DNA of 64,000 nucleotides from Pseudomonas entomophila (lineage in GTDB: Bacteria > Pseudomonadota > Gammaproteobacteria > Pseudomonadales > Pseudomonadaceae): contig NZ_CP063832.1 in NCBI RefSeq assembly GCF_023277925.1, positions 5,377,501 through 5,441,500 of the forward strand, written 5' to 3'. Within the stretch, counting starts at the first letter, position 1. Each line of letters begins with the position of its first letter. The notes under the pieces were generated by a model. That model searched no databases, was not told the origin of the DNA, and saw only the letters and a list, made by a program, of their open reading frames with translations. Shown here in pieces: positions 1-64,000 of this stretch. The translations under genes were made by a program, and so were the position numbers.

Positions 1-1464
1 ATGACGCTTCAGGCACGCTTCGACGACCTGCCGTTGATAATCATCCACTGCCTCGCGCAGTCCGCCCTCGGGCAGCGGCGCGTCGGCGGGTGGCATTTCG
101 GTTGCGACATGCACGGCGGGCACGACGTTGCGCAGGTCCAGGTCCGCGGCCTCCAGCGTGAGAATCTTCGGCCGCTGCCCATGGTGCCCCAACGCCTTGA
201 GCGCCGAACGGCCGATCAGGTGCTCCAGCTCACGCACATTACCCGGCCAGTCGTAGGCCAGCAGCGCGGCCTGGGCATCGGTGGAAAGCCTCAGGCTGCC
301 CAGCCCCAGGCGCGAGCGGTTCTGCTCCAGGAAATAGCCAGCCAGCAACAGTACATCGCGACCCCGTTCGCGCAAGGGGGGGACCTGTAGGGGGTAGACG
401 CTCAGCCGGTGATAGAAGTCGGCACGGTAGTTGCCGTTGCGCACTTCCTCCGCCAGGTCGCGATTGGTCGCGGCGATCAGGCGCACATCCACCTGGTGTT
501 CGCGGTCTGAGCCCAGCCGTTGCAACTGGCCACTCTGCAGCACGCGCAACAGCTTGGCCTGCACAGCCAGCGGTAATTCGCCGACTTCATCGAGGAACAG
601 GGTGCCGCCGTTGGCCAGCTCGAACTTGCCACGCCGTTCGCCATGGGCGCCGGTGAAGGCGCCGCGCACATGACCGAACAGTTCGCTTTCCACCAGGGTG
701 TCGGGCAATGCGGCGCAGTTCAGGCTGATCATCGGCTTGTCGGCGCGGTTGCTGGCGCTATGCAGTGCCTGGGCCACCAGCTCCTTGCCGACGCCGGTTT
801 CGCCGGTGATCAGCACGGTCAGGTCGCTGCCGCCGACCAGGCGGATTTCCTCGACCAGGTGCTTGTGCGCCTTGCTCTGGCCGATCAGTTCCCTGTCCTG
901 GCCGCTGGCCTGGCGGTACACCTCGGCGCGTTGGTGCTCGTCCTCGGCACGCAGGGCCAAGTGCTCGATGCGCTCGGCCACGGTGACGGTGGCGGCGGCC
1001 AGGCTGGCGAAGGCTTGCAGGGCATCGAGCTCCAGGCTCTGGAACTGGCCGGGGGTGAGGGCGTCGAGGGTCAGCAGCCCCCAGGGGCGTTCGTCGACCA
1101 TCAAGGGGCAACCCATGCAGTCATGTACTTCGAGGTCGGCGTGGGTGGCGTTCACCAGGCCGTCGTAGGGGTCGGGCAACGGGCTGTCGCTGGCGAAACG
1201 GGTCGGTTCCGGGCGGCTGAGCAGCGCCTGGAAGCGTGGGTGCTCGCTGACCCGGAAGCGGCGACCGAGGGTGTCAGGTGACAGGCCGTCGACCGCCAGC
1301 GGCACCAGCCACTCGCCATCAAGGCGCAACAGCGCCGCGGCGTCACATGGCAGCAGGCCGCGCATGGCCTGGAGCAGACGGCGGTAGCGCTCCTGGTCGG
1401 GCAGGTCGCAGGACAGGTCGCTGACCAGGGGGAGGAGGGCGGTGAGCAGGGGTTTTGCAGTCAT
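1..1464 (-). CDS. norR: NorR, nitric-oxide-responsive sigma54-dependent activator (partial, 3' end outside window)
   Basis: The reverse strand is open for 488 codons from an ATG at 1464 to the window edge. The N-terminus ([18 protein letters not shown]) and the following region match the GAF sensor of NorR, which carries a non-haem iron that binds NO. An AAA+ sigma54-interaction domain follows. The last visible codons read [11 protein letters not shown], the linker just before the C-terminal helix-turn-helix in this family, so only about 20-30 residues are missing. NorR activates genes of NO detoxification with RNA polymerase sigma54. It is divergent from the flavohemoglobin gene hmp, its expected target, with two NorR-like operators between them. 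Confidence 0.93.
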
Positions 1465-1478
1465 ATGGACTCCTGTTG

Positions 1479-1489
1479 GTCGGAATGAC
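1479..1489. promoter_or_regulatory. Candidate NorR operator 1 (GT-N7-AC)
   Basis: GTCGGAATGAC fits the GT-N7-AC core described for NorR enhancer sites. It lies in the 155-bp gap between norR and hmp, and its centre is 26 bp from a second match. Two matches at this spacing in the right gap support the call, but the motif is short. Confidence 0.45.
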
Positions 1490-1502
1490 TATACGCTTGG
1501 GT

Positions 1503-1517
1503 GTGTCCTTATGACAC
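1503..1517. promoter_or_regulatory. Candidate NorR operator 2, inside palindrome GTGTC-N5-GACAC
   Basis: GTGTCCTTATGACAC is a perfect 5-bp inverted repeat with a GT-N7-AC core at 1505-1515. It lies about 105 bp upstream of the hmp start, a reasonable distance for a sigma54 enhancer site. Confidence 0.5.
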
Positions 1518-1619
1518 CTATAATGCTCAAGCCCCTGAATTCATTGGCTTTTAAAGTTGGCACGATTGCTGAAGCAACGATGACAACTATTCGAAGCCAC
1601 AGGCTCAGGAGTCGCTGCA

Positions 1620-2798
1620 ATGCTCAATGCCGAACAACGTGCAATCATCAAGGCCACTGTTCCCCTGCTGGAAAGCGGTGGCGAGGCGCTGACCACCCAC
1701 TTCTACAAGTTGATGCTCAGTGAATACCCCGAAGTACGCCCCCTGTTCAACCAGGCCCACCAGGCCAGTGGCGACCAGCCACGTGCCCTGGCCAACGGCG
1801 TGCTGATGTATGCCAAGCACATCGACCAGCTTGAGCAGCTCGGTGGCCTGGTCGGGCAGATCATCAACAAGCATGTGGCCTTGCAGATCCTGCCCGAGCA
1901 CTACCCGATCGTCGGCGGCTGCCTGCTGCGCGCCATCGAGGAAGTGCTGGGCAAGGATATCGCTACGCCCGAGGTGATCGCCGCCTGGGCTGCCGCCTAT
2001 GGGCAGCTGGCCGATATCCTCATCGGCGCCGAAGAGAGCCTGTACAAGCAGAAGGAAGAAACCGCCGGTGGCTGGCGCGGCGCCCGCGCGTTCCGCCTGG
2101 TGCGCCGCGAGCAGGAAAGCCGCGAGGTGGTCTCGTTCTACTTCGCCCCGGTAGATGGCAAGCCGGTGATCAAGGCCGAGCCGGGCCAGTACATTGGGCT
2201 GCAACTCTTCATCGGCGGCGTCGAGCAGCGCCGCAACTATTCCCTGTCGGCCCTGTGCGACGGTGAGCAGTACCGCATCAGCGTCAAGCGCGAGGCTGAA
2301 GGCAAGGTTTCCAACTACCTCCACGACGAACTGATGGTGGGCGCGACGGTGCAGCTGTTCCCGCCTTCCGGTGACTTCACCCTGGCCGCCAGCGACAAGC
2401 CGCTGGTGCTGATCAGTGGCGGCGTGGGCATCACCCCGACCCTGGCCATGCTCGAGGCGGCGCTGAAGACCGAGCGGCCGGTGCACTTCATCCACTGCGC
2501 GCGCAATGGCGCGGTGCATGCGTTCCGTGACTGGGTCGACGGGCTGGCAGCGAAGCATCCGCAACTCAAGCGCTTCTATTGCTACGCCGAAGACGACGGC
2601 AGCCGCGCCGCAGATGCGGTGGGCCTGCTGGATCAGAACCTGCTGGCCGAGTGGATGCCGCGCGAGCGCGATGTCGATGCCTACTTCCTCGGGCCCAAGG
2701 GCTTCATGGCGGCGATCAAGCGCCAGCTCAAGGGGTTGGGGGTGCCGGAAGGGCAGAGCCGTTATGAGTTCTTCGGGCCGGCGGCGGCGTTGGAGTGA
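1620..2798 (+). CDS. hmp: Flavohemoglobin (nitric oxide dioxygenase)
   Basis: The 392-residue product is the normal size for Hmp. An N-terminal globin domain (residues 1 to about 140, starting MLNAEQRAIIKATVPLL; the proximal-His region LPEHYPIVG is at about 94-102) is followed by a ferredoxin-reductase-type FAD domain (RRNYSLS near 206) and an NAD(P)-binding domain (ISGGVGITPTLAMLE near 265-280). The enzyme oxidises NO to nitrate with O2 and NAD(P)H in the cytoplasm. An AGGAG ribosome site lies 6 bp before the ATG. It is divergent from norR, which presumably activates it under nitrosative stress. It is monocistronic: REP hairpins follow the stop codon. Confidence 0.96.
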   Translation: MLNAEQRAIIKATVPLLESGGEALTTHFYKLMLSEYPEVRPLFNQAHQASGDQPRALANGVLMYAKHIDQLEQLGGLVGQIINKHVALQILPEHYPIVGGCLLRAIEEVLGKDIATPEVIAAWAAAYGQLADILIGAEESLYKQKEETAGGWRGARAFRLVRREQESREVVSFYFAPVDGKPVIKAEPGQYIGLQLFIGGVEQRRNYSLSALCDGEQYRISVKREAEGKVSNYLHDELMVGATVQLFPPSGDFTLAASDKPLVLISGGVGITPTLAMLEAALKTERPVHFIHCARNGAVHAFRDWVDGLAAKHPQLKRFYCYAEDDGSRAADAVGLLDQNLLAEWMPRERDVDAYFLGPKGFMAAIKRQLKGLGVPEGQSRYEFFGPAAALE

Positions 2799-2818
2799 TC
2801 GGTAGCGCTTACTGACGG

Positions 2819-2872
2819 TTCGCCGGCAAGCCGGCTCCTACAGGTTCCGTGGGAGCTGGCTTGTCGGCGAAC
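2819..2872. repeat. Paired inverted REP elements downstream of hmp
   Basis: TTCGCCGGCAAGCCGGCTCCTACAG (2819-2843) faces a diverged inverse copy, GGGAGCTGGCTTGTCGGCGAA (2851-2871). The GCCGGC…GTAGGAGC type is a common Pseudomonas REP and may also act as an hmp transcript end or stabiliser. Confidence 0.75.
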
Positions 2873-2882
2873 GGCACTTGAT

Positions 2883-3014
2883 CCCAATCGCTGCGGTTCG
2901 GCGTTCCGCCTTAGCGCTTCCTGCCATGCTCCCGACCGTGGGTAATCGAGAACGAAGCGGACGATTGCAGTCGCAGGGGGCGTTGCAGCCGAGCGCCGAA
3001 CCGCAGCGATTGGG
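2883..3014. repeat. 132-bp element bounded by a perfect 21-bp inverted repeat
   Basis: The 21-bp arm at 2883-2903 (CCCAATCGCTGCGGTTCGG…) has its exact reverse complement at 2994-3014, with a 90-bp spacer lacking a clear ORF. The element differs from the REP family nearby. Most of the 2799-3307 gap upstream of dsbB is this element and unassigned sequence. It could be a MITE-like insertion or the stem of a transcript; neither can be decided from sequence alone. Confidence 0.7.
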
Positions 3015-3307
3015 CCCAGCCCTCTCTATATAAGGAAGATGAAAGCCTCTACACCGGCCTTCATCTTTAATCCTCCTTTAATCACTGTATCCTTCACTCC
3101 CGAGTGTCGAGGGGCCGTGCCCTGTCCGGCGCTCGGGCCGCCGTGTTTTTCACGCGCGGTGGTTGAACCGAAACCGACCTGCTCGGTCCTAGGTCAACGG
3201 TGGATAGCCGCACGCCCCGCCTCGACACATTCAAAGGTCATCTCCAGCGTGTAGACTTGGCGCCCTCGGGCAGCCAACGCTGCCACTCTCCATCGAAGGA
3301 ATCGGCA

Positions 3308-3814
3308 ATGAACGAACTCTCATCGCGCCTGAATCGGGAACGGCGCTTTCTGGTGCTCCTCGGCGTGATCTGCCTGGCGCTGATCGGCGGCGCCCTGTAC
3401 ATGCAGGTGGTACTCGGAGAAGCCCCTTGCCCACTGTGCATCCTGCAACGCTATGCGCTGCTGTTCATCGCGATCTTCGCCTTCATCGCCGCCGCCATGC
3501 CGGGGCGCAAGAGCCTGACCTTGTTCGAGGTGCTGGTGGTGCTCAGCGCCATCGGTGGCATCGTTGCAGCCGGCAACCATGTGTATATACTCGCCAACCC
3601 GATGGTCAGCTGCGGCATAGACACGCTGCAACCCATCGTCGACGACCTGCCGCTGGCCAAGCTGTGGCCGCTGGCGTTCCAGGTCGATGGCTTCTGCTCC
3701 ACGCCGTACCCACCGATCCTGGGGTTGTCGCTCGCGCAATGGGCTCTGGTCGCCTTCGTGCTGACCACCGTGCTGGTCCCCCTGGGGATCTACCGCAACC
3801 GCCGTCGTGGTTAG
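3308..3814 (+). CDS. dsbB: Disulfide bond formation protein DsbB
   Basis: The 168-residue inner-membrane protein has four hydrophobic segments. The periplasmic CPLC redox pair is at residues 41-44, and a second Cys pair lies in VSCGID and DGFCST, as in DsbB, which reoxidises DsbA by passing electrons to quinone. I chose the ATG at 3308 because it is preceded by AAGGAA and gives the family length; an upstream in-frame extension carries no family sequence. The gene sits immediately upstream of the quinol oxidase operon, but a 560-bp regulatory gap separates them. Confidence 0.92.
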   Translation: MNELSSRLNRERRFLVLLGVICLALIGGALYMQVVLGEAPCPLCILQRYALLFIAIFAFIAAAMPGRKSLTLFEVLVVLSAIGGIVAAGNHVYILANPMVSCGIDTLQPIVDDLPLAKLWPLAFQVDGFCSTPYPPILGLSLAQWALVAFVLTTVLVPLGIYRNRRRG

Positions 3815-3879
3815 ACCAAAGTCCCTGATTGACCCAGGTCTATTGCGCGGTGGGAGAAGGCGCAAATCTCGCCGGATGA

Positions 3880-3893
3880 TTGACTAGGATCAA
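3880..3893. promoter_or_regulatory. ANR/FNR-type box upstream of cyo
   Basis: TTGACTAGGATCAA differs at one position from the ANR consensus TTGAT-N4-ATCAA. It lies 480 bp upstream of cyoA in the 559-bp gap 3815-4373, which holds no convincing gene. ANR repression of cyo at low oxygen is known in P. putida; the site itself is a prediction. Confidence 0.5.
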
Positions 3894-3938
3894 GCTGGAG
3901 GCCTTGCGCAATGCAGGTTTCAGGGCTATTCGGCGGGG

Positions 3939-3954
3939 TGCGACAAACTGTCGC
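3939..3954. promoter_or_regulatory. Candidate RoxR/PrrA-family palindrome upstream of cyo
   Basis: TGCGACAAACTGTCGC contains a perfect 6-bp inverted repeat (GCGACA-AAC-TGTCGC) and resembles the GCGRC…GNCGC sites of PrrA/RegA/RoxR redox regulators. RoxSR is a known regulator of terminal oxidases in Pseudomonas. It lies 46 bp after the ANR-like box. The rest of the gap holds a GGGGGCGA…TCGCCCCC hairpin at 4026-4052 and no recognised gene. Confidence 0.4.
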
Positions 3955-4373
3955 GAAGTTGATTTTTCGAGCGCTATTGTTACGGATTCTGTAAAGGACT
4001 GTTGCTCAATAAGTCATAGTCAATGGGGGGCGACCTCACTACAATCGCCCCCAATTTCCGTTCGGCACTGCTTGCAAGTCGCAGGATTGAAGGAAGCCGC
4101 AGCGCTCCCTTTTGCTGACTTCGTCAAGTTTCGCCCAACGGCGATACCGGGCGGACCCCCCTCCGCGTTTTCCCGCACCAAATGGACTTGGTCTGAAGTA
4201 CAGGCCTGTTGCCTACGAAACCATAAGCACCGCTAACCCGCTTGAAGCCAAGATCCTGCAGTCGGATCCCGGGCAGGGGCGTGTACGGGCGCGAATTGCC
4301 GCACTTGGCAGGACGAAGTGTTGGCTACCAAAACACAAATTGCATTGAAGCAAGCTGATCTAGAGGTCGTGAG

Positions 4374-5318
4374 ATGAGTAAAAAGCGTTACCCCAGACTG
4401 TTTGGCATATTGCCCTTTTTAGGCATGCTTTTACTCAGTGGGTGCAACTGGACCCTGCTCGACCCAAAGGGCCAGGTCGGCATTGAGCAGAAGAACCTGA
4501 TCCTGATCGCCACCGGCCTGATGCTGCTGGTGGTCGTGCCCGTGATCATCATGACCCTGGCGTTCGCCTGGAAGTACCGCGCTTCCAACAAGGCCGCCAC
4601 CTACACCCCCGACTGGTCGCACTCGACCAAGATCGAAGCCGCGGTGTGGATCATCCCGATCCTGATCATCATCGCCCTGGGTTACTTCACCTACCACTCC
4701 ACCCACAAGCTGGACCCGTACCGTCCACTGGATTCCGATGTGAAGCCGGTGCAGATCGACGTGGTCGCGCTGGACTGGAAGTGGCTGTTCATCTACCCGG
4801 AGCAGGGCATTGCCACGGTCAACAAGATCGTCTTCCCGGCTAACACCCCGGTCAACTTCCGTGTCACCTCCGACGCCGTGATGAACTCCTTCTTCATCCC
4901 GGGCCTGGGTGGCCAGATCTACGCCATGGCTGGCATGACCACCAAACTGCACCTGATCGCCAACGAGAACGGTGAGTTCGACGGTATCTCCGCCAACTAC
5001 AGCGGCGCCGGCTTCACCGGTATGAAATTCAAGGCGGTTGCCACCTCGCAAGCTGACTTCGATGCATGGGTCGCTGAAGTGAAGGCATCGCCGAAGAAAC
5101 TGGACCAGGCCGAATATGACGCCTTGGCCAAAGCAAGCGAAAACAACCCAGTCGCGCTGTACAGCGAGGCCCAGGCTGACCAGTTCCAGCGCATCGTCGA
5201 CAAGTACGAAGGCATGAACCGCGGTCGTCCTAGCCACGAAGAAGCAGGCAGCAAAGACCTGGCCACTACCAAGGGTGTGGAATCGAGTATGCAACCAGCT
5301 GCCGGTGCAGAGGAGTAA
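4374..5318 (+). CDS. cyoA: Cytochrome bo3 ubiquinol oxidase subunit II
   Basis: The 314-residue protein has an N-terminal lipoprotein signal ending in LLLSGCNW (lipobox LLSGC), two transmembrane segments and a periplasmic cupredoxin-fold domain. Unlike cytochrome c oxidases it lacks the CuA Cys ligands, as expected for a quinol oxidase. CyoA is part of the inner-membrane proton-pumping oxidase that reduces O2 with ubiquinol. The start ATG at 4374 follows a GAGG-rich site. It is the first gene of cyoABCDE. Confidence 0.96.
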
Positions 5319-5321
5319 GAG

Positions 5322-7343
5322 ATGTTCGGTAAATTAAGCCTGGAGGCGATACCCTATCACGAGCCGATAGTCATGGTGACGCTTGCCATGATCGCGCTCG
5401 GTGGTATCGCCGTCGTTGGTGCCATCACCTATTTCCGCAAGTGGACCTACTTGTGGACCGAGTGGTTGACCACGGTCGACCACAAGAAAATCGGCGTGAT
5501 GTACATCATCGTCGCTATGGTCATGCTGCTGCGCGGCTTCGCCGACGCCATCATGATGCGTACCCAGCTGGCCGCCGCCACCGGTGGCTCCGAAGGCTAC
5601 CTTCCGCCTGAACACTATGACCAGATCTTCACCGCCCACGGTGTGATCATGATCATCTTCATGGCGATGCCGTTCTTCACCGGCCTGATGAACCTCGCGG
5701 TTCCGCTGCAGATCGGTGCACGTGACGTTGCCTTCCCGTTCCTGAACTCCCTGAGCTTCTACCTGCTGCTGGCAGGCGTGCTGCTGGTCAACATCTCGCT
5801 GGGCGTTGGTGAATTCGCCAAGACCGGCTGGGTTGCCTATCCGCCGCTCGCGGGTATCCAGTACAGCCCTGGGGTGGGTGTCGACTACTACATCTGGGCG
5901 CTACAGCTCTCAGGCCTGGGTACGACACTGACCGGCGTGAACTTCCTCGTCACCGTGATGAAGATGCGCGCCCCTGGCATGAAGCTGATGGACATGCCGA
6001 TCTTCACCTGGACCTGCACCTGGGCCAACGTGCTGATCGTCGCTTCGTTCCCGATCCTGACCGCCGCACTCGCCCTGCTGACCGTTGACCGTTATCTGGA
6101 CTTCCACATCTTCACCAACGAGCTTGGTGGGAACCCGATGATGTACGTCAACCTGTTCTGGGCGTGGGGTCACCCTGAGGTCTACATTCTGATCCTGCCG
6201 GCCTTCGGCGTGTTCTCGGAAGTCACCTCGACCTTCGCAGGCAAGCGCCTGTTCGGTCACCACTCGATGATCTACGCATCGGGCGCGATCGCCATCCTGG
6301 GCTTCGCGGTCTGGCTGCACCACTTCTTCACCATGGGTGCCGGCGCCAGCGTCAACACCTTCTTCGGCCTGGCGACGATGCTGATCTCCATTCCGACCGG
6401 TGTGAAGCTGTTCAACTGGCTGTTCACCATCTACCAGGGCCGTCTGCGCTTCACCGCGCCGATCATGTGGACCCTGGGCTTCATGGTCACCTTCTCCATC
6501 GGTGGCATGACCGGCGTTCTGCTGGCTGTTCCAGGTGCCGACTTCGTTCTGCACAACAGCCTGTTCGTGATCGCCCACTTCCACAACGTGATCATCGGTG
6601 GCGCGGTATTCGGCTACATCGCCGGCTTCGCCTTCTGGTTCCCGAAAGCCTTCGGTTTCACCCTGAACGAGAAGTGGGGCAAAGCTGCCTTCTGGTTCTG
6701 GATCTCCGGCTTCTACGTAGCGTTCATGCCGCTGTACGCCCTGGGCTTCATGGGCATGACCCGTCGTCTGAACCACTCCGACAACCCGCTGTGGGAACCC
6801 TACCTGTACGTGGCCGTCGTCGGCGCCGTGCTGATCCTGTTCGGTATCGCCTGCCAGCTGATCCAGATCTACGTCTCGGTTCGCGACCGCAAGGACAACA
6901 TGGACGTCACTGGCGACCCATGGGGCGGCCGTACTCTGGAATGGTCGACTTCGTCGCCACCTCCGTTCTACAACTTCGCTCACATGCCTGAGCATGTTGG
7001 CCTGGACGCCTGGCACGAAGCCAAGCAAGCCGGTGCCGCGTACAAAGCCCCTGCCAAGTACGAAGCGATCCACATGCCGAGCAACACCTCCACCGGTCTG
7101 TTCATGGGCCTGCTGTTGACTGTGTTCGGTTTCGCCTTCATCTGGCACATCTGGTGGCTGGTGGGTGCGAGCCTGGTTGCGACCATCGCTGTCTTCGTTC
7201 GCCACGCCGCGCGTGACGACCAGGGCTACATGGTTCCGGCCGAAGAAGTGGCGCGCATCGAAGGCGAGCGCATGAAAGCGCTGGCCAAGGCTGGTGCACT
7301 GCCTGCCGGCGGCGCACGTGTCGAATCGTTTGAACGGGTGTAA
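5322..7343 (+). CDS. cyoB: Cytochrome bo3 ubiquinol oxidase subunit I
   Basis: The 673-residue catalytic subunit has the usual Cyo length. Haem-copper oxidase signatures are visible: the low-spin haem His in FTAHGVIMI, the CuB/Tyr helix [14 protein letters not shown], the His pair in WLHHFFTMG, and [12 protein letters not shown] for the haem axial ligands. It reduces O2 to water and pumps protons. It starts 3 bp after the cyoA stop codon, so the two are translationally close. Confidence 0.98.
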
Positions 7344-7346
7344 TCA

Positions 7347-7970
7347 ATGTCCAGTCAAGTAATGCACGGTGCTGCTCATGGTCACGACCATGGGCATGAT
7401 GACCACCACCACGACTCGGGCCAGATGACCGTCCTCGGTTTCTGGCTGTACCTGATGACCGACTGCATCCTGTTTGCGTCGCTCTTCGCCACCTACGCGG
7501 TGCTGTCCGGCAGTTTTGCCGGCGGCCCGTCGGGTCACGACATCTTCCAGCTCGACTTCGTGCTGGTCGAAACCGCGTTCCTGCTGCTGTCCTCGATCAC
7601 CTTCGGCTTCGCCATGCTGAAGATGTTCGACGGCAAGAAGGCAGGCGTGCTGGGCTGGTTGGCTGTGACCTTCCTGTTCGGTGCAGGCTTCATCGCGATG
7701 GAAATCTATGAGTTCCATCACCTGATCGCCGAAGGCTTCGGCCCGCAGCGCAGTGGCTTCCTGTCGGCGTTCTTCGCCCTGGTAGGGACCCACGGCCTGC
7801 ACGTGACCGCCGGCCTGATCTGGATGGCGATCATGATGTATCAGATCAACAAGCACGGCATCACGCCGACCGCCAAGACCCGCATGAGCTGCCTGAGCCT
7901 GTTCTGGCACTTCCTGGACGTGGTCTGGATCTGCGTGTTCACCGTCGTCTACCTGCTGGGAGTTCTGTAA
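7347..7970 (+). CDS. cyoC: Cytochrome bo3 ubiquinol oxidase subunit III
   Basis: The 207-residue membrane protein has five predicted transmembrane helices and the subunit III motif [13 protein letters not shown]. It begins with a His-rich cytoplasmic tail ([17 protein letters not shown]), longer in histidines than most homologues. It starts 3 bp after cyoB and its stop codon overlaps the cyoD start. It stabilises the oxidase core. Confidence 0.96.
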
Positions 7971-8302
7971 TGGCTAGCGCACACGACACTCATCACGAGG
8001 GTAACCACGGTAGCGTGAAGTCGTACATGATCGGCTTCGTGCTGTCGATCATCCTGACCGCGATCCCGTTCGGCCTGGTGATGTTCCCGAGCCTGCCGAA
8101 GAACCTGACCGTCCTGGTCGTGGTGGCCATGGCCGTCATCCAGGTGGTGGTGCACCTCGTGTACTTCCTGCACATGGACCGCTCGAAAGAGCAACGTTCC
8201 AACGTGTCGACGTTCCTGTTCACTGTTCTGGTAATCGCGCTGCTGGTCGGCCTGTCGCTGTGGATCATGTTCAGCATCCACTTCGAAATGCTGGCCAAGT
8301 GA
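7970..8302 (+). CDS. cyoD: Cytochrome bo3 ubiquinol oxidase subunit IV
   Basis: The 110-residue protein has three transmembrane segments typical of CyoD, including the conserved VQVVVHLVYFLHMD-like stretch (here VIQVVVHLVYFLHMDRS). The start overlaps the cyoC stop by one base (TAATG), which indicates coupling. It assists assembly of the CuB centre in subunit I. Confidence 0.95.
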   Translation: MASAHDTHHEGNHGSVKSYMIGFVLSIILTAIPFGLVMFPSLPKNLTVLVVVAMAVIQVVVHLVYFLHMDRSKEQRSNVSTFLFTVLVIALLVGLSLWIMFSIHFEMLAK

Positions 8303-8313
8303 GGTAAGACTGC

Positions 8314-9201
8314 ATGTCCGTTAAGCACTTTATCCAAATCACCAAACCGGGGATCATTTTCGGTAACGTGCTTTCCGTGGCAGGCGGCTTCTTCCTTGCC
8401 TCGAAGGGCCATGTGGACTTCGCCCTGTTCCTGGCGGTGGTGATCGGTACTTCGCTGGTGGTCGCGTCCGGATGCGTGTTCAACAACTGCATCGACCGTG
8501 ACATCGACCACAAGATGGAGCGCACCAAGAACCGCGTCATGGTGCAGGGTGGCATGTCGCTGACCCTCGCGCTGGCTTACGCCACCCTGCTCGGGGTGGC
8601 CGGCTTCAGCCTGCTGTATGTCCAGGCCAACCCGCTGGCGGCGTTCTGCGCGCTGGTCGGCTTCGTCGTCTACGTCGGTTTCTACAGCCTTTGGCTGAAG
8701 CGCAAATCGGTGCACGGCACCTTGGTTGGCAGCCTGTCCGGTGCCATGCCTCCGGTGATCGGCTACTGCGCCGTGAGCAACAGCTTCGACCTGGCTGCGG
8801 TGACGTTGCTGGTGATGTTCAGCCTGTGGCAGATGCCGCACAGCTTCGCCATCGCCATCTTCCGCTTCAAGGACTACAGCGCCGCCAACATTCCGGTCCT
8901 GCCGGTGGCGCGCGGTATCCTGGCGGCGAAGAAGCAGATCGTGCTGTACGTGCTGGCCTTCGTCCTCGCCACTGTCATGCTGACCCTCGGCGGCTACGCC
9001 GGCCTGGGTTACCTCGCCGTGGCGGCCGCCATGGGCCTGTACTGGCTGTACATGGCCTGGGGTGGCTACAAGGCTGAGGACGACAGCAAGTGGGCACGCA
9101 AGGTGTTTGGCTTCTCCATCCTCACCGTCACCGCCCTGAGCGTGATGATGTCGGTGGACAGCCAGACCGCGGCCGATGTGCTGATGACCTACGCACGCTG
9201 A
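8314..9201 (+). CDS. cyoE: Protohaem IX farnesyltransferase (haem O synthase)
   Basis: The 295-residue UbiA-family prenyltransferase has seven to nine transmembrane segments. The Asp-rich motif [18 protein letters not shown] (about residues 57-74) binds farnesyl diphosphate through Mg2+. It makes haem O, the cofactor of the CyoB active site. It is the last gene of the cyo operon and a strong terminator follows. Confidence 0.96.
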
Positions 9202-9220
9202 CAGCTGCCTGTACCGCGAA

Positions 9221-9250
9221 ACGCCCCGGCTTGCCGGGGCGTTTTTTTTT
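9221..9250 (+). terminator. Rho-independent terminator of cyoABCDE
   Basis: A 10-bp GC-rich stem (ACGCCCCGGC / GCCGGGGCGT) with a TT loop is followed by nine T residues, 20 bp after the cyoE stop. Confidence 0.93.
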
Positions 9251-9276
9251 GTGTGGGAAATTACATAAGTATCCAG

Positions 9277-9306
9277 TTGACAGGGTCACGTACTTTGCAG
9301 GATTTT
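9277..9306 (+). promoter_or_regulatory. Possible sigma70 promoter of the isocyanide cluster
   Basis: A perfect -35 hexamer TTGACA (9277-9282) lies 18 bp before a weak -10 (GATTTT, 9301-9306), after the cyo terminator and about 70 bp before the first gene of the cluster. The -10 is poor. Confidence 0.3.
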
Positions 9307-9376
9307 ATCCGCCGCAGGTCAGGATGACCTGGCGGCCGTGGGTTGGCCGTACCCTCTTCCGACAAAGGACTGTACC

Positions 9377-10369
9377 GTGACCGAATCGAGCCTCGCTCTC
9401 TCGGCAGGTGGCGCGTTGCCGCGCCAACGCCCCCTCGCTGCGCCCATCGACACCGCGCTCGCCATTCTGGAATGCCTGTTCCGCCGCCGCAGCCTGGCCC
9501 CCGGGCAGGACCCTGCGCTGGATGAGGCCGCCCTGGCGCCGCACCTGCCCAAGGTGTTGGCCGCCCTCGAACAAGGCCTGCCGATCGAAATGGTGCTGCC
9601 GGCGTTCCCTGGCAAGTCGCCGAACCGCCAGAAGACCCTCGGCCCGCTACCCGATCTGGCCGAGCACCACGCCATCGACGAACTGCACAGGCTGTGTGAG
9701 GAGATCCGTGCGCTGCACGCGCCGGGGGCGGTGATCCATATCTGTTCGGACGGTTATGTATTCTCCGACCTGGTGCGCGTGCCCGATGTCCATGTCCAGG
9801 CCTACACCGACGACATCCAGCGTTACGCCGACCAGCATTACCCCGGCAGCTTCACCCTGTTCGACCTGAAGGACGCCTACCCGCATCTGGGTTGCCTGGA
9901 TTCGATGCGCGAAGAGTTGATGATCGAGCACGGCCAGTCGCTACGGGTTCTGCAGCAACGCTTCGAAGCCGAAGAGCACATGATGTTGATGTACTGCGGT
10001 ATCCACCGCTTCCTGTCGGAGGACTACGCCGGCTTGGCGGATTTCGCCGGCATGAGCATGAACGCGGTGAAGAAGGTGGCCAAGCCCGCGTCGCAGCGGG
10101 TGATCCAGCGCAGCGAGGCGTGGAGTGCCTTGCTGCAGGCGCGCTACCCCCACTGCCTGCGCCTGTCGATCCACCCGCAACTGGCCGTGTCCACGAAGAT
10201 CGGCATCCGCCTGGTCCCCACCAGCGACCTGTGGCGCACGCCGTGGCATTCGGTGGCCATCAAGCGCCGGGGCGTGGTCACCTTGGAGCGCCGCAGCAAT
10301 GTCGACGAGCGTTACAGCCGCCTGGTGTTCAGCCGTGGCCGGCCATGCCACTACGCCAGTGCGCAGTGA
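9377..10369 (+). CDS. Isocyanide synthase, PvcA/IsnA family (first copy)
   Basis: The 330-residue protein is full length for the PvcA/DIT1 (pyoverdine/dityrosine biosynthesis) family. The signature MVLPAFPGKSPNRQKTLGPLPD is near residues 73-94, and HICSDGYVFSDLV follows. Family members turn the amino group of an aromatic amino acid into an isonitrile, using ribulose-5-phosphate as the carbon donor. I chose the GTG at 9377 because AAAGGA lies 7 bp upstream; a longer in-frame ATG start lacks a ribosome site. It is followed by an overlapping HAD gene and a second isocyanide synthase. The substrate amino acid is unknown. Confidence 0.85.
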   Translation: MTESSLALSAGGALPRQRPLAAPIDTALAILECLFRRRSLAPGQDPALDEAALAPHLPKVLAALEQGLPIEMVLPAFPGKSPNRQKTLGPLPDLAEHHAIDELHRLCEEIRALHAPGAVIHICSDGYVFSDLVRVPDVHVQAYTDDIQRYADQHYPGSFTLFDLKDAYPHLGCLDSMREELMIEHGQSLRVLQQRFEAEEHMMLMYCGIHRFLSEDYAGLADFAGMSMNAVKKVAKPASQRVIQRSEAWSALLQARYPHCLRLSIHPQLAVSTKIGIRLVPTSDLWRTPWHSVAIKRRGVVTLERRSNVDERYSRLVFSRGRPCHYASAQ

Positions 10370-11073
10370 TGGGGCGGCTGGCTGATGTGCGTGCGGTGCT
10401 GTTCGACCTGGACGGTACCCTGGTGGACACCTTGCCCGATATCGCCTGGTGCCTGAACCATGTTCTGGGTCAGCACCGGCTGCCCCCTCTGGCTGTAGAG
10501 TCCGTGCGTGCCCTGGTCGGTGGCGGCGTGGCCGCGATGATCGAGCGGGTCGCGCACGAGCACGGCGTGGAGGATGCCCAGCACTTGCAAGCGGCCTACA
10601 GCGCCTGCTATCGCCAGCACCTGGTCAAGCTGTCGAGGCCTTACGCGGGTGTCGAGCCGCTGCTCGAGGCCCTTGGCGCGCGGGGCCTGCCCATGGCCGT
10701 GGTGACCAACAAGGCCCATGCACTGGCATTGCAAGTGGTCGAGTACCTGTTACCGACGAATGCGTTCGCCGTGGTCATTGGCCACCGAGCAGGGCAGCGC
10801 CTCAAGCCAGCGCCCGACGCAGCCCTGCAAGCCGCCGAGAGGCTGGGTGTGGCGCCCGGGCATTGCCTGTTCGTCGGCGACACGGCCATCGATCTGCTCA
10901 CGGCGCAGGCCGCCGGTATGTCGGCGGTGGCAGCGGGTTGGGGCTATGGCGAGCCCGACGTGCTGCACGATCACAATCCGCAGCTGTATTGCGAACACCC
11001 TCATCAGTTGCTCGCGGCCATGTGCCCGGCAGCTGGACAACCCCCGCGAGCCGAACTGACAGGTTCGCTGTAG
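10369..11073 (+). CDS. HAD-superfamily phosphatase, phosphoglycolate-phosphatase-like
   Basis: The 234-residue protein carries HAD motif I (VLFDLDGTLVDT, Asp13 and Asp15), motif II in VVTNKA and motif IV in FVGDTAIDL. The fold resembles Gph/PGP phosphatases with an alpha-helical cap. The ATG overlaps the stop codon of the upstream isocyanide synthase (TGATG), and the next gene starts 23 bp downstream, so it belongs to the same operon. It may dephosphorylate a sugar-phosphate linked to isocyanide synthesis or a pathway intermediate; that role is inferred from context only. Confidence 0.85.
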   Translation: MGRLADVRAVLFDLDGTLVDTLPDIAWCLNHVLGQHRLPPLAVESVRALVGGGVAAMIERVAHEHGVEDAQHLQAAYSACYRQHLVKLSRPYAGVEPLLEALGARGLPMAVVTNKAHALALQVVEYLLPTNAFAVVIGHRAGQRLKPAPDAALQAAERLGVAPGHCLFVGDTAIDLLTAQAAGMSAVAAGWGYGEPDVLHDHNPQLYCEHPHQLLAAMCPAAGQPPRAELTGSL

Positions 11074-11096
11074 CTTCCACTCAAGGACGACAGAAG

Positions 11097-12857
11097 ATGC
11101 AAGACAAAGACAGCTGGGTTTCGGCCGTCAGCCAGGTGCTGGACGGTTACCTGCTCAAGGTCGAGGGCGATCGCTTCGCCGATGCCGGCAAGGTGCACCT
11201 GGCCAAGGACCTGGCACGTTGCTTCGAACGTGGTGAGCCCGTGCGCATGGTGCTGCCGGGTTTCCCCTGCAAGTCGCCGAACGATCGCGACAAGACCTTT
11301 GGCGTGCTGCCGGACTACGGCGAGGTCATGGCCATCGAGCGCCTTGACCGCCTTGGCCAGGAGATCGCCGCCCTGCACGCACCGGGGTGCGAGATCGTCA
11401 TCCTCAGCGACGGCACCACCTTCAACGATATCGTCGGTGTGCCCGACGATGTTCGCCGGCATTACAACCAGGCATTGCGCACCCTGTGCGTCACCCACAG
11501 CATTCGCTGGGTGAGCATGGAGGACCTGTTCCCCCAGGCCAGCAGCCCCGAAGCGCTGCGTGCGACGCTGGTCAAGCAGGCCCGCCTGCCCTGGAAGAAC
11601 GTCGAGGCGTTGATCGAGCAGTGCCAGCAGGACGAAGGCCTGGCCCGTAGCCACGACAAGCTGTGCAGCCACCTCTACAACGACCTGCGCCTGTGTCGCC
11701 AGCCGGGGCAGGACGAGGACGAGCACCTGCGCCAGATCAGCCACAAGGCCTACCAGATGATGCTGCGTGGCCAGGCCCTCAACGCCGCGGTGGAGCGTTT
11801 CTTCCCCGAGCACATTCGCCTGTCCGTGCACCAGTACGACAATGCCGGGCCCAAGTTCACCCTGGCCCTGGCCGACGGCCTGCACCATGTGATCAGCCCC
11901 TGGCACGCGGTGCCGGTGCGCCAGCTCGATGGCGGCCAGTCCTTGTGCGGCCGCGCCGAGATCGACGGCAGCCGGCATGTGCAGGTGACCTGGCAGGGGC
12001 GGCCATGGTTGCTTCACGAAACTCAGGGTGAAGCGCTGCAAGGTTATCGCTTCGAATTGCAGAAGCTGCCCCTGTTCGGCCTGGTGGTCAGCGACCCCAT
12101 GGGGCTGGGCTTCGAGCGATTGTCCACCGAGACGCTGCAAGCGCTGGTGCGCAGTTTCGGTTTCGTCTGCCTGCGCGGTTGCGAGTACGCCGACCAGGCC
12201 AGTTTCGCCGCCGATTGCGCGCGCTTCGGCACCATCTACCGTTGGGCCTTTGGCGAGGTGCACGTGGTCAAGCCGGCCGACCAGCCGCAAGGGGTGGTGC
12301 ATTCGCTGGAGAAGACACCGCTGCACTGGGACCTCAACCTGCTGCCCGAAAGTGACCCGCTGGTGCAGCGCGACCCCAAGTTCTGCGCGCACACCTTCAT
12401 GCTCTACTGCAAGACGCCGCCGCAGCCCGGGGAAGGGCAGACCACTATCGTCGACAGCCGCAATGCCCTGGCCAAGGTCGGCCTGCGGACCGCCCGGCAA
12501 TGGCAGGGCGTCGATATCACCTATTACACGCGCATGACCTATTTTGGCGGCTCACCGCGCACCTATCCGCTGGTGGACCGCGACCCTCGCAGCGGCGAGC
12601 CGGTGTTGCGCTACCAGGAAGGCTGCGAGTCATCGCTGCAGACCCTGGAGCAGCAGGTGCAGGGCGGTGACGAGGTGTTCCAGCGCGAGCTGATCGAACA
12701 ACTGGACGGGCTGGTCTACGACCCGCACTGCCTGATTGCCCATGAATGGGCGGCGGGTGACCTGGTGCTGATCGACAACTACCTGACCTTGCACGGGCGT
12801 TTGCCCATGAGCCCGGCCTCGGCGTCGCGTGAGCTGTGGCGGGTTCAGGTGTATTGA
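11097..12857 (+). CDS. Isocyanide synthase fused to PvcB-like Fe(II)/2-oxoglutarate dioxygenase
   Basis: The product has 586 residues. About residues 1-320 are a second PvcA-type isocyanide synthase (motif MVLPGFPCKSPNDRDKTFG near 51-69, then VILSDGTTFNDIV). About 325-586 are a TauD/PvcB-like dioxygenase with the iron-binding facial triad His410-x-Asp412 (LHWDLN) and His566 (LTLHGRL). PvcB-type enzymes act on isocyanides by oxidative decarboxylation or desaturation. In P. aeruginosa pvcA and pvcB are separate genes; here they are one polypeptide beside an additional PvcA. The start ATG at 11097 follows AAGGA. A hairpin ends the unit. Confidence 0.88.
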   Translation: MQDKDSWVSAVSQVLDGYLLKVEGDRFADAGKVHLAKDLARCFERGEPVRMVLPGFPCKSPNDRDKTFGVLPDYGEVMAIERLDRLGQEIAALHAPGCEIVILSDGTTFNDIVGVPDDVRRHYNQALRTLCVTHSIRWVSMEDLFPQASSPEALRATLVKQARLPWKNVEALIEQCQQDEGLARSHDKLCSHLYNDLRLCRQPGQDEDEHLRQISHKAYQMMLRGQALNAAVERFFPEHIRLSVHQYDNAGPKFTLALADGLHHVISPWHAVPVRQLDGGQSLCGRAEIDGSRHVQVTWQGRPWLLHETQGEALQGYRFELQKLPLFGLVVSDPMGLGFERLSTETLQALVRSFGFVCLRGCEYADQASFAADCARFGTIYRWAFGEVHVVKPADQPQGVVHSLEKTPLHWDLNLLPESDPLVQRDPKFCAHTFMLYCKTPPQPGEGQTTIVDSRNALAKVGLRTARQWQGVDITYYTRMTYFGGSPRTYPLVDRDPRSGEPVLRYQEGCESSLQTLEQQVQGGDEVFQRELIEQLDGLVYDPHCLIAHEWAAGDLVLIDNYLTLHGRLPMSPASASRELWRVQVY

Positions 12858-12890
12858 TCCAGCTCCATCCTGTGTGACTGCACTGGCCCA

Positions 12891-12911
12891 TTCGCCGGCT
12901 TTGCCGGCGAA
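12891..12911 (+). terminator. Hairpin after the isocyanide cluster (REP-like)
   Basis: TTCGCCGGC-TTT-GCCGGCGAA is a perfect 9-bp stem 33 bp after the dioxygenase-fusion stop codon. There is no T run, so it may be a REP hairpin acting as a weak terminator or an mRNA end. Confidence 0.5.
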
Positions 12912-13101
12912 AACGCCGATCGAATTCGCGCTCATTGATTCTGTATTTGTGGATTATTCAATTCATACGCCTGAAAAATTCTAATAAAACAGAAAATTAT
13001 CCTTTACGAAATTTGCTGTGCGGGATTATCTTCTGATTCGGCCGCCGCAGCGGCCAACGTCGCTCGGACGGTTCCGGGCGCTTACGTCTGCAGAGGAACA
13101 C

Positions 13102-14310
13102 ATGGCCAATCCAGGTTCGCCGCGCCGCTTCGCGCGCATCGATCGTCTCCCCCCGTACGTCTTCAACATCACCGCCGAGCTCAAGATGGCCGCCCGTCGC
13201 CGTGGCGAGGACATCATCGACCTGAGCATGGGCAACCCCGATGGCGCCACCCCGCCGCACATCGTCGAGAAGCTGGTGCAGGTCGCCCAGCGCGAAGACA
13301 CCCACGGCTACTCTACCTCCCGCGGTATCCCGCGCCTGCGCCGTGCCATCTCGAACTGGTACAAGGAGCGCTATGACGTCGCGATCGACCCGGAGAGCGA
13401 GGCCATCGTCACCATTGGCTCGAAAGAGGGCCTGGCGCATCTGATGCTCGGTACCCTCGACCATGGCGACACCGTGCTGGTGCCCAACCCCAGCTACCCC
13501 ATCCACATCTACGGCGCGGTGATCGCCGGTGCCCAGGTGCGCTCCGTGCCGCTGGTGCCGGGCGTGGACTTCTTCAACGAACTGGAGCGGGCGATCCGCG
13601 AGTCGATCCCCAAACCCAAGATGATGATCCTGGGGTTCCCGTCCAACCCCACCGCCCAGTGCGTCGAGCTGGACTTCTTCGAGCGCGTGGTGGCCCTGGC
13701 GAAACAGTACGACGTGCTGGTGGTGCACGACCTGGCCTACGCCGACATCGTCTATGACGGCTGGAAGGCCCCATCGATCATGCAGGTGCCGGGGGCCAAG
13801 GACATTGCGGTGGAGTTCTTCACCCTGTCCAAGAGCTACAACATGGCGGGCTGGCGCATCGGCTTCATGGTGGGTAACCCGGAGCTGGTCAGCGCCCTGG
13901 CGCGGATCAAGAGCTACCACGACTACGGCACCTTCACTCCGCTGCAGGTGGCGGCCATCGCCGCCCTGGAAGGCGACCAGCAATGCGTGCGCGACATCGC
14001 CGAGCAGTACCGCCAGCGCCGCAACCTGCTGGTCAAGGGCCTGCACGAGCTGGGCTGGATGGTCGAGAACCCCAAGGCCTCGATGTATGTCTGGGCCAAG
14101 ATCCCCGAGGCTTACGCGCACCTGGGCTCGCTGGAGTTCGCCAAGAAACTGCTGGCCGAGGCCAAGGTCTGCGTGTCGCCGGGCATCGGTTTCGGTGACT
14201 ACGGTGACGACCATGTGCGTTTCGCCCTGATCGAGAACCAGGACCGCATTCGCCAGGCCATCCGCGGCATCCGCCAGATGTTCCGGGCCGACGGCCTGAT
14301 CAGCAAGTAA
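13102..14310 (+). CDS. alaC: Alanine transaminase AlaC (class I/II aminotransferase)
   Basis: The 402-residue fold-type I PLP aminotransferase closely fits AlaC ([21 protein letters not shown] start; PLP-lysine in [14 protein letters not shown]). It interconverts pyruvate/glutamate and alanine/2-oxoglutarate. The ATG at 13102 follows AGAGGAA and gives the family N-terminus; an upstream in-frame extension reads non-conserved leader. An AT-rich stretch at 12940-13015 probably holds its promoter. A terminator lies 81 bp after the stop. Confidence 0.88.
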
Positions 14311-14320
14311 CCCCGTCCGT

Positions 14321-14383
14321 GTAGGAGCCAGTCTTGCTGGCGAACCCCTGCCTGCGTGTTCGCCAGCAAGGCCGGCGCCTACC
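14321..14383. repeat. Paired inverted REP elements
   Basis: GTAGGAGCCAGTCTTGCTGGCGAAC and the inverse GTTCGCCAGCAAGGCCGGCGCCTAC face each other between alaC and its T-rich terminator. Confidence 0.8.
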
Positions 14384-14390
14384 GGTAAAG

Positions 14391-14418
14391 CGCCGCCGAT
14401 CGGCGGCGATGTTTTTTT
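14391..14418 (+). terminator. Rho-independent terminator of alaC
   Basis: CGCCGCCGATCGGCGGCG forms a perfect self-complementary stem followed by ATG and seven T residues. Confidence 0.8.
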
Positions 14419-14510
14419 GCATGCCCCCTCTTCTCAGCCGTTCGCGCTTGGATTACAAATGGCGCCGCGGGCGCTCGCCCTCATAACAACAACCTCCCTC
14501 CCTGGCCATC

Positions 14511-14894
14511 ATGTCCGAACAGAACCCTTGCCTGACCTGCGGCGCCTGCTGCGGCTACTTTCGTGTGTCTTTCTTCTGGGGTGAATGCCAGTCCGCCGGC
14601 GGCGTGGTGCCCGACGATCTGGTGGTGCAGATCAACCCGACCCGCGTCGCCATGATCGGCACCGACGCCAAGCCTTGCCGCTGCGTCAGCCTGGGTGGCG
14701 AGATCGGCACGCAGGTGGCCTGCACCATCTATGAAAACCGCTCCAGCCCGTGCCGCGAGTTCGATGCGTCGTGGGAAAACGGGGTGCACAACCCCAGCTG
14801 CGACGATGCCCGCGCGGCCTATGGCCTGCCACCGCTGACACCGCCAGGGGCCAACGAGCCGCACTGGCCGGATGACGGCGCCGAGGTGGCCTGA
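14511..14894 (+). CDS. YkgJ-type zinc/iron-chelating cysteine-cluster protein
   Basis: The 127-residue protein starts with a [13 protein letters not shown] cluster and has further Cys at [16 protein letters not shown] and the pattern [10 protein letters not shown]. This matches the CxxCGxCC zinc/iron-chelating (YkgJ, UPF0153) domain. Its biochemical role is not established. It has no obvious operon partner: a terminator lies upstream and a REP pair downstream. No strong ribosome site precedes the ATG. Confidence 0.85.
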
Positions 14895-14912
14895 CCCGGC
14901 GTATGAAACCTC

Positions 14913-14997
14913 TGTAGGAGCGGCTTCAGCCGCGATCACCCGCAACGCGGGTGCCGCATACCGCGATGCCAGCATCGCGGCTGAAGCCGCTCCTACA
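14913..14997. repeat. 85-bp inverted REP pair, GTAGGAGCGGCTTCAGCC type (copy 1)
   Basis: A 24-bp arm (TGTAGGAGCGGCTTCAGCCG…) at 14913-14936 has an exact inverse at 14974-14997. Between them is a CACCCGCAACGCGGGTG hairpin. The same composite occurs at 42553 and 47106. The rest of the gap before the autotransporter gene (15001-15286) holds no recognised gene and is presumably its promoter region. Confidence 0.9.
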
Positions 14998-15286
14998 AAC
15001 GTCTAACCTGTTCACGCTTTGGCAAAGTGACATGACCGTTCGTCGGCTGGATCCAACCAGAAGCCTCTTGAAACCCGCGAAACACGTGCCGCCTTGAAAA
15101 AGTATTAACACCATTTGCTCCCCTCCAACGCCGTACTGCCCGTCCTACAGCGGCTACACATTTCCTCAAAGGAAATTCGTAGCCATTGATCAGGCGTTTC
15201 GGCCGTCGCGTGTTTCGCTGCTCTTTCTCGCCCCCGCTGCACACGCATTCAAGGACTGAATTGCCTGATCCACGAAGGAGCTCTCC

Positions 15287-18200
15287 GTGGACAGACGTGC
15301 CGCCTCCCGTTTCCCCGCCCGTTTCTCGCAACTGTCCCTGGCCGTCAGCCTGGGGGTCGGCGCCCTGGCCTTTGGCCTGACGAGCGAGCAGGCGCTGGCC
15401 GTCTGCAGCGCAGCCGGGTCCATCATTACCTGCAACGGCGCGGCCAACCCACTGGCGCCCAGCTACACCAACGGCGGCAGTGGCCTCACGGTCAACGTCA
15501 ACCCCGGTGCCTCGCTGGGCACCCTGCTGGGCGTGGGCGGCACCTCTCTATCGCTGGCCGGCAACAACAACACGCTGAACAACTCCGGCACCATCGACCC
15601 GACCTTGCTGGGGCTGCTGAGTATCCAGTCTTCCGCCTTGCTGATCGGCAACACCGGCACTGGCAGCACGCTCAACATCAACAACAACGCCACGGGCGTG
15701 ATCAAGGGCACGGGCGCGTTGCTCGGGGTGAACCTGCTCAACCTGACGGGCATGGCGCTGGATGCGCGCAACGGCGCCGCGGGTACCACCACCATCAGCA
15801 ACGCTGGCAGCATCGGCTCCTCGGCGTTGCTCGGCCTCACCCTGGTGAGCGAGGACACCCCGGTCATCGCCGTGACCGGCGGCGGCACGGTGAACTTCAC
15901 CAACACCGGCACCATTCTCGGCCGGGCAGCGTTCGAGGCCTCGGCGGCGGGCAACACCTTCACCAACGCCGGCACCCTGACCGGCAGCCTGGCGATGGGC
16001 GCCAACAGCACCAACCGCTTCAACGCCATCACCGGCTCCAGTGTCAGTGCCGGGCTCGGGGTCGGCGTGGCCTTGCTGGTCACCAGCAACCCAAACCTGG
16101 CCTATGCGCCAGCGGGCAAGATCGATGGTGGCGCCGGTGGCACCAACACCCTGGCGTTGCAGAACGCCATCGGCGGCGGTAGCGGGACCAGTGGCAGCGG
16201 CACGATCAACGCTACGAACTACATCAACTTCAACCGGCTGATCGTCGACAGCGGCACCTGGAGCCTGATCGGCCAGGTGCTCAATGGCACCACCCAGACC
16301 ACCCTCAACGGCGGCGCGCTCAGCTTCGACAATTCCAGCGCCTTCGGCAGTGGTGGTATCACCGCCAACGGTGGCAGCCTGCAGGGCAGTGTCGGCGGGC
16401 TGAGCCTGGCCAATGCCCTGACCCTCAACGCCGGCCTGAGTGTCGGCGGCGTCAACGACCTGGCCCTTAACGGTGTGGTCTCGGGTGTCGGCGGGCTGAC
16501 CAAGACCGGCGCCGGCCTGCTCACGCTGGGCGGCACCAACACCTACAGCGGCGGCACCACCCTGGCTGCCGGCGGGCTCAACCTGACCAGCGCCGCGGCG
16601 CTGGGTAGCGGCGCGCTCACCGTCAGCGGCGCGGGCAGCCTGCAAGGCAGCGTGCCCCTGGTACTGAACAACGCCGTAGCGTTGAACGCCGCGCTGACGT
16701 TACCCGGCAGCAATGCCCTGACCCTGGGTGGCGTACTCAGCGGCACCGGTTCGCTGGTCAAGAGTGGCAGCGGGGGCTTGACCCTGAATGGCGTCAACAC
16801 CTACAGCGGTGGCACCACCCTGGCCAGCGGCACCCTCACGCTGGGCAATGCCAGCGCCCTGGGCAGTGGTGCGTTGGGCCTGACCGGCAACGGCACCCTC
16901 GACACCACGGCGGCCATGACCCTGGCCAATGCCATCAACCTGGGCAGCAGCACCCTGACCTTGCCTGGCAACAACGCACTGACGCTCAACGGCGTGATCG
17001 GCGGCACCGGCAGCCTGGTCAAGAACGGCGCCGCCGACCTCAATCTCAATGGCGTGAATACCTTCAGCGGCGGCACCAGCCTGGGCGCGGGCAAGCTCAC
17101 CGTGGGCGATAGCGCCGCGCTGGGCAGCGGCGCCCTGGCACTCACCGGCAACGCCAGCCTCGATGCCAGCACCGGAGTCAGCCTGGCCAATGCCATCAAC
17201 CTCGGGGCCAACACCCTCGACCTGCTGGGCACCAGCGCCACCACCCTGGACGGTGTGATCAGCGGCACCGGGGCGCTGGTCAAGAACGGCGCCGGCGACC
17301 TGACCCTGAACGGCAACAGCACCTTCAGCGGCGGCCTGACGCTCAATACCGGCAAGCTCACCGTCGGCCACAGCAACGCCCTGGGCGGCGGCGCGCTGAC
17401 CCTGGGCGGCAACGCCAGCCTCGACGCCAGCACCGCGGTCAACCTCGGCAACGCGATCAACCTGGGCGCCAATACCCTGAACCTGCTGGGTACCAGCGCC
17501 ACTACGCTGGGCGGTGTGATCAGCGGTACAGGTGCACTGGTCAAGGATGGCAGCGCCGGCCTCACTCTCAACGGCAGCAACACCTTCAGCGGCGGCACCA
17601 CCCTCAACGCAGGCGTGCTGACCGTGGGCAACAACAATGCCCTGGGCACCGGCGCGCTCAGCCTGGGCGGCAACGCCAGCCTCGACGCCGGCGCGACGGT
17701 CAACCTGGGCAACGCCATCAACCTGGGAGGCAACACCCTGACCCTGCCTGGCAGCAATGCCGCCACCCTGGGCGGTGTGATCAGCGGTACTGGCGCACTG
17801 GTCAAGAACGGCGCCAGCAACCTGACCCTGGCGGGCAGCAACACCTTCAGCGGCGGCCTCAACCTCAATGCCGGCACCCTGACCCTGGCCAGCGCAACCG
17901 CCCTGGGCACCGGCGCGTTGTCCGTCGGCGGCGCCTCGACCCTGGCCAACACCACGGCATTCACCCTGAACAACGGCGTCACCCTCGGCGCCAACCTGAC
18001 CTTGGCCGGCGCCAACAACCTGGTCCTGGCCGGCAACCTCAGCGGCACCGGCGGGTTAACCAAGAACGGCAGCGCCAGCCTCACCCTCTCGGGCAGCAAC
18101 ACCCACAGCGGCACCACCACGCTCAACGCCGGCACCCTGGTGCTGGGCAGCGCCACCGCACTGGGTAGCGGGGCCCTCGACGCCGCGGCGGGCACCACCC

Positions 18201-21200
18201 TCGACACCAGCGTCGCCGGCTTGAACATCGGCAACGCCCTCAACCTGACCGGCAACCTCACCCTCGCCGGCAGCAACGACCTCACCCTGGGTGGCGTGAT
18301 TACCGGGGTCGGTGGCCTGACCAAGAACGGCAGCACCACGCTGACCCTCACCGGCACCAATACCCAGGCCGGTGCCACCAACCTCAACGCCGGCGCCATC
18401 GTGGTCGGCAGCAACACCGCGCTGGGCAGTGGCGCGCTCAATGCCGCCGGTGGCACCAGCCTGGACGCCAGCAGCGCGGTCAACCTGGGCAACGCCATCA
18501 ACCTGACCGGCGCGCTGGCCATCGGTGGCAGCGCCAACCTCGGCCTCGGTGGCCTGGTCAGCGGCGCGGGCAGCCTGGTCAAGAACGGCAGCGCGACCCT
18601 GACCCTGTCCGGCCCCAACGCCTACCTGGGTGGTACCACCCTCAATGCCGGCGGCCTGGTGCTGGGCAACACGGCCGCGCTGGGCGTGGGCAAGCTCACC
18701 GTGGCGGGCGCCGGCAGCCTGGACAGCACGGCGGCGCTCAGTGTCGGCAACGCCGTCACCCTTGATGCCGACCTCACCCTGGCCGGCAGCAACAACCTCA
18801 GCCTCAACGGCGTGATCGACGGCACCGGCCGGCTGATCAAGAACGGCAGCACCACGCTCACCCTCGGTGGCCTCAACAGCTATGCCGGCGGCACCCTGCT
18901 CAACGCAGGCGGCCTGGTGCTCGGCAACGCCAGCGCGCTCGGCACGGGTACCCTGACCGTGGGCGGCGCCGCGAGCCTGGACAACAGCAGCGCCATCAGC
19001 CTGGGCAACAACGTCGTGCTCGACGCCAACCTCACCCTCGGCGGCAGCAACGCACTGACCCTGGGCGGCGTGCTCAGTGGGGCAGGGCAACTGGTCAAGA
19101 ACGGCGGCGCCACCCTGACCCTCAACGGCGTCAACACCTACGCCGGCGGCACCACCCTGAGTGCCGGTGGCGTGGTCATCGGTAATGGCGGCGCCCTGGG
19201 CAGCGGCGCCCTCAACGTGACCGGTGCCGCCAGCCTCGACAGCAGCGCCCCGCTGATCCTGGGCAACGACATCGGCCTGGGCGCCAACCTCACCTTCGGT
19301 GGCAGCAACGACCTGACCTTGAGCGGTGCCCTCAGCGGCACGGGCGGTTTGATCAAGAACGGCCTGGCCGACCTGACCCTGCTCGGCAACAACACCTTCA
19401 GCGGCGCGATCGACCTGCTCGGTGGCAGCCTCAACACCGTGGGCACTGGCGGGCTGGGCAATGCCTCGTCGCTCAATGTCGGTGCCGGCGCCAGCCTCAA
19501 CCTGGGCGCCAGCGCCGGGGTTGGTGGCCTCAGCGGTGCGGGCACGGTGAACGTGGCCGGTAGCGGCAACCTGAGCGTGGGGGGCAACAACCTGAACAAC
19601 GTCTTCAGCGGCGTGCTGGCGGGCGCTGGCGGGCTGGTGAAGAACGGCACGGGCAGCCTGGAACTGTCGGGCGTGAACGTGCTGGCGGGCGACACCACGG
19701 TCAACGCCGGCCTGCTCAACGTCACCGGTACCCTGGCCAGCGCCAACGTGCAGGTCAACAGTGGCGCCAGCCTGGGCGGGACCGGCAGCCTGCTGGGTGC
19801 CCTGGATATCGCCAACGGCGCGCACCTGCTGGCCAATAGCGGCGCCACGCTGGCCACCGGCGCGCTGACCCTGCACAGCGGCTCGATCCTCGATTTCGGC
19901 CTGGGTTCGCCTGCAACCGGCGGCACCGCGCTGGTCAATGTCAACGGCAACCTGACCCTCGACGGTACCCTCAACGTCAGCGATATCAGCGGCTTCGGCA
20001 CCGGTATCTACCGCTTGTTCGACTACACCGGCGCCCTGGTGGACAACGGTGTGGTGCTGGGTACCGTGCCAGGCAGCGTGTTGCCGGGCGACCTGCAGGT
20101 GCAGACCGCCATCGGCAGCCAGATCAACCTGCTGGTCGGCGGCGCCACCGGCACCGTGCAGTTCTGGGACGGTGCCCAGAGCGTGCCCAACGGTGTGATC
20201 GACGGCGGCACGGGGACCTGGAACGGCGTCAACACCAACTGGACCGATATCAACGGTGTGGCCAACAACACCTGGGCCAGCGACTTCGCCGTGTTCCAGG
20301 GCACCGCGGGCGACGTTACCGTGGTCGACACCCAGGCCGCCACTGGCCTGCAGTTCGTCACCAACGGCTATCGCCTGATCGGCACCGGTGGCCTGAACCT
20401 GGTCAACGGCAGCAACGGCGCTTTCACCGTGCGGGTCGATCCGGGTGTCACCGCCACGCTGAACGTCGGCCTCTCGGGCAGCGGCCAACTGGCCAAGCTC
20501 GACAGCGGCACCCTGGTGCTCAACGGGGCCAACAGCTACAGCGGTGGCACCGTGCTCAACGGCGGTAGCATCATCGTTGGCAACAACACGGCCTTCGGCA
20601 CCGGGGCGGTCAGCGCAGCCGCTGGCACCAGCCTGGACAGCAACACGGCTGTCACCCTGGGCAACGCCTTTGCCCTGGGGGGCGCCCTGACCGTCGGTGG
20701 CAGCGCCGACCTTGGGCTGTCGGGTGTCGTTTCGGGTGCCGGCAGCCTGATCAAGGCCGGTGGCGCCAACCTGACCCTTGGCAACGCCAACACCTACAGT
20801 GGCGGTACCAGCCTTGGTGCCGGCACCCTGACCGTGGGCAACGCCCAGGCCCTGGGCACAGGCGGCCTTAGCGTCACGGGCGCTGCCAGCCTGGACAGCA
20901 CCGGCACCCTGGCACTGGCCAATACCGTCGCCCTGAACGCCAACCTCACCCTGCCAGGCAGCAATGACCTTACCCTCAACGGTGTGCTCAGCGGCACCGG
21001 TGACCTGATCAAAGCCGGTGCCGGCACGCTGACCCTCAACGGCAGCAACAGCCAGCAGGGCATCACCAGCCTCAACGGCGGCACCCTGGTGGTGGGCAGC
21101 AACACGGCACTGGGTAGCGGCGCGCTGAATGCCGTAGGGGGCACCACCCTGAGCAGCAATGCCAACGTCACCCTGGCCAACCAGGTCGCGCTGGCCGGCA

Positions 21201-24200
21201 ACCTGACCATCGCCGGGGCGCAGAACCTGACCCTGGGCGGCAACATCACCGGTGTCGGCGGCCTGACCAAGACCGGCAGCGGCACCCTGACCCTGAACGG
21301 CACCAATGGCAACCTGGGCAACACCAACCTCAATGCCGGCACCCTGGTGCTCGGCAGTGCCAGCGCCCTTGGTCTCGGCCAGCTCAACGCGGCCGCTGGC
21401 ACCACGCTCGACAGCGCCACGGCGCTGAACATCGGCAACACCGTCAACCTGGGGGGCAACCTCACGATCGCCGGCAGCAACGACCTGGACCTGAGCGGCC
21501 TGGTCACCGGCGCCGGCAGCCTGACCAAGAACGGCGCCAGCAACCTCACCCTCAGCGGCGCCAACACCCTGGCCGGTGGCGTGACCCTCAATGCCGGCAC
21601 CCTCACCTTGGGTAACAGCCAGGCCCTGGGCACTGGCGCCCTGACCGTCGGCGGCGCCAGCAACCTGGCCACCACCGGCCCCCTGACCCTGGCCAACCAG
21701 GTGGCGCTGAACGACACCTTGAGCCTGCCGAGCAACAACAACCTGACGCTGAGCGGCGTGATCAGCGGCACCGGCGGCCTGACCAAGACTGGCAGCGGCA
21801 ACCTGACGTTGAATGCCGCCAACACTTACCAAGGCACCACCACCCTCGGCGCCGGAACCCTGACCCTGGGCAACAACACCGCCCTGGGCTCGGGCAACCT
21901 GGCGGTAACCGGCAACAGCACGCTGGCCACCACCGGGGTGCTGCAAGTAGCCAACGCCATCGGCCTTGGGGCAGGCACCACGCTTGGCGTCGACAACACC
22001 CAGACATTGACCCTCGACGGCGTCATCAGTGGCGGGGGCAGTCTGAACAAGTCGGGCAGCGGCCAGTTGATTCTCAACGGCAACAACACCTACACCGGCG
22101 GCACCGCATTGCAGGCCGGCAGCCTGCTGCTGGGCAGTGCCGGCGCCCTGGGCAGCGGCGCGCTGACCGTCACCGGTGCCGCCACCCTCGACGCCAGCCA
22201 GTCTCTGGCGCTGACCAACGCCATCAACCTGAACGGTGGCAACCTCACCCTCGGCGGCAGCCAGGCGCTGACCCTCAACGGTGTGATCGCGGGCAACAAC
22301 AGCCTGGTCAAGAACGGCGCCGCCAGCCTGACCCTCAACGGCAGCAACACCTACAGCGGCGGCACCACGCTAAACGGCGGCACCCTGGTAGTGGGCAGCA
22401 ACACCGCCCTGGGCAGCGGCGACCTCAGCACCGGCGCCAACACCAGCCTCGACGCCAGCGGCGCGGGCGTCACCCTGGCCAATGCCGTGCACCTGGGGGG
22501 CACGCTCAACGTACCGGGCAGCGCCGATCTCACCCTCAACGGCGTGCTCGATGGCGTCGGCGGCCTGAATAAATCGGGCGCCGCCACCCTGACCCTCAAC
22601 GGTGCCAATAGCTACCTCGGCGGCACCACCCTCGGCGCCGGCCAGCTCGTGGTCGGCAACGACAACGCGTTGGGGCAGGGCGCCCTGACCGTCGCCGGGG
22701 CCTCGACCCTGAGCGCCGGCAGCAACGTCACCCTGGGCAACAACGTCACCCTCAACGCCGGCCTCACCGTCGCCGGCAGCAATGACCTGACCCTTAGCGG
22801 CGTGCTCAACGGCACCGCCGGGCTGGTCAAGAATGGCAGCGGCAACCTCACGCTCAACGGCAACAACGGCTTCCAGGGCGGCACCCAGCTCAACGCCGGG
22901 CGCCTGACCGTGGGCAGCAGCGGCGCGTTGGGCACCGGTACCCTGGCGGTCACCGCCGACGCCACCCTGGCCAATAGCTCGCCCATGGCCTTGGGCAACA
23001 CCATCGCCCTGAGCAACGGCGCCAACCTGACCGTCGAAGCCGCCAACGCGCTGATCCTCAGCGGCGACCTGGGCGGCAGCGGCAACCTGGTCAAGACCGG
23101 CGTCGACGACCTCTCCCTAGTAGGCGTCAAGACCTTCACCGGCAACGTCGATATCCAGGCCGGCTCCCTCACCACCCTGGGCAGCGGCGTGCTGGCCAAC
23201 GTCGACACCCTCAACGTCGGTGCCAGCGGCCAGCTCAACCTCAATGGCAATGCCAGTCTCGGCAGCCTGACCGGCAGCGGCCAAGTCGATGTCGGTGTCG
23301 GCAGCGTCCTGAGCCTGGGCAGCAACAACCTCAGCAGCACCTTCGCCGGCGGCCTCAACGGCCTGGGCGGCCTGACCAAGGTCGGTACCGGCACCCTGAC
23401 CCTGACGGGCACCGGCAACCTGGCCGACAACACCCAGGTCAACGGCGGCACCCTGAAAGTCGATGGCACCCTGGGCAGCAACCTGCTGACCGTCGCCAGC
23501 GGCGCCACCCTGACCGGTAGCGGCACCGCCAATGCCGCGGTGGTCATCAGCAACGGCGGCCACCTGGCCGGGCAGAGCGGCAGCACCCTGGGCCTCGGCA
23601 GCCTGGTGCTCAACAGCGGCTCGATCGTCGATGTCGGTCTGGGCACTCCGTCCACGGGTGGTACTGCGCTGTTCAACGTCGGCGGCAACCTGACCCTCGA
23701 CGGCACACTCAACGTCGGCAGCATCGGCGGCTTCGGCAACGGTGTGTACCGGGTCTTCGACTACACCGGCGCGCTCACCGACAATGGCCTGGACTTCGGC
23801 AACCTGCCGCTAGGCGTCGGGCTTGGTGATGTGACCCTGCAGACCGCCCTGGCCAACCAGGTCAACCTGCTGGTCAGCGCCGCCGGCCTGAACATCCAGT
23901 TCTGGGACGGCAGCCAGAGCGTGGCCAACGGCCAGGTCGATGGCGGCGCGGGTGTGTGGAACGCCACCAACACCAACTGGACCGACCTCAACGGCGCGGC
24001 CAACGGCACCTGGGGCAGCACCTTCGCGGTGTTCCAAGGCACGGCGGGCGATGTCACCGTCGACGGTAGCCAGACCGTCAACGGCATGCAGTTCGTCACC
24101 AACGGCTATCGCCTGCTGGGCGGTACCGGCGGGGTGCTCGACCTGATCAACGGCACGAGTGGCGACACCAGCGTGCGCGTCGACCCCGGCGTGACGGCCA

Positions 24201-27200
24201 CCCTCGATGTCGGCCTCGCCGGCATCGGCAAGCTGAACAAACTCGACAGCGGCACCCTGGTGCTCAATGGCAGCAACAGCTACAGCGGCGGCACCCGCCT
24301 CAGCGGCGGCACCCTGGTGCTGGGCAACAACAACGCCTTGGGCAGCGGCGCGCTCGACGCCGCTGCGGGCACCACCCTGGACAGCAACGCGGCGGTAGCC
24401 CTGGGCAACGCCGTCGTGCTCAGTGGCACGCTGAACATTGCCGGCAGCAACGACCTGGCGCTCAACGGCAACATCAGCGGCGCCGGTGGCTTGCTCAAGG
24501 CCGGCAGTGCACGCCTGGCGCTGGGGGGCAACAACACCTTCGCCGGCAACACCGCGCTCAACGGCGGCACCCTGGTGCTGGGTTCCAACACCGCGCTGGG
24601 CACCGGCAGCCTGAACGCCGCCAGCGGCACCAGCCTGGACAGCAGCCAGGCCGTCACCCTGGGCAACAACGTCAACCTCGCCGGCCCGCTCACGGTGCTG
24701 GGCAGCAACGACCTCACCCTTGGCGGCACCGTCGCCGGCGCCGGCCGCCTGCTCAAGGCCGGCGCCGCGCGCTTCGCGCTGATGGGCGCCAATACCTACA
24801 GCGGCGGCACCGAGCTGCAGGCCGGTACCTTGGTGGTGGGCAACAACGCCGCCCTGGGCACGGGGGGCCTGGACGTCACCGGCAATGCCAACCTCGACAG
24901 CGCCAGCGCCGTCAGCCTGGCCAACCCGGTGAATGTCAGCGGCACCCTCAACGTACTGGGCAGCAACGACCTGCAACTGGGTGGTGTGCTCAGCGGTGGC
25001 GGTACGCTCAACAAGAGCGGCCTGGCCGACCTGACCCTGTCGGGCAACAACACCTTCAGCGGCGTGCTCAACATCCTTTCCGGCAGCCTGAGCACCATCG
25101 GTACCACCGCCCTGGGCACCCAGAGCGCGCTGAACGTCAGCACCGGCGCCCACCTCAACCTCGACGGCAATACCACCCTCGGCGACATCGGCGGCACCGG
25201 CGCGATCCAGATCGCCACCGGCAACAGCCTGAACGTCGAAGGCGGGGTGTTCGATGGCAATATCGCGGGCACTGGCACCTTGAACAAGCGGGGCACCGGC
25301 ACCCTGTCGCTCAGCGGCAGCAACAGCCACACCGGCAACACCAACGTGCAGGCCGGCCGGCTGCGGGTGAACGGCTCGCTGGCCAGCAGCGCGGTCAACG
25401 TCGCCAGCGGCGCCACCCTGTCTGGCGCCGGCAGCCTCGGCGGCGCGGTGAGCGTGGCCAGCGGCGGTGCGCTCGCGGCCACCAGCGGTGCCACCCTGAG
25501 CGCGGGCAACCTGACGCTGGACAACGGCTCCAGCTTCAACGCGGCTCTCGGTGCCTCGGTCGGTGGCGCCGCCGCGCTAGTTGACGTGGCGAACAACCTG
25601 ACCCTGGGCGGCACCCTCAACGTCAGCGATATCGGTGGTTTCGGCGCCGGCGTGTACCGCCTGTTCGCTTATGGCGGGAGCCTGGTCAACAACGGCCTGG
25701 CCATCGGCAGCGCGCCAGTGCCGGTCACCGACCTGACCGTGCAGACCGCCGTCGCCAACCAGGTCAACCTGGTGGTCGGCGGGGCCAGCAACGTGCTGTT
25801 CTGGGATGGCATTCAGAGTGTCGCCAACGGCCTGATCGACGGCGGCAGCGGTACCTGGAACGCCGTCAACAGCAACTGGACCGACGCCAACGGCGTGCTC
25901 AACCAGACCTGGAACGACACCTTCGCCGTGTTCCAGGGCGCCCCGGGCACCGTCACCGTCGACGGCAGCCACACCATCACCGGCCTGCAGTTCAGCACCA
26001 ATGGCTATGTGCTCAACGCGGGCGCCGCGGCTGAACTGCTGGGTAACGGCGCCACCAACCTGCGGGTCGACACGGGTGTCACCGCCACCCTCAACGTCGC
26101 CCTCAACGGCACCGGCAGCCTCGCCAAGCAAGACGCCGGCACCCTGGTGCTCAACGTCGCCAACGGCTACAGCGGCGGCACCGCGCTCAACGGCGGCACC
26201 CTGGTGGTGGGCAACGACAGCGCGCTGGGCAGCGGCACCCTGACCGCCGCCACCGGCACCACACTGGACAGCAACAAGGCGGTCACCCTGGCCAACAACG
26301 CCGTGCTCAATGGCGCCCTGGCCATTGGCGGCGGCAACGCCCTGACCCTCAACGGTGCTATCAGCGGCACGGGCGGCCTGGTCAAGAACGGCACCAGCCA
26401 GCTGACCCTGGGCGGTGCCAACAGCTACACCGGCGGCACTCAGATCAACGCCGGCAGCGTGGTGGGCAATAGCACCAGCCTGCAAGGCGCCATCCTCAAC
26501 AACGCGGCGCTGACCTTCGAGCAGAACGCCAACGGCAGCTACACCGGCAACCTCACCGGCAACGGCACCTTGACCAAGACCGGCAGCGGCGAACTGCTGC
26601 TGACCGGCGTCAACGGCCTGACCGGCGCCACCACCGTCAACGCCGGCAGCCTGATGGTCAATGGCCGCCTCGACAGCGCCACCGTGCAGGTCGCCACTGG
26701 CGCGCGCCTGGGCGGCAGCGGCACCTACGGCGGCACCGTGCAGATCGCCGATGGCGCCACCCTGGTCGCAGGCCAGAGCGCCACGCCGCTGACTGTGGGC
26801 AACCTCAACCTGAGCTCGGGCAGCGCGCTGGACTTCAGCCTTGGTGCCCCGGCCGCGTCCACCACGGTGGTCAAGGTCAATGGCAACCTGGTGCTCGACG
26901 GCACGCTGAACATCACCGACCTCGGTGGCTTCGGCACTGGTGTCTACCAGTTGTTCAGCTACAGCGGCAGCCTGACCGACAACGGCCTGGTGTTCGGCGC
27001 CATCCCCGGCGGCGTGGCCCTGGCCGACCTCGGCCTGCAAACCGCCATCGCCAACCAGCTCAACCTGGTGGTGCAGAACTACGGTGAAGAGCTGCTGTTC
27101 TGGAACGGCGGCAAGACCAACCCCGACGGCAGCATCGGTGGCGGCAGCGGCACCTGGGGCCCGAACACCAACTGGACCAATGCATCCGGCACCACGTCCA

Positions 27201-29263
27201 CCGGCTGGAGCGGCCAGTACGCCGTGTTCGGCGGCGCGCCGGGCACCGTCACCGTGGTGGGTAACCAGTCGTTTTCCGGCATGCAGTTCCTCAGCGACGG
27301 CTACCAAGTGGTGCCGGGGGCGGGCGGCAGCCTGACCCCGGTCAACGAGGCCGATGGTGGCCTGGCGCCGGTGCGGGTCAATGCCGGTGCCACCGCCGTG
27401 GTCAGTGCGCCGCTGGTCGGTACCGGCGGCATCGAGAAACTCGACGCCGGCACCCTGGTGCTCAGTGGCGCCAACACCTACAGCGGCGGTACCACCGTCA
27501 GCGGCGGCACCCTGGTGGGCAACACCACCAGCCTGCAAGGCAACATCCTCAACAACGCCAGCCTGGTGTTCCAGCAATCGGCCAACGGCACTTTCAATGG
27601 CACCCTGAGCGGTACCGGCACCACCACCAAGCAAGGGGCCGGCACCCTGCTGCTGACTGGCAACCAGCCCACCACCGGTGCGTTCAACGTCAACCAGGGC
27701 GTGCTCCAGGTCGGTGACGCGGCGCATCCGGGCACCACCCTCGGTGCCCAGGTGACCGTGGCCAACGGTGCCGCGCTGACTGGCAACGGCACCGTCGGCG
27801 GGCTGGTCAACAACGGCACGGTGATGCCTGGGCCTGGCGGCAACCTGAACGTGACCGGCAACTTCACCAATGGCCCCAGCGGCACCCTGGTGATCGACCT
27901 CGGCGTGGAACCGGTGAACTACCTGAACGTGGGCGGCACCGCCAACCTTGGCGGCAGCCTGCAGGTGCTCAATCTCGACGATGACGACGGGGTGTACACC
28001 GTGGTCAGCGCGGGTGGAGGCATCAATGGCACCTTCGCTGGCACCAACCTGAGCAATTCGGCGTTCCTCAACAGCGTCCTGGCCTATGGCGCCAACCAGG
28101 TGATCCTGTCGGTCAGCCGCAACGGCACCTCGTTCGCCGATGTTGCCGCCTCCGGCAACCAGCGCGGTGTCGCCACCGCCCTGGAAAGCGCCGGCGCCCC
28201 GGCCGTGCTGCGCAACACCCTCGTGACCATGGACCGCGATTCGGCGCGCAGTGCCTTCGACAGCCTGTCCGGCGAGATCCACGCCAGCACCGCGACCGTG
28301 CTGATCGAGGATTCGCGCTACATCCGCGACGCGGTCAACGACCGCCTGCGCCAGGCCGATTGCAGCCGCGAGAACGATCCACGGCGCACCCTGGCGCCCA
28401 CCGCCAACCAGCAGCTCACCAGCGAAGGTTGCCAAGGCCAGGCCGTGGGCTGGATCCGCGCCATCGGCGGTTGGGGGGACTACGACGGCAACAGCAACCA
28501 TGCCAGCGTCGACCGCGACCTGTCGGGCTTCATGCTGGGCGTGGACCGTGCGCTGGATGATGAGTGGAAGGTCGGTGTCGCCGCGGGCTACACCCGCTCC
28601 AGCATCGACGCTCACCGTCGCCGTTCGGACGCCACCGTCGACAGCTACCACCTGACCACCTACCTGGGTTACCAGCTGGACGCCTTCGCCGCACGCCTGG
28701 GTGTGGCCTATGCCTGGCATGACATCGATACCAAGCGCGATGTCGCGGTGGGCAGCTACGACGACCGGCTCAAGGCCAAGTACAAGGCGCGCAGCGCCCA
28801 GGTGTTCGGCGAGGTGGGGTATGCCATCGATGCCGGTGGTATCGCCCTGGAGCCGTTCGCCGGGTTGGCCTACGTCAACTACGACAGCGACACTGCCCAT
28901 GAGAAGGGTGGGGCAGGGCGGCTGGAGGGCAAGGTCGACCAGGACGTGACCTACTCCACCCTGGGCGTGCGGGCGGGTAAGCACATCAAGCTCGACAGCG
29001 GCGGCACGATCACGCCACGGCTGTCCGTGGGCTGGCGCCATGCCTTTGGGGATGACAAGCCGGATGCCGACCTGCGCTTTATCGATGGGGGTTCCGGGTT
29101 CAGCACCGAGGGTGTGCCGATTGCCAAGGATGCGGCGGTGGTCGAGGCTGGTCTGGACCTGAGTGTGGGCGCCAGTGGCAAGCTTGGGGTTGGGTATTCC
29201 GGGCAGTTGTCCAACGAGAACCGCGACCATGGGGTGGTGGTGAGCTTCAGCATGGGGTTCTGA
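15287..29263 (+). CDS. Giant autotransporter adhesin, 4658 residues, with PATR beta-strand repeats
   Basis: A GTG start after AAGGAG gives a Sec signal peptide ending near ALAVC (about residue 40). The passenger (about 40-4270) is Gly/Asn/Thr/Leu-rich and built of about 35 autotransporter-associated beta-strand repeats of about 86 residues (core NTYSGGTTLNAGTL…GSGAL…LNGVISGTG), expected to form a long beta-helix outside the cell. Four longer modules with QFWDG…NWTD…GLQF interrupt the repeats. After a linker with two Cys (ADCS, SEGC) comes an autotransporter beta-barrel (about 4383-4658) ending in SFSMGF, with the terminal Phe needed for Bam insertion. The likely role is adhesion or biofilm formation. 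No protease or other catalytic motif was recognised. It stands alone as a transcription unit. Confidence 0.93.
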   Translation: MDRRAASRFPARFSQLSLAVSLGVGALAFGLTSEQALAVCSAAGSIITCNGAANPLAPSYTNGGSGLTVNVNPGASLGTLLGVGGTSLSLAGNNNTLNNSGTIDPTLLGLLSIQSSALLIGNTGTGSTLNINNNATGVIKGTGALLGVNLLNLTGMALDARNGAAGTTTISNAGSIGSSALLGLTLVSEDTPVIAVTGGGTVNFTNTGTILGRAAFEASAAGNTFTNAGTLTGSLAMGANSTNRFNAITGSSVSAGLGVGVALLVTSNPNLAYAPAGKIDGGAGGTNTLALQNAIGGGSGTSGSGTINATNYINFNRLIVDSGTWSLIGQVLNGTTQTTLNGGALSFDNSSAFGSGGITANGGSLQGSVGGLSLANALTLNAGLSVGGVNDLALNGVVSGVGGLTKTGAGLLTLGGTNTYSGGTTLAAGGLNLTSAAALGSGALTVSGAGSLQGSVPLVLNNAVALNAALTLPGSNALTLGGVLSGTGSLVKSGSGGLTLNGVNTYSGGTTLASGTLTLGNASALGSGALGLTGNGTLDTTAAMTLANAINLGSSTLTLPGNNALTLNGVIGGTGSLVKNGAADLNLNGVNTFSGGTSLGAGKLTVGDSAALGSGALALTGNASLDASTGVSLANAINLGANTLDLLGTSATTLDGVISGTGALVKNGAGDLTLNGNSTFSGGLTLNTGKLTVGHSNALGGGALTLGGNASLDASTAVNLGNAINLGANTLNLLGTSATTLGGVISGTGALVKDGSAGLTLNGSNTFSGGTTLNAGVLTVGNNNALGTGALSLGGNASLDAGATVNLGNAINLGGNTLTLPGSNAATLGGVISGTGALVKNGASNLTLAGSNTFSGGLNLNAGTLTLASATALGTGALSVGGASTLANTTAFTLNNGVTLGANLTLAGANNLVLAGNLSGTGGLTKNGSASLTLSGSNTHSGTTTLNAGTLVLGSATALGSGALDAAAGTTLDTSVAGLNIGNALNLTGNLTLAGSNDLTLGGVITGVGGLTKNGSTTLTLTGTNTQAGATNLNAGAIVVGSNTALGSGALNAAGGTSLDASSAVNLGNAINLTGALAIGGSANLGLGGLVSGAGSLVKNGSATLTLSGPNAYLGGTTLNAGGLVLGNTAALGVGKLTVAGAGSLDSTAALSVGNAVTLDADLTLAGSNNLSLNGVIDGTGRLIKNGSTTLTLGGLNSYAGGTLLNAGGLVLGNASALGTGTLTVGGAASLDNSSAISLGNNVVLDANLTLGGSNALTLGGVLSGAGQLVKNGGATLTLNGVNTYAGGTTLSAGGVVIGNGGALGSGALNVTGAASLDSSAPLILGNDIGLGANLTFGGSNDLTLSGALSGTGGLIKNGLADLTLLGNNTFSGAIDLLGGSLNTVGTGGLGNASSLNVGAGASLNLGASAGVGGLSGAGTVNVAGSGNLSVGGNNLNNVFSGVLAGAGGLVKNGTGSLELSGVNVLAGDTTVNAGLLNVTGTLASANVQVNSGASLGGTGSLLGALDIANGAHLLANSGATLATGALTLHSGSILDFGLGSPATGGTALVNVNGNLTLDGTLNVSDISGFGTGIYRLFDYTGALVDNGVVLGTVPGSVLPGDLQVQTAIGSQINLLVGGATGTVQFWDGAQSVPNGVIDGGTGTWNGVNTNWTDINGVANNTWASDFAVFQGTAGDVTVVDTQAATGLQFVTNGYRLIGTGGLNLVNGSNGAFTVRVDPGVTATLNVGLSGSGQLAKLDSGTLVLNGANSYSGGTVLNGGSIIVGNNTAFGTGAVSAAAGTSLDSNTAVTLGNAFALGGALTVGGSADLGLSGVVSGAGSLIKAGGANLTLGNANTYSGGTSLGAGTLTVGNAQALGTGGLSVTGAASLDSTGTLALANTVALNANLTLPGSNDLTLNGVLSGTGDLIKAGAGTLTLNGSNSQQGITSLNGGTLVVGSNTALGSGALNAVGGTTLSSNANVTLANQVALAGNLTIAGAQNLTLGGNITGVGGLTKTGSGTLTLNGTNGNLGNTNLNAGTLVLGSASALGLGQLNAAAGTTLDSATALNIGNTVNLGGNLTIAGSNDLDLSGLVTGAGSLTKNGASNLTLSGANTLAGGVTLNAGTLTLGNSQALGTGALTVGGASNLATTGPLTLANQVALNDTLSLPSNNNLTLSGVISGTGGLTKTGSGNLTLNAANTYQGTTTLGAGTLTLGNNTALGSGNLAVTGNSTLATTGVLQVANAIGLGAGTTLGVDNTQTLTLDGVISGGGSLNKSGSGQLILNGNNTYTGGTALQAGSLLLGSAGALGSGALTVTGAATLDASQSLALTNAINLNGGNLTLGGSQALTLNGVIAGNNSLVKNGAASLTLNGSNTYSGGTTLNGGTLVVGSNTALGSGDLSTGANTSLDASGAGVTLANAVHLGGTLNVPGSADLTLNGVLDGVGGLNKSGAATLTLNGANSYLGGTTLGAGQLVVGNDNALGQGALTVAGASTLSAGSNVTLGNNVTLNAGLTVAGSNDLTLSGVLNGTAGLVKNGSGNLTLNGNNGFQGGTQLNAGRLTVGSSGALGTGTLAVTADATLANSSPMALGNTIALSNGANLTVEAANALILSGDLGGSGNLVKTGVDDLSLVGVKTFTGNVDIQAGSLTTLGSGVLANVDTLNVGASGQLNLNGNASLGSLTGSGQVDVGVGSVLSLGSNNLSSTFAGGLNGLGGLTKVGTGTLTLTGTGNLADNTQVNGGTLKVDGTLGSNLLTVASGATLTGSGTANAAVVISNGGHLAGQSGSTLGLGSLVLNSGSIVDVGLGTPSTGGTALFNVGGNLTLDGTLNVGSIGGFGNGVYRVFDYTGALTDNGLDFGNLPLGVGLGDVTLQTALANQVNLLVSAAGLNIQFWDGSQSVANGQVDGGAGVWNATNTNWTDLNGAANGTWGSTFAVFQGTAGDVTVDGSQTVNGMQFVTNGYRLLGGTGGVLDLINGTSGDTSVRVDPGVTATLDVGLAGIGKLNKLDSGTLVLNGSNSYSGGTRLSGGTLVLGNNNALGSGALDAAAGTTLDSNAAVALGNAVVLSGTLNIAGSNDLALNGNISGAGGLLKAGSARLALGGNNTFAGNTALNGGTLVLGSNTALGTGSLNAASGTSLDSSQAVTLGNNVNLAGPLTVLGSNDLTLGGTVAGAGRLLKAGAARFALMGANTYSGGTELQAGTLVVGNNAALGTGGLDVTGNANLDSASAVSLANPVNVSGTLNVLGSNDLQLGGVLSGGGTLNKSGLADLTLSGNNTFSGVLNILSGSLSTIGTTALGTQSALNVSTGAHLNLDGNTTLGDIGGTGAIQIATGNSLNVEGGVFDGNIAGTGTLNKRGTGTLSLSGSNSHTGNTNVQAGRLRVNGSLASSAVNVASGATLSGAGSLGGAVSVASGGALAATSGATLSAGNLTLDNGSSFNAALGASVGGAAALVDVANNLTLGGTLNVSDIGGFGAGVYRLFAYGGSLVNNGLAIGSAPVPVTDLTVQTAVANQVNLVVGGASNVLFWDGIQSVANGLIDGGSGTWNAVNSNWTDANGVLNQTWNDTFAVFQGAPGTVTVDGSHTITGLQFSTNGYVLNAGAAAELLGNGATNLRVDTGVTATLNVALNGTGSLAKQDAGTLVLNVANGYSGGTALNGGTLVVGNDSALGSGTLTAATGTTLDSNKAVTLANNAVLNGALAIGGGNALTLNGAISGTGGLVKNGTSQLTLGGANSYTGGTQINAGSVVGNSTSLQGAILNNAALTFEQNANGSYTGNLTGNGTLTKTGSGELLLTGVNGLTGATTVNAGSLMVNGRLDSATVQVATGARLGGSGTYGGTVQIADGATLVAGQSATPLTVGNLNLSSGSALDFSLGAPAASTTVVKVNGNLVLDGTLNITDLGGFGTGVYQLFSYSGSLTDNGLVFGAIPGGVALADLGLQTAIANQLNLVVQNYGEELLFWNGGKTNPDGSIGGGSGTWGPNTNWTNASGTTSTGWSGQYAVFGGAPGTVTVVGNQSFSGMQFLSDGYQVVPGAGGSLTPVNEADGGLAPVRVNAGATAVVSAPLVGTGGIEKLDAGTLVLSGANTYSGGTTVSGGTLVGNTTSLQGNILNNASLVFQQSANGTFNGTLSGTGTTTKQGAGTLLLTGNQPTTGAFNVNQGVLQVGDAAHPGTTLGAQVTVANGAALTGNGTVGGLVNNGTVMPGPGGNLNVTGNFTNGPSGTLVIDLGVEPVNYLNVGGTANLGGSLQVLNLDDDDGVYTVVSAGGGINGTFAGTNLSNSAFLNSVLAYGANQVILSVSRNGTSFADVAASGNQRGVATALESAGAPAVLRNTLVTMDRDSARSAFDSLSGEIHASTATVLIEDSRYIRDAVNDRLRQADCSRENDPRRTLAPTANQQLTSEGCQGQAVGWIRAIGGWGDYDGNSNHASVDRDLSGFMLGVDRALDDEWKVGVAAGYTRSSIDAHRRRSDATVDSYHLTTYLGYQLDAFAARLGVAYAWHDIDTKRDVAVGSYDDRLKAKYKARSAQVFGEVGYAIDAGGIALEPFAGLAYVNYDSDTAHEKGGAGRLEGKVDQDVTYSTLGVRAGKHIKLDSGGTITPRLSVGWRHAFGDDKPDADLRFIDGGSGFSTEGVPIAKDAAVVEAGLDLSVGASGKLGVGYSGQLSNENRDHGVVVSFSMGF
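16500..27650 (+). repeat. About 35 tandem ~258-bp repeats encoding PATR units
   Basis: The passenger region repeats with a period near 258 bp. The [TS]-[YF]-[SA]-GG-T-x-L-[NG]-[AG]-G core recurs throughout, densest at 16.5-19.4, 20.5-23.1 and 24.2-25.1 kb. The copies are diverged but alike enough for recombination or assembly collapse. Confidence 0.85.
19730..27370 (+). repeat. Four copies of a composite passenger module
   Basis: A unit of about 230-240 residues (ALDIANG…GFGTGIYRLFDY…QTAI…QINLLV…QFWDG…NWTD…FAVFQG…LQFVTNGYRL) occurs four times. The FWD/FWN codons fall near 20163, 23901, 25800 and 27100. The last copy is most diverged (FWNGGKTNPDG). The modules separate blocks of PATR repeats, which suggests growth by segmental duplication. 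Confidence 0.8.
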
Positions 29264-29270
29264 GGGCGAT

Positions 29271-29294
29271 CGAGCGCCGCTCGCGCGGCGCTCG
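29271..29294 (+). terminator. GC-rich hairpin just after the autotransporter gene
   Basis: CGAGCGCCGC-TCGC-GCGGCGCTCG is a perfect stem 8 bp after the stop codon, with no T run. It may be a transcript-end or stabilising hairpin. Confidence 0.45.
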
Positions 29295-29479
29295 GTCTCA
29301 TGCTCGCTGCAACTCCCCCGGCGAACACCTCGAAAGGCCAACGCCTAACCTCCGTCAGACATTTCCGAACTTGAAACCAAATCCTTCAGCCTGGCATCGC
29401 TTGGGAACTATCCTACGCGCCTGCCGGAAGGCTCCGAATTGGCTGGAAATTACTCCGAGGGTAACGTCGCTGGGTCGTC

Positions 29480-29660
29480 AAATTTGGCGACCGGGTGTGA
29501 GAAGCCCGTTGTATTCACCATTTTGGCTTTCCATTTTCATGGCAGTCGTGCGCGTGCAGGCTTCGGTCTGGCCGTGGCTTTTCATGGTGTCTACACGGTC
29601 TTCTCACCATGCGTACGGCTGCCACCCTTGTCTGTGAGAAGGATGGAGGTGGTTGTCTCC
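29480..29660 (+). ncRNA. Structured leader upstream of the DUF3077 pair; C4-antisense-like RNA candidate
   Basis: The 420-bp gap after the autotransporter holds no convincing ORF but strong pairing potential. A CGGG-N9-CCCG hairpin (29492-29508) presents GTGAGAAG (29497-29504) in its loop, and its exact complement CTTCTCAC lies at 29600-29607. TGGCAGTCGTGCGC (29540-29553) pairs, with two G-U pairs, with GCGTACGGCTGCCA (29611-29624). GTGAGAAG recurs near 29633. Loop-to-downstream complementarity just before a small ORF is the logic of phage C4 antisense RNAs. The assignment rests on structure only. Confidence 0.45.
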
Positions 29661-29683
29661 CTGTAATTCTTGAGGAGAACACC

Positions 29684-29929
29684 ATGAAAAAACTGGTACC
29701 TGACCCACCTTATCCAATCCCCTTTGTCACCATCATCAGCGACCTCGCCCCCGAGGAAGCCATGGCCCACGCCAACAAGCTGATGCACACCCTCAGCGAC
29801 ACCATCCACGCCTACACCCACTGCCCACGCGACGAACGCCTGGACGTGATGATGGACAGCGCCGAAATCCTCGCTCAACTGGTCATCGCGCTGGTCCGCC
29901 ACGCCCGGGCCAAGGGGGCGCCAGTATGA
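29684..29929 (+). CDS. Small DUF6124/DUF3077-like protein
   Basis: The 81-residue protein starts MKKLVPDPPYPIPF, the K-x-x-P-x-PP opening of the Pseudomonas DUF6124/DUF3077 small proteins, followed by a helical region (LAPEEAMAHANKLMHTLSD…). Its function is unknown. GAGGAG lies 7 bp before the ATG. Its stop overlaps the next start (ATGA), so the two are translated together. A structured RNA-like leader precedes it. Confidence 0.75.
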   Translation: MKKLVPDPPYPIPFVTIISDLAPEEAMAHANKLMHTLSDTIHAYTHCPRDERLDVMMDSAEILAQLVIALVRHARAKGAPV

Positions 29930-30177
29930 GCGACGACTTCAAGCCCGGCCCGACCCAGGGCACGACCACCTGCCTCGAGATCTTCCGTATCCAGCCCGGT
30001 ATTCCTTTCGAACACGCCTTCAGCGACCTGTCGATGCTGCTCGGGTGCGTGGCGCATTTCACCACCGAAGCGGAGATGGAAGGAGACCTCATGGCCAGCA
30101 GCGCCGCGCGGATTCTCAGCGGGCTGGCCAAGGGGCTGATCGATGACATGGAGTTGGGGTTGAGCCAAGGCAAGTAA
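29926..30177 (+). CDS. DUF3077 family small protein
   Basis: The 83-residue protein has the DUF3077 pattern (FRIQPGIPFEHAFSDLSMLLGC…, then ASSAARILSGLAKGLIDD). The family is common in Pseudomonas and has no known function. It overlaps the upstream small gene by 4 bp. Both resemble each other in the helical middle part and may have arisen by duplication. Confidence 0.78.
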   Translation: MSDDFKPGPTQGTTTCLEIFRIQPGIPFEHAFSDLSMLLGCVAHFTTEAEMEGDLMASSAARILSGLAKGLIDDMELGLSQGK

Positions 30178-30185
30178 GCGCATCA

Positions 30186-30216
30186 CTTATCGAGACTGCC
30201 GGGCAGTCTCGATAAG
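30186..30216. terminator. Bidirectional hairpin between convergent units
   Basis: CTTATCGAGACTGCC-G-GGCAGTCTCGATAAG is a perfect 15-bp inverted repeat lying between the stop of the DUF3077 gene (30177) and the stop of the convergent 31-residue ORF (30223). There is no T run. Confidence 0.65.
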
Positions 30217-30222
30217 GCAAGG

Positions 30223-30318
30223 TCAATAAGGGCTGACCAGGATGGCCAAGAGTGTGACCAAGGCGATAGGCGCGAAGAGCACCATCAACACGAGTATCAA
30301 GTGGATGAAGGCTTCCAT
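30223..30318 (-). CDS. Predicted 31-residue single-span membrane peptide
   Basis: The reverse-strand ORF starts with ATG at 30318, 3 bp after the stop codon of the 105-residue membrane protein gene, and encodes MEAFIHLILVLMVLFAPIAL plus 11 more residues ending in SPY. It is almost entirely hydrophobic and would span the membrane once. Tight linkage to the upstream gene suggests translational coupling; GGAGG lies about 17 bp upstream, inside the preceding gene. The peptide resembles the small accessory subunits of membrane complexes in size but matches none I recognise. Confidence 0.5.
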   Translation of the reverse strand: MEAFIHLILVLMVLFAPIALVTLLAILVSPY

Positions 30319-30321
30319 GGT

Positions 30322-30639
30322 TTATCGTTGCGTGCCTCCAAAAAATGCCCAGCTGTGGAAAAACACCATGAAGAAATAGAAGACCAACGAGGCGGGCCAA
30401 AGCCACTCGTACAGTTCTGTGATGTCAAACACCAATAGGAACTGCCTGTGGAGCGCCATGTAGAGATACAGTGCGCCGATCTGGGTGTTGTAGAGATAGC
30501 TGGTTATGGCACCCGCCCAGAAAAAACCTCTCTGTGCCAGGTAACGCCTGAGCATTATTGAAATGACAATGTCCACCGTGACGAACGCGGTGAGGGCAAC
30601 CTCCATTTCAGAAAGTATTCCAGGATCAAGTGATGCCAT
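30322..30639 (-). CDS. Hypothetical small integral membrane protein
   Basis: The 105-residue protein starts at an ATG with AGGA 9 bp upstream. It has about three hydrophobic segments (LTAFVTVDIVISIML; FFWAGAITSYLYN…LYLYMAL; WPASLVFYFFMVFFHSW) and is rich in aromatic residues. I do not recognise a family. It forms a two-gene unit with the downstream 31-residue peptide. Upstream is a gene-free stretch. Confidence 0.6.
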   Translation of the reverse strand: MASLDPGILSEMEVALTAFVTVDIVISIMLRRYLAQRGFFWAGAITSYLYNTQIGALYLYMALHRQFLLVFDITELYEWLWPASLVFYFFMVFFHSWAFFGGTQR

Positions 30640-30860
30640 GAGGGTTAGTCCTGCCCGTCGAACGACAAGATCCTAAGCCATGGTCTGCTCCGCGTATGCC
30701 GGACCGTTCCGATGCCCCGTTCGGACGTTGCCTAGCGGCAAGTCGCTCCATGCCTACACGTGGGTGTGTGACATAAACATTGTCAGGCTCCAGGCTTTTC
30801 AAGGTGTTCGGCGTTAGCGTTGCAGCGTCTATGAGATCGAGCGCCGCCCGCGCGGCGTAT

Positions 30861-31103
30861 CGCGGATGAATCCGCTCCTACAGGTAGCGCGCGCAACCGT
30901 AGGAGCCAGCTTTGCTGGCGAACACCGGCAAGGCCGGTGCCAGACACTGCGGCGCCTGCTTCGCGGATGAATCCGCTCCTACAGGTAGCGCGCGCAACCG
31001 TAGGAGCCAGCTTTGCTGGCGAACACCGGCAAGGCCGGTGCCAGACACTGCGGCGCCTGCTTCGCGGATGAATCCGCTCCTACAGGTACCGCGTGCAACC
31101 GTA
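30861..31103. repeat. 101-bp tandem array of REP sequence, about 2.4 copies
   Basis: CGCGGATGAATCCGCTCCTACAGG begins at 30861, 30962 and 31063, an exact period of 101 bp. Each unit carries two REP types (CGGATGAATCCGCTCCTACAG and GTAGGAGCCAGCTTTGCTGG). The third copy is partial. The array separates the small-protein region from the AT-rich leader of the biosynthetic cluster. Confidence 0.92.
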
Positions 31104-31741
31104 GCTGCCAGCCGGCACGAGAGTGGGCCTTTCGCCCAACTTCTAGCAAGTCAACCCCCTACTAACGGCGAACTTTTCTCCACATAGCCAAATGGATGAA
31201 GTGCAAGGGCAAGTTTCCGGCCCTTTGGATTCATTCGTTCAGCAGAACTGTCATTGCCCTCAGGCTTCAAATGCATACCTTACGCGAGGCCATTCTTCGA
31301 AAGCGCTCTAGCACGGCGCTTTTGCGGGAATCAAAATGTTTAAATCCAGTTACATGTCTGAAACAAACTGAAATATAGAAAACAGTTTTAACGTGTGTTT
31401 ATTTGTAAATTCACATTTGTCTTATTTTGATACAAATGCCGGATCGACAAAAAAATCCCCCCGCCATTTACTTGCCCCCGACTTCGGTGTGCACCAAGTG
31501 ACTAGTGAGAAAGTTGCACGGATACCCCGCACTCCCGAGTGAGTCAGTAGTTGAACACCCGACCTTGACGAATAAAGTCGGTGCCTTGCGCTTAACACTT
31601 TCAGACGTATCCGCCTTGTTGCGGATCGCCAGGCATGCTGGCCAAAAACAGAGGGCGTATGTGCCGTCTTAGATGGTGGGCGTGGTGTAAGTAGCGAGTC
31701 TGCTAGTTGTTAACGTCAAACTTTGATAAGGAATATCAGGC
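31104..31741. promoter_or_regulatory. AT-rich gene-free leader of the N-N biosynthetic cluster
   Basis: This stretch of more than 600 bp has no convincing gene on either strand. At 31320-31440 it is unusually AT-rich for this genome (ACAGTTTTAACGTGTGTTT and TATTTTGATACAAATG), the kind of DNA bound by silencers such as MvaT. The promoter of the following twelve-gene cluster must lie here. An AAGGAA ribosome site precedes the first ATG at 31742. Confidence 0.55.
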
Positions 31742-32653
31742 ATGACGCAACTCCCCATCCAAGGTGTCCTTCCGGTCGCCATCCTGCCGTACAACAACGA
31801 CCTCTCCCTGGATACCTCGGCCCTGCGCCTGCAGGTCGAACACATCCTGCACACCGGCTGCGACGGCGTGGTCATCGGGCAGATTTCCGAGGTCTCGCGG
31901 CTGACCACCAGCGAACGCTTCCGCGTAGCCGAACTGATCGCCGAACAGACCGGCGACAAGGGCCTGGCCATCATGAGCACCGGTGGCGAGAGCATCGCCC
32001 AGGCGATCGAATATTCGCGCCAGGCCGAGCAGGTCGGCTGTGACGCGCTGCTGGTGATGCACCCGTCGATGTGGGCGCTCGATGACGAGCAGATGTACAC
32101 CTACTTCGCCAATGTCGTCGAAAGCGTGCAGATACCGGTGCTGGTGCACCACGCCAAGTCGCTGGCCAAGCGGCCGCTGTCGATCGACGTGCAGGCCCGC
32201 CTGCTCAAGGCGTTCGGCCCGCAGAAGGTGCAGTTCAAGCCCGAATCCGCGCCCACCGCGCCCAAGGTTTCGCTGTTGCGCGACGCCACCGGCGGCCAGG
32301 CGCGGATCTTCGAGGGCGACGGCGGCATGATGCTGGTCGATACCTACCAGCGCGGCCTGGCGGGGGTGATCCCGGCCACCGAGATCGCCGAGATCACCGT
32401 GGCGCTGTGGCGCGCATTGCAGGCCGGCGACGAGCGAACCGCCCGAGCCATCGCCTACCCGCTGTCCTACCTGATGTGCCACATGATGGCGAGCATCGAC
32501 TGTTACTTGCAGTTGTCGAAACACCTGCTCAAACGCCGCCGGTTGATGAGCAATACATTGATCCGCCCACCCGTGGATTTCACCATGGATGTGGAAACCC
32601 TTAAAGAAGTTGAAAAAGTCTACGACCAACTTTTCGAATTCGTGACCCAGTAA
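31742..32653 (+). CDS. Dihydrodipicolinate-synthase (DapA/NanA) family aldolase/lyase
   Basis: The 303-residue TIM-barrel protein has the family start (GVLPVAILPYNNDLSLD) and a Schiff-base Lys at 166 in VQFKPES. The stretch that in DapA carries the catalytic Tyr (YYN.P) reads VLVHHAKS here, with His136-His137. The enzyme is therefore probably a class I aldolase or lyase with a changed proton relay rather than a true DapA. It is the first gene of the cluster and 14 bp before the mutarotase-like gene. It could form or cleave a C-C bond next to a keto acid; the substrate is unknown. Confidence 0.82.
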   Translation: MTQLPIQGVLPVAILPYNNDLSLDTSALRLQVEHILHTGCDGVVIGQISEVSRLTTSERFRVAELIAEQTGDKGLAIMSTGGESIAQAIEYSRQAEQVGCDALLVMHPSMWALDDEQMYTYFANVVESVQIPVLVHHAKSLAKRPLSIDVQARLLKAFGPQKVQFKPESAPTAPKVSLLRDATGGQARIFEGDGGMMLVDTYQRGLAGVIPATEIAEITVALWRALQAGDERTARAIAYPLSYLMCHMMASIDCYLQLSKHLLKRRRLMSNTLIRPPVDFTMDVETLKEVEKVYDQLFEFVTQ

Positions 32654-32667
32654 TAAGGAAGTTACTC

Positions 32668-33048
32668 ATGCAGCGTATTGGTTTCTCCATTGAATTGACC
32701 AGCCTCGAAGCCGCCGAACTGTATAAAGCCATGCACCGTGATGTCCCCGTGCAAATTGCCGGTGAACAAGGCGTACTGCGTGAAATCGGTTTGCAGCGTA
32801 TGTCGATCTACTTGTTGCCGCCGCGCACCTTGTTCATGCAAGTCGAAGCCCACGATCAGTTCGACCCGCTGCGCGACTTTACCCACGCCCTGTCGGTGCA
32901 CCCGGTGATCCAGGCTTGGGACGACCGCATGCACGGTGACGACAACCCGCTGCTCAAACGCATCGAAGGCAACCGCACCGACCTCAACTGGTGGCGCCTG
33001 GAGCAGGTGTACGACTGGACCCTGGAAACGGCGGGCCAACAAAAATGA
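32668..33048 (+). CDS. L-rhamnose mutarotase (RhaM)-like protein
   Basis: The 126-residue protein fits the dimeric alpha-beta-barrel RhaM family: …YKAMHRDVP…LREIGLQRMSIYLLPPRTLFMQVEA and, later, VIQAWDDRM. RhaM interconverts sugar anomers. Outside rhamnose operons such small folds are recruited as cyclases or isomerases, so its role here is open. AAGGAAG precedes the ATG. Its stop overlaps the start of the HMGL-like gene (ATGA). Confidence 0.72.
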   Translation: MQRIGFSIELTSLEAAELYKAMHRDVPVQIAGEQGVLREIGLQRMSIYLLPPRTLFMQVEAHDQFDPLRDFTHALSVHPVIQAWDDRMHGDDNPLLKRIEGNRTDLNWWRLEQVYDWTLETAGQQK

Positions 33049-34067
33049 CCGCGCACAACCAGTCATTCGTGTTGATGGATTGCACCTTCCGTGATGGCGG
33101 GTTCCAGACCGACTGGCGGTTTTCCGATGCCATGGTCGGGCGCTATTTCGGTATGTGCCAGGCCACCGGCGTGGACATTGTCGAGATGGGCTACCTGAAC
33201 CTGGACCCCGCCGCGCGGGTCAGCCACCCCGGGTCGTTCAAGGCACTGCCCGAGTCGCTCAGCGATGTGCAGCGCCAGCAGGTCGACCTGGGGCCGATGC
33301 GCGCGGCGGTGATGATCGATGCCTGGCGCATCCTCGATCAGCCGGTGCAGGCTGCCGCCGAGGTGATTCTGGCGGCGATCCGGCGCTCGCCGTTCCCCAT
33401 CGCCATCCTGCGCATCGCGGCCATGAGCAGCCAGCTCGCGGGCAGCCTGGCGCTGGCCAAGGCGTTGGCGGGGCAGGACCTGGCGGTAATGATCAACCTG
33501 ATGCAGGCCGCCGAACTGACGCCGGAGCAACTGGCCCTGGACCTGCCTGCGCTGGCCGTCGAACCCGTCACGGCGTTGTATTTCGCCGACAGCTTCGGGC
33601 GCATGCTGCCGGAGCAGGTCCATCGCCTGTTCAGCCGGGCGCGGGAGCTGACCCCGTTGCCGCTGGGCTTCCATGCCCACGACAACTATGGCCTGGCGGT
33701 GGCCAATACCCAGGCGGCGCTGGATGCTGGCGCCCGCCATGCCGATGGCACGTTCGCCGGGATCGGGCGAGGGGCCGGCAACGCGCCGACCGAAACCCTC
33801 GGCCTGCTGAAGTCGGGGACACGGGAAATGGCCGAGTGCGAGGCGTTCCTGGCGGCGCACATCGAGCCGCTCAGGCTCACGGCGAACTGGGGCTACTCGC
33901 CCACCTATCGCAGCCAGGCCAGGCACAACGTGCACCCGACCTACGCCCAGCGCCTGTTCGAAGGCACGCCGCTGACGGGCCTTGAGCGTATCGACATCCT
34001 CGGCAAGATCGCCGGGCATGCCGGGGCGCACAAGTTCGACGCGAGCATTCTCAGCCACTACCGGTGA
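33045..34067 (+). CDS. HMG-CoA-lyase-like / 4-hydroxy-2-oxovalerate-aldolase-type metalloenzyme
   Basis: The 340-residue DRE-TIM metallolyase has the motif DCTFRDGG (residues 12-19, with Arg16 and Asp17) and the metal-binding HAHDN at 210-214 (His210, His212). The lid motif GIGRGAGNAPTE follows. The family does Claisen or aldol C-C bond chemistry with a divalent metal. The ATG at 33045 overlaps the previous stop codon, whereas an upstream in-frame start would run through that gene. With the DapA-like enzyme this gives the cluster two different aldolase-type enzymes. Confidence 0.85.
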   Translation: MTAHNQSFVLMDCTFRDGGFQTDWRFSDAMVGRYFGMCQATGVDIVEMGYLNLDPAARVSHPGSFKALPESLSDVQRQQVDLGPMRAAVMIDAWRILDQPVQAAAEVILAAIRRSPFPIAILRIAAMSSQLAGSLALAKALAGQDLAVMINLMQAAELTPEQLALDLPALAVEPVTALYFADSFGRMLPEQVHRLFSRARELTPLPLGFHAHDNYGLAVANTQAALDAGARHADGTFAGIGRGAGNAPTETLGLLKSGTREMAECEAFLAAHIEPLRLTANWGYSPTYRSQARHNVHPTYAQRLFEGTPLTGLERIDILGKIAGHAGAHKFDASILSHYR

Positions 34068-34073
34068 ACGAAC

Positions 34074-34796
34074 ATGGTCAAACTCGGTGAACTGCTGGCG
34101 GACTGCAAGTTGGTGTTCTTCGACTGCGACGGCGTGCTGCTCGACTCCAACGGGGTGAAGCTGGCCGCGGTCGATCACGCCCTGGCCGCCTACCCGGCGG
34201 TGCTGCGCGAGCGCTGCAAGGACAGCTTCCGGCTCAACTTCGGTCGCCCGCGGCGCTGGCACTTCGAAGCCTTCCAGCGCTTGATCGGGGTGGCCCAGGA
34301 GGAAGATTTCGTGGCGGCGAGCATCGAGCGCTACGAGCAGTACCTGCAAGCGCACTATCGGCATTCGCCGGCAGTGGCTGGCGCGCCGCACCTGCTTGCT
34401 CGGCTGGCGGCCCGTGGGGTCATTTGCACGGTGGTCAGCGGCGGCGTGGAGGCGGAGATCAATGCCGCGCTGGCCGAGTGCGGGATGGATCGGCTGCTGG
34501 CACGGGTGGTGGGTTCGCCGGTGACCAAGATCGCGGCGATCAACGCGCTGCTGGAGCAGTACGACTGCAGCGCCGCGCAAGCCGTGTTCCTCGGTGATGC
34601 CAGCGCCGACGCCGAGGCCGCCATCGCTTGCAAGGTGCCGTTCATCTTCGTCAGTGGGCATGCGCTGATCGCCCGCTCGACCCTCAGCGCCAGCTGGCCT
34701 GAGGGCCACTGGGGCGGTGAGGTGCCCAACCTGCTGGCGGACAACGCTGTATCGCGCTTTTGCGTGAGCAACCAGACGATCAAGGAGGACTCATGA
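34074..34796 (+). CDS. HAD-superfamily phosphatase
   Basis: The 240-residue HAD hydrolase has motif I FFDCDGVLLDS (Asp17, Asp19), motif II VVSGG and motif IV FLGDASADAEAA. It resembles beta-phosphoglucomutase/phosphatase-type proteins. It starts 6 bp after the HMGL-like gene and overlaps the next SDR gene by 4 bp, so it belongs to the cluster. A phosphorylated sugar- or polyol-derived intermediate is a reasonable guess. Confidence 0.83.
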   Translation: MVKLGELLADCKLVFFDCDGVLLDSNGVKLAAVDHALAAYPAVLRERCKDSFRLNFGRPRRWHFEAFQRLIGVAQEEDFVAASIERYEQYLQAHYRHSPAVAGAPHLLARLAARGVICTVVSGGVEAEINAALAECGMDRLLARVVGSPVTKIAAINALLEQYDCSAAQAVFLGDASADAEAAIACKVPFIFVSGHALIARSTLSASWPEGHWGGEVPNLLADNAVSRFCVSNQTIKEDS

Positions 34797-35494
34797 ACAC
34801 AACCACGCAGCGGCCGCTGCGCATCGCCATCACCGGTGTGAGCCGTGGCCTGGGGCTGGCCTTGAGCCAGGCGCTGGCCGCGCGCGGCCACCAGGTGTTC
34901 GGCTGCCAGCTGTCGGCCGAGGCCGCGCCGGCGGCCCAGGCCAACCCGGCACTGTTCAGTGCTTCGGTGGCGGTGCCCGAGGACATGCGGCGCTTCGCCG
35001 AGGCAGCGTGCCGCGAGGGGGCGATGGATATCGTGGTGTGCAATGCCGGGGTGATCAATGCGCGCAAGCCGGCCTGGGAAATCAGCCAGGAAGAATGGGC
35101 GCAGGTGATGGAGGTGAATGTGCTGGGCGTGGTCAACACGCTGCACGCCTTCCTGCCGGCGATGCTCGACCGCGGCCAGGGCCTGTTCGTCGCCATCAGC
35201 TCCGGCTGGGGGCGTTCGGCGTCCTGGGGGCTCGGCCCGTACTGCGCGAGTAAATTCGCGGTGGAGGGGTTGGTCGGCTCGCTCAGCGCCGACCTGCCGG
35301 AGGGTTTGCACGCGGTGGCGCTGGACCCTGGCAACGGGGTGAACACCAAAATGCTCGCCCAGTGCCTGCCGGATGACCATGCGCAGTACATCGCCCCAGG
35401 GCTGTGGGCCGAGCATGCCGCGGACTACATCGTCGACCAGCTTCATGGGCAAAAGCTCTCGGGCAGCCGCACGGTGCCGCACCCCGGCTGTTGA
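34793..35494 (+). CDS. Short-chain dehydrogenase/reductase (intact active site)
   Basis: The 233-residue SDR has the cofactor motif TGVSRGLG, NAG in VVCNAGV, catalytic Ser in ISSGWG and the YCASK motif. It probably oxidises or reduces a hydroxyl/keto group with NAD(P)H. The ATG at 34793 has GGAGG 8 bp upstream and overlaps the preceding stop. Confidence 0.88.
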   Translation: MNTTTQRPLRIAITGVSRGLGLALSQALAARGHQVFGCQLSAEAAPAAQANPALFSASVAVPEDMRRFAEAACREGAMDIVVCNAGVINARKPAWEISQEEWAQVMEVNVLGVVNTLHAFLPAMLDRGQGLFVAISSGWGRSASWGLGPYCASKFAVEGLVGSLSADLPEGLHAVALDPGNGVNTKMLAQCLPDDHAQYIAPGLWAEHAADYIVDQLHGQKLSGSRTVPHPGC

Positions 35495-35520
35495 CGGATT
35501 TCAAGACAGGGAGGCAGACA

Positions 35521-36246
35521 ATGCTGAAGGACAAACGTGTAGTGGTCACCGGGGGTGGCCGTGATTTTGGCCAGGCGGTTTCGGTCTGGCTGGCCCGCGA
35601 GGGCGCCCATGTGGACCTGTGCGCACGCCAGCTGGACAGCGCCCGGGCTACCTGCGAGATCATCCAGGGCGAAGGCGGCTCGGCCCGCGCCTATGCCTGC
35701 GACATTGCCGACGCCCGCTCGGTGCGTGCGTTCGCTGAGCAGTTGCAGGCCGACGAGCGGCCGGTGGATATCCTGGTGCTCAGTGCCGCGCAGTGGCTCG
35801 AAGGGCCGTTGGGCGAGGGTGACAGCGATGAAGAGATCGTCAGCACCATCAATTCCGGGCTGACCGGCTCGATCACCCTGACCCGGGCACTGCTGCCCAG
35901 CCTGCGCCGCTCTGGCGCGGCGGACATCATGGCGATGGTCTCGGTGTGCGGCGTGCCGCAGTTCACCAACTCCGTCGCCCATCCGGCGTTCTTCGCGGCC
36001 AAGCACGGCATGAGCGGTTTCTGCCAGAACATGACCCACCACTTGGCGCCGGAAGGTATCCGCGTCACCGGTTTCTACCCGCCCGACTTCGAGGTGACCA
36101 GCCTCGATGAAACCGTCGACCCGGCAGGCCGCCTGCTCAACGGGCGCTCCATCTGGGAAACCATGCGCTTCGTGCTGGCCCAGCCGCGCAGCTGCCATAT
36201 CGATGCAGTGCATTTCCGTGGCCCGACCCGGCAGGACTTGACGTGA
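35521..36246 (+). CDS. SDR-family protein lacking the catalytic Tyr
   Basis: The 241-residue protein has an N-terminal Rossmann motif (VVTGGGRDFGQA) and SDR topology, but the YxxxK motif reads FFAAK (Phe157, Lys161). A Ser (141) is present, three residues further upstream than usual. It may be inactive, act as a partner of the neighbouring SDR, or catalyse a different reaction such as an epimerisation or dehydration. GGAGG precedes the ATG. Its stop overlaps the next gene (TGATG). Confidence 0.8.
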   Translation: MLKDKRVVVTGGGRDFGQAVSVWLAREGAHVDLCARQLDSARATCEIIQGEGGSARAYACDIADARSVRAFAEQLQADERPVDILVLSAAQWLEGPLGEGDSDEEIVSTINSGLTGSITLTRALLPSLRRSGAADIMAMVSVCGVPQFTNSVAHPAFFAAKHGMSGFCQNMTHHLAPEGIRVTGFYPPDFEVTSLDETVDPAGRLLNGRSIWETMRFVLAQPRSCHIDAVHFRGPTRQDLT

Positions 36247-37241
36247 TGCGCGCGGCCAACGCCCAGGTGCCGGCGGCGTATCAGTTGGCGGCCGATGACC
36301 AGCAATTGCGCCAGGTCATGGCCGCCAACATCGCCGCTGGCTACTTCAGCGCCGATTGCGATCCGGCGGTGTTCTACGACAAATGCGCGCAGCATCGCGC
36401 TGTCAGCCGGATCGACCCAGGCCTGGCGTTCACCGCGCAGGCGCTGACGTCGTTGGACGCACTGCCGGGCGATGCCGGGCGGACCTGGGTGGTGCGCCCG
36501 TCGATTTCGCCGGCGTCACGAGGCTCGGCGTTGCTGCTGGGGCTTGGTGGCATCGATGCGTCGGCGCTGGCGGTGGCGATGCAGGGTGCAGCGGGGCCGT
36601 TCCTGCTGCATGAGCACGAGCCGGGCGAGCCGCTGTTCATCAATGGTGTGTTCGCCCAGGGGCAGTTCATCGTCAGCGATGCCTGGCACTGCTACACCCT
36701 GGATCTGGAAGGCCGCAGGATTCTAACCGCGGTCACCAGCCTGCCCACGTCCCGGCTACCCGACGGGCTGGTGCCACGGCTGGCTGCCGTGGCCAGCGGG
36801 CTGGGCATGGTGCATGGCCCGCTGCATGCCGAAGTGGTGGTCACCCAGCATGGGCCACGCCTGGTCAAGCTGTCGCCGCGCCTGGCCAGCACGCCGTTGC
36901 CCGAGCTGTGCCGGCTGGGGGGCTGGCCTTCCCAGGAAGACAGCTGGCGCCAGTTGCCCCGCATCGGCGCCGGCGCCGAACAACCCGTGGCGGACTACTC
37001 CTTCGTGGTGACCCGCCCGGGGCGTGTCAAAGCGTTTCGCTTCGACCGGGAGGTGCGTGGCCTGGCCAGTTTCAGCCACTACTTCGTCGCGCCGCCGCTG
37101 GGCGAGCACATGGCGATGACCACCGATGGCACCACCTATGGCTGCACCGTGTTCCTGCGTCATCGCAGCCTGGCGGTGCTGGAGGAGGATATCGCCCGGC
37201 TGCAGGCGCTCAACCTGGCCGACGCGTTCGAGTTCGACTAG
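36246..37241 (+). CDS. ATP-grasp-like protein, shortened and with altered metal ligands
   Basis: The 331-residue protein has the C-terminal ATP-grasp pattern: VVRPSISPASRGS for the nucleotide loop, GPLHAEVVVTQHGPRLVKLSPRLAS for the metal site. The usual ExN metal pair reads Lys208-x-Ser210, although Glu196 and Arg212 are kept. Compared with amino-acid ligases of about 400 residues it lacks part of the N-terminal domain. It could be a non-catalytic or divergent amide-bond ligase. It begins inside the previous stop codon (TGATG). Confidence 0.65.
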   Translation: MRAANAQVPAAYQLAADDQQLRQVMAANIAAGYFSADCDPAVFYDKCAQHRAVSRIDPGLAFTAQALTSLDALPGDAGRTWVVRPSISPASRGSALLLGLGGIDASALAVAMQGAAGPFLLHEHEPGEPLFINGVFAQGQFIVSDAWHCYTLDLEGRRILTAVTSLPTSRLPDGLVPRLAAVASGLGMVHGPLHAEVVVTQHGPRLVKLSPRLASTPLPELCRLGGWPSQEDSWRQLPRIGAGAEQPVADYSFVVTRPGRVKAFRFDREVRGLASFSHYFVAPPLGEHMAMTTDGTTYGCTVFLRHRSLAVLEEDIARLQALNLADAFEFD

Positions 37242-37347
37242 CCCGCAGGCACTTTGCAACACCCAAACCGGACCGCCCGGGGCCGTCATCGTGGATGACG
37301 ACCTCGTGGCCCCGCTCAGCCTGAAATTCAGTAGAAAGGGAGTTCAC

Positions 37348-38667
37348 ATGAGTTTTGCAACAGATGTGGCCAGAAGCCCTTGCGAGCGCAAGGTACATGA
37401 CGTGGTGGGCATTGGGTTCGGCCCGTCGAACATTTCGCTGGCCATCGCCCTGCAGGAGTTGGCCCCGGAGCTGTCGGTGGCCTTCGTCGACAGCGCCCCA
37501 GGCTTTGCCTGGCATAAAGGCATGTTGTTCAAGAACGCCACCATGCAGGTGTCGTTCCTCAAGGACCTGGTCAGCTTTCGCAACCCGCGCAGCCACTTCA
37601 CCTTCGTCAACTACCTGCACAGCAAGGGCCGTATCGCGGCGTTCTGCAACAAGAAGGACTTCTTTCCCGGGCGCGTGGAGTTCCATGACTACCTGAGCTG
37701 GTGCGCGGCCGAGTTCAGCGAGCAGGTGTTCTATGGCCACCGGGTGCTACGCATCGCCGAAGGCGGTGTGGCGGACGACGGTGCGCCGCTGTTCCGGGTC
37801 GAGATGCAGGTCGGCGATACCACCACCTCGCTGCTGACCCGTTCGGTGGTGCATTCGCTGGGGCTGGAGCCGCAGATGCCGGACGATGTCCAGCCCGGTG
37901 AGCGCGTCACCCATGTGCATCACCTGCTGGCGCGGCTGCAGGAAGCCAACCTGCCGGCGGACGGCCATTGCGTGGTGGTCGGCGGCGGGCAAAGCGCCGC
38001 CGAGGCGGTGGAGTACCTGCTCGAGACCTACCCGGCGTTGCGGGTGACGGCGATTCACGCCCGCTACGGCTACACCCCCGCCGACGACAGCCCGTTCGTC
38101 AACGAGATCTTCGATGCCGAGGCCGTGGATGGCTTCCATGCGGCGCCGGCCCATGTGCGCAAGCACGTGCTGCGTACCCATGCCTCCACCAACTATGCCG
38201 CGGTCGACCTGGCGCTGATCGAGAAGCTCTATCGGCAATGGTACGACGACGAGGTCAGCGGCCAGCAGCGCCTGACCCTGGAGCGCCTGAGCCGGTTCCA
38301 GAAGGTGCAGGTGCAGGGCAATGGGCTGCAGGTGACGTTCGATCGACAGCTGAGCGGCGAAGCGCGCCAGGTCCACTGTGACTACCTGGTGTGCGCCACG
38401 GGCTTCCGCCCACGCAACATCGCCGACCTGTTGTGCGCGCCGCTGGCGTCGCGGCTGGTCAAGGAGGAGGGCGGTGCGCAGTTGTCGCGCCATTACCGCC
38501 TGGCCTTCAAAGGCGATGCCGCGCCTTTGCTGTATTCCACCGGTGTCGCCGAGGGCTCCCACGGGCTGAGCGCGACGCTGATCTCCAACATGGCCATCCG
38601 TGCCGGCGAAATCGTCGGTGACCTGAAGACCAGCTTGAGGCACAGGCAGTATGAAAAAGCCGTTTGA
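37348..38667 (+). CDS. Flavin-dependent amino-acid N-hydroxylase (lysine/ornithine N-monooxygenase family)
   Basis: The 439-residue protein has FAD motif GIGFGPSNISLAIAL, family motifs MQVSFLKDLVSFRNP, TPADDSPFVNEIF and STNYAAVD, NADPH motif VVGGGQSAAEA and ATGFRP. These are the hallmarks of IucD/PvdA/SidA enzymes that hydroxylate the side-chain amine of lysine or ornithine. No siderophore synthetase is nearby. Its neighbours are an amino-acid-oxidase-type enzyme and a cupin-MetRS fusion, so it probably supplies the N-hydroxy amine for N-N bond formation. GAAAGGGAG precedes the ATG; it overlaps the next gene by 17 bp. Confidence 0.92.
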   Translation: MSFATDVARSPCERKVHDVVGIGFGPSNISLAIALQELAPELSVAFVDSAPGFAWHKGMLFKNATMQVSFLKDLVSFRNPRSHFTFVNYLHSKGRIAAFCNKKDFFPGRVEFHDYLSWCAAEFSEQVFYGHRVLRIAEGGVADDGAPLFRVEMQVGDTTTSLLTRSVVHSLGLEPQMPDDVQPGERVTHVHHLLARLQEANLPADGHCVVVGGGQSAAEAVEYLLETYPALRVTAIHARYGYTPADDSPFVNEIFDAEAVDGFHAAPAHVRKHVLRTHASTNYAAVDLALIEKLYRQWYDDEVSGQQRLTLERLSRFQKVQVQGNGLQVTFDRQLSGEARQVHCDYLVCATGFRPRNIADLLCAPLASRLVKEEGGAQLSRHYRLAFKGDAAPLLYSTGVAEGSHGLSATLISNMAIRAGEIVGDLKTSLRHRQYEKAV

Positions 38668-39721
38668 TGTGATCATCGTTGGCGCAGGGATCGTCGGCGC
38701 GACCTGCTTCCATGTGCTGAGCCAGGCGGGCAAGCGCTGCCTGCTGCTCGACGAGAAACAGCTGGCCTGCGGCATCACCGGCGCGTCGGGGTGCATCGTG
38801 CGGGTCACCCACGCCTCGCGCGAAGCCACGGCGGCGGCGGCCGAGGGCTACCGCTTCTACCAGCGACTGAGCGCAGCCGCCCAGGGGCGGGTGCCGTTCG
38901 CCCGCACGGGGTATCTGCATTTTGCCGAAGTGGCGGACCTGGACCGCATGCATGGTTGGCTGGCAGAGGAGGGCATCGACGCCGAACTGCTCGATGGCCA
39001 GGCGCTGGCCGCGCGCTTCCCCGCCTTGCCGATCAACGCCGAACTGGCGCTGCTCGAACCTGGCTCGGGCTACATGGAGGCCAGGCCGACCCTGGAGTAC
39101 CTGGTAAGGGCCGGAACAGCGCTGGGCGGTGTCTACCAGGACGCGGTCACGGTGCACGGCCTGCGGGTCGATGGCAGCGGCAACCGGGTGGCCGGCGTGG
39201 AGACTTCCGCTGGCGCCTTCGAGGCCGGGCATGTGGTGTTGGCCATGGGCAATGGCGCCCCTGACTTCCTCGCGCGCCACTTTGGCGATGCGTTCGGCCT
39301 GTGGAACCAGCACATCCAGGTCACCCGTTTCAAAGGGCTCGATGCGCTGACCACGGCCCCGTGCTTCATCGATGACGTCAACGACCTTAATGGGCGCTGG
39401 TGCCCGCTGACCGGCGGCTTCTACGTGGGCACCCCCACCGGCCTGCGGGTGCCGGCCAGCCAGGCCTATGCCGCGGCCAGCCCGGCCCACGCGCAGTTGA
39501 CCCGCGAACGTGGCGAGCGGCGTTTCCCCTGGCTGCGCACGGCCACTGCCGAAGGGGCGCTGTGCCACAGCGACTGCTATAGCGCTCAACCCATCGCCCT
39601 GCTCGGCGAGCAGCCCGGGTTGCCCGGCGGTGTGCAGGTGGCATCGGGCTTCAGTGGCGGTGGCTTCAAGATGGCGCCTTACGCCGCCATGCGTGTTGCC
39701 CGTGTGATCACTCAAGGATAG
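38651..39721 (+). CDS. FAD-dependent oxidoreductase of the D-amino-acid/glycine-oxidase (DAO) family
   Basis: The 356-residue protein has the N-terminal FAD motif VIIVGAGIVGATCFHVL and the C-terminal FAD-contact GFSGGGFKMAPYAA. Family members oxidise secondary or primary amines such as glycine, sarcosine or proline. In the s56-p1 pathway the corresponding enzyme (Spb39) cleaves the hydrazino-glycine intermediate to release the hydrazine. The 17-bp overlap with the N-hydroxylase gene and 12-bp gap to the cupin-MetRS gene support a shared pathway. Confidence 0.88.
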   Translation: MKKPFDVIIVGAGIVGATCFHVLSQAGKRCLLLDEKQLACGITGASGCIVRVTHASREATAAAAEGYRFYQRLSAAAQGRVPFARTGYLHFAEVADLDRMHGWLAEEGIDAELLDGQALAARFPALPINAELALLEPGSGYMEARPTLEYLVRAGTALGGVYQDAVTVHGLRVDGSGNRVAGVETSAGAFEAGHVVLAMGNGAPDFLARHFGDAFGLWNQHIQVTRFKGLDALTTAPCFIDDVNDLNGRWCPLTGGFYVGTPTGLRVPASQAYAAASPAHAQLTRERGERRFPWLRTATAEGALCHSDCYSAQPIALLGEQPGLPGGVQVASGFSGGGFKMAPYAAMRVARVITQG

Positions 39722-39732
39722 AGACCAGAACA

Positions 39733-41736
39733 ATGAAAAAAATCAGCATGTTCGCGCCGGCCAAGCGCTTCTACAACGTCGACTCGCGTGCCGTTGATCT
39801 TGAAGGCACCAATATCAACCTGATGGGCTGCACGCTGGCACCGGGGCAGGAGAGCCAGCCGCACAACCACTTCGAGGACGAACTGTTCGTCTTCACTGCG
39901 GGCCACGGCCTGGTGCGCACCGCCCAGGAAGTGCTCGAAGTGCATGCCGGCGACGCGGTTCATTGCCAGCGTTTCGAGCCCCATACCATTCGCAACCTGA
40001 GCGCCAGCGAGCCGTTGCAGTTCCACTCGCTGTACTGGGATGCCGGGCAGGTGAACTCGGTCGAAGCGCAGCCGGTGCTCGACACGCTGATCTTCGCCAC
40101 CCCGCCCACCCCCAATGGCGACCTGCACCTGGGGCATCTGTCGGGCCCCTATATCGCCGGTGACGTGCTCAAGCGTGTGCTGGCGGGCGCGGGCGCGCAG
40201 GTGTTCTATGGCAGCGGCCGCGACGACAACCAGACCTACGTGGTGACCTGTGCGGCGCGGGAAGGGTTCAGCCCCACCGAGTGCGCCGACCACTACGCCG
40301 AGGCGATCCGCGAGACCTGGCAGGGCTACGGGATCGACATGGACTTTTTCATCACCCCGGACAACCAGGGTGAGTATGCCGACTTTGTCCACCACTACCT
40401 GCAGCGCCTGTACGACCAGGGGCTGATCTACGCCAAGGACACCCCGGTGTTTGTCGACAACCAGGGCAACGCGCTGCACGAAGCGTTCATCCACGGTGGT
40501 TGCCCGCATTGTGGCGAGAGCAGCGATGGCAATGCCTGCGAGGCCTGTGGCCAGCCGAACCAGTGCGTCGACCTGACCCAGCCGCGGGTCAAGCAGGATG
40601 GCCGGCAGCCGCAACTGAAGATCGAGACACGTTTGTTCTTCCGCCTGAGCGCGTTGGCCGATGAGCTGGCCAGCTATGTGCAGACAGCGAACATGCCGGC
40701 GCACGTCTACCAGCTGTGCCACGCCATGCTCAGCCAAGGGCTGCCGGATATCTGCATCAGCCACCGCAGCGACTGGGGCATCCGCCATCGCCTGCCGGGG
40801 ATGCAGGACCAGGTGGTGTATGTCTGGTTCGAGATGGCCTTCGGTTACCTGTGGGCCGCCAGCGAACTGCCGGGCGCGGACGGCGACCGCATGGCCAGGG
40901 CCGCGCAGCGCTACGCGGGGGCCATGGACATCGTCCATTGCTACGGCTTCGACAACGCTTACTACCACACCCTGCTGTTCCCGGCGGTGTACCTGGCACT
41001 GGGGCTGACGCCACCGCGCCACCATGTGGTCAACGAACTGCTCGACCTCAACGGCAGCAAGTTTTCCACCAGCCGCCGACACCTGATCTGGGGCAAGGAC
41101 TTCCTCACCGAAGCGGGTGCGGACTATGCGCGCATGGCGTTGATGCTGACCCGGCCCGAGGGGGTGAGGACCAACTTCACCGTGGACCAGGTCTGCGAGC
41201 GAATCAACGACCTGTTCGCCGACAAGCTCACCCACTGGGTCCAACGCCTGCAGCAGCATGTCGCCCGCCAGGCTGGCCAGGTGCCTGAACCCGGTGCCTG
41301 GCTGAGCGACCAGAAGATCTATCACGGCGAACTGATGCAATGGATGGCGGGCTACCAGCAGGCGGCTGCGACCCAGACCTTCTCGCCACGGCGCATGGCC
41401 GAGCAGGTAGCCCAGGTGATCGACCGGGCCTGGCGCTTCGGCCTGGCCCAGGAACACCTGCTGGCGCCCGGGCAACCCTTGTCCAACCATGCCCGCACCG
41501 CCGTGGCGCTGCTCGCGCTTACCGCACGCTGGCTGGCCCATGCCACCGCCCCGTTGATGCCGGGGGTGAGCCGTCAACTGAACGAGGTACTTAATATCGA
41601 GGCACAGGCCAACGATGCGGCCCAGGCCTGCACGTTCTTCACCGCCAACCACGTCCTGGCCCAGGGCGCCACGCTGGCGCTGCCCAAGCTGTCGCCAGAG
41701 GCGCTGGCGCAACTGATGCCAGGGCGGGCCGGATGA
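39733..41736 (+). CDS. Cupin-methionyl-tRNA-synthetase fusion, predicted hydrazine synthetase
   Basis: The 667-residue protein begins with a cupin (metal ligands His44 and His46 in QPHNHFEDE) and continues as a class I aaRS of the MetRS type: HLGH at 132-135, KFSTS at 443-447, and a four-Cys zinc knuckle (Cys257, 260, 269, 272). The C-terminal helical domain is kept. Spb40 and related enzymes with this architecture activate an amino acid such as glycine as an aminoacyl ester of an N-hydroxy amine, and the cupin rearranges it to an N-N bond. The neighbouring N-hydroxylase and DAO oxidase complete the known trio. Housekeeping MetRS has no cupin, so protein synthesis is unlikely. Confidence 0.88.
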   Translation: MKKISMFAPAKRFYNVDSRAVDLEGTNINLMGCTLAPGQESQPHNHFEDELFVFTAGHGLVRTAQEVLEVHAGDAVHCQRFEPHTIRNLSASEPLQFHSLYWDAGQVNSVEAQPVLDTLIFATPPTPNGDLHLGHLSGPYIAGDVLKRVLAGAGAQVFYGSGRDDNQTYVVTCAAREGFSPTECADHYAEAIRETWQGYGIDMDFFITPDNQGEYADFVHHYLQRLYDQGLIYAKDTPVFVDNQGNALHEAFIHGGCPHCGESSDGNACEACGQPNQCVDLTQPRVKQDGRQPQLKIETRLFFRLSALADELASYVQTANMPAHVYQLCHAMLSQGLPDICISHRSDWGIRHRLPGMQDQVVYVWFEMAFGYLWAASELPGADGDRMARAAQRYAGAMDIVHCYGFDNAYYHTLLFPAVYLALGLTPPRHHVVNELLDLNGSKFSTSRRHLIWGKDFLTEAGADYARMALMLTRPEGVRTNFTVDQVCERINDLFADKLTHWVQRLQQHVARQAGQVPEPGAWLSDQKIYHGELMQWMAGYQQAAATQTFSPRRMAEQVAQVIDRAWRFGLAQEHLLAPGQPLSNHARTAVALLALTARWLAHATAPLMPGVSRQLNEVLNIEAQANDAAQACTFFTANHVLAQGATLALPKLSPEALAQLMPGRAG

Positions 41737-42557
41737 GCCGGGTCTCGTCGTTGCGCCCAGTGGGTATCGTCGGGCCGCTGAGCGGTGCGCGTGCGGCCTA
41801 TGGGCAGTGGCTGCGTCGAGCCGCCGAAGGCACGACCTTGCCGCTGCTGTGGGCGGACGACGGTGCCGACCCGGCCATGGCGGAGGCGGCCGCGCGCTAC
41901 CTGCTCGATGCCGGCGTTCAGGGGGTGGTCGGCCACTTCAACAGTGAATGTGCCCGGGTGGCCGGGCGCCTCTACCAGGCGGCCGGCGTGCCGCTGCTGT
42001 TGCCCGCCGCCACGGCACCCGACCTGTGCCGCGCCGTGGGCGCCTGGCGCCTGTGTGCCAGCGAAACGCGGCAGGTGGCGGTGATGCTCGACTACCTCGC
42101 CCGGCATGCCGGGCAGGTCGAGCAGCCCTGGGCACAGCCGGGGGCCTATGGCGAGCGGCTGGCCGGGGCGCTTGGCGAAGGGTTGGGCCAGAGGGCCGCG
42201 TCAAGCGCCGGGCCGTTGATCCAAGCCTTGATGGGCTCGCACGTGGCCGTGGCGCGGGAGATCCATCGCCGCGCCCAGCCCGGTGCGGTCTACCTGGTAC
42301 CCGACGATTGCCTGATCGACGAGTTCGACAGCCTGCTGGCGGGCTCCGGCGTGGTGACGCTGTGCCCGCACGCCACGCCGGATTTCGGCGAGTGCGTGGG
42401 CCTGGCGCTGCGCCTGGTCGAGGCGGCGCGGGCGGGCGGCCACGACCTGGCGGCCTACCTGGACGCCCACCCCGACTTCGACCAGCGCCAGTACCGGCAT
42501 GCCGACTACCGCATGGTGCGGCGTGAATACCCCATTGATCTGACCCAGCCTCTGTAG
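41733..42557 (+). CDS. LivJ-like (Peripla_BP_6) ligand-binding protein without signal peptide
   Basis: The 274-residue protein opens with VGIVGPLSGARAAYGQWLRR and has QGVVGHFNSECARVAG…GVPLLLPAATAPDL, a pattern typical of branched-chain amino-acid binding proteins. It lacks a signal peptide and is about 90 residues shorter than LivJ. It is therefore probably cytoplasmic and not part of an ABC transporter, none of which is nearby. It overlaps the cupin-MetRS stop codon (ATGA). A role in sequestering or sensing an amino-acid-like intermediate is conceivable. Its TAG stop lies inside a REP element. Confidence 0.7.
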   Translation: MSRVSSLRPVGIVGPLSGARAAYGQWLRRAAEGTTLPLLWADDGADPAMAEAAARYLLDAGVQGVVGHFNSECARVAGRLYQAAGVPLLLPAATAPDLCRAVGAWRLCASETRQVAVMLDYLARHAGQVEQPWAQPGAYGERLAGALGEGLGQRAASSAGPLIQALMGSHVAVAREIHRRAQPGAVYLVPDDCLIDEFDSLLAGSGVVTLCPHATPDFGECVGLALRLVEAARAGGHDLAAYLDAHPDFDQRQYRHADYRMVRREYPIDLTQPL

Positions 42558-42637
42558 GAGCGGCTTCAGCCGCGATCACCCGCAAGGCGGGTGCCACACA
42601 CCGCGGTGCCTGCATCGCGGCTGAAGCCGCTCCTACA
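42553..42637. repeat. 85-bp inverted REP pair, copy 2
   Basis: It has the same architecture as the pair at 14913: 24-bp arms (TGTAGGAGCGGCTTCAGCCG…) in inverted orientation around CACCCGCAAGGCGGGTG. The first TAG of the REP is the stop codon of the upstream gene. Confidence 0.9.
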
Positions 42638-42661
42638 GAGCCCAAGCAGGACACATTGAAC

Positions 42662-44074
42662 ATGCAACAGCAGCAACCGATCACCATGGATCAGCCACGG
42701 CTACTGCCCGCCATTGGCGAGGGCAACCTTGCCGCCGGCGATATCGACCTGATGCTGGAAGCGCTGCGTCAGGCGCTGAGTCGACCACGGGGCGAGCTGT
42801 CGGCCCCGGACGAAGCGTCGGCCATCAGCCGCGCCGTCGAGCAGCGCGTCGGCCACCCCATCAGCACGGCCGGGCTGGGGCTACCCGCCGCGCTCGATGT
42901 GTTCGGTAGCCTGCTGACACAGCAGGGCGTGCCCACCGACCATCCCGGCTATCTCGCCTATATAGGTTCCGCGCCGACCCCGGCCGCCGCGCTGATGGAT
43001 GGGCTGCTGTCGACCACCGGCATGATCGGCTCCGGCTGGCTGGGAGGCGCGGGGCTGATCTGGGCCGAGAACCAGGCCTTGCGCTGGCTGGCCGACCTGG
43101 CGCAGTTGCCGGGCGAAGCGGGCGGCTGTTTCGTCAGTGGCGGAACAGCCGGCAACTTCTCCGCGCTGGCGGCGGCCCGGCAGCGTTACCGCGAGCGCAC
43201 GGGGCGGCGCGGCGGGCTGGTGCTGGCGGGCTTGGCGGCCCATGCCTCGATCGACGTCAGTGCCGGGCTGCTGGACCTTGAAAGGGTCGGCGTGGCCTGT
43301 GATGAACAGGGGCGAATGAGCGCGGCGGGGTTGCAGCAGACCTTGGGCGAATTGGCTGCCGATGGCCGATTGGAGCAGGTCGTGGCAATCGTCGCGGTGG
43401 CCGGCTCGACCAACGCTGGCCAGATCGACGACTTGCCGGGCGTAGGTGCCATCGCGCGTCGGCTGGGCATCTGGTTCCACATCGATGCTGCCTACGGTGG
43501 CGCGTTTCTCTGCGTGCCGCAGGTGCGCCCGCAGTTCCAGGGCATCGAACTGGCCGACTCGCTGATCATCGACCCGCACAAAGGCCTGTTCGTGCCCTAT
43601 GACTGTTGTGCGCTGCTGTATGCGCAGCCGCAACAGGCAATGGCGGCCTTCACCCAGGATGCGTCCTACCTGGACCAGATCAACGAGTCGCAGCAGTTCA
43701 ACCCCATGCACTATGCGTTTCACCTTTCCCGCCGCGCACGGGGCCTGCCGTTGTGGTTCTCGCTGGTGGTGCATGGCAGCGACGCCTACCGGCACACGTT
43801 GGAGCGTATCCTGGCGCTGACCGAGGCCCTGCGCCAGCGCATCGCCAGGCACCCACGGCTGGAGCTGATCGAGGCATCGGGGTTGAGCGTGATCCTGTTC
43901 AAGCGCCGCGGCTGGCAAGCGGCCGACTACGAGGCCTGGGCACAGGACTGCCTACGCGCAGGGATTGCCCTGGTGGTGTCGACGCGTTGGCAGGGGGAAA
44001 CGGTGATGCGGCTGTGCATCATGAACACCGGCCTCGACGAGGCGCGCTGCGAGCGCCTGCTGGCGGGGTTGTAG
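42662..44074 (+). CDS. PLP-dependent group II amino-acid decarboxylase
   Basis: The 470-residue protein has the fold-type I decarboxylase pattern of the DOPA/tryptophan/glutamate/diaminobutyrate group: GGTAGNFSALAAAR, HIDAAYGGAFL and the PLP-lysine DPHKGLF (Lys307). It is in the same orientation as the cluster but is separated from it by a REP pair, so it may be a separate transcription unit. It could decarboxylate a pathway amino acid. I chose the ATG at 42662 because AGGA lies 10 bp upstream; a TTG two codons earlier is also possible. Confidence 0.85.
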   Translation: MQQQQPITMDQPRLLPAIGEGNLAAGDIDLMLEALRQALSRPRGELSAPDEASAISRAVEQRVGHPISTAGLGLPAALDVFGSLLTQQGVPTDHPGYLAYIGSAPTPAAALMDGLLSTTGMIGSGWLGGAGLIWAENQALRWLADLAQLPGEAGGCFVSGGTAGNFSALAAARQRYRERTGRRGGLVLAGLAAHASIDVSAGLLDLERVGVACDEQGRMSAAGLQQTLGELAADGRLEQVVAIVAVAGSTNAGQIDDLPGVGAIARRLGIWFHIDAAYGGAFLCVPQVRPQFQGIELADSLIIDPHKGLFVPYDCCALLYAQPQQAMAAFTQDASYLDQINESQQFNPMHYAFHLSRRARGLPLWFSLVVHGSDAYRHTLERILALTEALRQRIARHPRLELIEASGLSVILFKRRGWQAADYEAWAQDCLRAGIALVVSTRWQGETVMRLCIMNTGLDEARCERLLAGL

Positions 44075-44166
44075 GGCGCGCGGGTGAGTCTTGCCGGGGC
44101 GGCTATGCCCGCCCCGGCGCTGACGCTAGACTGTCACCTTCCCCACAATCGGACAGGAGTCCCGGC

Positions 44167-44730
44167 GTGCCTCACCCCCGCAGTTTCCCCAGCGACCTGT
44201 GCCTCGACAGCCCACGCCTGCAGCTGCGCCCCATGCGCCATGGCGATGCGCAGCAGTGGCTGACCATCATGGCCGACCCGGAAGTGATGCGTTACTGGTA
44301 CCACGCCCCCTGGCAGACCCTGGGCGAGGCCGAAAGCGCCCTGGCTGCCGACCGCGAAGCCTACACCGCCGGGCAGTTGCTCAAGCTGGGCATGTACCGC
44401 CGCGACACCGGCGAGCTGATCGGCATGGTCCAGCTGTTCAACCTGGAGGAGGGTTCGCGCCGTGGCGAGATCGGCTACTGCCTGGCCAAGTCCGTCCAGG
44501 GCCGGGGCTATATGGACGAGGCCCTGACCTGCTTCATCGACTACCTGGCCCACACCCTGCACCTGCGCCGCCTGGAGGCGGAGATCGACCCGCGCAACCT
44601 GGGCTCGGCGCGCACCCTCGAACGCCAGGGCTTCGTCCTCGAAGGCACTTTGCGCGCGCGTTGGTGCGTGGCAGGGGAGTTGTCCGATTCGGGGCTCTAC
44701 GGGTTGCTGCTCGAACCGCCAGTGGCCTGA
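44167..44730 (+). CDS. GNAT-family N-acetyltransferase (RimJ/RimL type)
   Basis: The 187-residue protein fits the RimJ-like acetyltransferases (SPRLQLRPMRHGDAQQWL…; GYCLAKSVQGRGYMDEAL for acetyl-CoA binding; DPRNLGSARTLERQGF). I chose the GTG at 44167 because AGGAG lies 8 bp upstream. It probably acetylates an amine on a protein or small molecule. It stands just outside the biosynthetic cluster and could be unrelated. Confidence 0.85.
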   Translation: MPHPRSFPSDLCLDSPRLQLRPMRHGDAQQWLTIMADPEVMRYWYHAPWQTLGEAESALAADREAYTAGQLLKLGMYRRDTGELIGMVQLFNLEEGSRRGEIGYCLAKSVQGRGYMDEALTCFIDYLAHTLHLRRLEAEIDPRNLGSARTLERQGFVLEGTLRARWCVAGELSDSGLYGLLLEPPVA

Positions 44731-44782
44731 TGCCCGATTGCGTCATGGACGCGCTTTTTTGATGTTGGATGGAGCCATCGCT

Positions 44783-45322
44783 TTGCCTGCTTTCTATGTG
44801 ACGTTCACGCTGTTGCTGTTCTTGCTGTGCCTGTGTTTCGACGGAATCCTGATGGGCGCCGATGGGCATATGCCGGCGCTGCAAATCCTCCTCATGGGCC
44901 CTTGGGGGATCGCCTTCGGGCAATACCAGTGGTTCGCCAACCCGCTGCTGGGGCTGGCGATACTCGCCCATCGGCGCTTTCGCCGGCTGGCGCTCGGCGC
45001 TGGCATCATTGCGCTGGGCCTGGCGCTCAGTTGCCTGGGTATCGAGCGGGTGCCGGACAACCGCAGCTATGACTTCCTGCCTTTGACCGGCTTTGGTGCC
45101 GGCTACTACCTGTGGGCACTGGCGATTCTGGTGTTCTGCCTGGGGCAGGCCTGGTGGTGCCGGAAGGTGCACTCGGCAACGGATGCCCCGCGCTGGCGCT
45201 GGTTGGATGGGGTGCTGATCATGGTGCTGGTGGCAACCCTCTATGCAGGGACGCAGATGCCGAGCCTGCGCGTCCAGCCGACCAGCCATGCCGAGGCGAT
45301 CGAGCCGGCAAAGGCAGGCTGA
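44783..45322 (+). CDS. Hypothetical membrane protein, paralogue 1
   Basis: The 179-residue protein has about five hydrophobic segments and is closely similar to the next gene over its whole length (LPAFYVTFTLLLFLLCLCFD, QWFANPLLGLAILAHRRFRR, GTQMPSLR). A TTG start at 44783 with GGAG 8 bp upstream gives the same N-terminus as the paralogue; an ATG at 44762 is possible but lacks a ribosome site. I do not recognise a family. Confidence 0.65.
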   Translation: MPAFYVTFTLLLFLLCLCFDGILMGADGHMPALQILLMGPWGIAFGQYQWFANPLLGLAILAHRRFRRLALGAGIIALGLALSCLGIERVPDNRSYDFLPLTGFGAGYYLWALAILVFCLGQAWWCRKVHSATDAPRWRWLDGVLIMVLVATLYAGTQMPSLRVQPTSHAEAIEPAKAG

Positions 45323-45410
45323 AGGCGCGCCCTGTCTCGCCATCGGGTTTGGATACAGGGGGCAGGCTGGGATAAGGTCGCACTCTGTCCGTTTTCACCA
45401 GGTGCCCCCC

Positions 45411-45950
45411 TTGCCCGCTTTCTACCTGACCACCAGCCTGGCCCTGTACCTGCTGAGCCTGGCCTTCGACGGTGCCCTGATGGGTGCCGGGCGGCACATG
45501 CCGGCGTTGCAGATGTTGCTATACGGCCCCTGGGGTATCGCCTTCGGGCTGCACCAGTGGTTCGCCAACCCGCTGCTGGCGCTGGCGATCCTCGCCCATC
45601 GGCGGTTCCGTCGCCTGGCGCTCGCCGTCGGTTTGCTGGCGCTGTACCTGGCGGCCAGCAGCTTTGGCATTACCCGACTCCCGGACAACCAGAGCTACGC
45701 CTTCCAGGATGTGACGGGGTTCGGTGCCGGGTTCTATCTGTGGCTGCTGGCGTTCATGGTGTTCTGCGTGGGGCAGGCCTGGTGGTGCTGGAGGGCACGT
45801 TCGGCCGCCGACGTGCCGGGCTGGCGCTGGCTGGATGTGGTGTTGATCGCGGCCCTGGGTACGGCGCTGTATGTTGGCACCCAGATGCCTTCGCTGCGCT
45901 TCGAGCCGCACAAGGTGATCGCGCCGCCGGAGCAGCCGCAGGCGTTGTGA
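45411..45950 (+). CDS. Hypothetical membrane protein, paralogue 2
   Basis: This 179-residue protein has the same length as the preceding one and similar sequence (LPAFYLTTSLALYLLSLAFD, HQWFANPLLALAILAHRRFR, GTQMPSLRFEP). It also starts with TTG, after AGGTG. The tandem pair is a recent duplication. The function is unknown; the protein has aromatic, Trp-rich (AWWCW) segments in the membrane. Confidence 0.65.
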   Translation: MPAFYLTTSLALYLLSLAFDGALMGAGRHMPALQMLLYGPWGIAFGLHQWFANPLLALAILAHRRFRRLALAVGLLALYLAASSFGITRLPDNQSYAFQDVTGFGAGFYLWLLAFMVFCVGQAWWCWRARSAADVPGWRWLDVVLIAALGTALYVGTQMPSLRFEPHKVIAPPEQPQAL

Positions 45951-45999
45951 CTCGGGCCAGGCGCGGCTTGCCCTGTTGATGTGCTCAAGGTACTGGCCC

Positions 46000-46027
46000 T
46001 TTCGCCGGCAAAGCCGGCTCCTACCGG
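46000..46027. repeat. Single REP element
   Basis: TTTCGCCGGCAAAGCCGGCTCCTAC is a REP of the GCCGGC type between the paralogue pair and the convergent YdcZ-type gene. Confidence 0.75.
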
Positions 46028-46068
46028 TACTTTGCTGTTCTTGAGGGGGTGGGCGTGGCGCAACTGGC

Positions 46069-46536
46069 TCAGCGCGCTGTCCCCCACTGCACCACCAGCA
46101 TCCCCACTACGATCAGCCCAACCCCTGCCAGGCGCGCCAGGTTCACCGGCCGCTCCGGCAACCCCATCAAGCCGAACTGGTCGATCAGCAGCGATGACAG
46201 CACTTGCCCGGCAATCACACAGACAATGAACCCCGCCGCCCCCAGGCGTGGCGTAAGCACCAGCGCGGCGGTGATATAGAGCACCCCGGCGACGCCGCCG
46301 AACCACGCCCACCAGGGGGCGTTCGCCAACTGCTGCACGTGCGGCATGGGCGCTCGCATCAGCAGCAGGGCCGGCACCAGCATCAACAGGCTGACCAGCA
46401 GCGACACACCCGCTGCCCATAGCGGATGCCCCAACAGGCGCCCGAGCGCGGCATTGCTGCCTGCCTGGAATGGCACGGCGGCGCCGGCCAGCAGGGCAAC
46501 GAGCAAGGGCAGGGCGGCAAGCAGGGGAGCGGGCAT
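46069..46536 (-). CDS. DMT-superfamily YdcZ-type (DUF606) membrane transporter
   Basis: The 155-residue protein has five hydrophobic segments, with GAAVPFQAGSNAALGRLLGHPLWAAG typical of the YdcZ/DUF606 half-size drug/metabolite transporters. I chose the ATG at 46536 because AGGAG lies 7 bp upstream and it gives the family length. Substrate unknown. Confidence 0.85.
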   Translation of the reverse strand: MPAPLLAALPLLVALLAGAAVPFQAGSNAALGRLLGHPLWAAGVSLLVSLLMLVPALLLMRAPMPHVQQLANAPWWAWFGGVAGVLYITAALVLTPRLGAAGFIVCVIAGQVLSSLLIDQFGLMGLPERPVNLARLAGVGLIVVGMLVVQWGTAR

Positions 46537-46700
46537 GTGATGACTCCTGAACACGAACCTGGCCTGAGTCTCGGTCATTCGCATGCATGATGGAAATTCG
46601 ATTACCGTACAGGCCGTATTCGCGTCATGGATGAAGTGCCTGAACGAAGCGGCACTGCAGTGCTAGGCTGTGCGGCGTTCCCCCGCGATAAGGAAGAGCC

Positions 46701-47087
46701 ATGTTCAAGCAGTACCTGATCGGCGCCACCGCCCTGATGGCCATGGCCGGTGCCCAGGCCGAAGACTATTCGCCCACCTACACCCAATGCATGGACAAGG
46801 CTTCCAGCACCCTGGCCATGGGCGCCTGTATCCAGGCCGAGAGCAAGCTGCAGGACGACCGGCTCAACCGGGTGTACAAGCAGTTGATGACCAAGCTCGA
46901 TGGCCAGCAGCAAAAGGACCTGCGCGAGGTGCAGCGTACCTGGGTGAAGTACCGCGACGGCAATTGCGCGTTCCACGGTACGCTGAGCAACGGCAGCCTC
47001 TACCGCATCGAGGCGGCGATGTGCCTGATGGACATGAGCAAGGACCGGGCGGCGGAGCTGCAGCGGGTGCTCAGCCCCGGGCTGTGA
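46701..47087 (+). CDS. Periplasmic LprI-like (lysozyme inhibitor LprI/DUF1311) protein
   Basis: The 128-residue protein has a signal peptide (MFKQYLIGATALMAMAGAQA) and the DUF1311 pattern: Cys pair Cys30/Cys43, LNRVYKQLMTKLDGQQQKDLREVQRTWVKYRDGNC and a late Cys. Some family members inhibit lysozyme in the periplasm; most are uncharacterised. AGGAAG-type site precedes the ATG. Confidence 0.82.
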   Translation: MFKQYLIGATALMAMAGAQAEDYSPTYTQCMDKASSTLAMGACIQAESKLQDDRLNRVYKQLMTKLDGQQQKDLREVQRTWVKYRDGNCAFHGTLSNGSLYRIEAAMCLMDMSKDRAAELQRVLSPGL

Positions 47088-47105
47088 TTGGGGCTATCCC
47101 ACCCC

Positions 47106-47190
47106 TGTAGGAGCGGCTTTAGCCGCGATCACCCGCGAAGCGGGTGCCAGGTACCGTGTTGCCTGCATCGCGGCTGAAGCCGCTCCTACA
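47106..47190. repeat. 85-bp inverted REP pair, copy 3
   Basis: The third copy of the GTAGGAGCGGCTT(T/C)AGCCGCGAT pair, with a diverged middle. Its right end overlaps the end of selU, and the selU TAG stop (47186-47188) is part of the REP. Confidence 0.9.
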
Positions 47191-48301
47191 AGCCGAAGGG
47201 GTGCTGGCGTTGTGCCCGGGCCTTGAGGTACTCCCGCACCTCCACGCCATCCCCGGCAAACTCGATCCGCCCCGCCTTGGCCTCGCGCTGGTAGGCGTAC
47301 ATCGGGTCGTAGTACTCCTTGAGCAACCCCTCGATCCAGCCACGGTGCAGGCTCACGTCACCGCTGCGCAACTGCTCGTCCAGCGCCTGCCCCAATAGCT
47401 CGGACAAGCGCTGGAAGCGTTCGCCACCCAGGCGTTTGTAGATATTCGCCATGCTCTGGCGCATGCGTTCGGCGAACAGTCGACGGCCGTCTTCTTCGCC
47501 ATGCACCGCGACGAACTCGGCGCACAGGTTGATCACGTAATCGCGAAGGATGCGCTCGACGCGGTTGTCGAAAGCGTCTTCCAGCCACACCAGCGGATAC
47601 CGTTGCATCCCCTGGTACAGCCCCAGCGGCACCGTGCAACTGCCGACGATGCGCCCTTCGTCCTCCAGCACGAACTGGCCGATGCCCCGTGCGCGCTTTT
47701 TCAGCACATCGATGGCCAGGCCATTCTCGAAGTCGATCTGCGCCGGTTGCGCGGTGGCGCGCTTGCCAAAGCTCGAGCCTCGGTGGTTGGCATGCCCTTC
47801 GAGGTCCAGGACGTTGTCCAGCTGCTGCAAGACATCGGTCTTGCCGGTACCGGTCAGGCCACCCAGCAGCACGAAGTCGCACTGCTCGACCGCCTGTTGC
47901 GTGGTGTCCAGCAGGAAGGTACGCATGGCCTTGTAGCCACCGACCACCTTCGGGTACTGGATGCCGGCGTCCTTGAGCCAGCCCTGGACGATCTGCGAAC
48001 GCAGCCCGCCACGGAAGCAGTAGAGGTAACCGTCGGGATGGGCCTGGGCGAAGGCCGCCCAGGCTTCCAGGCGCTGCTGTTTGAGCGCGCCGTTGACCAG
48101 CTGATGGCCCAGGGCGATGGCGGCCGCCTGGCCCTGCTGCTTGAAGCAGGTGCCGACCTTCTGCCGCTCCTGGTCGTTCATCAGCGGCAGGTTGACGACG
48201 CCGGGGAAGGCGCCCTTGGTGAATTCGATCGGCGCGCGCATGTCCATCATGGGCACATCGTCGAGGAACAGCGTGTTGAAGTCGGTGCAGTCGGGGCGCA
48301 T
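47186..48301 (-). CDS. selU: tRNA 2-selenouridine synthase (SelU/MnmH)
   Basis: The 371-residue protein has an N-terminal rhodanese domain with the active-site Cys95 in CFRGGLRS and a P-loop GLTGTGKTD (near 151). It replaces sulfur with selenium at the wobble 2-thiouridine of certain tRNAs, using selenophosphate. The ATG at 48301 overlaps the selD stop codon, so the two are translated together. Selenophosphate from SelD is its direct substrate. Confidence 0.95.
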
Positions 48302-49335
48302 CAGATCACCTCGACCGCGTGGCTCTGTCGCTCGACCAGCGCGCCGATCGGCGCAAGTGCCAGGCCCAGCTCTTCTGCCACGGCGAGGAATTCGGCCTCG
48401 CCTTCCGGCGTGACCGCCACCAGCAGGCCACCGCTGGTCTGCGGGTCGCACAGCAGGTGCTTCTGGTCGTCGCTCAGGGCGCCGATCTTGTGGCCGTAGC
48501 TGTCGAAGTTGCGCAAGGTGCCGCCGGGGATGCAGCCCTCGGCCAGGTAGTAGTCGACGCTGGGCAGGCGTGGCACGGCATCGAATTGCAGGCGCGCGGT
48601 CAGGCCGCTGCCTTCGGCAACCTCGACCAGGTGGCCGAGCAGGCCGAAGCCGGTGACATCGGTCATCGCCGCCACGCCGTCGAGCTTGCCGAAGCGGCTG
48701 CCGGGGGTGTTGAGGGTGCACATCCAGTCGCGGGCCAGGCCCTGGTCCTGCTCGCGCAGCTTGGCCTTCTTCTCGGCGGTGGTGAGGATGCCGATGCCCA
48801 GCGGCTTGGTCAGGTAGAGCTTGCAGCCGATGCTGGCGGTGTCGTTGCGCTTGAGGTGGCGCTTGCTCACCACGCCGGTCACGGCCAGGCCGAAGATCGG
48901 CTCGGGGGCGTCGATGGAGTGGCCGCCGGCCAGCGGGATACCCGCTTCGGCGCACACCGCGCGGCCACCCCGGATCACCTCGCGAGCGACCTCCGGCGGC
49001 AGCACATTGACCGGCCAGCCGAGGATGGCGATGGCCATCAGCGGGTCGCCGCCCATGGCATAGATGTCGCTGATGGCGTTGGTGGCGGCGATGCGGCCGA
49101 AGTCGTACGGGTCGTCGACGATGGGCATGAAGAAGTCGGTGGTCGAGACCACGCCGCGCTCGTCGTCCAGGGCATAGACCGCGGCGTCGTCGCGTGAGGC
49201 GTTGCCCACCCACAGCTTGGGGTCGAGGGCCTGGGTGCCGCTCTCGGCGAGCATTACATCCAGCACTTTCGGGGAGATCTTACAGCCGCAGCCAGCGCCG
49301 TGGCTGTACTGTGTCAGACGAATCGGCTCGCTCAT
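48301..49335 (-). CDS. selD: Selenophosphate synthase (selenide, water dikinase)
   Basis: The 344-residue AIR-synthase-fold enzyme has Cys16 and Lys19 in [10 protein letters not shown], matching the catalytic Cys17 and Lys20 of E. coli SelD (Cys, not Sec). It makes selenophosphate from selenide and ATP. I chose the ATG at 49335 because GAGG lies 5 bp upstream. It is operonic with selU and divergent from the ABC transporter genes. Confidence 0.96.
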
Positions 49336-49502
49336 ACGCACCTCGGATTTTCGTGATGGGCGATTGTAGCAAAGCTGGCCTTTGCGGCTGTGCCTCTTAT
49401 ACTTGCCCCGATCAGCGCATTGGCCGCAAGGCGCTGTGGCAGCGGGCTTGCCCCGTAATGCGCGTTCGACCTCTTCCTTGCTATTGAATCGGAGAACTTC
49501 CC

Positions 49503-50357
49503 ATGTTCAAACGCCCACTGGCACTGGCTGCCGGCCTCGTGCTGTCTTGCTGCGCGGTTGTCGCCCAGGCCGCCGACGTACTGCGTGTCAGCGCTATCCC
49601 CGACGAAGCGCCGACCGAGCTGCTGCGCAAGTTCAAGCCGTTGGGCGAGTACCTCTCCAAGCAGTTGGGCATGGAGGTGAAGTTCGTGCCGGTGGCGGAC
49701 TACCCGGCCGTGGTCGAAGCACTGGCCACCGATCGCCTCGACCTGGCGTGGCTGGGGGGCTTCACCTTCGTCCAGGTACACCTGAAGGACCCCAAGGCCA
49801 CGCCACTGGTGCAGCGTGAGCAGGACGCCAAGTTCACCTCCAAGTTCATCACTGCCAACCCGGACGTGAAGAGCCTGGCCGACCTCAAGGGCAAGACCTT
49901 CGCCTTCGGCTCGATCTCCTCCACCTCGGGCAGCCTGATGCCGCGCTACTTCATGCTCAAGAACGACAACATCAAGCCCGAGGCGTACTTCAGCCGCGTC
50001 GCCTATTCCGGTGCCCACGACGCCACCGCCGCCTGGGTCCAGGCCGGCAAGGCCGATGCCGGTGTGCTCAACGCCAGCGTCTGGGACAAGCTGGTCGCCG
50101 CCGGCAAGGTCGACACCAGCAAGGTGAAAGTCTTCGCCACCACACCGGAGTACTTCGACTACAACTGGACCGTGCGCGGCAACATGGACCCGGCGCTCAA
50201 GGAGAAAATCAAGCAGGCGTTCCTGCAGCTTGACCCGGCCAACCCCGAGCACAAGGCGATCCTCGACCTGCAGGCCGCCAGCCGGTTCATCGAAACCAAA
50301 CCGGAAAACTACGCAGGCACCGAACAAGCTGCGCGCGAGGCCGGCCTGCTCAAGTGA
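49503..50357 (+). CDS. PhnD-like ABC transporter substrate-binding protein, putative selenium-oxyanion uptake
   Basis: The 284-residue protein has a signal peptide (cleavage near AQAADV) and a PhnD fold ([47 protein letters not shown]). It heads a four-gene ABC transporter next to selD and selU. A PhnD-like subfamily in this context has been annotated as putative selenate transport. There are no C-P lyase genes nearby, so phosphonate use is less likely. Expression could be linked to selenium metabolism. Confidence 0.83.
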
Positions 50358-51148
50358 GTATTCGTCTCCAGGGGGCCGGCCTGCGCCATGGCCAGGTTCA
50401 GGCCCTGACCCATGTGGATCTGCACATCGAGCGAGGTGAGCGGGTCGCGATTATCGGCCCGTCGGGGGCCGGCAAGTCGAGCCTGCTGCACTTGATGGCG
50501 ACTGCAGTGCGGCCCAGCGCCGGGCAACTGGACCTGCTGGGCGAACAGCCCTGGTTGCTGACGTCCGGCGCTCGCCAGCGCCTGCGGGCGCGGGTTGGTC
50601 TGGTGCACCAGGCGCCGCCCTTGCCGCCCCGCCAGCGAGTGGTCACCGCCGTGCTGGCCGGGCGCCTGGGGCAGTGGGGCACGTTGCGCGGCTTGCTCAA
50701 CCTGATCCACCCCAGCGATGTGCCAGGTGCCCGCGAAGTGCTGGCCGAGCTGGGCATGCTCGACAAGTTGTTCGTGCAGTGCGGGCAATTGTCCGGTGGC
50801 CAGTTGCAGCGGGTCGGTATCGCCCGCGCGTTGTACCAGCGGCCGGACGTGCTGCTGACTGACGAGCCGGTCTCGGCCATGGACCCGGTGCTTGCCGACC
50901 ACAGCCTGGCCTTGCTCAACCGTCATGCCCAGGCCCATGGGGTGACGTTGGTGGCCAGCCTGCATGCGGTGGAGCTGGCCCTGGCGCACTTCCCCAGAAT
51001 CATTGGTATTCGCGCGGGGCAGGTCGCCTTCGATTGTCCCGCCGAGGCTGTCACCCCAAACATGCTCGATGCGCTCTACGCTAATGAGCAACTGGGCTCT
51101 CCGGTAACGCCGACAGCGACTGTGCTGGTGCAGATCCCAAGATGCTGA
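50354..51148 (+). CDS. ABC transporter ATPase (PhnC-like)
   Basis: The 264-residue ATPase has Walker A GPSGAGKSSLL, signature LSGGQLQRVGIARAL and Walker B VLLTDEP. The GTG start overlaps the stop codon of the binding-protein gene by one base pair group (GTGA). It should power the two permeases that follow. Confidence 0.92.
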   Translation: MSIRLQGAGLRHGQVQALTHVDLHIERGERVAIIGPSGAGKSSLLHLMATAVRPSAGQLDLLGEQPWLLTSGARQRLRARVGLVHQAPPLPPRQRVVTAVLAGRLGQWGTLRGLLNLIHPSDVPGAREVLAELGMLDKLFVQCGQLSGGQLQRVGIARALYQRPDVLLTDEPVSAMDPVLADHSLALLNRHAQAHGVTLVASLHAVELALAHFPRIIGIRAGQVAFDCPAEAVTPNMLDALYANEQLGSPVTPTATVLVQIPRC

Positions 51149-51969
51149 GTGCCGACCGCCGCGACCCTGCCGCACTCCCAAGATTGTTGTTGACGCTGGC
51201 TTGCCTGGCGCTGCTGTGGCCGGGGCTGCACCTGAGCGAGCTCGACCCCGGCGTGCTGTTCCATGCCGAGAATCGCAAGCAGATGGCCAGTTTCGTCGGT
51301 GCGTTCTGGCCGCCGGCCCATGACGCCGGTTTTCTCGAGCTGCTGTTCGAAGCCACGCTACAGACCTTGGCGGTGGCCACGGCGGGCATGACCCTGGCGC
51401 TGTTGCTGGCAGTCCCGGCGAGCTTGCTGGCCAGCCGCGCGTTGTCGCTGCGGGCGGCTTCGACCGCCGGTCGGTTGGGCCTGTGGTCGCGCACCGTGCG
51501 CCTGCCCGTGCGCGGCCTGCTGATTTTCCTGCGCAGCGTGCCCGAGATCGTCTGGGCGCTGCTGTTCGTCCGCGCCGTGGGCCTGGGGCCGACCGCCGGG
51601 GTGCTGGCCATCGCCATCACCTACAGCGGCATGCTCGGCAAGGTGTACGCGGAAATCTTCGAATCGGTGGACCAGCGCCCGGCCCATGCCTTGTTGCAGG
51701 CGGGCAGTGGCCGGTTGGCGGCGTTCTTCTATGGGACCCTGCCCCAGGCTTCGACCGAGGTGGTGTCCTACACCGTGTACCGCTGGGAATGCGCCGTGCG
51801 CGCCTCGGTGGTGATGGGCTTCGTCGGTGCTGGTGGCCTGGGCCAGCAGATCGACCTGTCGATGCGCATGTTCGCCGGTGCCGAGGTGGCGAGCATGTTG
51901 CTGACGTTCCTGCTGCTGGTGATGCTGGCCGATCTGCTCAGCCGTTTCTTGCGCGGGAGGTTGGCATGA
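51142..51969 (+). CDS. ABC transporter permease (PhnE-like), first subunit
   Basis: The 275-residue permease has several transmembrane segments and the EAA-type loop GSGRLAAFFYGTLPQ, followed by VMGFVGAGGLGQQI. It overlaps the ATPase gene by 7 bp. Together with the next gene it would form a heterodimeric channel. Confidence 0.9.
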   Translation: MLSADRRDPAALPRLLLTLACLALLWPGLHLSELDPGVLFHAENRKQMASFVGAFWPPAHDAGFLELLFEATLQTLAVATAGMTLALLLAVPASLLASRALSLRAASTAGRLGLWSRTVRLPVRGLLIFLRSVPEIVWALLFVRAVGLGPTAGVLAIAITYSGMLGKVYAEIFESVDQRPAHALLQAGSGRLAAFFYGTLPQASTEVVSYTVYRWECAVRASVVMGFVGAGGLGQQIDLSMRMFAGAEVASMLLTFLLLVMLADLLSRFLRGRLA

Positions 51970-52733
51970 ACCGGGTGATCAATGGGGTGGTGATCGTTGC
52001 GATCCTGGCGGCGGTGGTGGCGTCGTTCGCCTACCTGGAGCTCGACCTGGCCTCGGTGGTCGGCAATGGCGGGTTGGCGCAGATGGGCGAATATGCCGCG
52101 CGCTTCCTGCAGCCGGACCTGTCGGGGGAGCACTTGCGCGCGGTCGGTCGCGGGGCGTTGGAGACGCTGGCCATGTCTGGCCTGGGCACGTTGCTGGCGA
52201 TGGTGCTGGGGATGCTGTTGGCGCTGCCCGCCGCAGGCCGCTTCGGCTGGCCGCTGCAAGGGGCTGCGCGGTTGCTGCTCAATGGGCTGCGGGCGATTCC
52301 CGAGCTGGTCTGGGCGGCGCTGACCGTGCTCGCGGCTGGCCTTGGGCCCAATGCCGGCACCCTGGCGCTGGCGCTGCACACGGCTGGCGTGCTGGGGCGG
52401 TTGTTCGCCGAAGCGCTGGAGAACGCACCACCGGAGCCGGCCGCGGCGATTCGCTTGCAGGGTGGCAGCCAGGTCGCGGCGTTCTGTTTTGGTACCTTGC
52501 CCAACCTCTGGCCGCAGTTGCTGGCGTACAGCTTGTATCGGTGGGAGAACAACATCCGCATGGCCAGCGTACTGGGTTTCGTTGGTGCGGGTGGATTGGG
52601 GCAGATGCTGTACGCGACCCTGAGCCTGTTTCAGGAAGCCCAGGCCAGCACGGTGATCATCGCCATGCTGGTGTTGGTGCTGTTGGTGGATGCGCTGAGC
52701 GATGTGTTGCGCCAGCGCTTTGTCAGGGCTTGA
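51966..52733 (+). CDS. ABC transporter permease (PhnE-like), second subunit
   Basis: The 255-residue permease resembles the preceding one (QGGSQVAAFCFGTLP…; VLGFVGAGGLGQML) but is diverged. The ATG overlaps the previous stop codon (ATGA). Two different PhnE-type permeases per operon are known in phosphonate transporters also. Confidence 0.9.
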   Translation: MNRVINGVVIVAILAAVVASFAYLELDLASVVGNGGLAQMGEYAARFLQPDLSGEHLRAVGRGALETLAMSGLGTLLAMVLGMLLALPAAGRFGWPLQGAARLLLNGLRAIPELVWAALTVLAAGLGPNAGTLALALHTAGVLGRLFAEALENAPPEPAAAIRLQGGSQVAAFCFGTLPNLWPQLLAYSLYRWENNIRMASVLGFVGAGGLGQMLYATLSLFQEAQASTVIIAMLVLVLLVDALSDVLRQRFVRA

Positions 52734-52748
52734 GCAGGTGTTGTTTTT

Positions 52749-52835
52749 GTAGGAGCCGGCTTTGCCGGCGAACACTGGCGTCAGCCAGTGCCATGCGCCG
52801 CGCTGCCGGGTTCGCCAGCAAGGCTGGCTCCTACG
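52749..52835. repeat. Paired inverted REP elements
   Basis: GTAGGAGCCGGCTTTGCCGGCGAAC (from 52749) faces GTTCGCCAGCAAGGCTGGCTCCTAC (to 52835), with ACTGGCGTCAGCCAGT between. It separates the transporter operon from the convergent bestrophin-like gene. Confidence 0.85.
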
Positions 52836-53739
52836 GTATGTGGTTTGCCGCAGGCACCGGTTCGCCACACTGCGCCTCCCGCTGCATCGAATCCAGGTTG
52901 CGCTCGATGGTCTCGCAGATGCTGTCCATCGGGATCTGGTGCTCACTGACGCGAAACGGGCTCTGCAGGTCGGTGCCGATGCGCTCGATCGCCAGCAGCA
53001 TGAACCCCACCACCGTCGACGCCAGCGGCGTGAACCAGCCCAGCGACTCCACCAGCCCCACCGGCACGATCAGGCAGAACAGCGTGATGAACAGCCGCGG
53101 AAAGTACACGTAAGGGTAGGGCAGTGGCGTGTTGGCAATCCGCTCCATGCCGCCCTGGGCATTGGACAGGTCCACCAACGTCGACTCCAACCGCGCCAGG
53201 CGAATGCTGTCCAGCCGTCCGGCCTGGTATTCCCTGGCCAGCAACGCCGCCGATCCCCCGAGGATGTCGTTGGCGAAGTTGTTGGAGCGATTGCGCCGCT
53301 CGAACTCCCCGGGCGGGATGAAGGCCATCAGTTCGTCCGGGCATTGCTCCCCCTTCAAGTGAGCTGCCAGGCAGTTCACATAGGCAATATGGCGGCGCAA
53401 CAACGTCGCCTTCACCGGGTTTGGCCCGTCAGCCGGATCATCGACCAGCGTCAGCACCTGGCGGGCGAAGCTGCGTGAACTGTTCACCAGCGCCCCCCAC
53501 AACGTGCGCGCCTCCCACCAGCGGTTGTAGGCGCTGCTGTTGCGAAAACTCACCAGCACCACGAGCGCCGAACCCAGCAGGGTGAGTGGGATCAGCGGCA
53601 GGGTGAACTTGCTGTTGAAGAACAGCATGAAGTCGATGGTGACCAGCACGTCCCAGATGAGTAGCCAGAACAGCGACCAGCCGATGTAGCCGATGGTCTT
53701 GACCACCAAACGGTATTTGCGGGCGAGGAGGGCTTTCAC
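52831..53739 (-). CDS. Bestrophin-like (UPF0187/YneE) membrane protein
   Basis: The 302-residue protein has the bestrophin pattern: FRNSSAYNRWWEARTLWG for the first helices and a later PLPYPYVYFPRLFITLFC. Bacterial members form pentameric ion channels. I chose the GTG at 53739 because GAGG lies 10 bp upstream and it gives family length; a longer in-frame start adds unconserved sequence. It stands alone. Confidence 0.87.
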   Translation of the reverse strand: MKALLARKYRLVVKTIGYIGWSLFWLLIWDVLVTIDFMLFFNSKFTLPLIPLTLLGSALVVLVSFRNSSAYNRWWEARTLWGALVNSSRSFARQVLTLVDDPADGPNPVKATLLRRHIAYVNCLAAHLKGEQCPDELMAFIPPGEFERRNRSNNFANDILGGSAALLAREYQAGRLDSIRLARLESTLVDLSNAQGGMERIANTPLPYPYVYFPRLFITLFCLIVPVGLVESLGWFTPLASTVVGFMLLAIERIGTDLQSPFRVSEHQIPMDSICETIERNLDSMQREAQCGEPVPAANHIP

Positions 53740-53978
53740 GTGAGGGGAACCTCGAAGGGGAGATGTAGGTTCCGACGCTGGAGGAGGGGCAAGGTTCGGT
53801 GGGTGTCGCAGCAGGGTGTAACGTAAGTTTTCTGATCGGAAGACGAGAAAAACGTGCGGCAAGCGGTACAGAGTCCCAGCCTGTGATGCCTGTCACAGGT
53901 TCTGGCTGAAGATGACGTTGAGGAAATGATCCAGGCCCCGGCTCAAGCACTACCGGACAGCGGAGAGCGACACCAATA

Positions 53979-54458
53979 TCAGCCCAGCATCTGCCTCATC
54001 TGCACCAGCGCCACTCTGGCCCCATCCGGTGCCCGCCGCTCCTCAATCCCGAATGGCACGAAGCCCAACCGTGGATAAAGCAGCAACCCCGCAGTGTTGT
54101 GGTTGAAGCACGAGACCCAAACCTCTCGCGCCGCGAACTGTTCACGCGCCAGCCCGATCATGCACTGCACCAAGTATCGAGCCACGCCCCGGCCCCGGGC
54201 TGTCGGTGCCACCACGACATTGCCCAAGGCACAGATGCCGCCATGTTCAGCCCTGTAGAAATTGGCGAAGCCAACGACCACGCCGTTGGCCTCGACCACC
54301 GTGGAGCCGCTGCGCTGAGCGATGGCTTCGCCCAATTGCTCGGGTGTCAGTGGGTAGGTGGCTTTGGGGAACATGTAGAACAGCTCGTCTGAGCCTTGGG
54401 GAAAGCTGCAGATGGCGGGGATATCAGTGGCTTGTACTGAGCGATGGGTCAGAGACAT
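53979..54458 (-). CDS. GNAT-family N-acetyltransferase
   Basis: The 159-residue protein has the GNAT core: FANFYRAEHGGICALGNVVV and VVAPTARGRGVARYLVQCM for acetyl-CoA binding. The ATG at 54458 was chosen on family length; another ATG at 54470 is possible, and neither has a clear ribosome site. The substrate is unknown. Confidence 0.8.
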   Translation of the reverse strand: MSLTHRSVQATDIPAICSFPQGSDELFYMFPKATYPLTPEQLGEAIAQRSGSTVVEANGVVVGFANFYRAEHGGICALGNVVVAPTARGRGVARYLVQCMIGLAREQFAAREVWVSCFNHNTAGLLLYPRLGFVPFGIEERRAPDGARVALVQMRQMLG

Positions 54459-54594
54459 GGCGGGCTGCATTTTTGAGGTTTTGCGCCAGCTTAGTCTTTG
54501 TGCTTGGCTTCTGGCACCTGCCAAGTTTCGCGCTGGACGCAGATCAGCTATCTCCCTCAACCTCATTTGAGCTGCATGGGGGGGCTGACCCTCC

Positions 54595-54622
54595 ATTCGC
54601 CAGCAAGGCTGGCTCCTACGGG
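54595..54622. repeat. Single REP element
   Basis: TTCGCCAGCAAGGCTGGCTCCTACGG, the same type as the right half of the 52749 pair. Confidence 0.75.
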
Positions 54623-54647
54623 GGAGGGTGAGGCTGAAAGCCGGGCA

Positions 54648-54678
54648 CAAAAAAACCGACCATAAGGTCGGTTTTTTC
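54648..54678 (-). terminator. Terminator of tRNA-Leu (works both ways)
   Basis: ACCGACC-ATAA-GGTCGGT with an A run before and T run after, 8 bp beyond the 3' end of the reverse-strand tRNA. Confidence 0.9.
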
Positions 54679-54685
54679 TGGATCT

Positions 54686-54770
54686 TGGTGCCCCGAGGGA
54701 GACTCGAACTCCCACTCCTTTCGAAAACGGATTTTGAATCCGCCGCGTCTACCAATTCCGCCATCAGGGC
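54686..54770 (-). tRNA. tRNA-Leu, anticodon CAA
   Basis: The reverse strand reads GCCCTGATGGCGGAATTGG… and ends GGGGCACCA. It is 85 nt long with the encoded CCA and the long variable arm of leucine tRNAs. The anticodon loop TTCAAAA gives anticodon CAA, decoding UUG. Confidence 0.97.
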
Positions 54771-54878
54771 TTGTGGCGCCGCAGTATAGAGAGGTCGCAC
54801 AAGCCGGTCAATCGGCTTTCATGGTCAATTTTCACGCATTGGGCTAAACTTCCCGGCCCTGCCGAACCGAACATCATC

Positions 54879-57058
<2,180 letters not shown>

Positions 57059-57100
57059 TTTGTTCGCACCCATTATTAGAAATTCCATTAGGAGAGCCCA

Positions 57101-57436
57101 ATGAGCTTCTTGATTCCCGCCGCCTACGCGGACGCTGCAGCCCCTGCCGCCGGCCCTGCCGGTACCGGCTTCGAATGGATCTTCCTGGTCGGTTTCCTGG
57201 TCATCTTCTACCTGATGATCTGGCGCCCGCAGGCCAAGCGCGCGAAAGAGCAGAAGAACCTGCTGAGCAACTTGCAAAAAGGTGACGAAGTTGTCACCAA
57301 CGGCGGCATCGCCGGCAAGATCGTCAAGGTTTCCGATGACTTCGTGGTCCTGGAAGTATCGGACAACGTCGAGCTTAAGTTCCAGAAGGGCGCCATTGCC
57401 GCGACCCTGCCAAAAGGTACGCTCAAGGCTATCTGA
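57101..57436 (+). CDS. yajC: Preprotein translocase subunit YajC
   Basis: The 111-residue protein has a single transmembrane segment (FEWIFLVGFLVIFYLMIWRPQ) and the cytosolic domain with QKNLLSNLQKGDEVVTNGGI. It associates with SecDF. It is followed by secD and secF as in other gammaproteobacteria; AGGAG lies before the ATG. Confidence 0.97.
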   Translation: MSFLIPAAYADAAAPAAGPAGTGFEWIFLVGFLVIFYLMIWRPQAKRAKEQKNLLSNLQKGDEVVTNGGIAGKIVKVSDDFVVLEVSDNVELKFQKGAIAATLPKGTLKAI

Positions 57437-57459
57437 GTTACCGGTTTCATTTTTCCAGT

Positions 57460-57480
57460 CGGGGCGCGCAAAGCGCCCCG
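57460..57480 (+). other. Hairpin between yajC and secD
   Basis: CGGGGCGC-GCAAA-GCGCCCCG forms a perfect 8-bp stem in the yajC-secD gap, with no T run. It may attenuate or stabilise the mRNA between the two genes. Confidence 0.5.
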
Positions 57481-57500
57481 CGTCTTGAACGGGCGGCGTG

Positions 57501-59363
57501 ATGCTGAACAAATACCCTCTGTGGAAATACCTGCTGATCGTGGTGGTACTGGCGGTCGGCTTCATTTATTCCGCACCCAACCTCTACCCGGATGATCCGG
57601 CGGTGCAGATCAGCGGCGCCAGTTCCGCCCTGCATGTCAGCCAGGCCGACCTCGACCGCGTCACCAAGGCGCTGACCGATGCCGGCATCGCCGTCAAAGG
57701 CGGCAGCCTGGGCGTGAAGGGCAGTGCGCTGGTGCGCCTGACCAACCAGGAAGACCAACTGCCGGCCAAGGATGTGGCGCGCAAGGCCCTGGGGGACGAC
57801 TATGTCGTGGCCCTGAACCTGGCCCAGACCACCCCGCAGTGGCTGCGCAGCCTGGGTGCCAGCCCGATGAAGCTGGGCCTGGACCTGTCCGGTGGTGTGC
57901 ACTTCCTGCTGGAAGTGGACATGGACAAGGCCATGACCGCCCGCATGAAAGTCTACGAAGGCGAGGTCAAGACCTTGCTGCGCAAAGAGCGCGTCCGCTA
58001 CCGCAGCCTGCCCCAGCAGGACGGCGGCATCATGCTGGGCTTCGCCGACGACGCTACCCGCGAGCAGGCACGTGCCCTGATCCGCAAGAATTTCAATGAT
58101 TTCGACCTGACCACCACCGAGCGCAACGAGCTCGCCGTGCTGCGTCTGGCGCTGACTCAGGCGAAAGTCGCCGAGATCCGCGAATACTCGATCAAGCAGA
58201 ACCTGACCACCGTTCGCAACCGTGTCAACGAGCTGGGCGTGGCCGAGCCGCTGGTTCAGCGCCAGGGCGCCAACCGCATCGTGGTCGAGCTGCCGGGCGT
58301 GCAGGACACCGCCGAAGCCAAGCGTATCCTCGGCAAGACCGCCAACCTGGAGTTCCGCTTCGGTGCCGAGCCCGGCGCTTCGAAAGCCACCACCGAGGTG
58401 TTCGAGTTCCGCGAAGGCGGCCGCTCCGCCGCGGTCGAGCGTGGCCTGATCATCACCGGTGACCAGGTTACCGACGCCCAGGCCAGCTTCGACGAGCACG
58501 GTCGCCCGCAGGTGAACATCCGCTTGGACGGCCACGGCGGTGAGCTGATGAGCCGCGCCACCCGTACCAACGTCGGGCGCAGCATGGCGGTGATCTTCAT
58601 CGAGCAGAAGCCGGTCACCCGCTACGTCAAGCAGACCGTCGACGGCGTCGAGAAAGAAGTCGCGGTGCAAACCTTCCAGGAAGAGAAGAAGATCATCAGC
58701 CTGGCGACCATCCAGTCGCCGCTGGGCAGCCAGTTCCGCATCACCGGCCTGAACGGCCAGGGTGAATCGTCCGAACTGGCCCTGCTGCTGCGTGCCGGTG
58801 GCCTGGCCGCGCCGATGTACTTCGCCGAAGAGCGCACCATCGGCCCAAGCCTGGGTGCCGACAACATCACCAAGGGTATCGATGCGTCCCTGTGGGGCAT
58901 GCTGTTTGTTTCGCTGTTCATCATCGCCATCTACCGTGGCTTCGGTGTGCTGGCCACCATCGCCCTGGCGGGCAACATGGTCCTGCTGCTGGCGCTGATG
59001 TCGCTGCTGGGCGCCACGCTGACGCTGCCGGGTATCGCCGGTATCGTGTTGACCATGGGTATGGCGGTGGACGCCAACGTGCTGATCTTCTCGCGTATCC
59101 GCGAAGAGATCGCCGCCGGCATGTCGGTGCAGCGCGCCATCCACGAAGGTTTCAACCGCGCCTACTCGGCGATCGTCGATGCCAACCTGACCACCTTGCT
59201 GGTCGGCGGTATCCTGTTCGCCATGGGTACCGGCCCGGTCAAGGGCTTCGCGGTCACCATGTCCCTCGGGATTTTCACCTCGATGTTCACCGCCGTCATG
59301 GTGACCCGTGCACTGGTCAACCTGACCTGTGGCGGGCGTGACATCAAGAAGCTGTGGGTTTGA
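57501..59363 (+). CDS. secD: Protein translocase subunit SecD
   Basis: The 620-residue RND-type protein has an N-terminal transmembrane segment, the large periplasmic P1 domain (LGLDLSGGVHFLLEVDMDK) and a C-terminal membrane domain (GMAVDANVLIFSRIREE). It uses the proton gradient to help proteins leave the Sec channel. The ATG at 57501 is chosen over a GTG one codon earlier. Confidence 0.97.
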   Translation: MLNKYPLWKYLLIVVVLAVGFIYSAPNLYPDDPAVQISGASSALHVSQADLDRVTKALTDAGIAVKGGSLGVKGSALVRLTNQEDQLPAKDVARKALGDDYVVALNLAQTTPQWLRSLGASPMKLGLDLSGGVHFLLEVDMDKAMTARMKVYEGEVKTLLRKERVRYRSLPQQDGGIMLGFADDATREQARALIRKNFNDFDLTTTERNELAVLRLALTQAKVAEIREYSIKQNLTTVRNRVNELGVAEPLVQRQGANRIVVELPGVQDTAEAKRILGKTANLEFRFGAEPGASKATTEVFEFREGGRSAAVERGLIITGDQVTDAQASFDEHGRPQVNIRLDGHGGELMSRATRTNVGRSMAVIFIEQKPVTRYVKQTVDGVEKEVAVQTFQEEKKIISLATIQSPLGSQFRITGLNGQGESSELALLLRAGGLAAPMYFAEERTIGPSLGADNITKGIDASLWGMLFVSLFIIAIYRGFGVLATIALAGNMVLLLALMSLLGATLTLPGIAGIVLTMGMAVDANVLIFSRIREEIAAGMSVQRAIHEGFNRAYSAIVDANLTTLLVGGILFAMGTGPVKGFAVTMSLGIFTSMFTAVMVTRALVNLTCGGRDIKKLWV

Positions 59364-59373
59364 GGGAGCTGCG

Positions 59374-60282
59374 ATGAAAACCATCAACTTCATGGGCGTG
59401 CGCAATGTCGCGTTCGCCATCACCTTGCTGCTCACCGTGCTGGCGCTGTTCAGCTGGTGGCACAAGGGCCTGAACTTCGGCCTGGACTTCACCGGCGGCA
59501 CGCTGATCGAGCTCACCTACGAGCGCCCGGCGGACCTGGAGAAAGTGCGTACCGAGTTGGTCAGCTCCGGCTTCCACGATGCCGTGGTGCAAAGCTTTGG
59601 TGCCACCACCGACCTGCTGGTGCGCATGCCGGGCGACGACCCGCTGCTGGGCAACAAGGTGGCCGAGGCCCTGCAGAAGGTGGGTGGCGACAACCCGGCC
59701 ACCATCAAGCGGGTCGAGTTTGTCGGCCCGCAGGTGGGTGAGGAACTGCGCGACCAGGGTGGCCTGGGCATGCTGTTGGCGCTGGGTGGCATCCTGATCT
59801 ACCTGGCCTTCCGCTTCCAGTGGAAGTTCGCCGTGGGCGCGATCGTCTCGCTGATCCACGATGTGGTGGTCACCCTCGGTATCCTGTCGTTCTTCCAGAT
59901 CACCTTCGACCTGACGGTGCTGGCGGCGGTGCTGGCGATCATTGGTTACTCGCTCAATGACACCATCGTCGTGTTCGACCGGGTGCGCGAGAACTTCCGG
60001 GTAATGCGCAAGGCTTCGTTGATCGAGAACATCAACATCTCGACCACCCAGACCCTGTTGCGTACCGTCGCCACCTCGGTGTCGACCTTGCTGGCCATCG
60101 CTGCGCTGCTGTTCTTCGGTGGCGACAACCTGTTCGGCTTCTCCCTGGCGCTGTTCATCGGTGTCATGGCGGGTACCTACTCGTCGATCTACATCGCCAA
60201 CGTGGTGCTGATCTGGCTGAACCTGAACAGCGAAGACCTGATTCCTCCGGTCAAGAACGAGGGTGTGGACGACCGTCCGTAA
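59374..60282 (+). CDS. secF: Protein translocase subunit SecF
   Basis: The 302-residue partner of SecD has the first transmembrane segment, FGLDFTGGTLIEL and the membrane motif IGYSLNDTIVVFDRVRENFR. GAGGGAG lies upstream of the ATG. It is 10 bp after secD and the last gene of the translocase operon. Confidence 0.97.
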   Translation: MKTINFMGVRNVAFAITLLLTVLALFSWWHKGLNFGLDFTGGTLIELTYERPADLEKVRTELVSSGFHDAVVQSFGATTDLLVRMPGDDPLLGNKVAEALQKVGGDNPATIKRVEFVGPQVGEELRDQGGLGMLLALGGILIYLAFRFQWKFAVGAIVSLIHDVVVTLGILSFFQITFDLTVLAAVLAIIGYSLNDTIVVFDRVRENFRVMRKASLIENINISTTQTLLRTVATSVSTLLAIAALLFFGGDNLFGFSLALFIGVMAGTYSSIYIANVVLIWLNLNSEDLIPPVKNEGVDDRP

Positions 60283-60313
60283 GGCTTCGTCCTACGCCAT
60301 TTGGCGTAAAGAG

Positions 60314-60346
60314 AGGCGCGAGTGTTGAACTCGCGCCTTTTTTTTT
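60314..60346 (+). terminator. Rho-independent terminator of the secDF operon
   Basis: AGGCGCGAGT-GTTGA-ACTCGCGCCT is a perfect 10-bp stem followed by a run of nine T. Confidence 0.95.
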
Positions 60347-60403
60347 GCTCCAAGGCTGGGAAGAAGGCGGGCCGGAGCCCGCAGGTACGATCAGGAGGTT
60401 CAC

Positions 60404-60952
60404 GTGAATAAATCAATGCTGGTGGGTGCGGTTCTGGGTGCTGTCGGTGTCACCGCCGGAGGTGCTGTGGCGACCTACAGCTTGGTGAACAAGGGGCCTG
60501 AGTACGCCCAGGTCACCGACGTGCAGCCGATCAAGCAGCAGGTGAAGACGCCGCGTGAGGTCTGTAAGGATGTCACCGTGACGCGCCAGGCGCCGGTCAA
60601 GGATCAGCACCAGATTGCCGGTACGGTGGTTGGTGCCATCGCCGGTGGCCTGCTGGGCAACCAGATTGGCGGCGGTACCGGCAAGAAGATCGCCACCGTG
60701 GCCGGTGCGGTCGGTGGTGGCTATGCCGGCAACAAGGTGCAGGAAGGCATGCAGGAGCGTGACACCTACACCACCACGCAGACGCGCTGCAACACGGTCA
60801 ATGACATCAGTGACAAGGTCGTTGGCTACAACGTGACCTATACCATCGGTGACCAGGTGGGCAAGGTGAAGATGGATCATGAGCCGGGCTCGACCATCCC
60901 GCTGGACAAGAATGGCAAGCTGGTCCTGAGCCAGAACCCGCCTGGGCAGTAA
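60404..60952 (+). CDS. Glycine-zipper 2TM-domain protein
   Basis: The 182-residue protein has an N-terminal hydrophobic segment (SMLVGAVLGAVGVTAGGAVAT) and a glycine-zipper hairpin (IAGTVVGAIAGGLLGNQIGGG…VAGAVGGGYAGNKVQ) of the Rick_17kDa_Anti/YmgG type. It is probably an envelope protein. The GTG start follows AGGAGG. It has its own transcription unit. Confidence 0.87.
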   Translation: MNKSMLVGAVLGAVGVTAGGAVATYSLVNKGPEYAQVTDVQPIKQQVKTPREVCKDVTVTRQAPVKDQHQIAGTVVGAIAGGLLGNQIGGGTGKKIATVAGAVGGGYAGNKVQEGMQERDTYTTTQTRCNTVNDISDKVVGYNVTYTIGDQVGKVKMDHEPGSTIPLDKNGKLVLSQNPPGQ

Positions 60953-61002
60953 GCCGTTTGCGGGCCGCTCCCGCAGAGAATGGCTGTGCGGGACACAGGC
61001 AC

Positions 61003-61031
61003 AAAAAAAGCACCCCGAGGGTGCTTTTTTT
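61003..61031. terminator. Bidirectional terminator between the glycine-zipper gene and suhB
   Basis: AGCACCC-CGA-GGGTGCT is flanked by seven A on one side and seven T on the other, between convergent genes. Confidence 0.95.
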
Positions 61032-61047
61032 GTGATCGCGTCGGCGC

Positions 61048-61866
61048 TTAGCGCTTCATGTGCTCGGGCAAGTGCGGCTGGATGGCGGTCAGCACAGCCT
61101 TGAAGCACTTGATGTTGCCCGCGACGATGTGGCCCTTCTCGAGGAAGTCGTGGCCACCGTTGAAGTCGCTCACCAAGCCACCGGCTTCCTGGATCAGCAG
61201 CACGCCCGCGGCCATGTCCCAATCGGACAGGCCCGACTCCCAGAAGGCGTCGAAGCGGCCGGCTGCTACATAAGCGAGGTCCAGGCTGGCGGAGCCGGCG
61301 CGGCGGATGCCGGCGGTCTGGCCGGTCAGGGCGCGGAACATGCCCAGGTAGTTGTCCAGGTCGGCCATCTGGTTGTCACGGAACGGGAAGCCGGTGCCCA
61401 GCAGCGCGCCTTCCAGGCTGGTGCGCGAGCTGACGCGGATGCGGCGGCCATTCAGCTGGGCGCCGCGGCCGCGGCTGGCGGTGAATTCTTCCTGGCGAAC
61501 CGGGTCGAGGATCACGGCGTGCTCAAGGCGACCGCGGTATTTGCAGGCGATGCTGACGGCGAAGTGCGGCACGCCACGCAGGAAGTTGGTGGTGCCGTCC
61601 AGCGGATCGATGATCCACAGGTAATCCTTGCCTTCTTCACCGGTGCCGGCGTGCAGGCCGGTTTCTTCACCCTGGATCGAGTGGTTCGGGTAGGCTTTGC
61701 GCAGGGCGTCGACGATGACCTTCTCGGCGGCGCGGTCAACCTCGGACACGTAGTCCTTGGCCTGCTTTTCGTCGACTTTGATGCTGTCCAGGCGTTCGAT
61801 GGAGCGGAAAATCAGTTCACTGGCGCTGCGAGCCGCGCGCAGGGCGATATTCAGCATAGGCTGCAT
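61048..61866 (-). CDS. suhB: Inositol-1-monophosphatase family protein SuhB
   Basis: The 272-residue protein has the metal sites IQGEETG, WIIDPLDGTTNFLRG and the C-terminal DWDMAAGVLLIQEAGG. SuhB hydrolyses myo-inositol phosphate in vitro and acts with the Nus factors on rRNA transcription. It is divergent from trmJ. Confidence 0.95.
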   Translation of the reverse strand: MQPMLNIALRAARSASELIFRSIERLDSIKVDEKQAKDYVSEVDRAAEKVIVDALRKAYPNHSIQGEETGLHAGTGEEGKDYLWIIDPLDGTTNFLRGVPHFAVSIACKYRGRLEHAVILDPVRQEEFTASRGRGAQLNGRRIRVSSRTSLEGALLGTGFPFRDNQMADLDNYLGMFRALTGQTAGIRRAGSASLDLAYVAAGRFDAFWESGLSDWDMAAGVLLIQEAGGLVSDFNGGHDFLEKGHIVAGNIKCFKAVLTAIQPHLPEHMKR

Positions 61867-62018
61867 GGGAAGGTCACCTGGAGATGTTAAAGAAGAAAGC
61901 CGACCATTCTAGCAGAAAACTTTAACGACTGAAGTGTCACATTTGCTTTCATGGCGTTACGCTGGTCGGTTCTGTAAGATCGAAACCCCATATTATCTGC
62001 ATCCGAGAGCACAACACC

Positions 62019-62774
62019 TTGCTGCAAAATATTCGTGTTGTCCTGGTCAATACCAGCCATCCCGGCAACATCGGTGGCGCTGCGCGTGCCATGAAGAACA
62101 TGGGCCTGTCGCGCCTGGTACTGGTGCAGCCAAAGGCGTTTCCCTCTGCCGAGGCCTCGGCGCGAGCCTCCGGCGCCGACGATGTGCTCGACAATGTCCA
62201 GGTGGTCGACACACTCGAACAGGCGCTGGTCGGTTGCAGCCTGGTCATGGGCACCAGTGCCCGCGAGCGCAGCATCCCCTGGCCGCTGATCGACCCTCGT
62301 GAGTGTGGGGCCAAGGCCGTGGCGCATGCCGTCGGTGGTGAAGAGATCGCCCTGGTGTTCGGGCGCGAGCACGCCGGCCTGACCAACGAAGAACTACAGC
62401 GATGTCACTTCCACGTGCACATTCCCTCGAACCCCGACTTCAGCTCGCTGAATCTGGCCGCCGCCGTCCAGGTGCTCTCCTATGAGGTGCGCATGGCCTG
62501 GCTGGCAGGGCAGGGCGCGGCGACCAAGGTCGAGAAGGTCGATGCCAGCGAGCTGGCGACCATGGACGAAATGGAGCTGTTCTATGACCACCTGGAGAAA
62601 ACCCTGGTGGACATCGGCTTCCTTGACCCCGAGAAACCCAAGCACCTGATGGCGCGCTTGCGCCGGTTGTATGGGCGAAGCTCGGTCGAGCGTCCGGAAA
62701 TGAGCATATTGCGCGGCATTCTCACCGAGACCCAGAAAGTCGCACGGGGCGAGCCGCATAAACGGAAGGACTGA
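62019..62774 (+). CDS. trmJ: tRNA (cytidine/uridine-2'-O-)-methyltransferase TrmJ
   Basis: The 251-residue SPOUT methyltransferase has [34 protein letters not shown] and the knot motif [22 protein letters not shown]. It methylates position 32 of some tRNAs. The TTG at 62019 gives the conserved N-terminus [17 protein letters not shown]. Confidence 0.95.
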
Positions 62775-62778
62775 ACAG

Positions 62779-63555
62779 ATGTTCGAGCGTCTGCGTGAAG
62801 ATATCCAGAGCGTTTTCCATCGTGACCCGGCGGCGCGCAACGCCTTTGAAGTGCTGACCTGCTACCCCGGCATGCATGCGATCTGGCTGCACCGGCTGGG
62901 CCATGCCCTGTGGGTGCGCGACTTCAAGTGGCTGGCGCGCCTGGTGTCGAACTTCGGTCGCTGGATGACCGGTATCGAGATTCATCCCGGTGCCACCATC
63001 GGCCGGCGCTTCTTTATTGATCACGGCATGGGCATCGTCATTGGCGAGACCGCCGAGATCGGTGACGACGTCACGCTCTACCAGGGCGTGACCCTGGGTG
63101 GCACCAGCTGGAACAAAGGCAAGCGTCACCCCACGCTGGAAAACGGTGTGGTAGTGGGCGCGGGTGCCAAGGTGCTGGGGCCGTTCACGGTCGGTGCCGG
63201 CGCCAAGATCGGTTCCAATGCCGTGGTCACCAAGGCGGTGCCGGCCGGCGCTACTGCGGTTGGTATCCCCGGGCGGATCATCGTCAAGAGCGAAGGCGAC
63301 GCGGTCGAGGCCAAGCGCAAGGCGATGGCCGAGAAGATCGGCTTCGACGCGTATGGCGTCAGCGGTGACATGCCCGACCCGGTAGCGCGCGCCATCGGCC
63401 AGATGCTCGATCACCTGCAGGCCGTTGACGAGCGGTTGGAGGGGATGTGTGGCGCGCTGACCAGGATGGGCAGTGATTACTGTGCCAAGGAACTGCCAGC
63501 GTTGCCCGCCGAAGACTTTACCGAAATGAAGCAGGGCGACACTCAGTCGCATTGA
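62779..63555 (+). CDS. cysE: Serine O-acetyltransferase
   Basis: The 258-residue protein has the left-handed beta-helix hexapeptide domain ([43 protein letters not shown]) of CysE. It is the first step of cysteine synthesis. It lies 4 bp after trmJ and upstream of iscR; Pseudomonas often keeps this order, linking cysteine supply to Fe-S assembly. Confidence 0.95.
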
Positions 63556-63653
63556 TTCCGCCCGCCCGACACAAGGGGCGTGTGCTCGCGCCCCTTGTCT
63601 GCTACACTCGCGCCCGCCTCCCGCATGCATACCCGACTAAAGCACTAGGTCTA

Positions 63654-63678
63654 ATAGTTGACTTAAATGCTCGGGAAT
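63654..63678 (+). promoter_or_regulatory. IscR type-1 binding site
   Basis: ATAGTTGACTTAAATGCTCGGGAAT agrees with about 20 of 25 positions of the type-1 IscR motif (ATASYYGACTRWWWYAGTCRRSTAT). It overlaps the iscR promoter, consistent with autorepression by [2Fe-2S]-IscR. Confidence 0.75.
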
Positions 63679-63686
63679 CGCATACT
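63658..63686 (+). promoter_or_regulatory. Sigma70 promoter of iscR
   Basis: A -35 TTGACT (63658-63663), a 17-bp spacer and a -10 CATACT (63681-63686) lie 38 bp before the iscR ATG and overlap the IscR site. Confidence 0.65.
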
Positions 63687-63723
63687 CGCACACATCTTGT
63701 AACTCCCGTGGTAACCACACGCC

Positions 63724-64000
63724 ATGCGACTGACTACCAAAGGCCGATACGCCGTGACTGCCATGCTCGACCTGGCGTTGCACGCGCAGCATGGGCCGGT
63801 GTCTTTGGCCGATATTTCCGAGCGCCAGGGCATTTCCCTCTCTTATCTGGAACAGCTGTTCGCCAAGCTGCGCCGCAGTAGCCTGGTTTCCAGCGTTCGC
63901 GGCCCGGGCGGCGGCTACCAGCTGTCGCGCGGCATGGAAACCATCCAGGTGGCCCAGGTCATCGACGCGGTCAACGAATCGGTTGATGCCACCCGTTGCC
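63724..64000 (+). CDS. iscR: Fe-S cluster regulator IscR (partial, runs off the window)
   Basis: Ninety-two codons are visible: [20 protein letters not shown] and the winged helix with [28 protein letters not shown], as in Rrf2-family IscR. The last visible residues (VDATRC) include the first of three Cys that hold the [2Fe-2S] cluster. It represses the isc operon when cluster supply is adequate. The 3' end is outside the window. Confidence 0.96.

Follow-up and report, generated by a model that had tools for sequence, protein, structure and literature searches.

Which compound may be formed by a group of genes of Pseudomonas entomophila that combines an amino-acid N-hydroxylase, a DAO-type flavoenzyme and a fusion of a cupin with a methionyl-tRNA synthetase (MetRS)? 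All three belong to a contiguous set of twelve genes, A to L, found on the forward strand at positions 31742–44074 of the window (the whole stretch of 64,000 nt which has been analysed). This set probably joins two amino acids by an N–N bond and then builds a rare ring. The trio had been pointed out in a sequence-only reading and we have confirmed it; the cupin/MetRS fusion has the residues which mark its family.

The core genes and the por cluster

The core genes have close relatives in the por cluster of Pseudomonas orientalis. Gene H (37348–38667) codes for the N-hydroxylase, an orthologue of Por9 (81% identity) according to Pfam and sequence comparison. Gene I (38651–39721) codes for the DAO-type flavoenzyme, identified by Pfam and a DAO tree and predicted to be the orthologue of Por10 (69%). 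Gene J (39733–41736) codes for a cupin/MetRS-like hydrazine synthetase, which Pfam and its motifs indicate to be the orthologue of Por11 (77%). The por numbers other than Por9 and Por11 are our own assignment. In P. orientalis DSM 17489 (L023) all twelve genes A–L are found in the same order and orientation, with proteins 63–92% identical; its genome has only one cupin/MetRS, beside its ordinary MetRS. The window belongs to another species and has different chromosomal flanks. Por9 and Por11 of DSM 17489 were characterised in 2022 (Matsuda, via PMC11705231). According to PMC11705231, Por11 couples N5-hydroxyornithine and glycine, and Por9 was characterised with ornithine; a product number, L-28, is printed there, which we interpret as the substrate. 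The cluster had been taken as undescribed, a claim which has to be withdrawn: its core is of the por type, with two enzymes already characterised and twelve matching genes in order. What is known is the pair of bond-making enzymes in the sister species, but not the final product, which a 2024 review lists as unknown.

J is a di-domain protein, with Pfam matches to Cupin_2 (residues 34–99) and tRNA-synt_1g (124–506), and its catalytic residues are intact in the alignment. The zinc-site residues H44, H46, E50 and H84 have the same spacing as D63, H65, E69 and H103 of RHS1 and are invariant in all 34 proteins aligned; H44 stands at the position of D63 and the essential glutamate of the site is present. 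In PyrN, residues H50, E56 and H90 are spaced like H44, E50 and H84. The KMSKS motif reads KFSTS in J, and an ordinary MetRS, 24% identical to J, is encoded separately in the genome (G000:5665959-5667137). By orthology with Por11, J would form an N–N bond from an N-hydroxylated amino acid, an amino acid and ATP; its pocket motifs are nearly identical to those of the DSM 17489 protein. A single clade uniting J of the Pseudomonas and Streptomyces cassettes was expected. It is absent from a tree of 47 rows, hand-picked from the loci collected: in Streptomyces cassettes the MetRS-like domain belongs to another subclade than in Pseudomonas, across the midpoint root. The pocket residues also differ between the two genera, so that the use of glycine is not assured in Streptomyces. 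The lack of one common clade counts against a single shared choice of amino acid.

The partner genes and the distribution of the cassette

The cassette is preceded by a non-coding leader or promoter region (31345–31741, forward strand), defined by DNA alignment of five loci. In this alignment P. orientalis and P. atagonensis share three conserved blocks with the window, at about 31349–31374, 31418–31485 and 31710–31741. Despite this conservation, the genes upstream of the leader differ between the window and these two species.

Seven genes follow before the core. A (31742–32653) is a class I aldolase of DHDPS/NAL type by Pfam and PDB alignment: Lys166 is retained, the GTTGE motif becomes GQ(I/V/M)SE and HH stands at the usual position of Tyr, without variation in the nine proteins aligned. 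B (32668–33048) is a small RhaM-like protein (Pfam). C (33045–34067) is a DRE-TIM (HMGL-like) metallo-aldolase, with a Pfam assignment, a match to 3dxi and intact RDG and HxH motifs. D (34074–34796) is a HAD phosphatase by Pfam, with DxD and GDxxxD intact, and E (34793–35494) an SDR oxidoreductase, also by Pfam, with YxxxK intact. F (35521–36246) has the SDR fold according to Pfam and motif alignment, but Phe157 replaces the catalytic Tyr of YxxxK in 9/9 proteins aligned; its homologues outside Pseudomonas and Xenorhabdus have Phe at the usual place and Tyr one residue past it. The motif blocks of the cassette proteins were compared in a selection of five to nine rows for each gene. G (36246–37241) has the ATP-grasp fold, of the L-amino acid ligase type, as indicated by AF2, fold searches and alignments. 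Lys208, invariant in 11/11 proteins, is found where the second acidic metal ligand is expected, a position set by alignment to three canonical-looking ATP-grasps and without ligand-bound superposition; Arg84 replaces the KP Lys. The alignment of G contains the window protein and 10 of the 13 matches; two close duplicates and one additional ATP-grasp were omitted. As judged from these alignments, three partner enzymes (A, F and G) carry conserved unusual changes in their active sites.

Two more genes lie behind the core. K (41733–42557) has an amino-acid-binding-protein fold, as found by searches and alignments, and is fused to DAO in several actinobacteria. A protein search with K gave 14 matches, none of them adding a new function; the alignment contains the window protein, 11 of the 22 K matches and 8 of the 14 proteins, after removal of close duplicates and of nine long proteins fused to DAO. 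L (42662–44074) is a PLP decarboxylase by sequence searches, 61–96% identical in five other cassettes of the Pseudomonas/Xenorhabdus type. We dropped the idea that L is confined to these genera: distant homologues (30–31%) adjoin the cassettes of Micromonospora and S. lonarensis, in the latter (31%, 137 bits) next to G. Since L scores nearly the same with desferrioxamine decarboxylase (5.8e-39) and DOPA decarboxylase (4.4e-38), its sequence does not tell its substrate.

The gene set is a real unit. Of 398 Pseudomonas genomes, six contain an orthologue of the ligase-like G, and these six are also the ones with an orthologue of J, using set E-value cut-offs and 5 or 3 scored candidates per genome. 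A search of 343 Streptomyces genomes detected five orthologues of A, all of them in I-A-B-C blocks with J within reach; two of the four matched genomes (G419 and G422) were already known through J, and three of the five orthologues are new. Loci L021–L099, the 79 best-scoring out of 395 related stretches, were fetched through J and so say nothing on co-occurrence; the two genome searches above are free of this selection, apart from the two Streptomyces genomes named. The neighbours had been assigned to a hydrazine biosynthetic cluster, which their co-occurrence in Pseudomonas and Streptomyces supports. Independent variation of the neighbours with respect to the trio was looked for in the genomes of both genera, and it is ruled out by the joint presence of G and J and by the I-A-B-C blocks. 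In Streptomyces, homologues of A–K occur together; in Micromonospora the set is nearly complete and in a Legionellaceae MAG partial. Empty cassette sites are found in two genomes (G024 and G025). In the 16 loci of hydrazinoacetate (HAA) type which we compared, A–D, F and G have no match; there is one SDR match (L076).

A possible route to a pyridazinium compound

We give an even chance to the reading that this por-type cassette is horizontally mobile and leads to a pyridazomycin-like pyridazinium compound, decarboxylated in Pseudomonas. By orthology, H would make N5-hydroxyornithine. The MetRS-like half of J would convert glycine into its adenylate and then into an ester on the N-OH group, which the zinc cupin half would rearrange into N-N-bonded N5-(carboxymethylamino)ornithine. 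I may then oxidise the C–N bond on the glycine side, giving a glyoxylate hydrazone or free 5-hydrazinyl-norvaline, with the ornithine chain retained. The next steps, which we propose in place of an open skeleton on hydrazinoacetate, are bolder. A and C, by aldol or retro-aldol reactions, the phosphatase D and E/F could supply and adjust a C3–C4 unit, which would close on the two nitrogens as a pyridazine ring. G, whose amino-acid-ligase fold is rewired, might activate or amidate the carboxylate of this unit; amidation is doubtful, because G is without one acidic ligand of its canonical-looking relatives. K may bind an amino-acid-shaped intermediate. The product would be a pyridazinium amino acid similar to pyridazomycin, and in Pseudomonas and Xenorhabdus L would decarboxylate its ornithine-derived end.

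In pyridazomycin, an ornithine chain bears a pyridazinium carboxamide. The first report of this compound dates from 1988 and an investigation of its biosynthesis from 1994; according to PMC7347517 it is believed to derive from ornithine, oxaloacetate and glycine, and the producer is S. violaceoniger. These precursors, together with the presence of A–K in S. samsunensis, a member of the S. violaceusniger group, are the basis of the pyridazine reading: an origin from ornithine and glycine fits the N–N substrates of Por9 and Por11. The pyridazine step itself is drawn from precursor logic, and its odds are about even. Streptomyces that are not assigned to the S. violaceusniger group also carry the cassette (L043, L046 and L067), so that the taxonomic coincidence with the producer is weak. 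The Pseudomonas cassette differs by the addition of the decarboxylase L.

The same hydrazine step could lead to another N–N product which keeps the ornithine side: a dihydropyridazinone like that of actinopyridazinone, a pyrazole, or, as a linear compound, a hydrazide or azo amino acid. We consider this rather unlikely, with a described precedent for keeping the hydroxylated side in its favour: Apy9/Apy10 act with N4-hydroxy-DABA and Ala, and the Ala residue is lost as pyruvate (PMC11705231). In that pathway (Apy9–11) the partner amino acid is lost by oxidation and the hydrazine stays on the hydroxylated one, as we propose for I on the basis of the chemistry. Genes A–G are without described counterpart in the literature read, so that sequence does not tell which type of ring is formed. 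However, actinopyridazinone uses DABA and alanine and is reportedly carrier protein mediated, and no counterpart of the carrier protein is found among the Pfam matches of A–L; the believed precursors of pyridazomycin also fit the Por9 and Por11 substrates better.

The DAO bears on a different fate of the hydrazine. The pathways of s56-p1 (Spb38/39/40), triacsin (Tri26–28) and azaserine share the N-hydroxylase (NMO), DAO and cupin/MetRS with the cassette. If I acted as in Spb38–40, it would cleave the ornithine side into hydrazinoacetic acid and glutamate semialdehyde, and A–G would build on hydrazinoacetic acid. This is improbable, even if the order NMO-DAO-cupin/MetRS is that of the HAA-type loci examined and glycine is the partner of the P. 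orientalis synthetase. In a tree of 42 hand-picked rows, I lies outside the HAA-type clade, from which a branch of 2.4 with support 100/100 separates it. The clade holds 15 of the 16 HAA-type rows; the other one (L049) stands alone on a very long branch. HAA-type is our own label, given by locus order; two of these rows are fragments, three come from species known for azaserine or triacsin production (a match at species level), and Spb39 itself is absent. The position of I suggests that the ornithine side is kept. H also differs: it is 27–32% identical to H of the 16 HAA-type loci and 43–44% to that of seven Streptomyces and Micromonospora cassettes. With four H-I-J-K loci the identity is 46% (three of them) and 36% (the fourth). 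I-type DAOs are also present in H-I-J-K loci without A–G, a point against the pyridazine reading. The PDB search with H does not tell a lysine from an ornithine hydroxylase: the best match is MbtG (lysine) at 4.6e-101, followed by KtzI at 2.1e-94 and the ornithine 5-monooxygenase 3s5w at 1.1e-76. The parallel with Spb38/39/40 drawn in the sequence-only reading stands as a functional one; full equivalence is rejected, since this DAO is of a distinct subfamily and the hydroxylated substrate of the por orthologue derives from ornithine, not from lysine as in the known hydrazinoacetate pathways. Streptomyces cassettes have a second DAO, so that I may not be the proposed oxidase.

That J, for its homology to MetRS, is merely a duplicate MetRS with neighbours assembled by chance has hardly any probability: we reject a second MetRS on the KFSTS motif and the separate ordinary enzyme, and the cupin fusion and the co-occurrence of the neighbours also stand against it.

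Meaning of the pyridazinium reading

The 2024 review notes that confirmed enzymes for the direct formation of aromatic N–N heterocycles such as pyridazines are lacking, and another paper describes natural pyridazines as very few, naming three. In the literature searched, mostly without subscription papers, none of the titles or abstracts concerns a gene cluster for pyridazomycin or pyridazocidin or a product of por. We suggest tentatively, at somewhat less than an even chance, that this cassette shows for the first time which genes underlie natural pyridazinium compounds: J would join N5-hydroxyornithine and glycine, and a dedicated set of rewired enzymes (A, F and G) would close the ring. The product would be pyridazomycin in Streptomyces, and its decarboxylated sister in Pseudomonas and Xenorhabdus. 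If the link with pyridazomycin is true, a compact and transferable Pseudomonas cassette would make an old question of biosynthesis testable, and A, F and G, conserved enzymes whose active sites are unusual, would be open to study.

The cassette and its predicted hydrazine synthetase

The twelve genes of the cassette (A to L) lie on the + strand at 31742–44074, with several 4-base overlaps, in a genome which is a single contig of 5.76 Mb, where the window spans 5377501–5441500. They code for a DHDPS-type aldolase (A), a RhaM-like protein (B), an HMGL-like aldolase (C), a HAD phosphatase (D), two SDRs (E and F), an ATP-grasp-like protein (G), an N-hydroxylase (H), a DAO flavoenzyme (I), a cupin/MetRS protein (J), a binding-protein fold (K) and a PLP decarboxylase (L). 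The sequence-only reading had their coordinates and motifs correct, but the N-N system is not, as it claimed, undescribed: the core is of the por type, already characterised in Pseudomonas orientalis DSM 17489. According to a review (PMC11705231), the por cluster was found in that strain by Matsuda et al. 2022; Por9 is the N-hydroxylase and Por11 the hydrazine synthetase, which uses glycine and either N5-hydroxyornithine or N4-hydroxy-DABA, while the product is entered as 'unknown'. The specificity of Por9 is printed there as 'toward L-28', the review's number for N5-hydroxyornithine; we take ornithine to be the intended meaning. Section 15 of the review prints WP_057724699.1 as the accession of Apy10; this number is consecutive with the Por9 accession and probably denotes Por10 from P. 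orientalis.

Our locus L023 comes from the strain of the por study. All twelve window proteins are matched in it, with 63–92% identity and in identical order. The window cassette is a new por-type example, real, well bounded and partly characterised. The P. orientalis genome has an ordinary MetRS and no further cupin/MetRS beyond the cassette one.

Among named proteins, the closest relative of J comes from P. entomophila (98%). H44, H46, E50 and H84 are invariant in 34 aligned sequences, and the same holds for KFSTS, for both His and the Gly of HLGH and for all four cysteines of the zinc knuckle. The spacing of the cupin residues equals that of the RHS1 zinc site, where all four residues are individually required (PMC8664883, in its section 10). 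The amino-acid pocket motifs are nearly identical to those of the P. orientalis protein, and an ordinary MetRS gene is present elsewhere in the window genome. By orthology, J would act as a hydrazine synthetase. Other Pseudomonas have MetRS-like proteins with 28–37% identity to J (L002–L006 and L008, in G029, G026, G022, G020, G018 and G031); a small separate cupin adjoins the gene in four of these six loci, which may be read as further, different hydrazine-type loci.

Occurrence of the cassette in other bacteria

The cassette is one unit. A G orthologue is found in six of 398 Pseudomonas genomes (E <= 3.4e-136; next best 2.8e-15) and a J orthologue (at least 77%) in exactly the same six; the neighbours keep company with the core, as the gene-cluster reading had proposed. 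Five other Pseudomonas genomes (E <= 1e-60) only have a J relative of 33–38%. In 343 Streptomyces genomes we have found five A orthologues in four genomes (E <= 1e-70); all of them adjoin I, B and C and have J close by. Two of these loci (L045 and L059) were already known through J; L127, L128 and L129 are new. In L128 J is partly visible at the end of the stretch, where H and K are not seen. L127 and L128 are two separate cassettes of one genome (G683), with A proteins 93% and 83% identical to the query.

Among the loci gathered through J (the best 79 of 395 related stretches), homologues of A–K are complete in six from Streptomyces (L043, L045, L046, L059, L067 and L097), with a weak K match in L067. 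Micromonospora L063 has ten of these eleven genes, without E, and a Legionellaceae MAG has nine, without F and G. Gene L shows 61–96% identity across the five other Pseudomonas/Xenorhabdus-type cassettes (L021–L025); its distant homologues adjoin the Micromonospora cassette (30%) and that of S. lonarensis (31%). In a tree of 47 J rows the J proteins of the Streptomyces cassettes sit in a separate subclade with actinobacterial H-J-K-DAO loci, so the amino acid which they use may differ from that of Pseudomonas, though A–G and I are common to both. This counts against the pyridazine proposal below.

The Streptomyces cassettes also have a second DAO, next to K or fused with it. In L045 (11840–13840) a K-type binding-protein domain is fused to a DAO flavoenzyme according to Pfam; length and alignment indicate the same fusion in L046, L063, L074, L075, L080, L083, L088 and L096. 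This unusual fusion suggests that K passes an amino-acid-like intermediate to the oxidase. L021, labelled 'Pantoea sp. Cy-639', is 95–99% identical to the window over the cassette and a downstream gene M, and is probably a mislabelled Pseudomonas. L032, a 7.3-kb contig of Serratia sp. Ag1, has a compact variant B-C-D-J-F, with the match to C divided between two ORFs.

Insertion site and leader

The flanks of the cassette vary from host to host; in Xenorhabdus sp. BG5 transposase genes are found on both sides. At the window's own site, the two flanks are separated by 168 bp in genome G024 (14.9 kb in the window) and by 1.6 kb in G025 (14.0 kb in the window), and neither genome has a J orthologue. 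In view of these short gaps without J, and of the differing flanks in other hosts, acquisition as a block is the most likely history of the cassette at this site. It also seems to carry a leader of its own: segments near 31.35–31.37 and 31.42–31.49 kb are kept in P. orientalis and P. atagonensis, as are the final 30 bases or so upstream of A.

The insertion site is bordered by an ORF of 4658 aa (15287–29263) with glycine/asparagine-rich repeats and, to the eye, an autotransporter-like end. A C4 antisense RNA (Rfam RF01695, 60 bits) lies at 29535–29629 beside two small genes; the stretch has near copies elsewhere in the genome, up to 88%. Imperfect REP-like repeats of about 100 bp (gcggatgaatccgctcctacagg...) occupy 30860–31120, within the DNA that separates the autotransporter region from the cassette.

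The DAO flavoenzyme and the possible product

A tree of 42 DAOs places I with those of loci which have H, I, J and K without A–G, of the Legionellaceae cassette and of the Streptomyces and Micromonospora cassettes (100/99). Sixteen DAOs come from loci labelled as hydrazinoacetate-type by their gene order, three of them from species in which azaserine or triacsin producers are known. Fifteen form a separate clade (branch 2.4, 100/100), near which the program flags long branches meeting; the other one (L049) is an isolated long branch. Judged by this tree, which bears on the type of DAO and not on which C-N bond I oxidises, I is not of the hydrazinoacetate type, and this position outside the clade makes hydrazinoacetate a less likely product.

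A pyridazine ring as the structure built by the cassette has, in our estimate, about an even chance. The two aldolases, the phosphatase, the SDRs and the ligase fold would make a C3-C4 unit and close it onto the N-N bond. Structurally, pyridazomycin is an ornithine chain bearing a pyridazinium carboxamide. Its producer is S. violaceoniger, and its origin is believed to be ornithine, oxaloacetate and glycine, as stated in a 2020 review (PMC7347517), which gives its N-hydroxylase as unknown; ornithine and glycine are also the Por9/Por11 pair. In NCBI taxonomy S. violaceoniger resolves to S. violaceusniger, and the host of L045 is within that group; S. antioxidans, S. beigongshangae and S. celluloflavus also carry the cassette and are not assigned to that group. 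Pyridazocidin, described in a passage of PMC3202864 as a cationic Streptomyces phytotoxin, is a further candidate relative of the product. The value of the cassette lies in its open product and in a link to a long-known antibiotic that can be put to the test.
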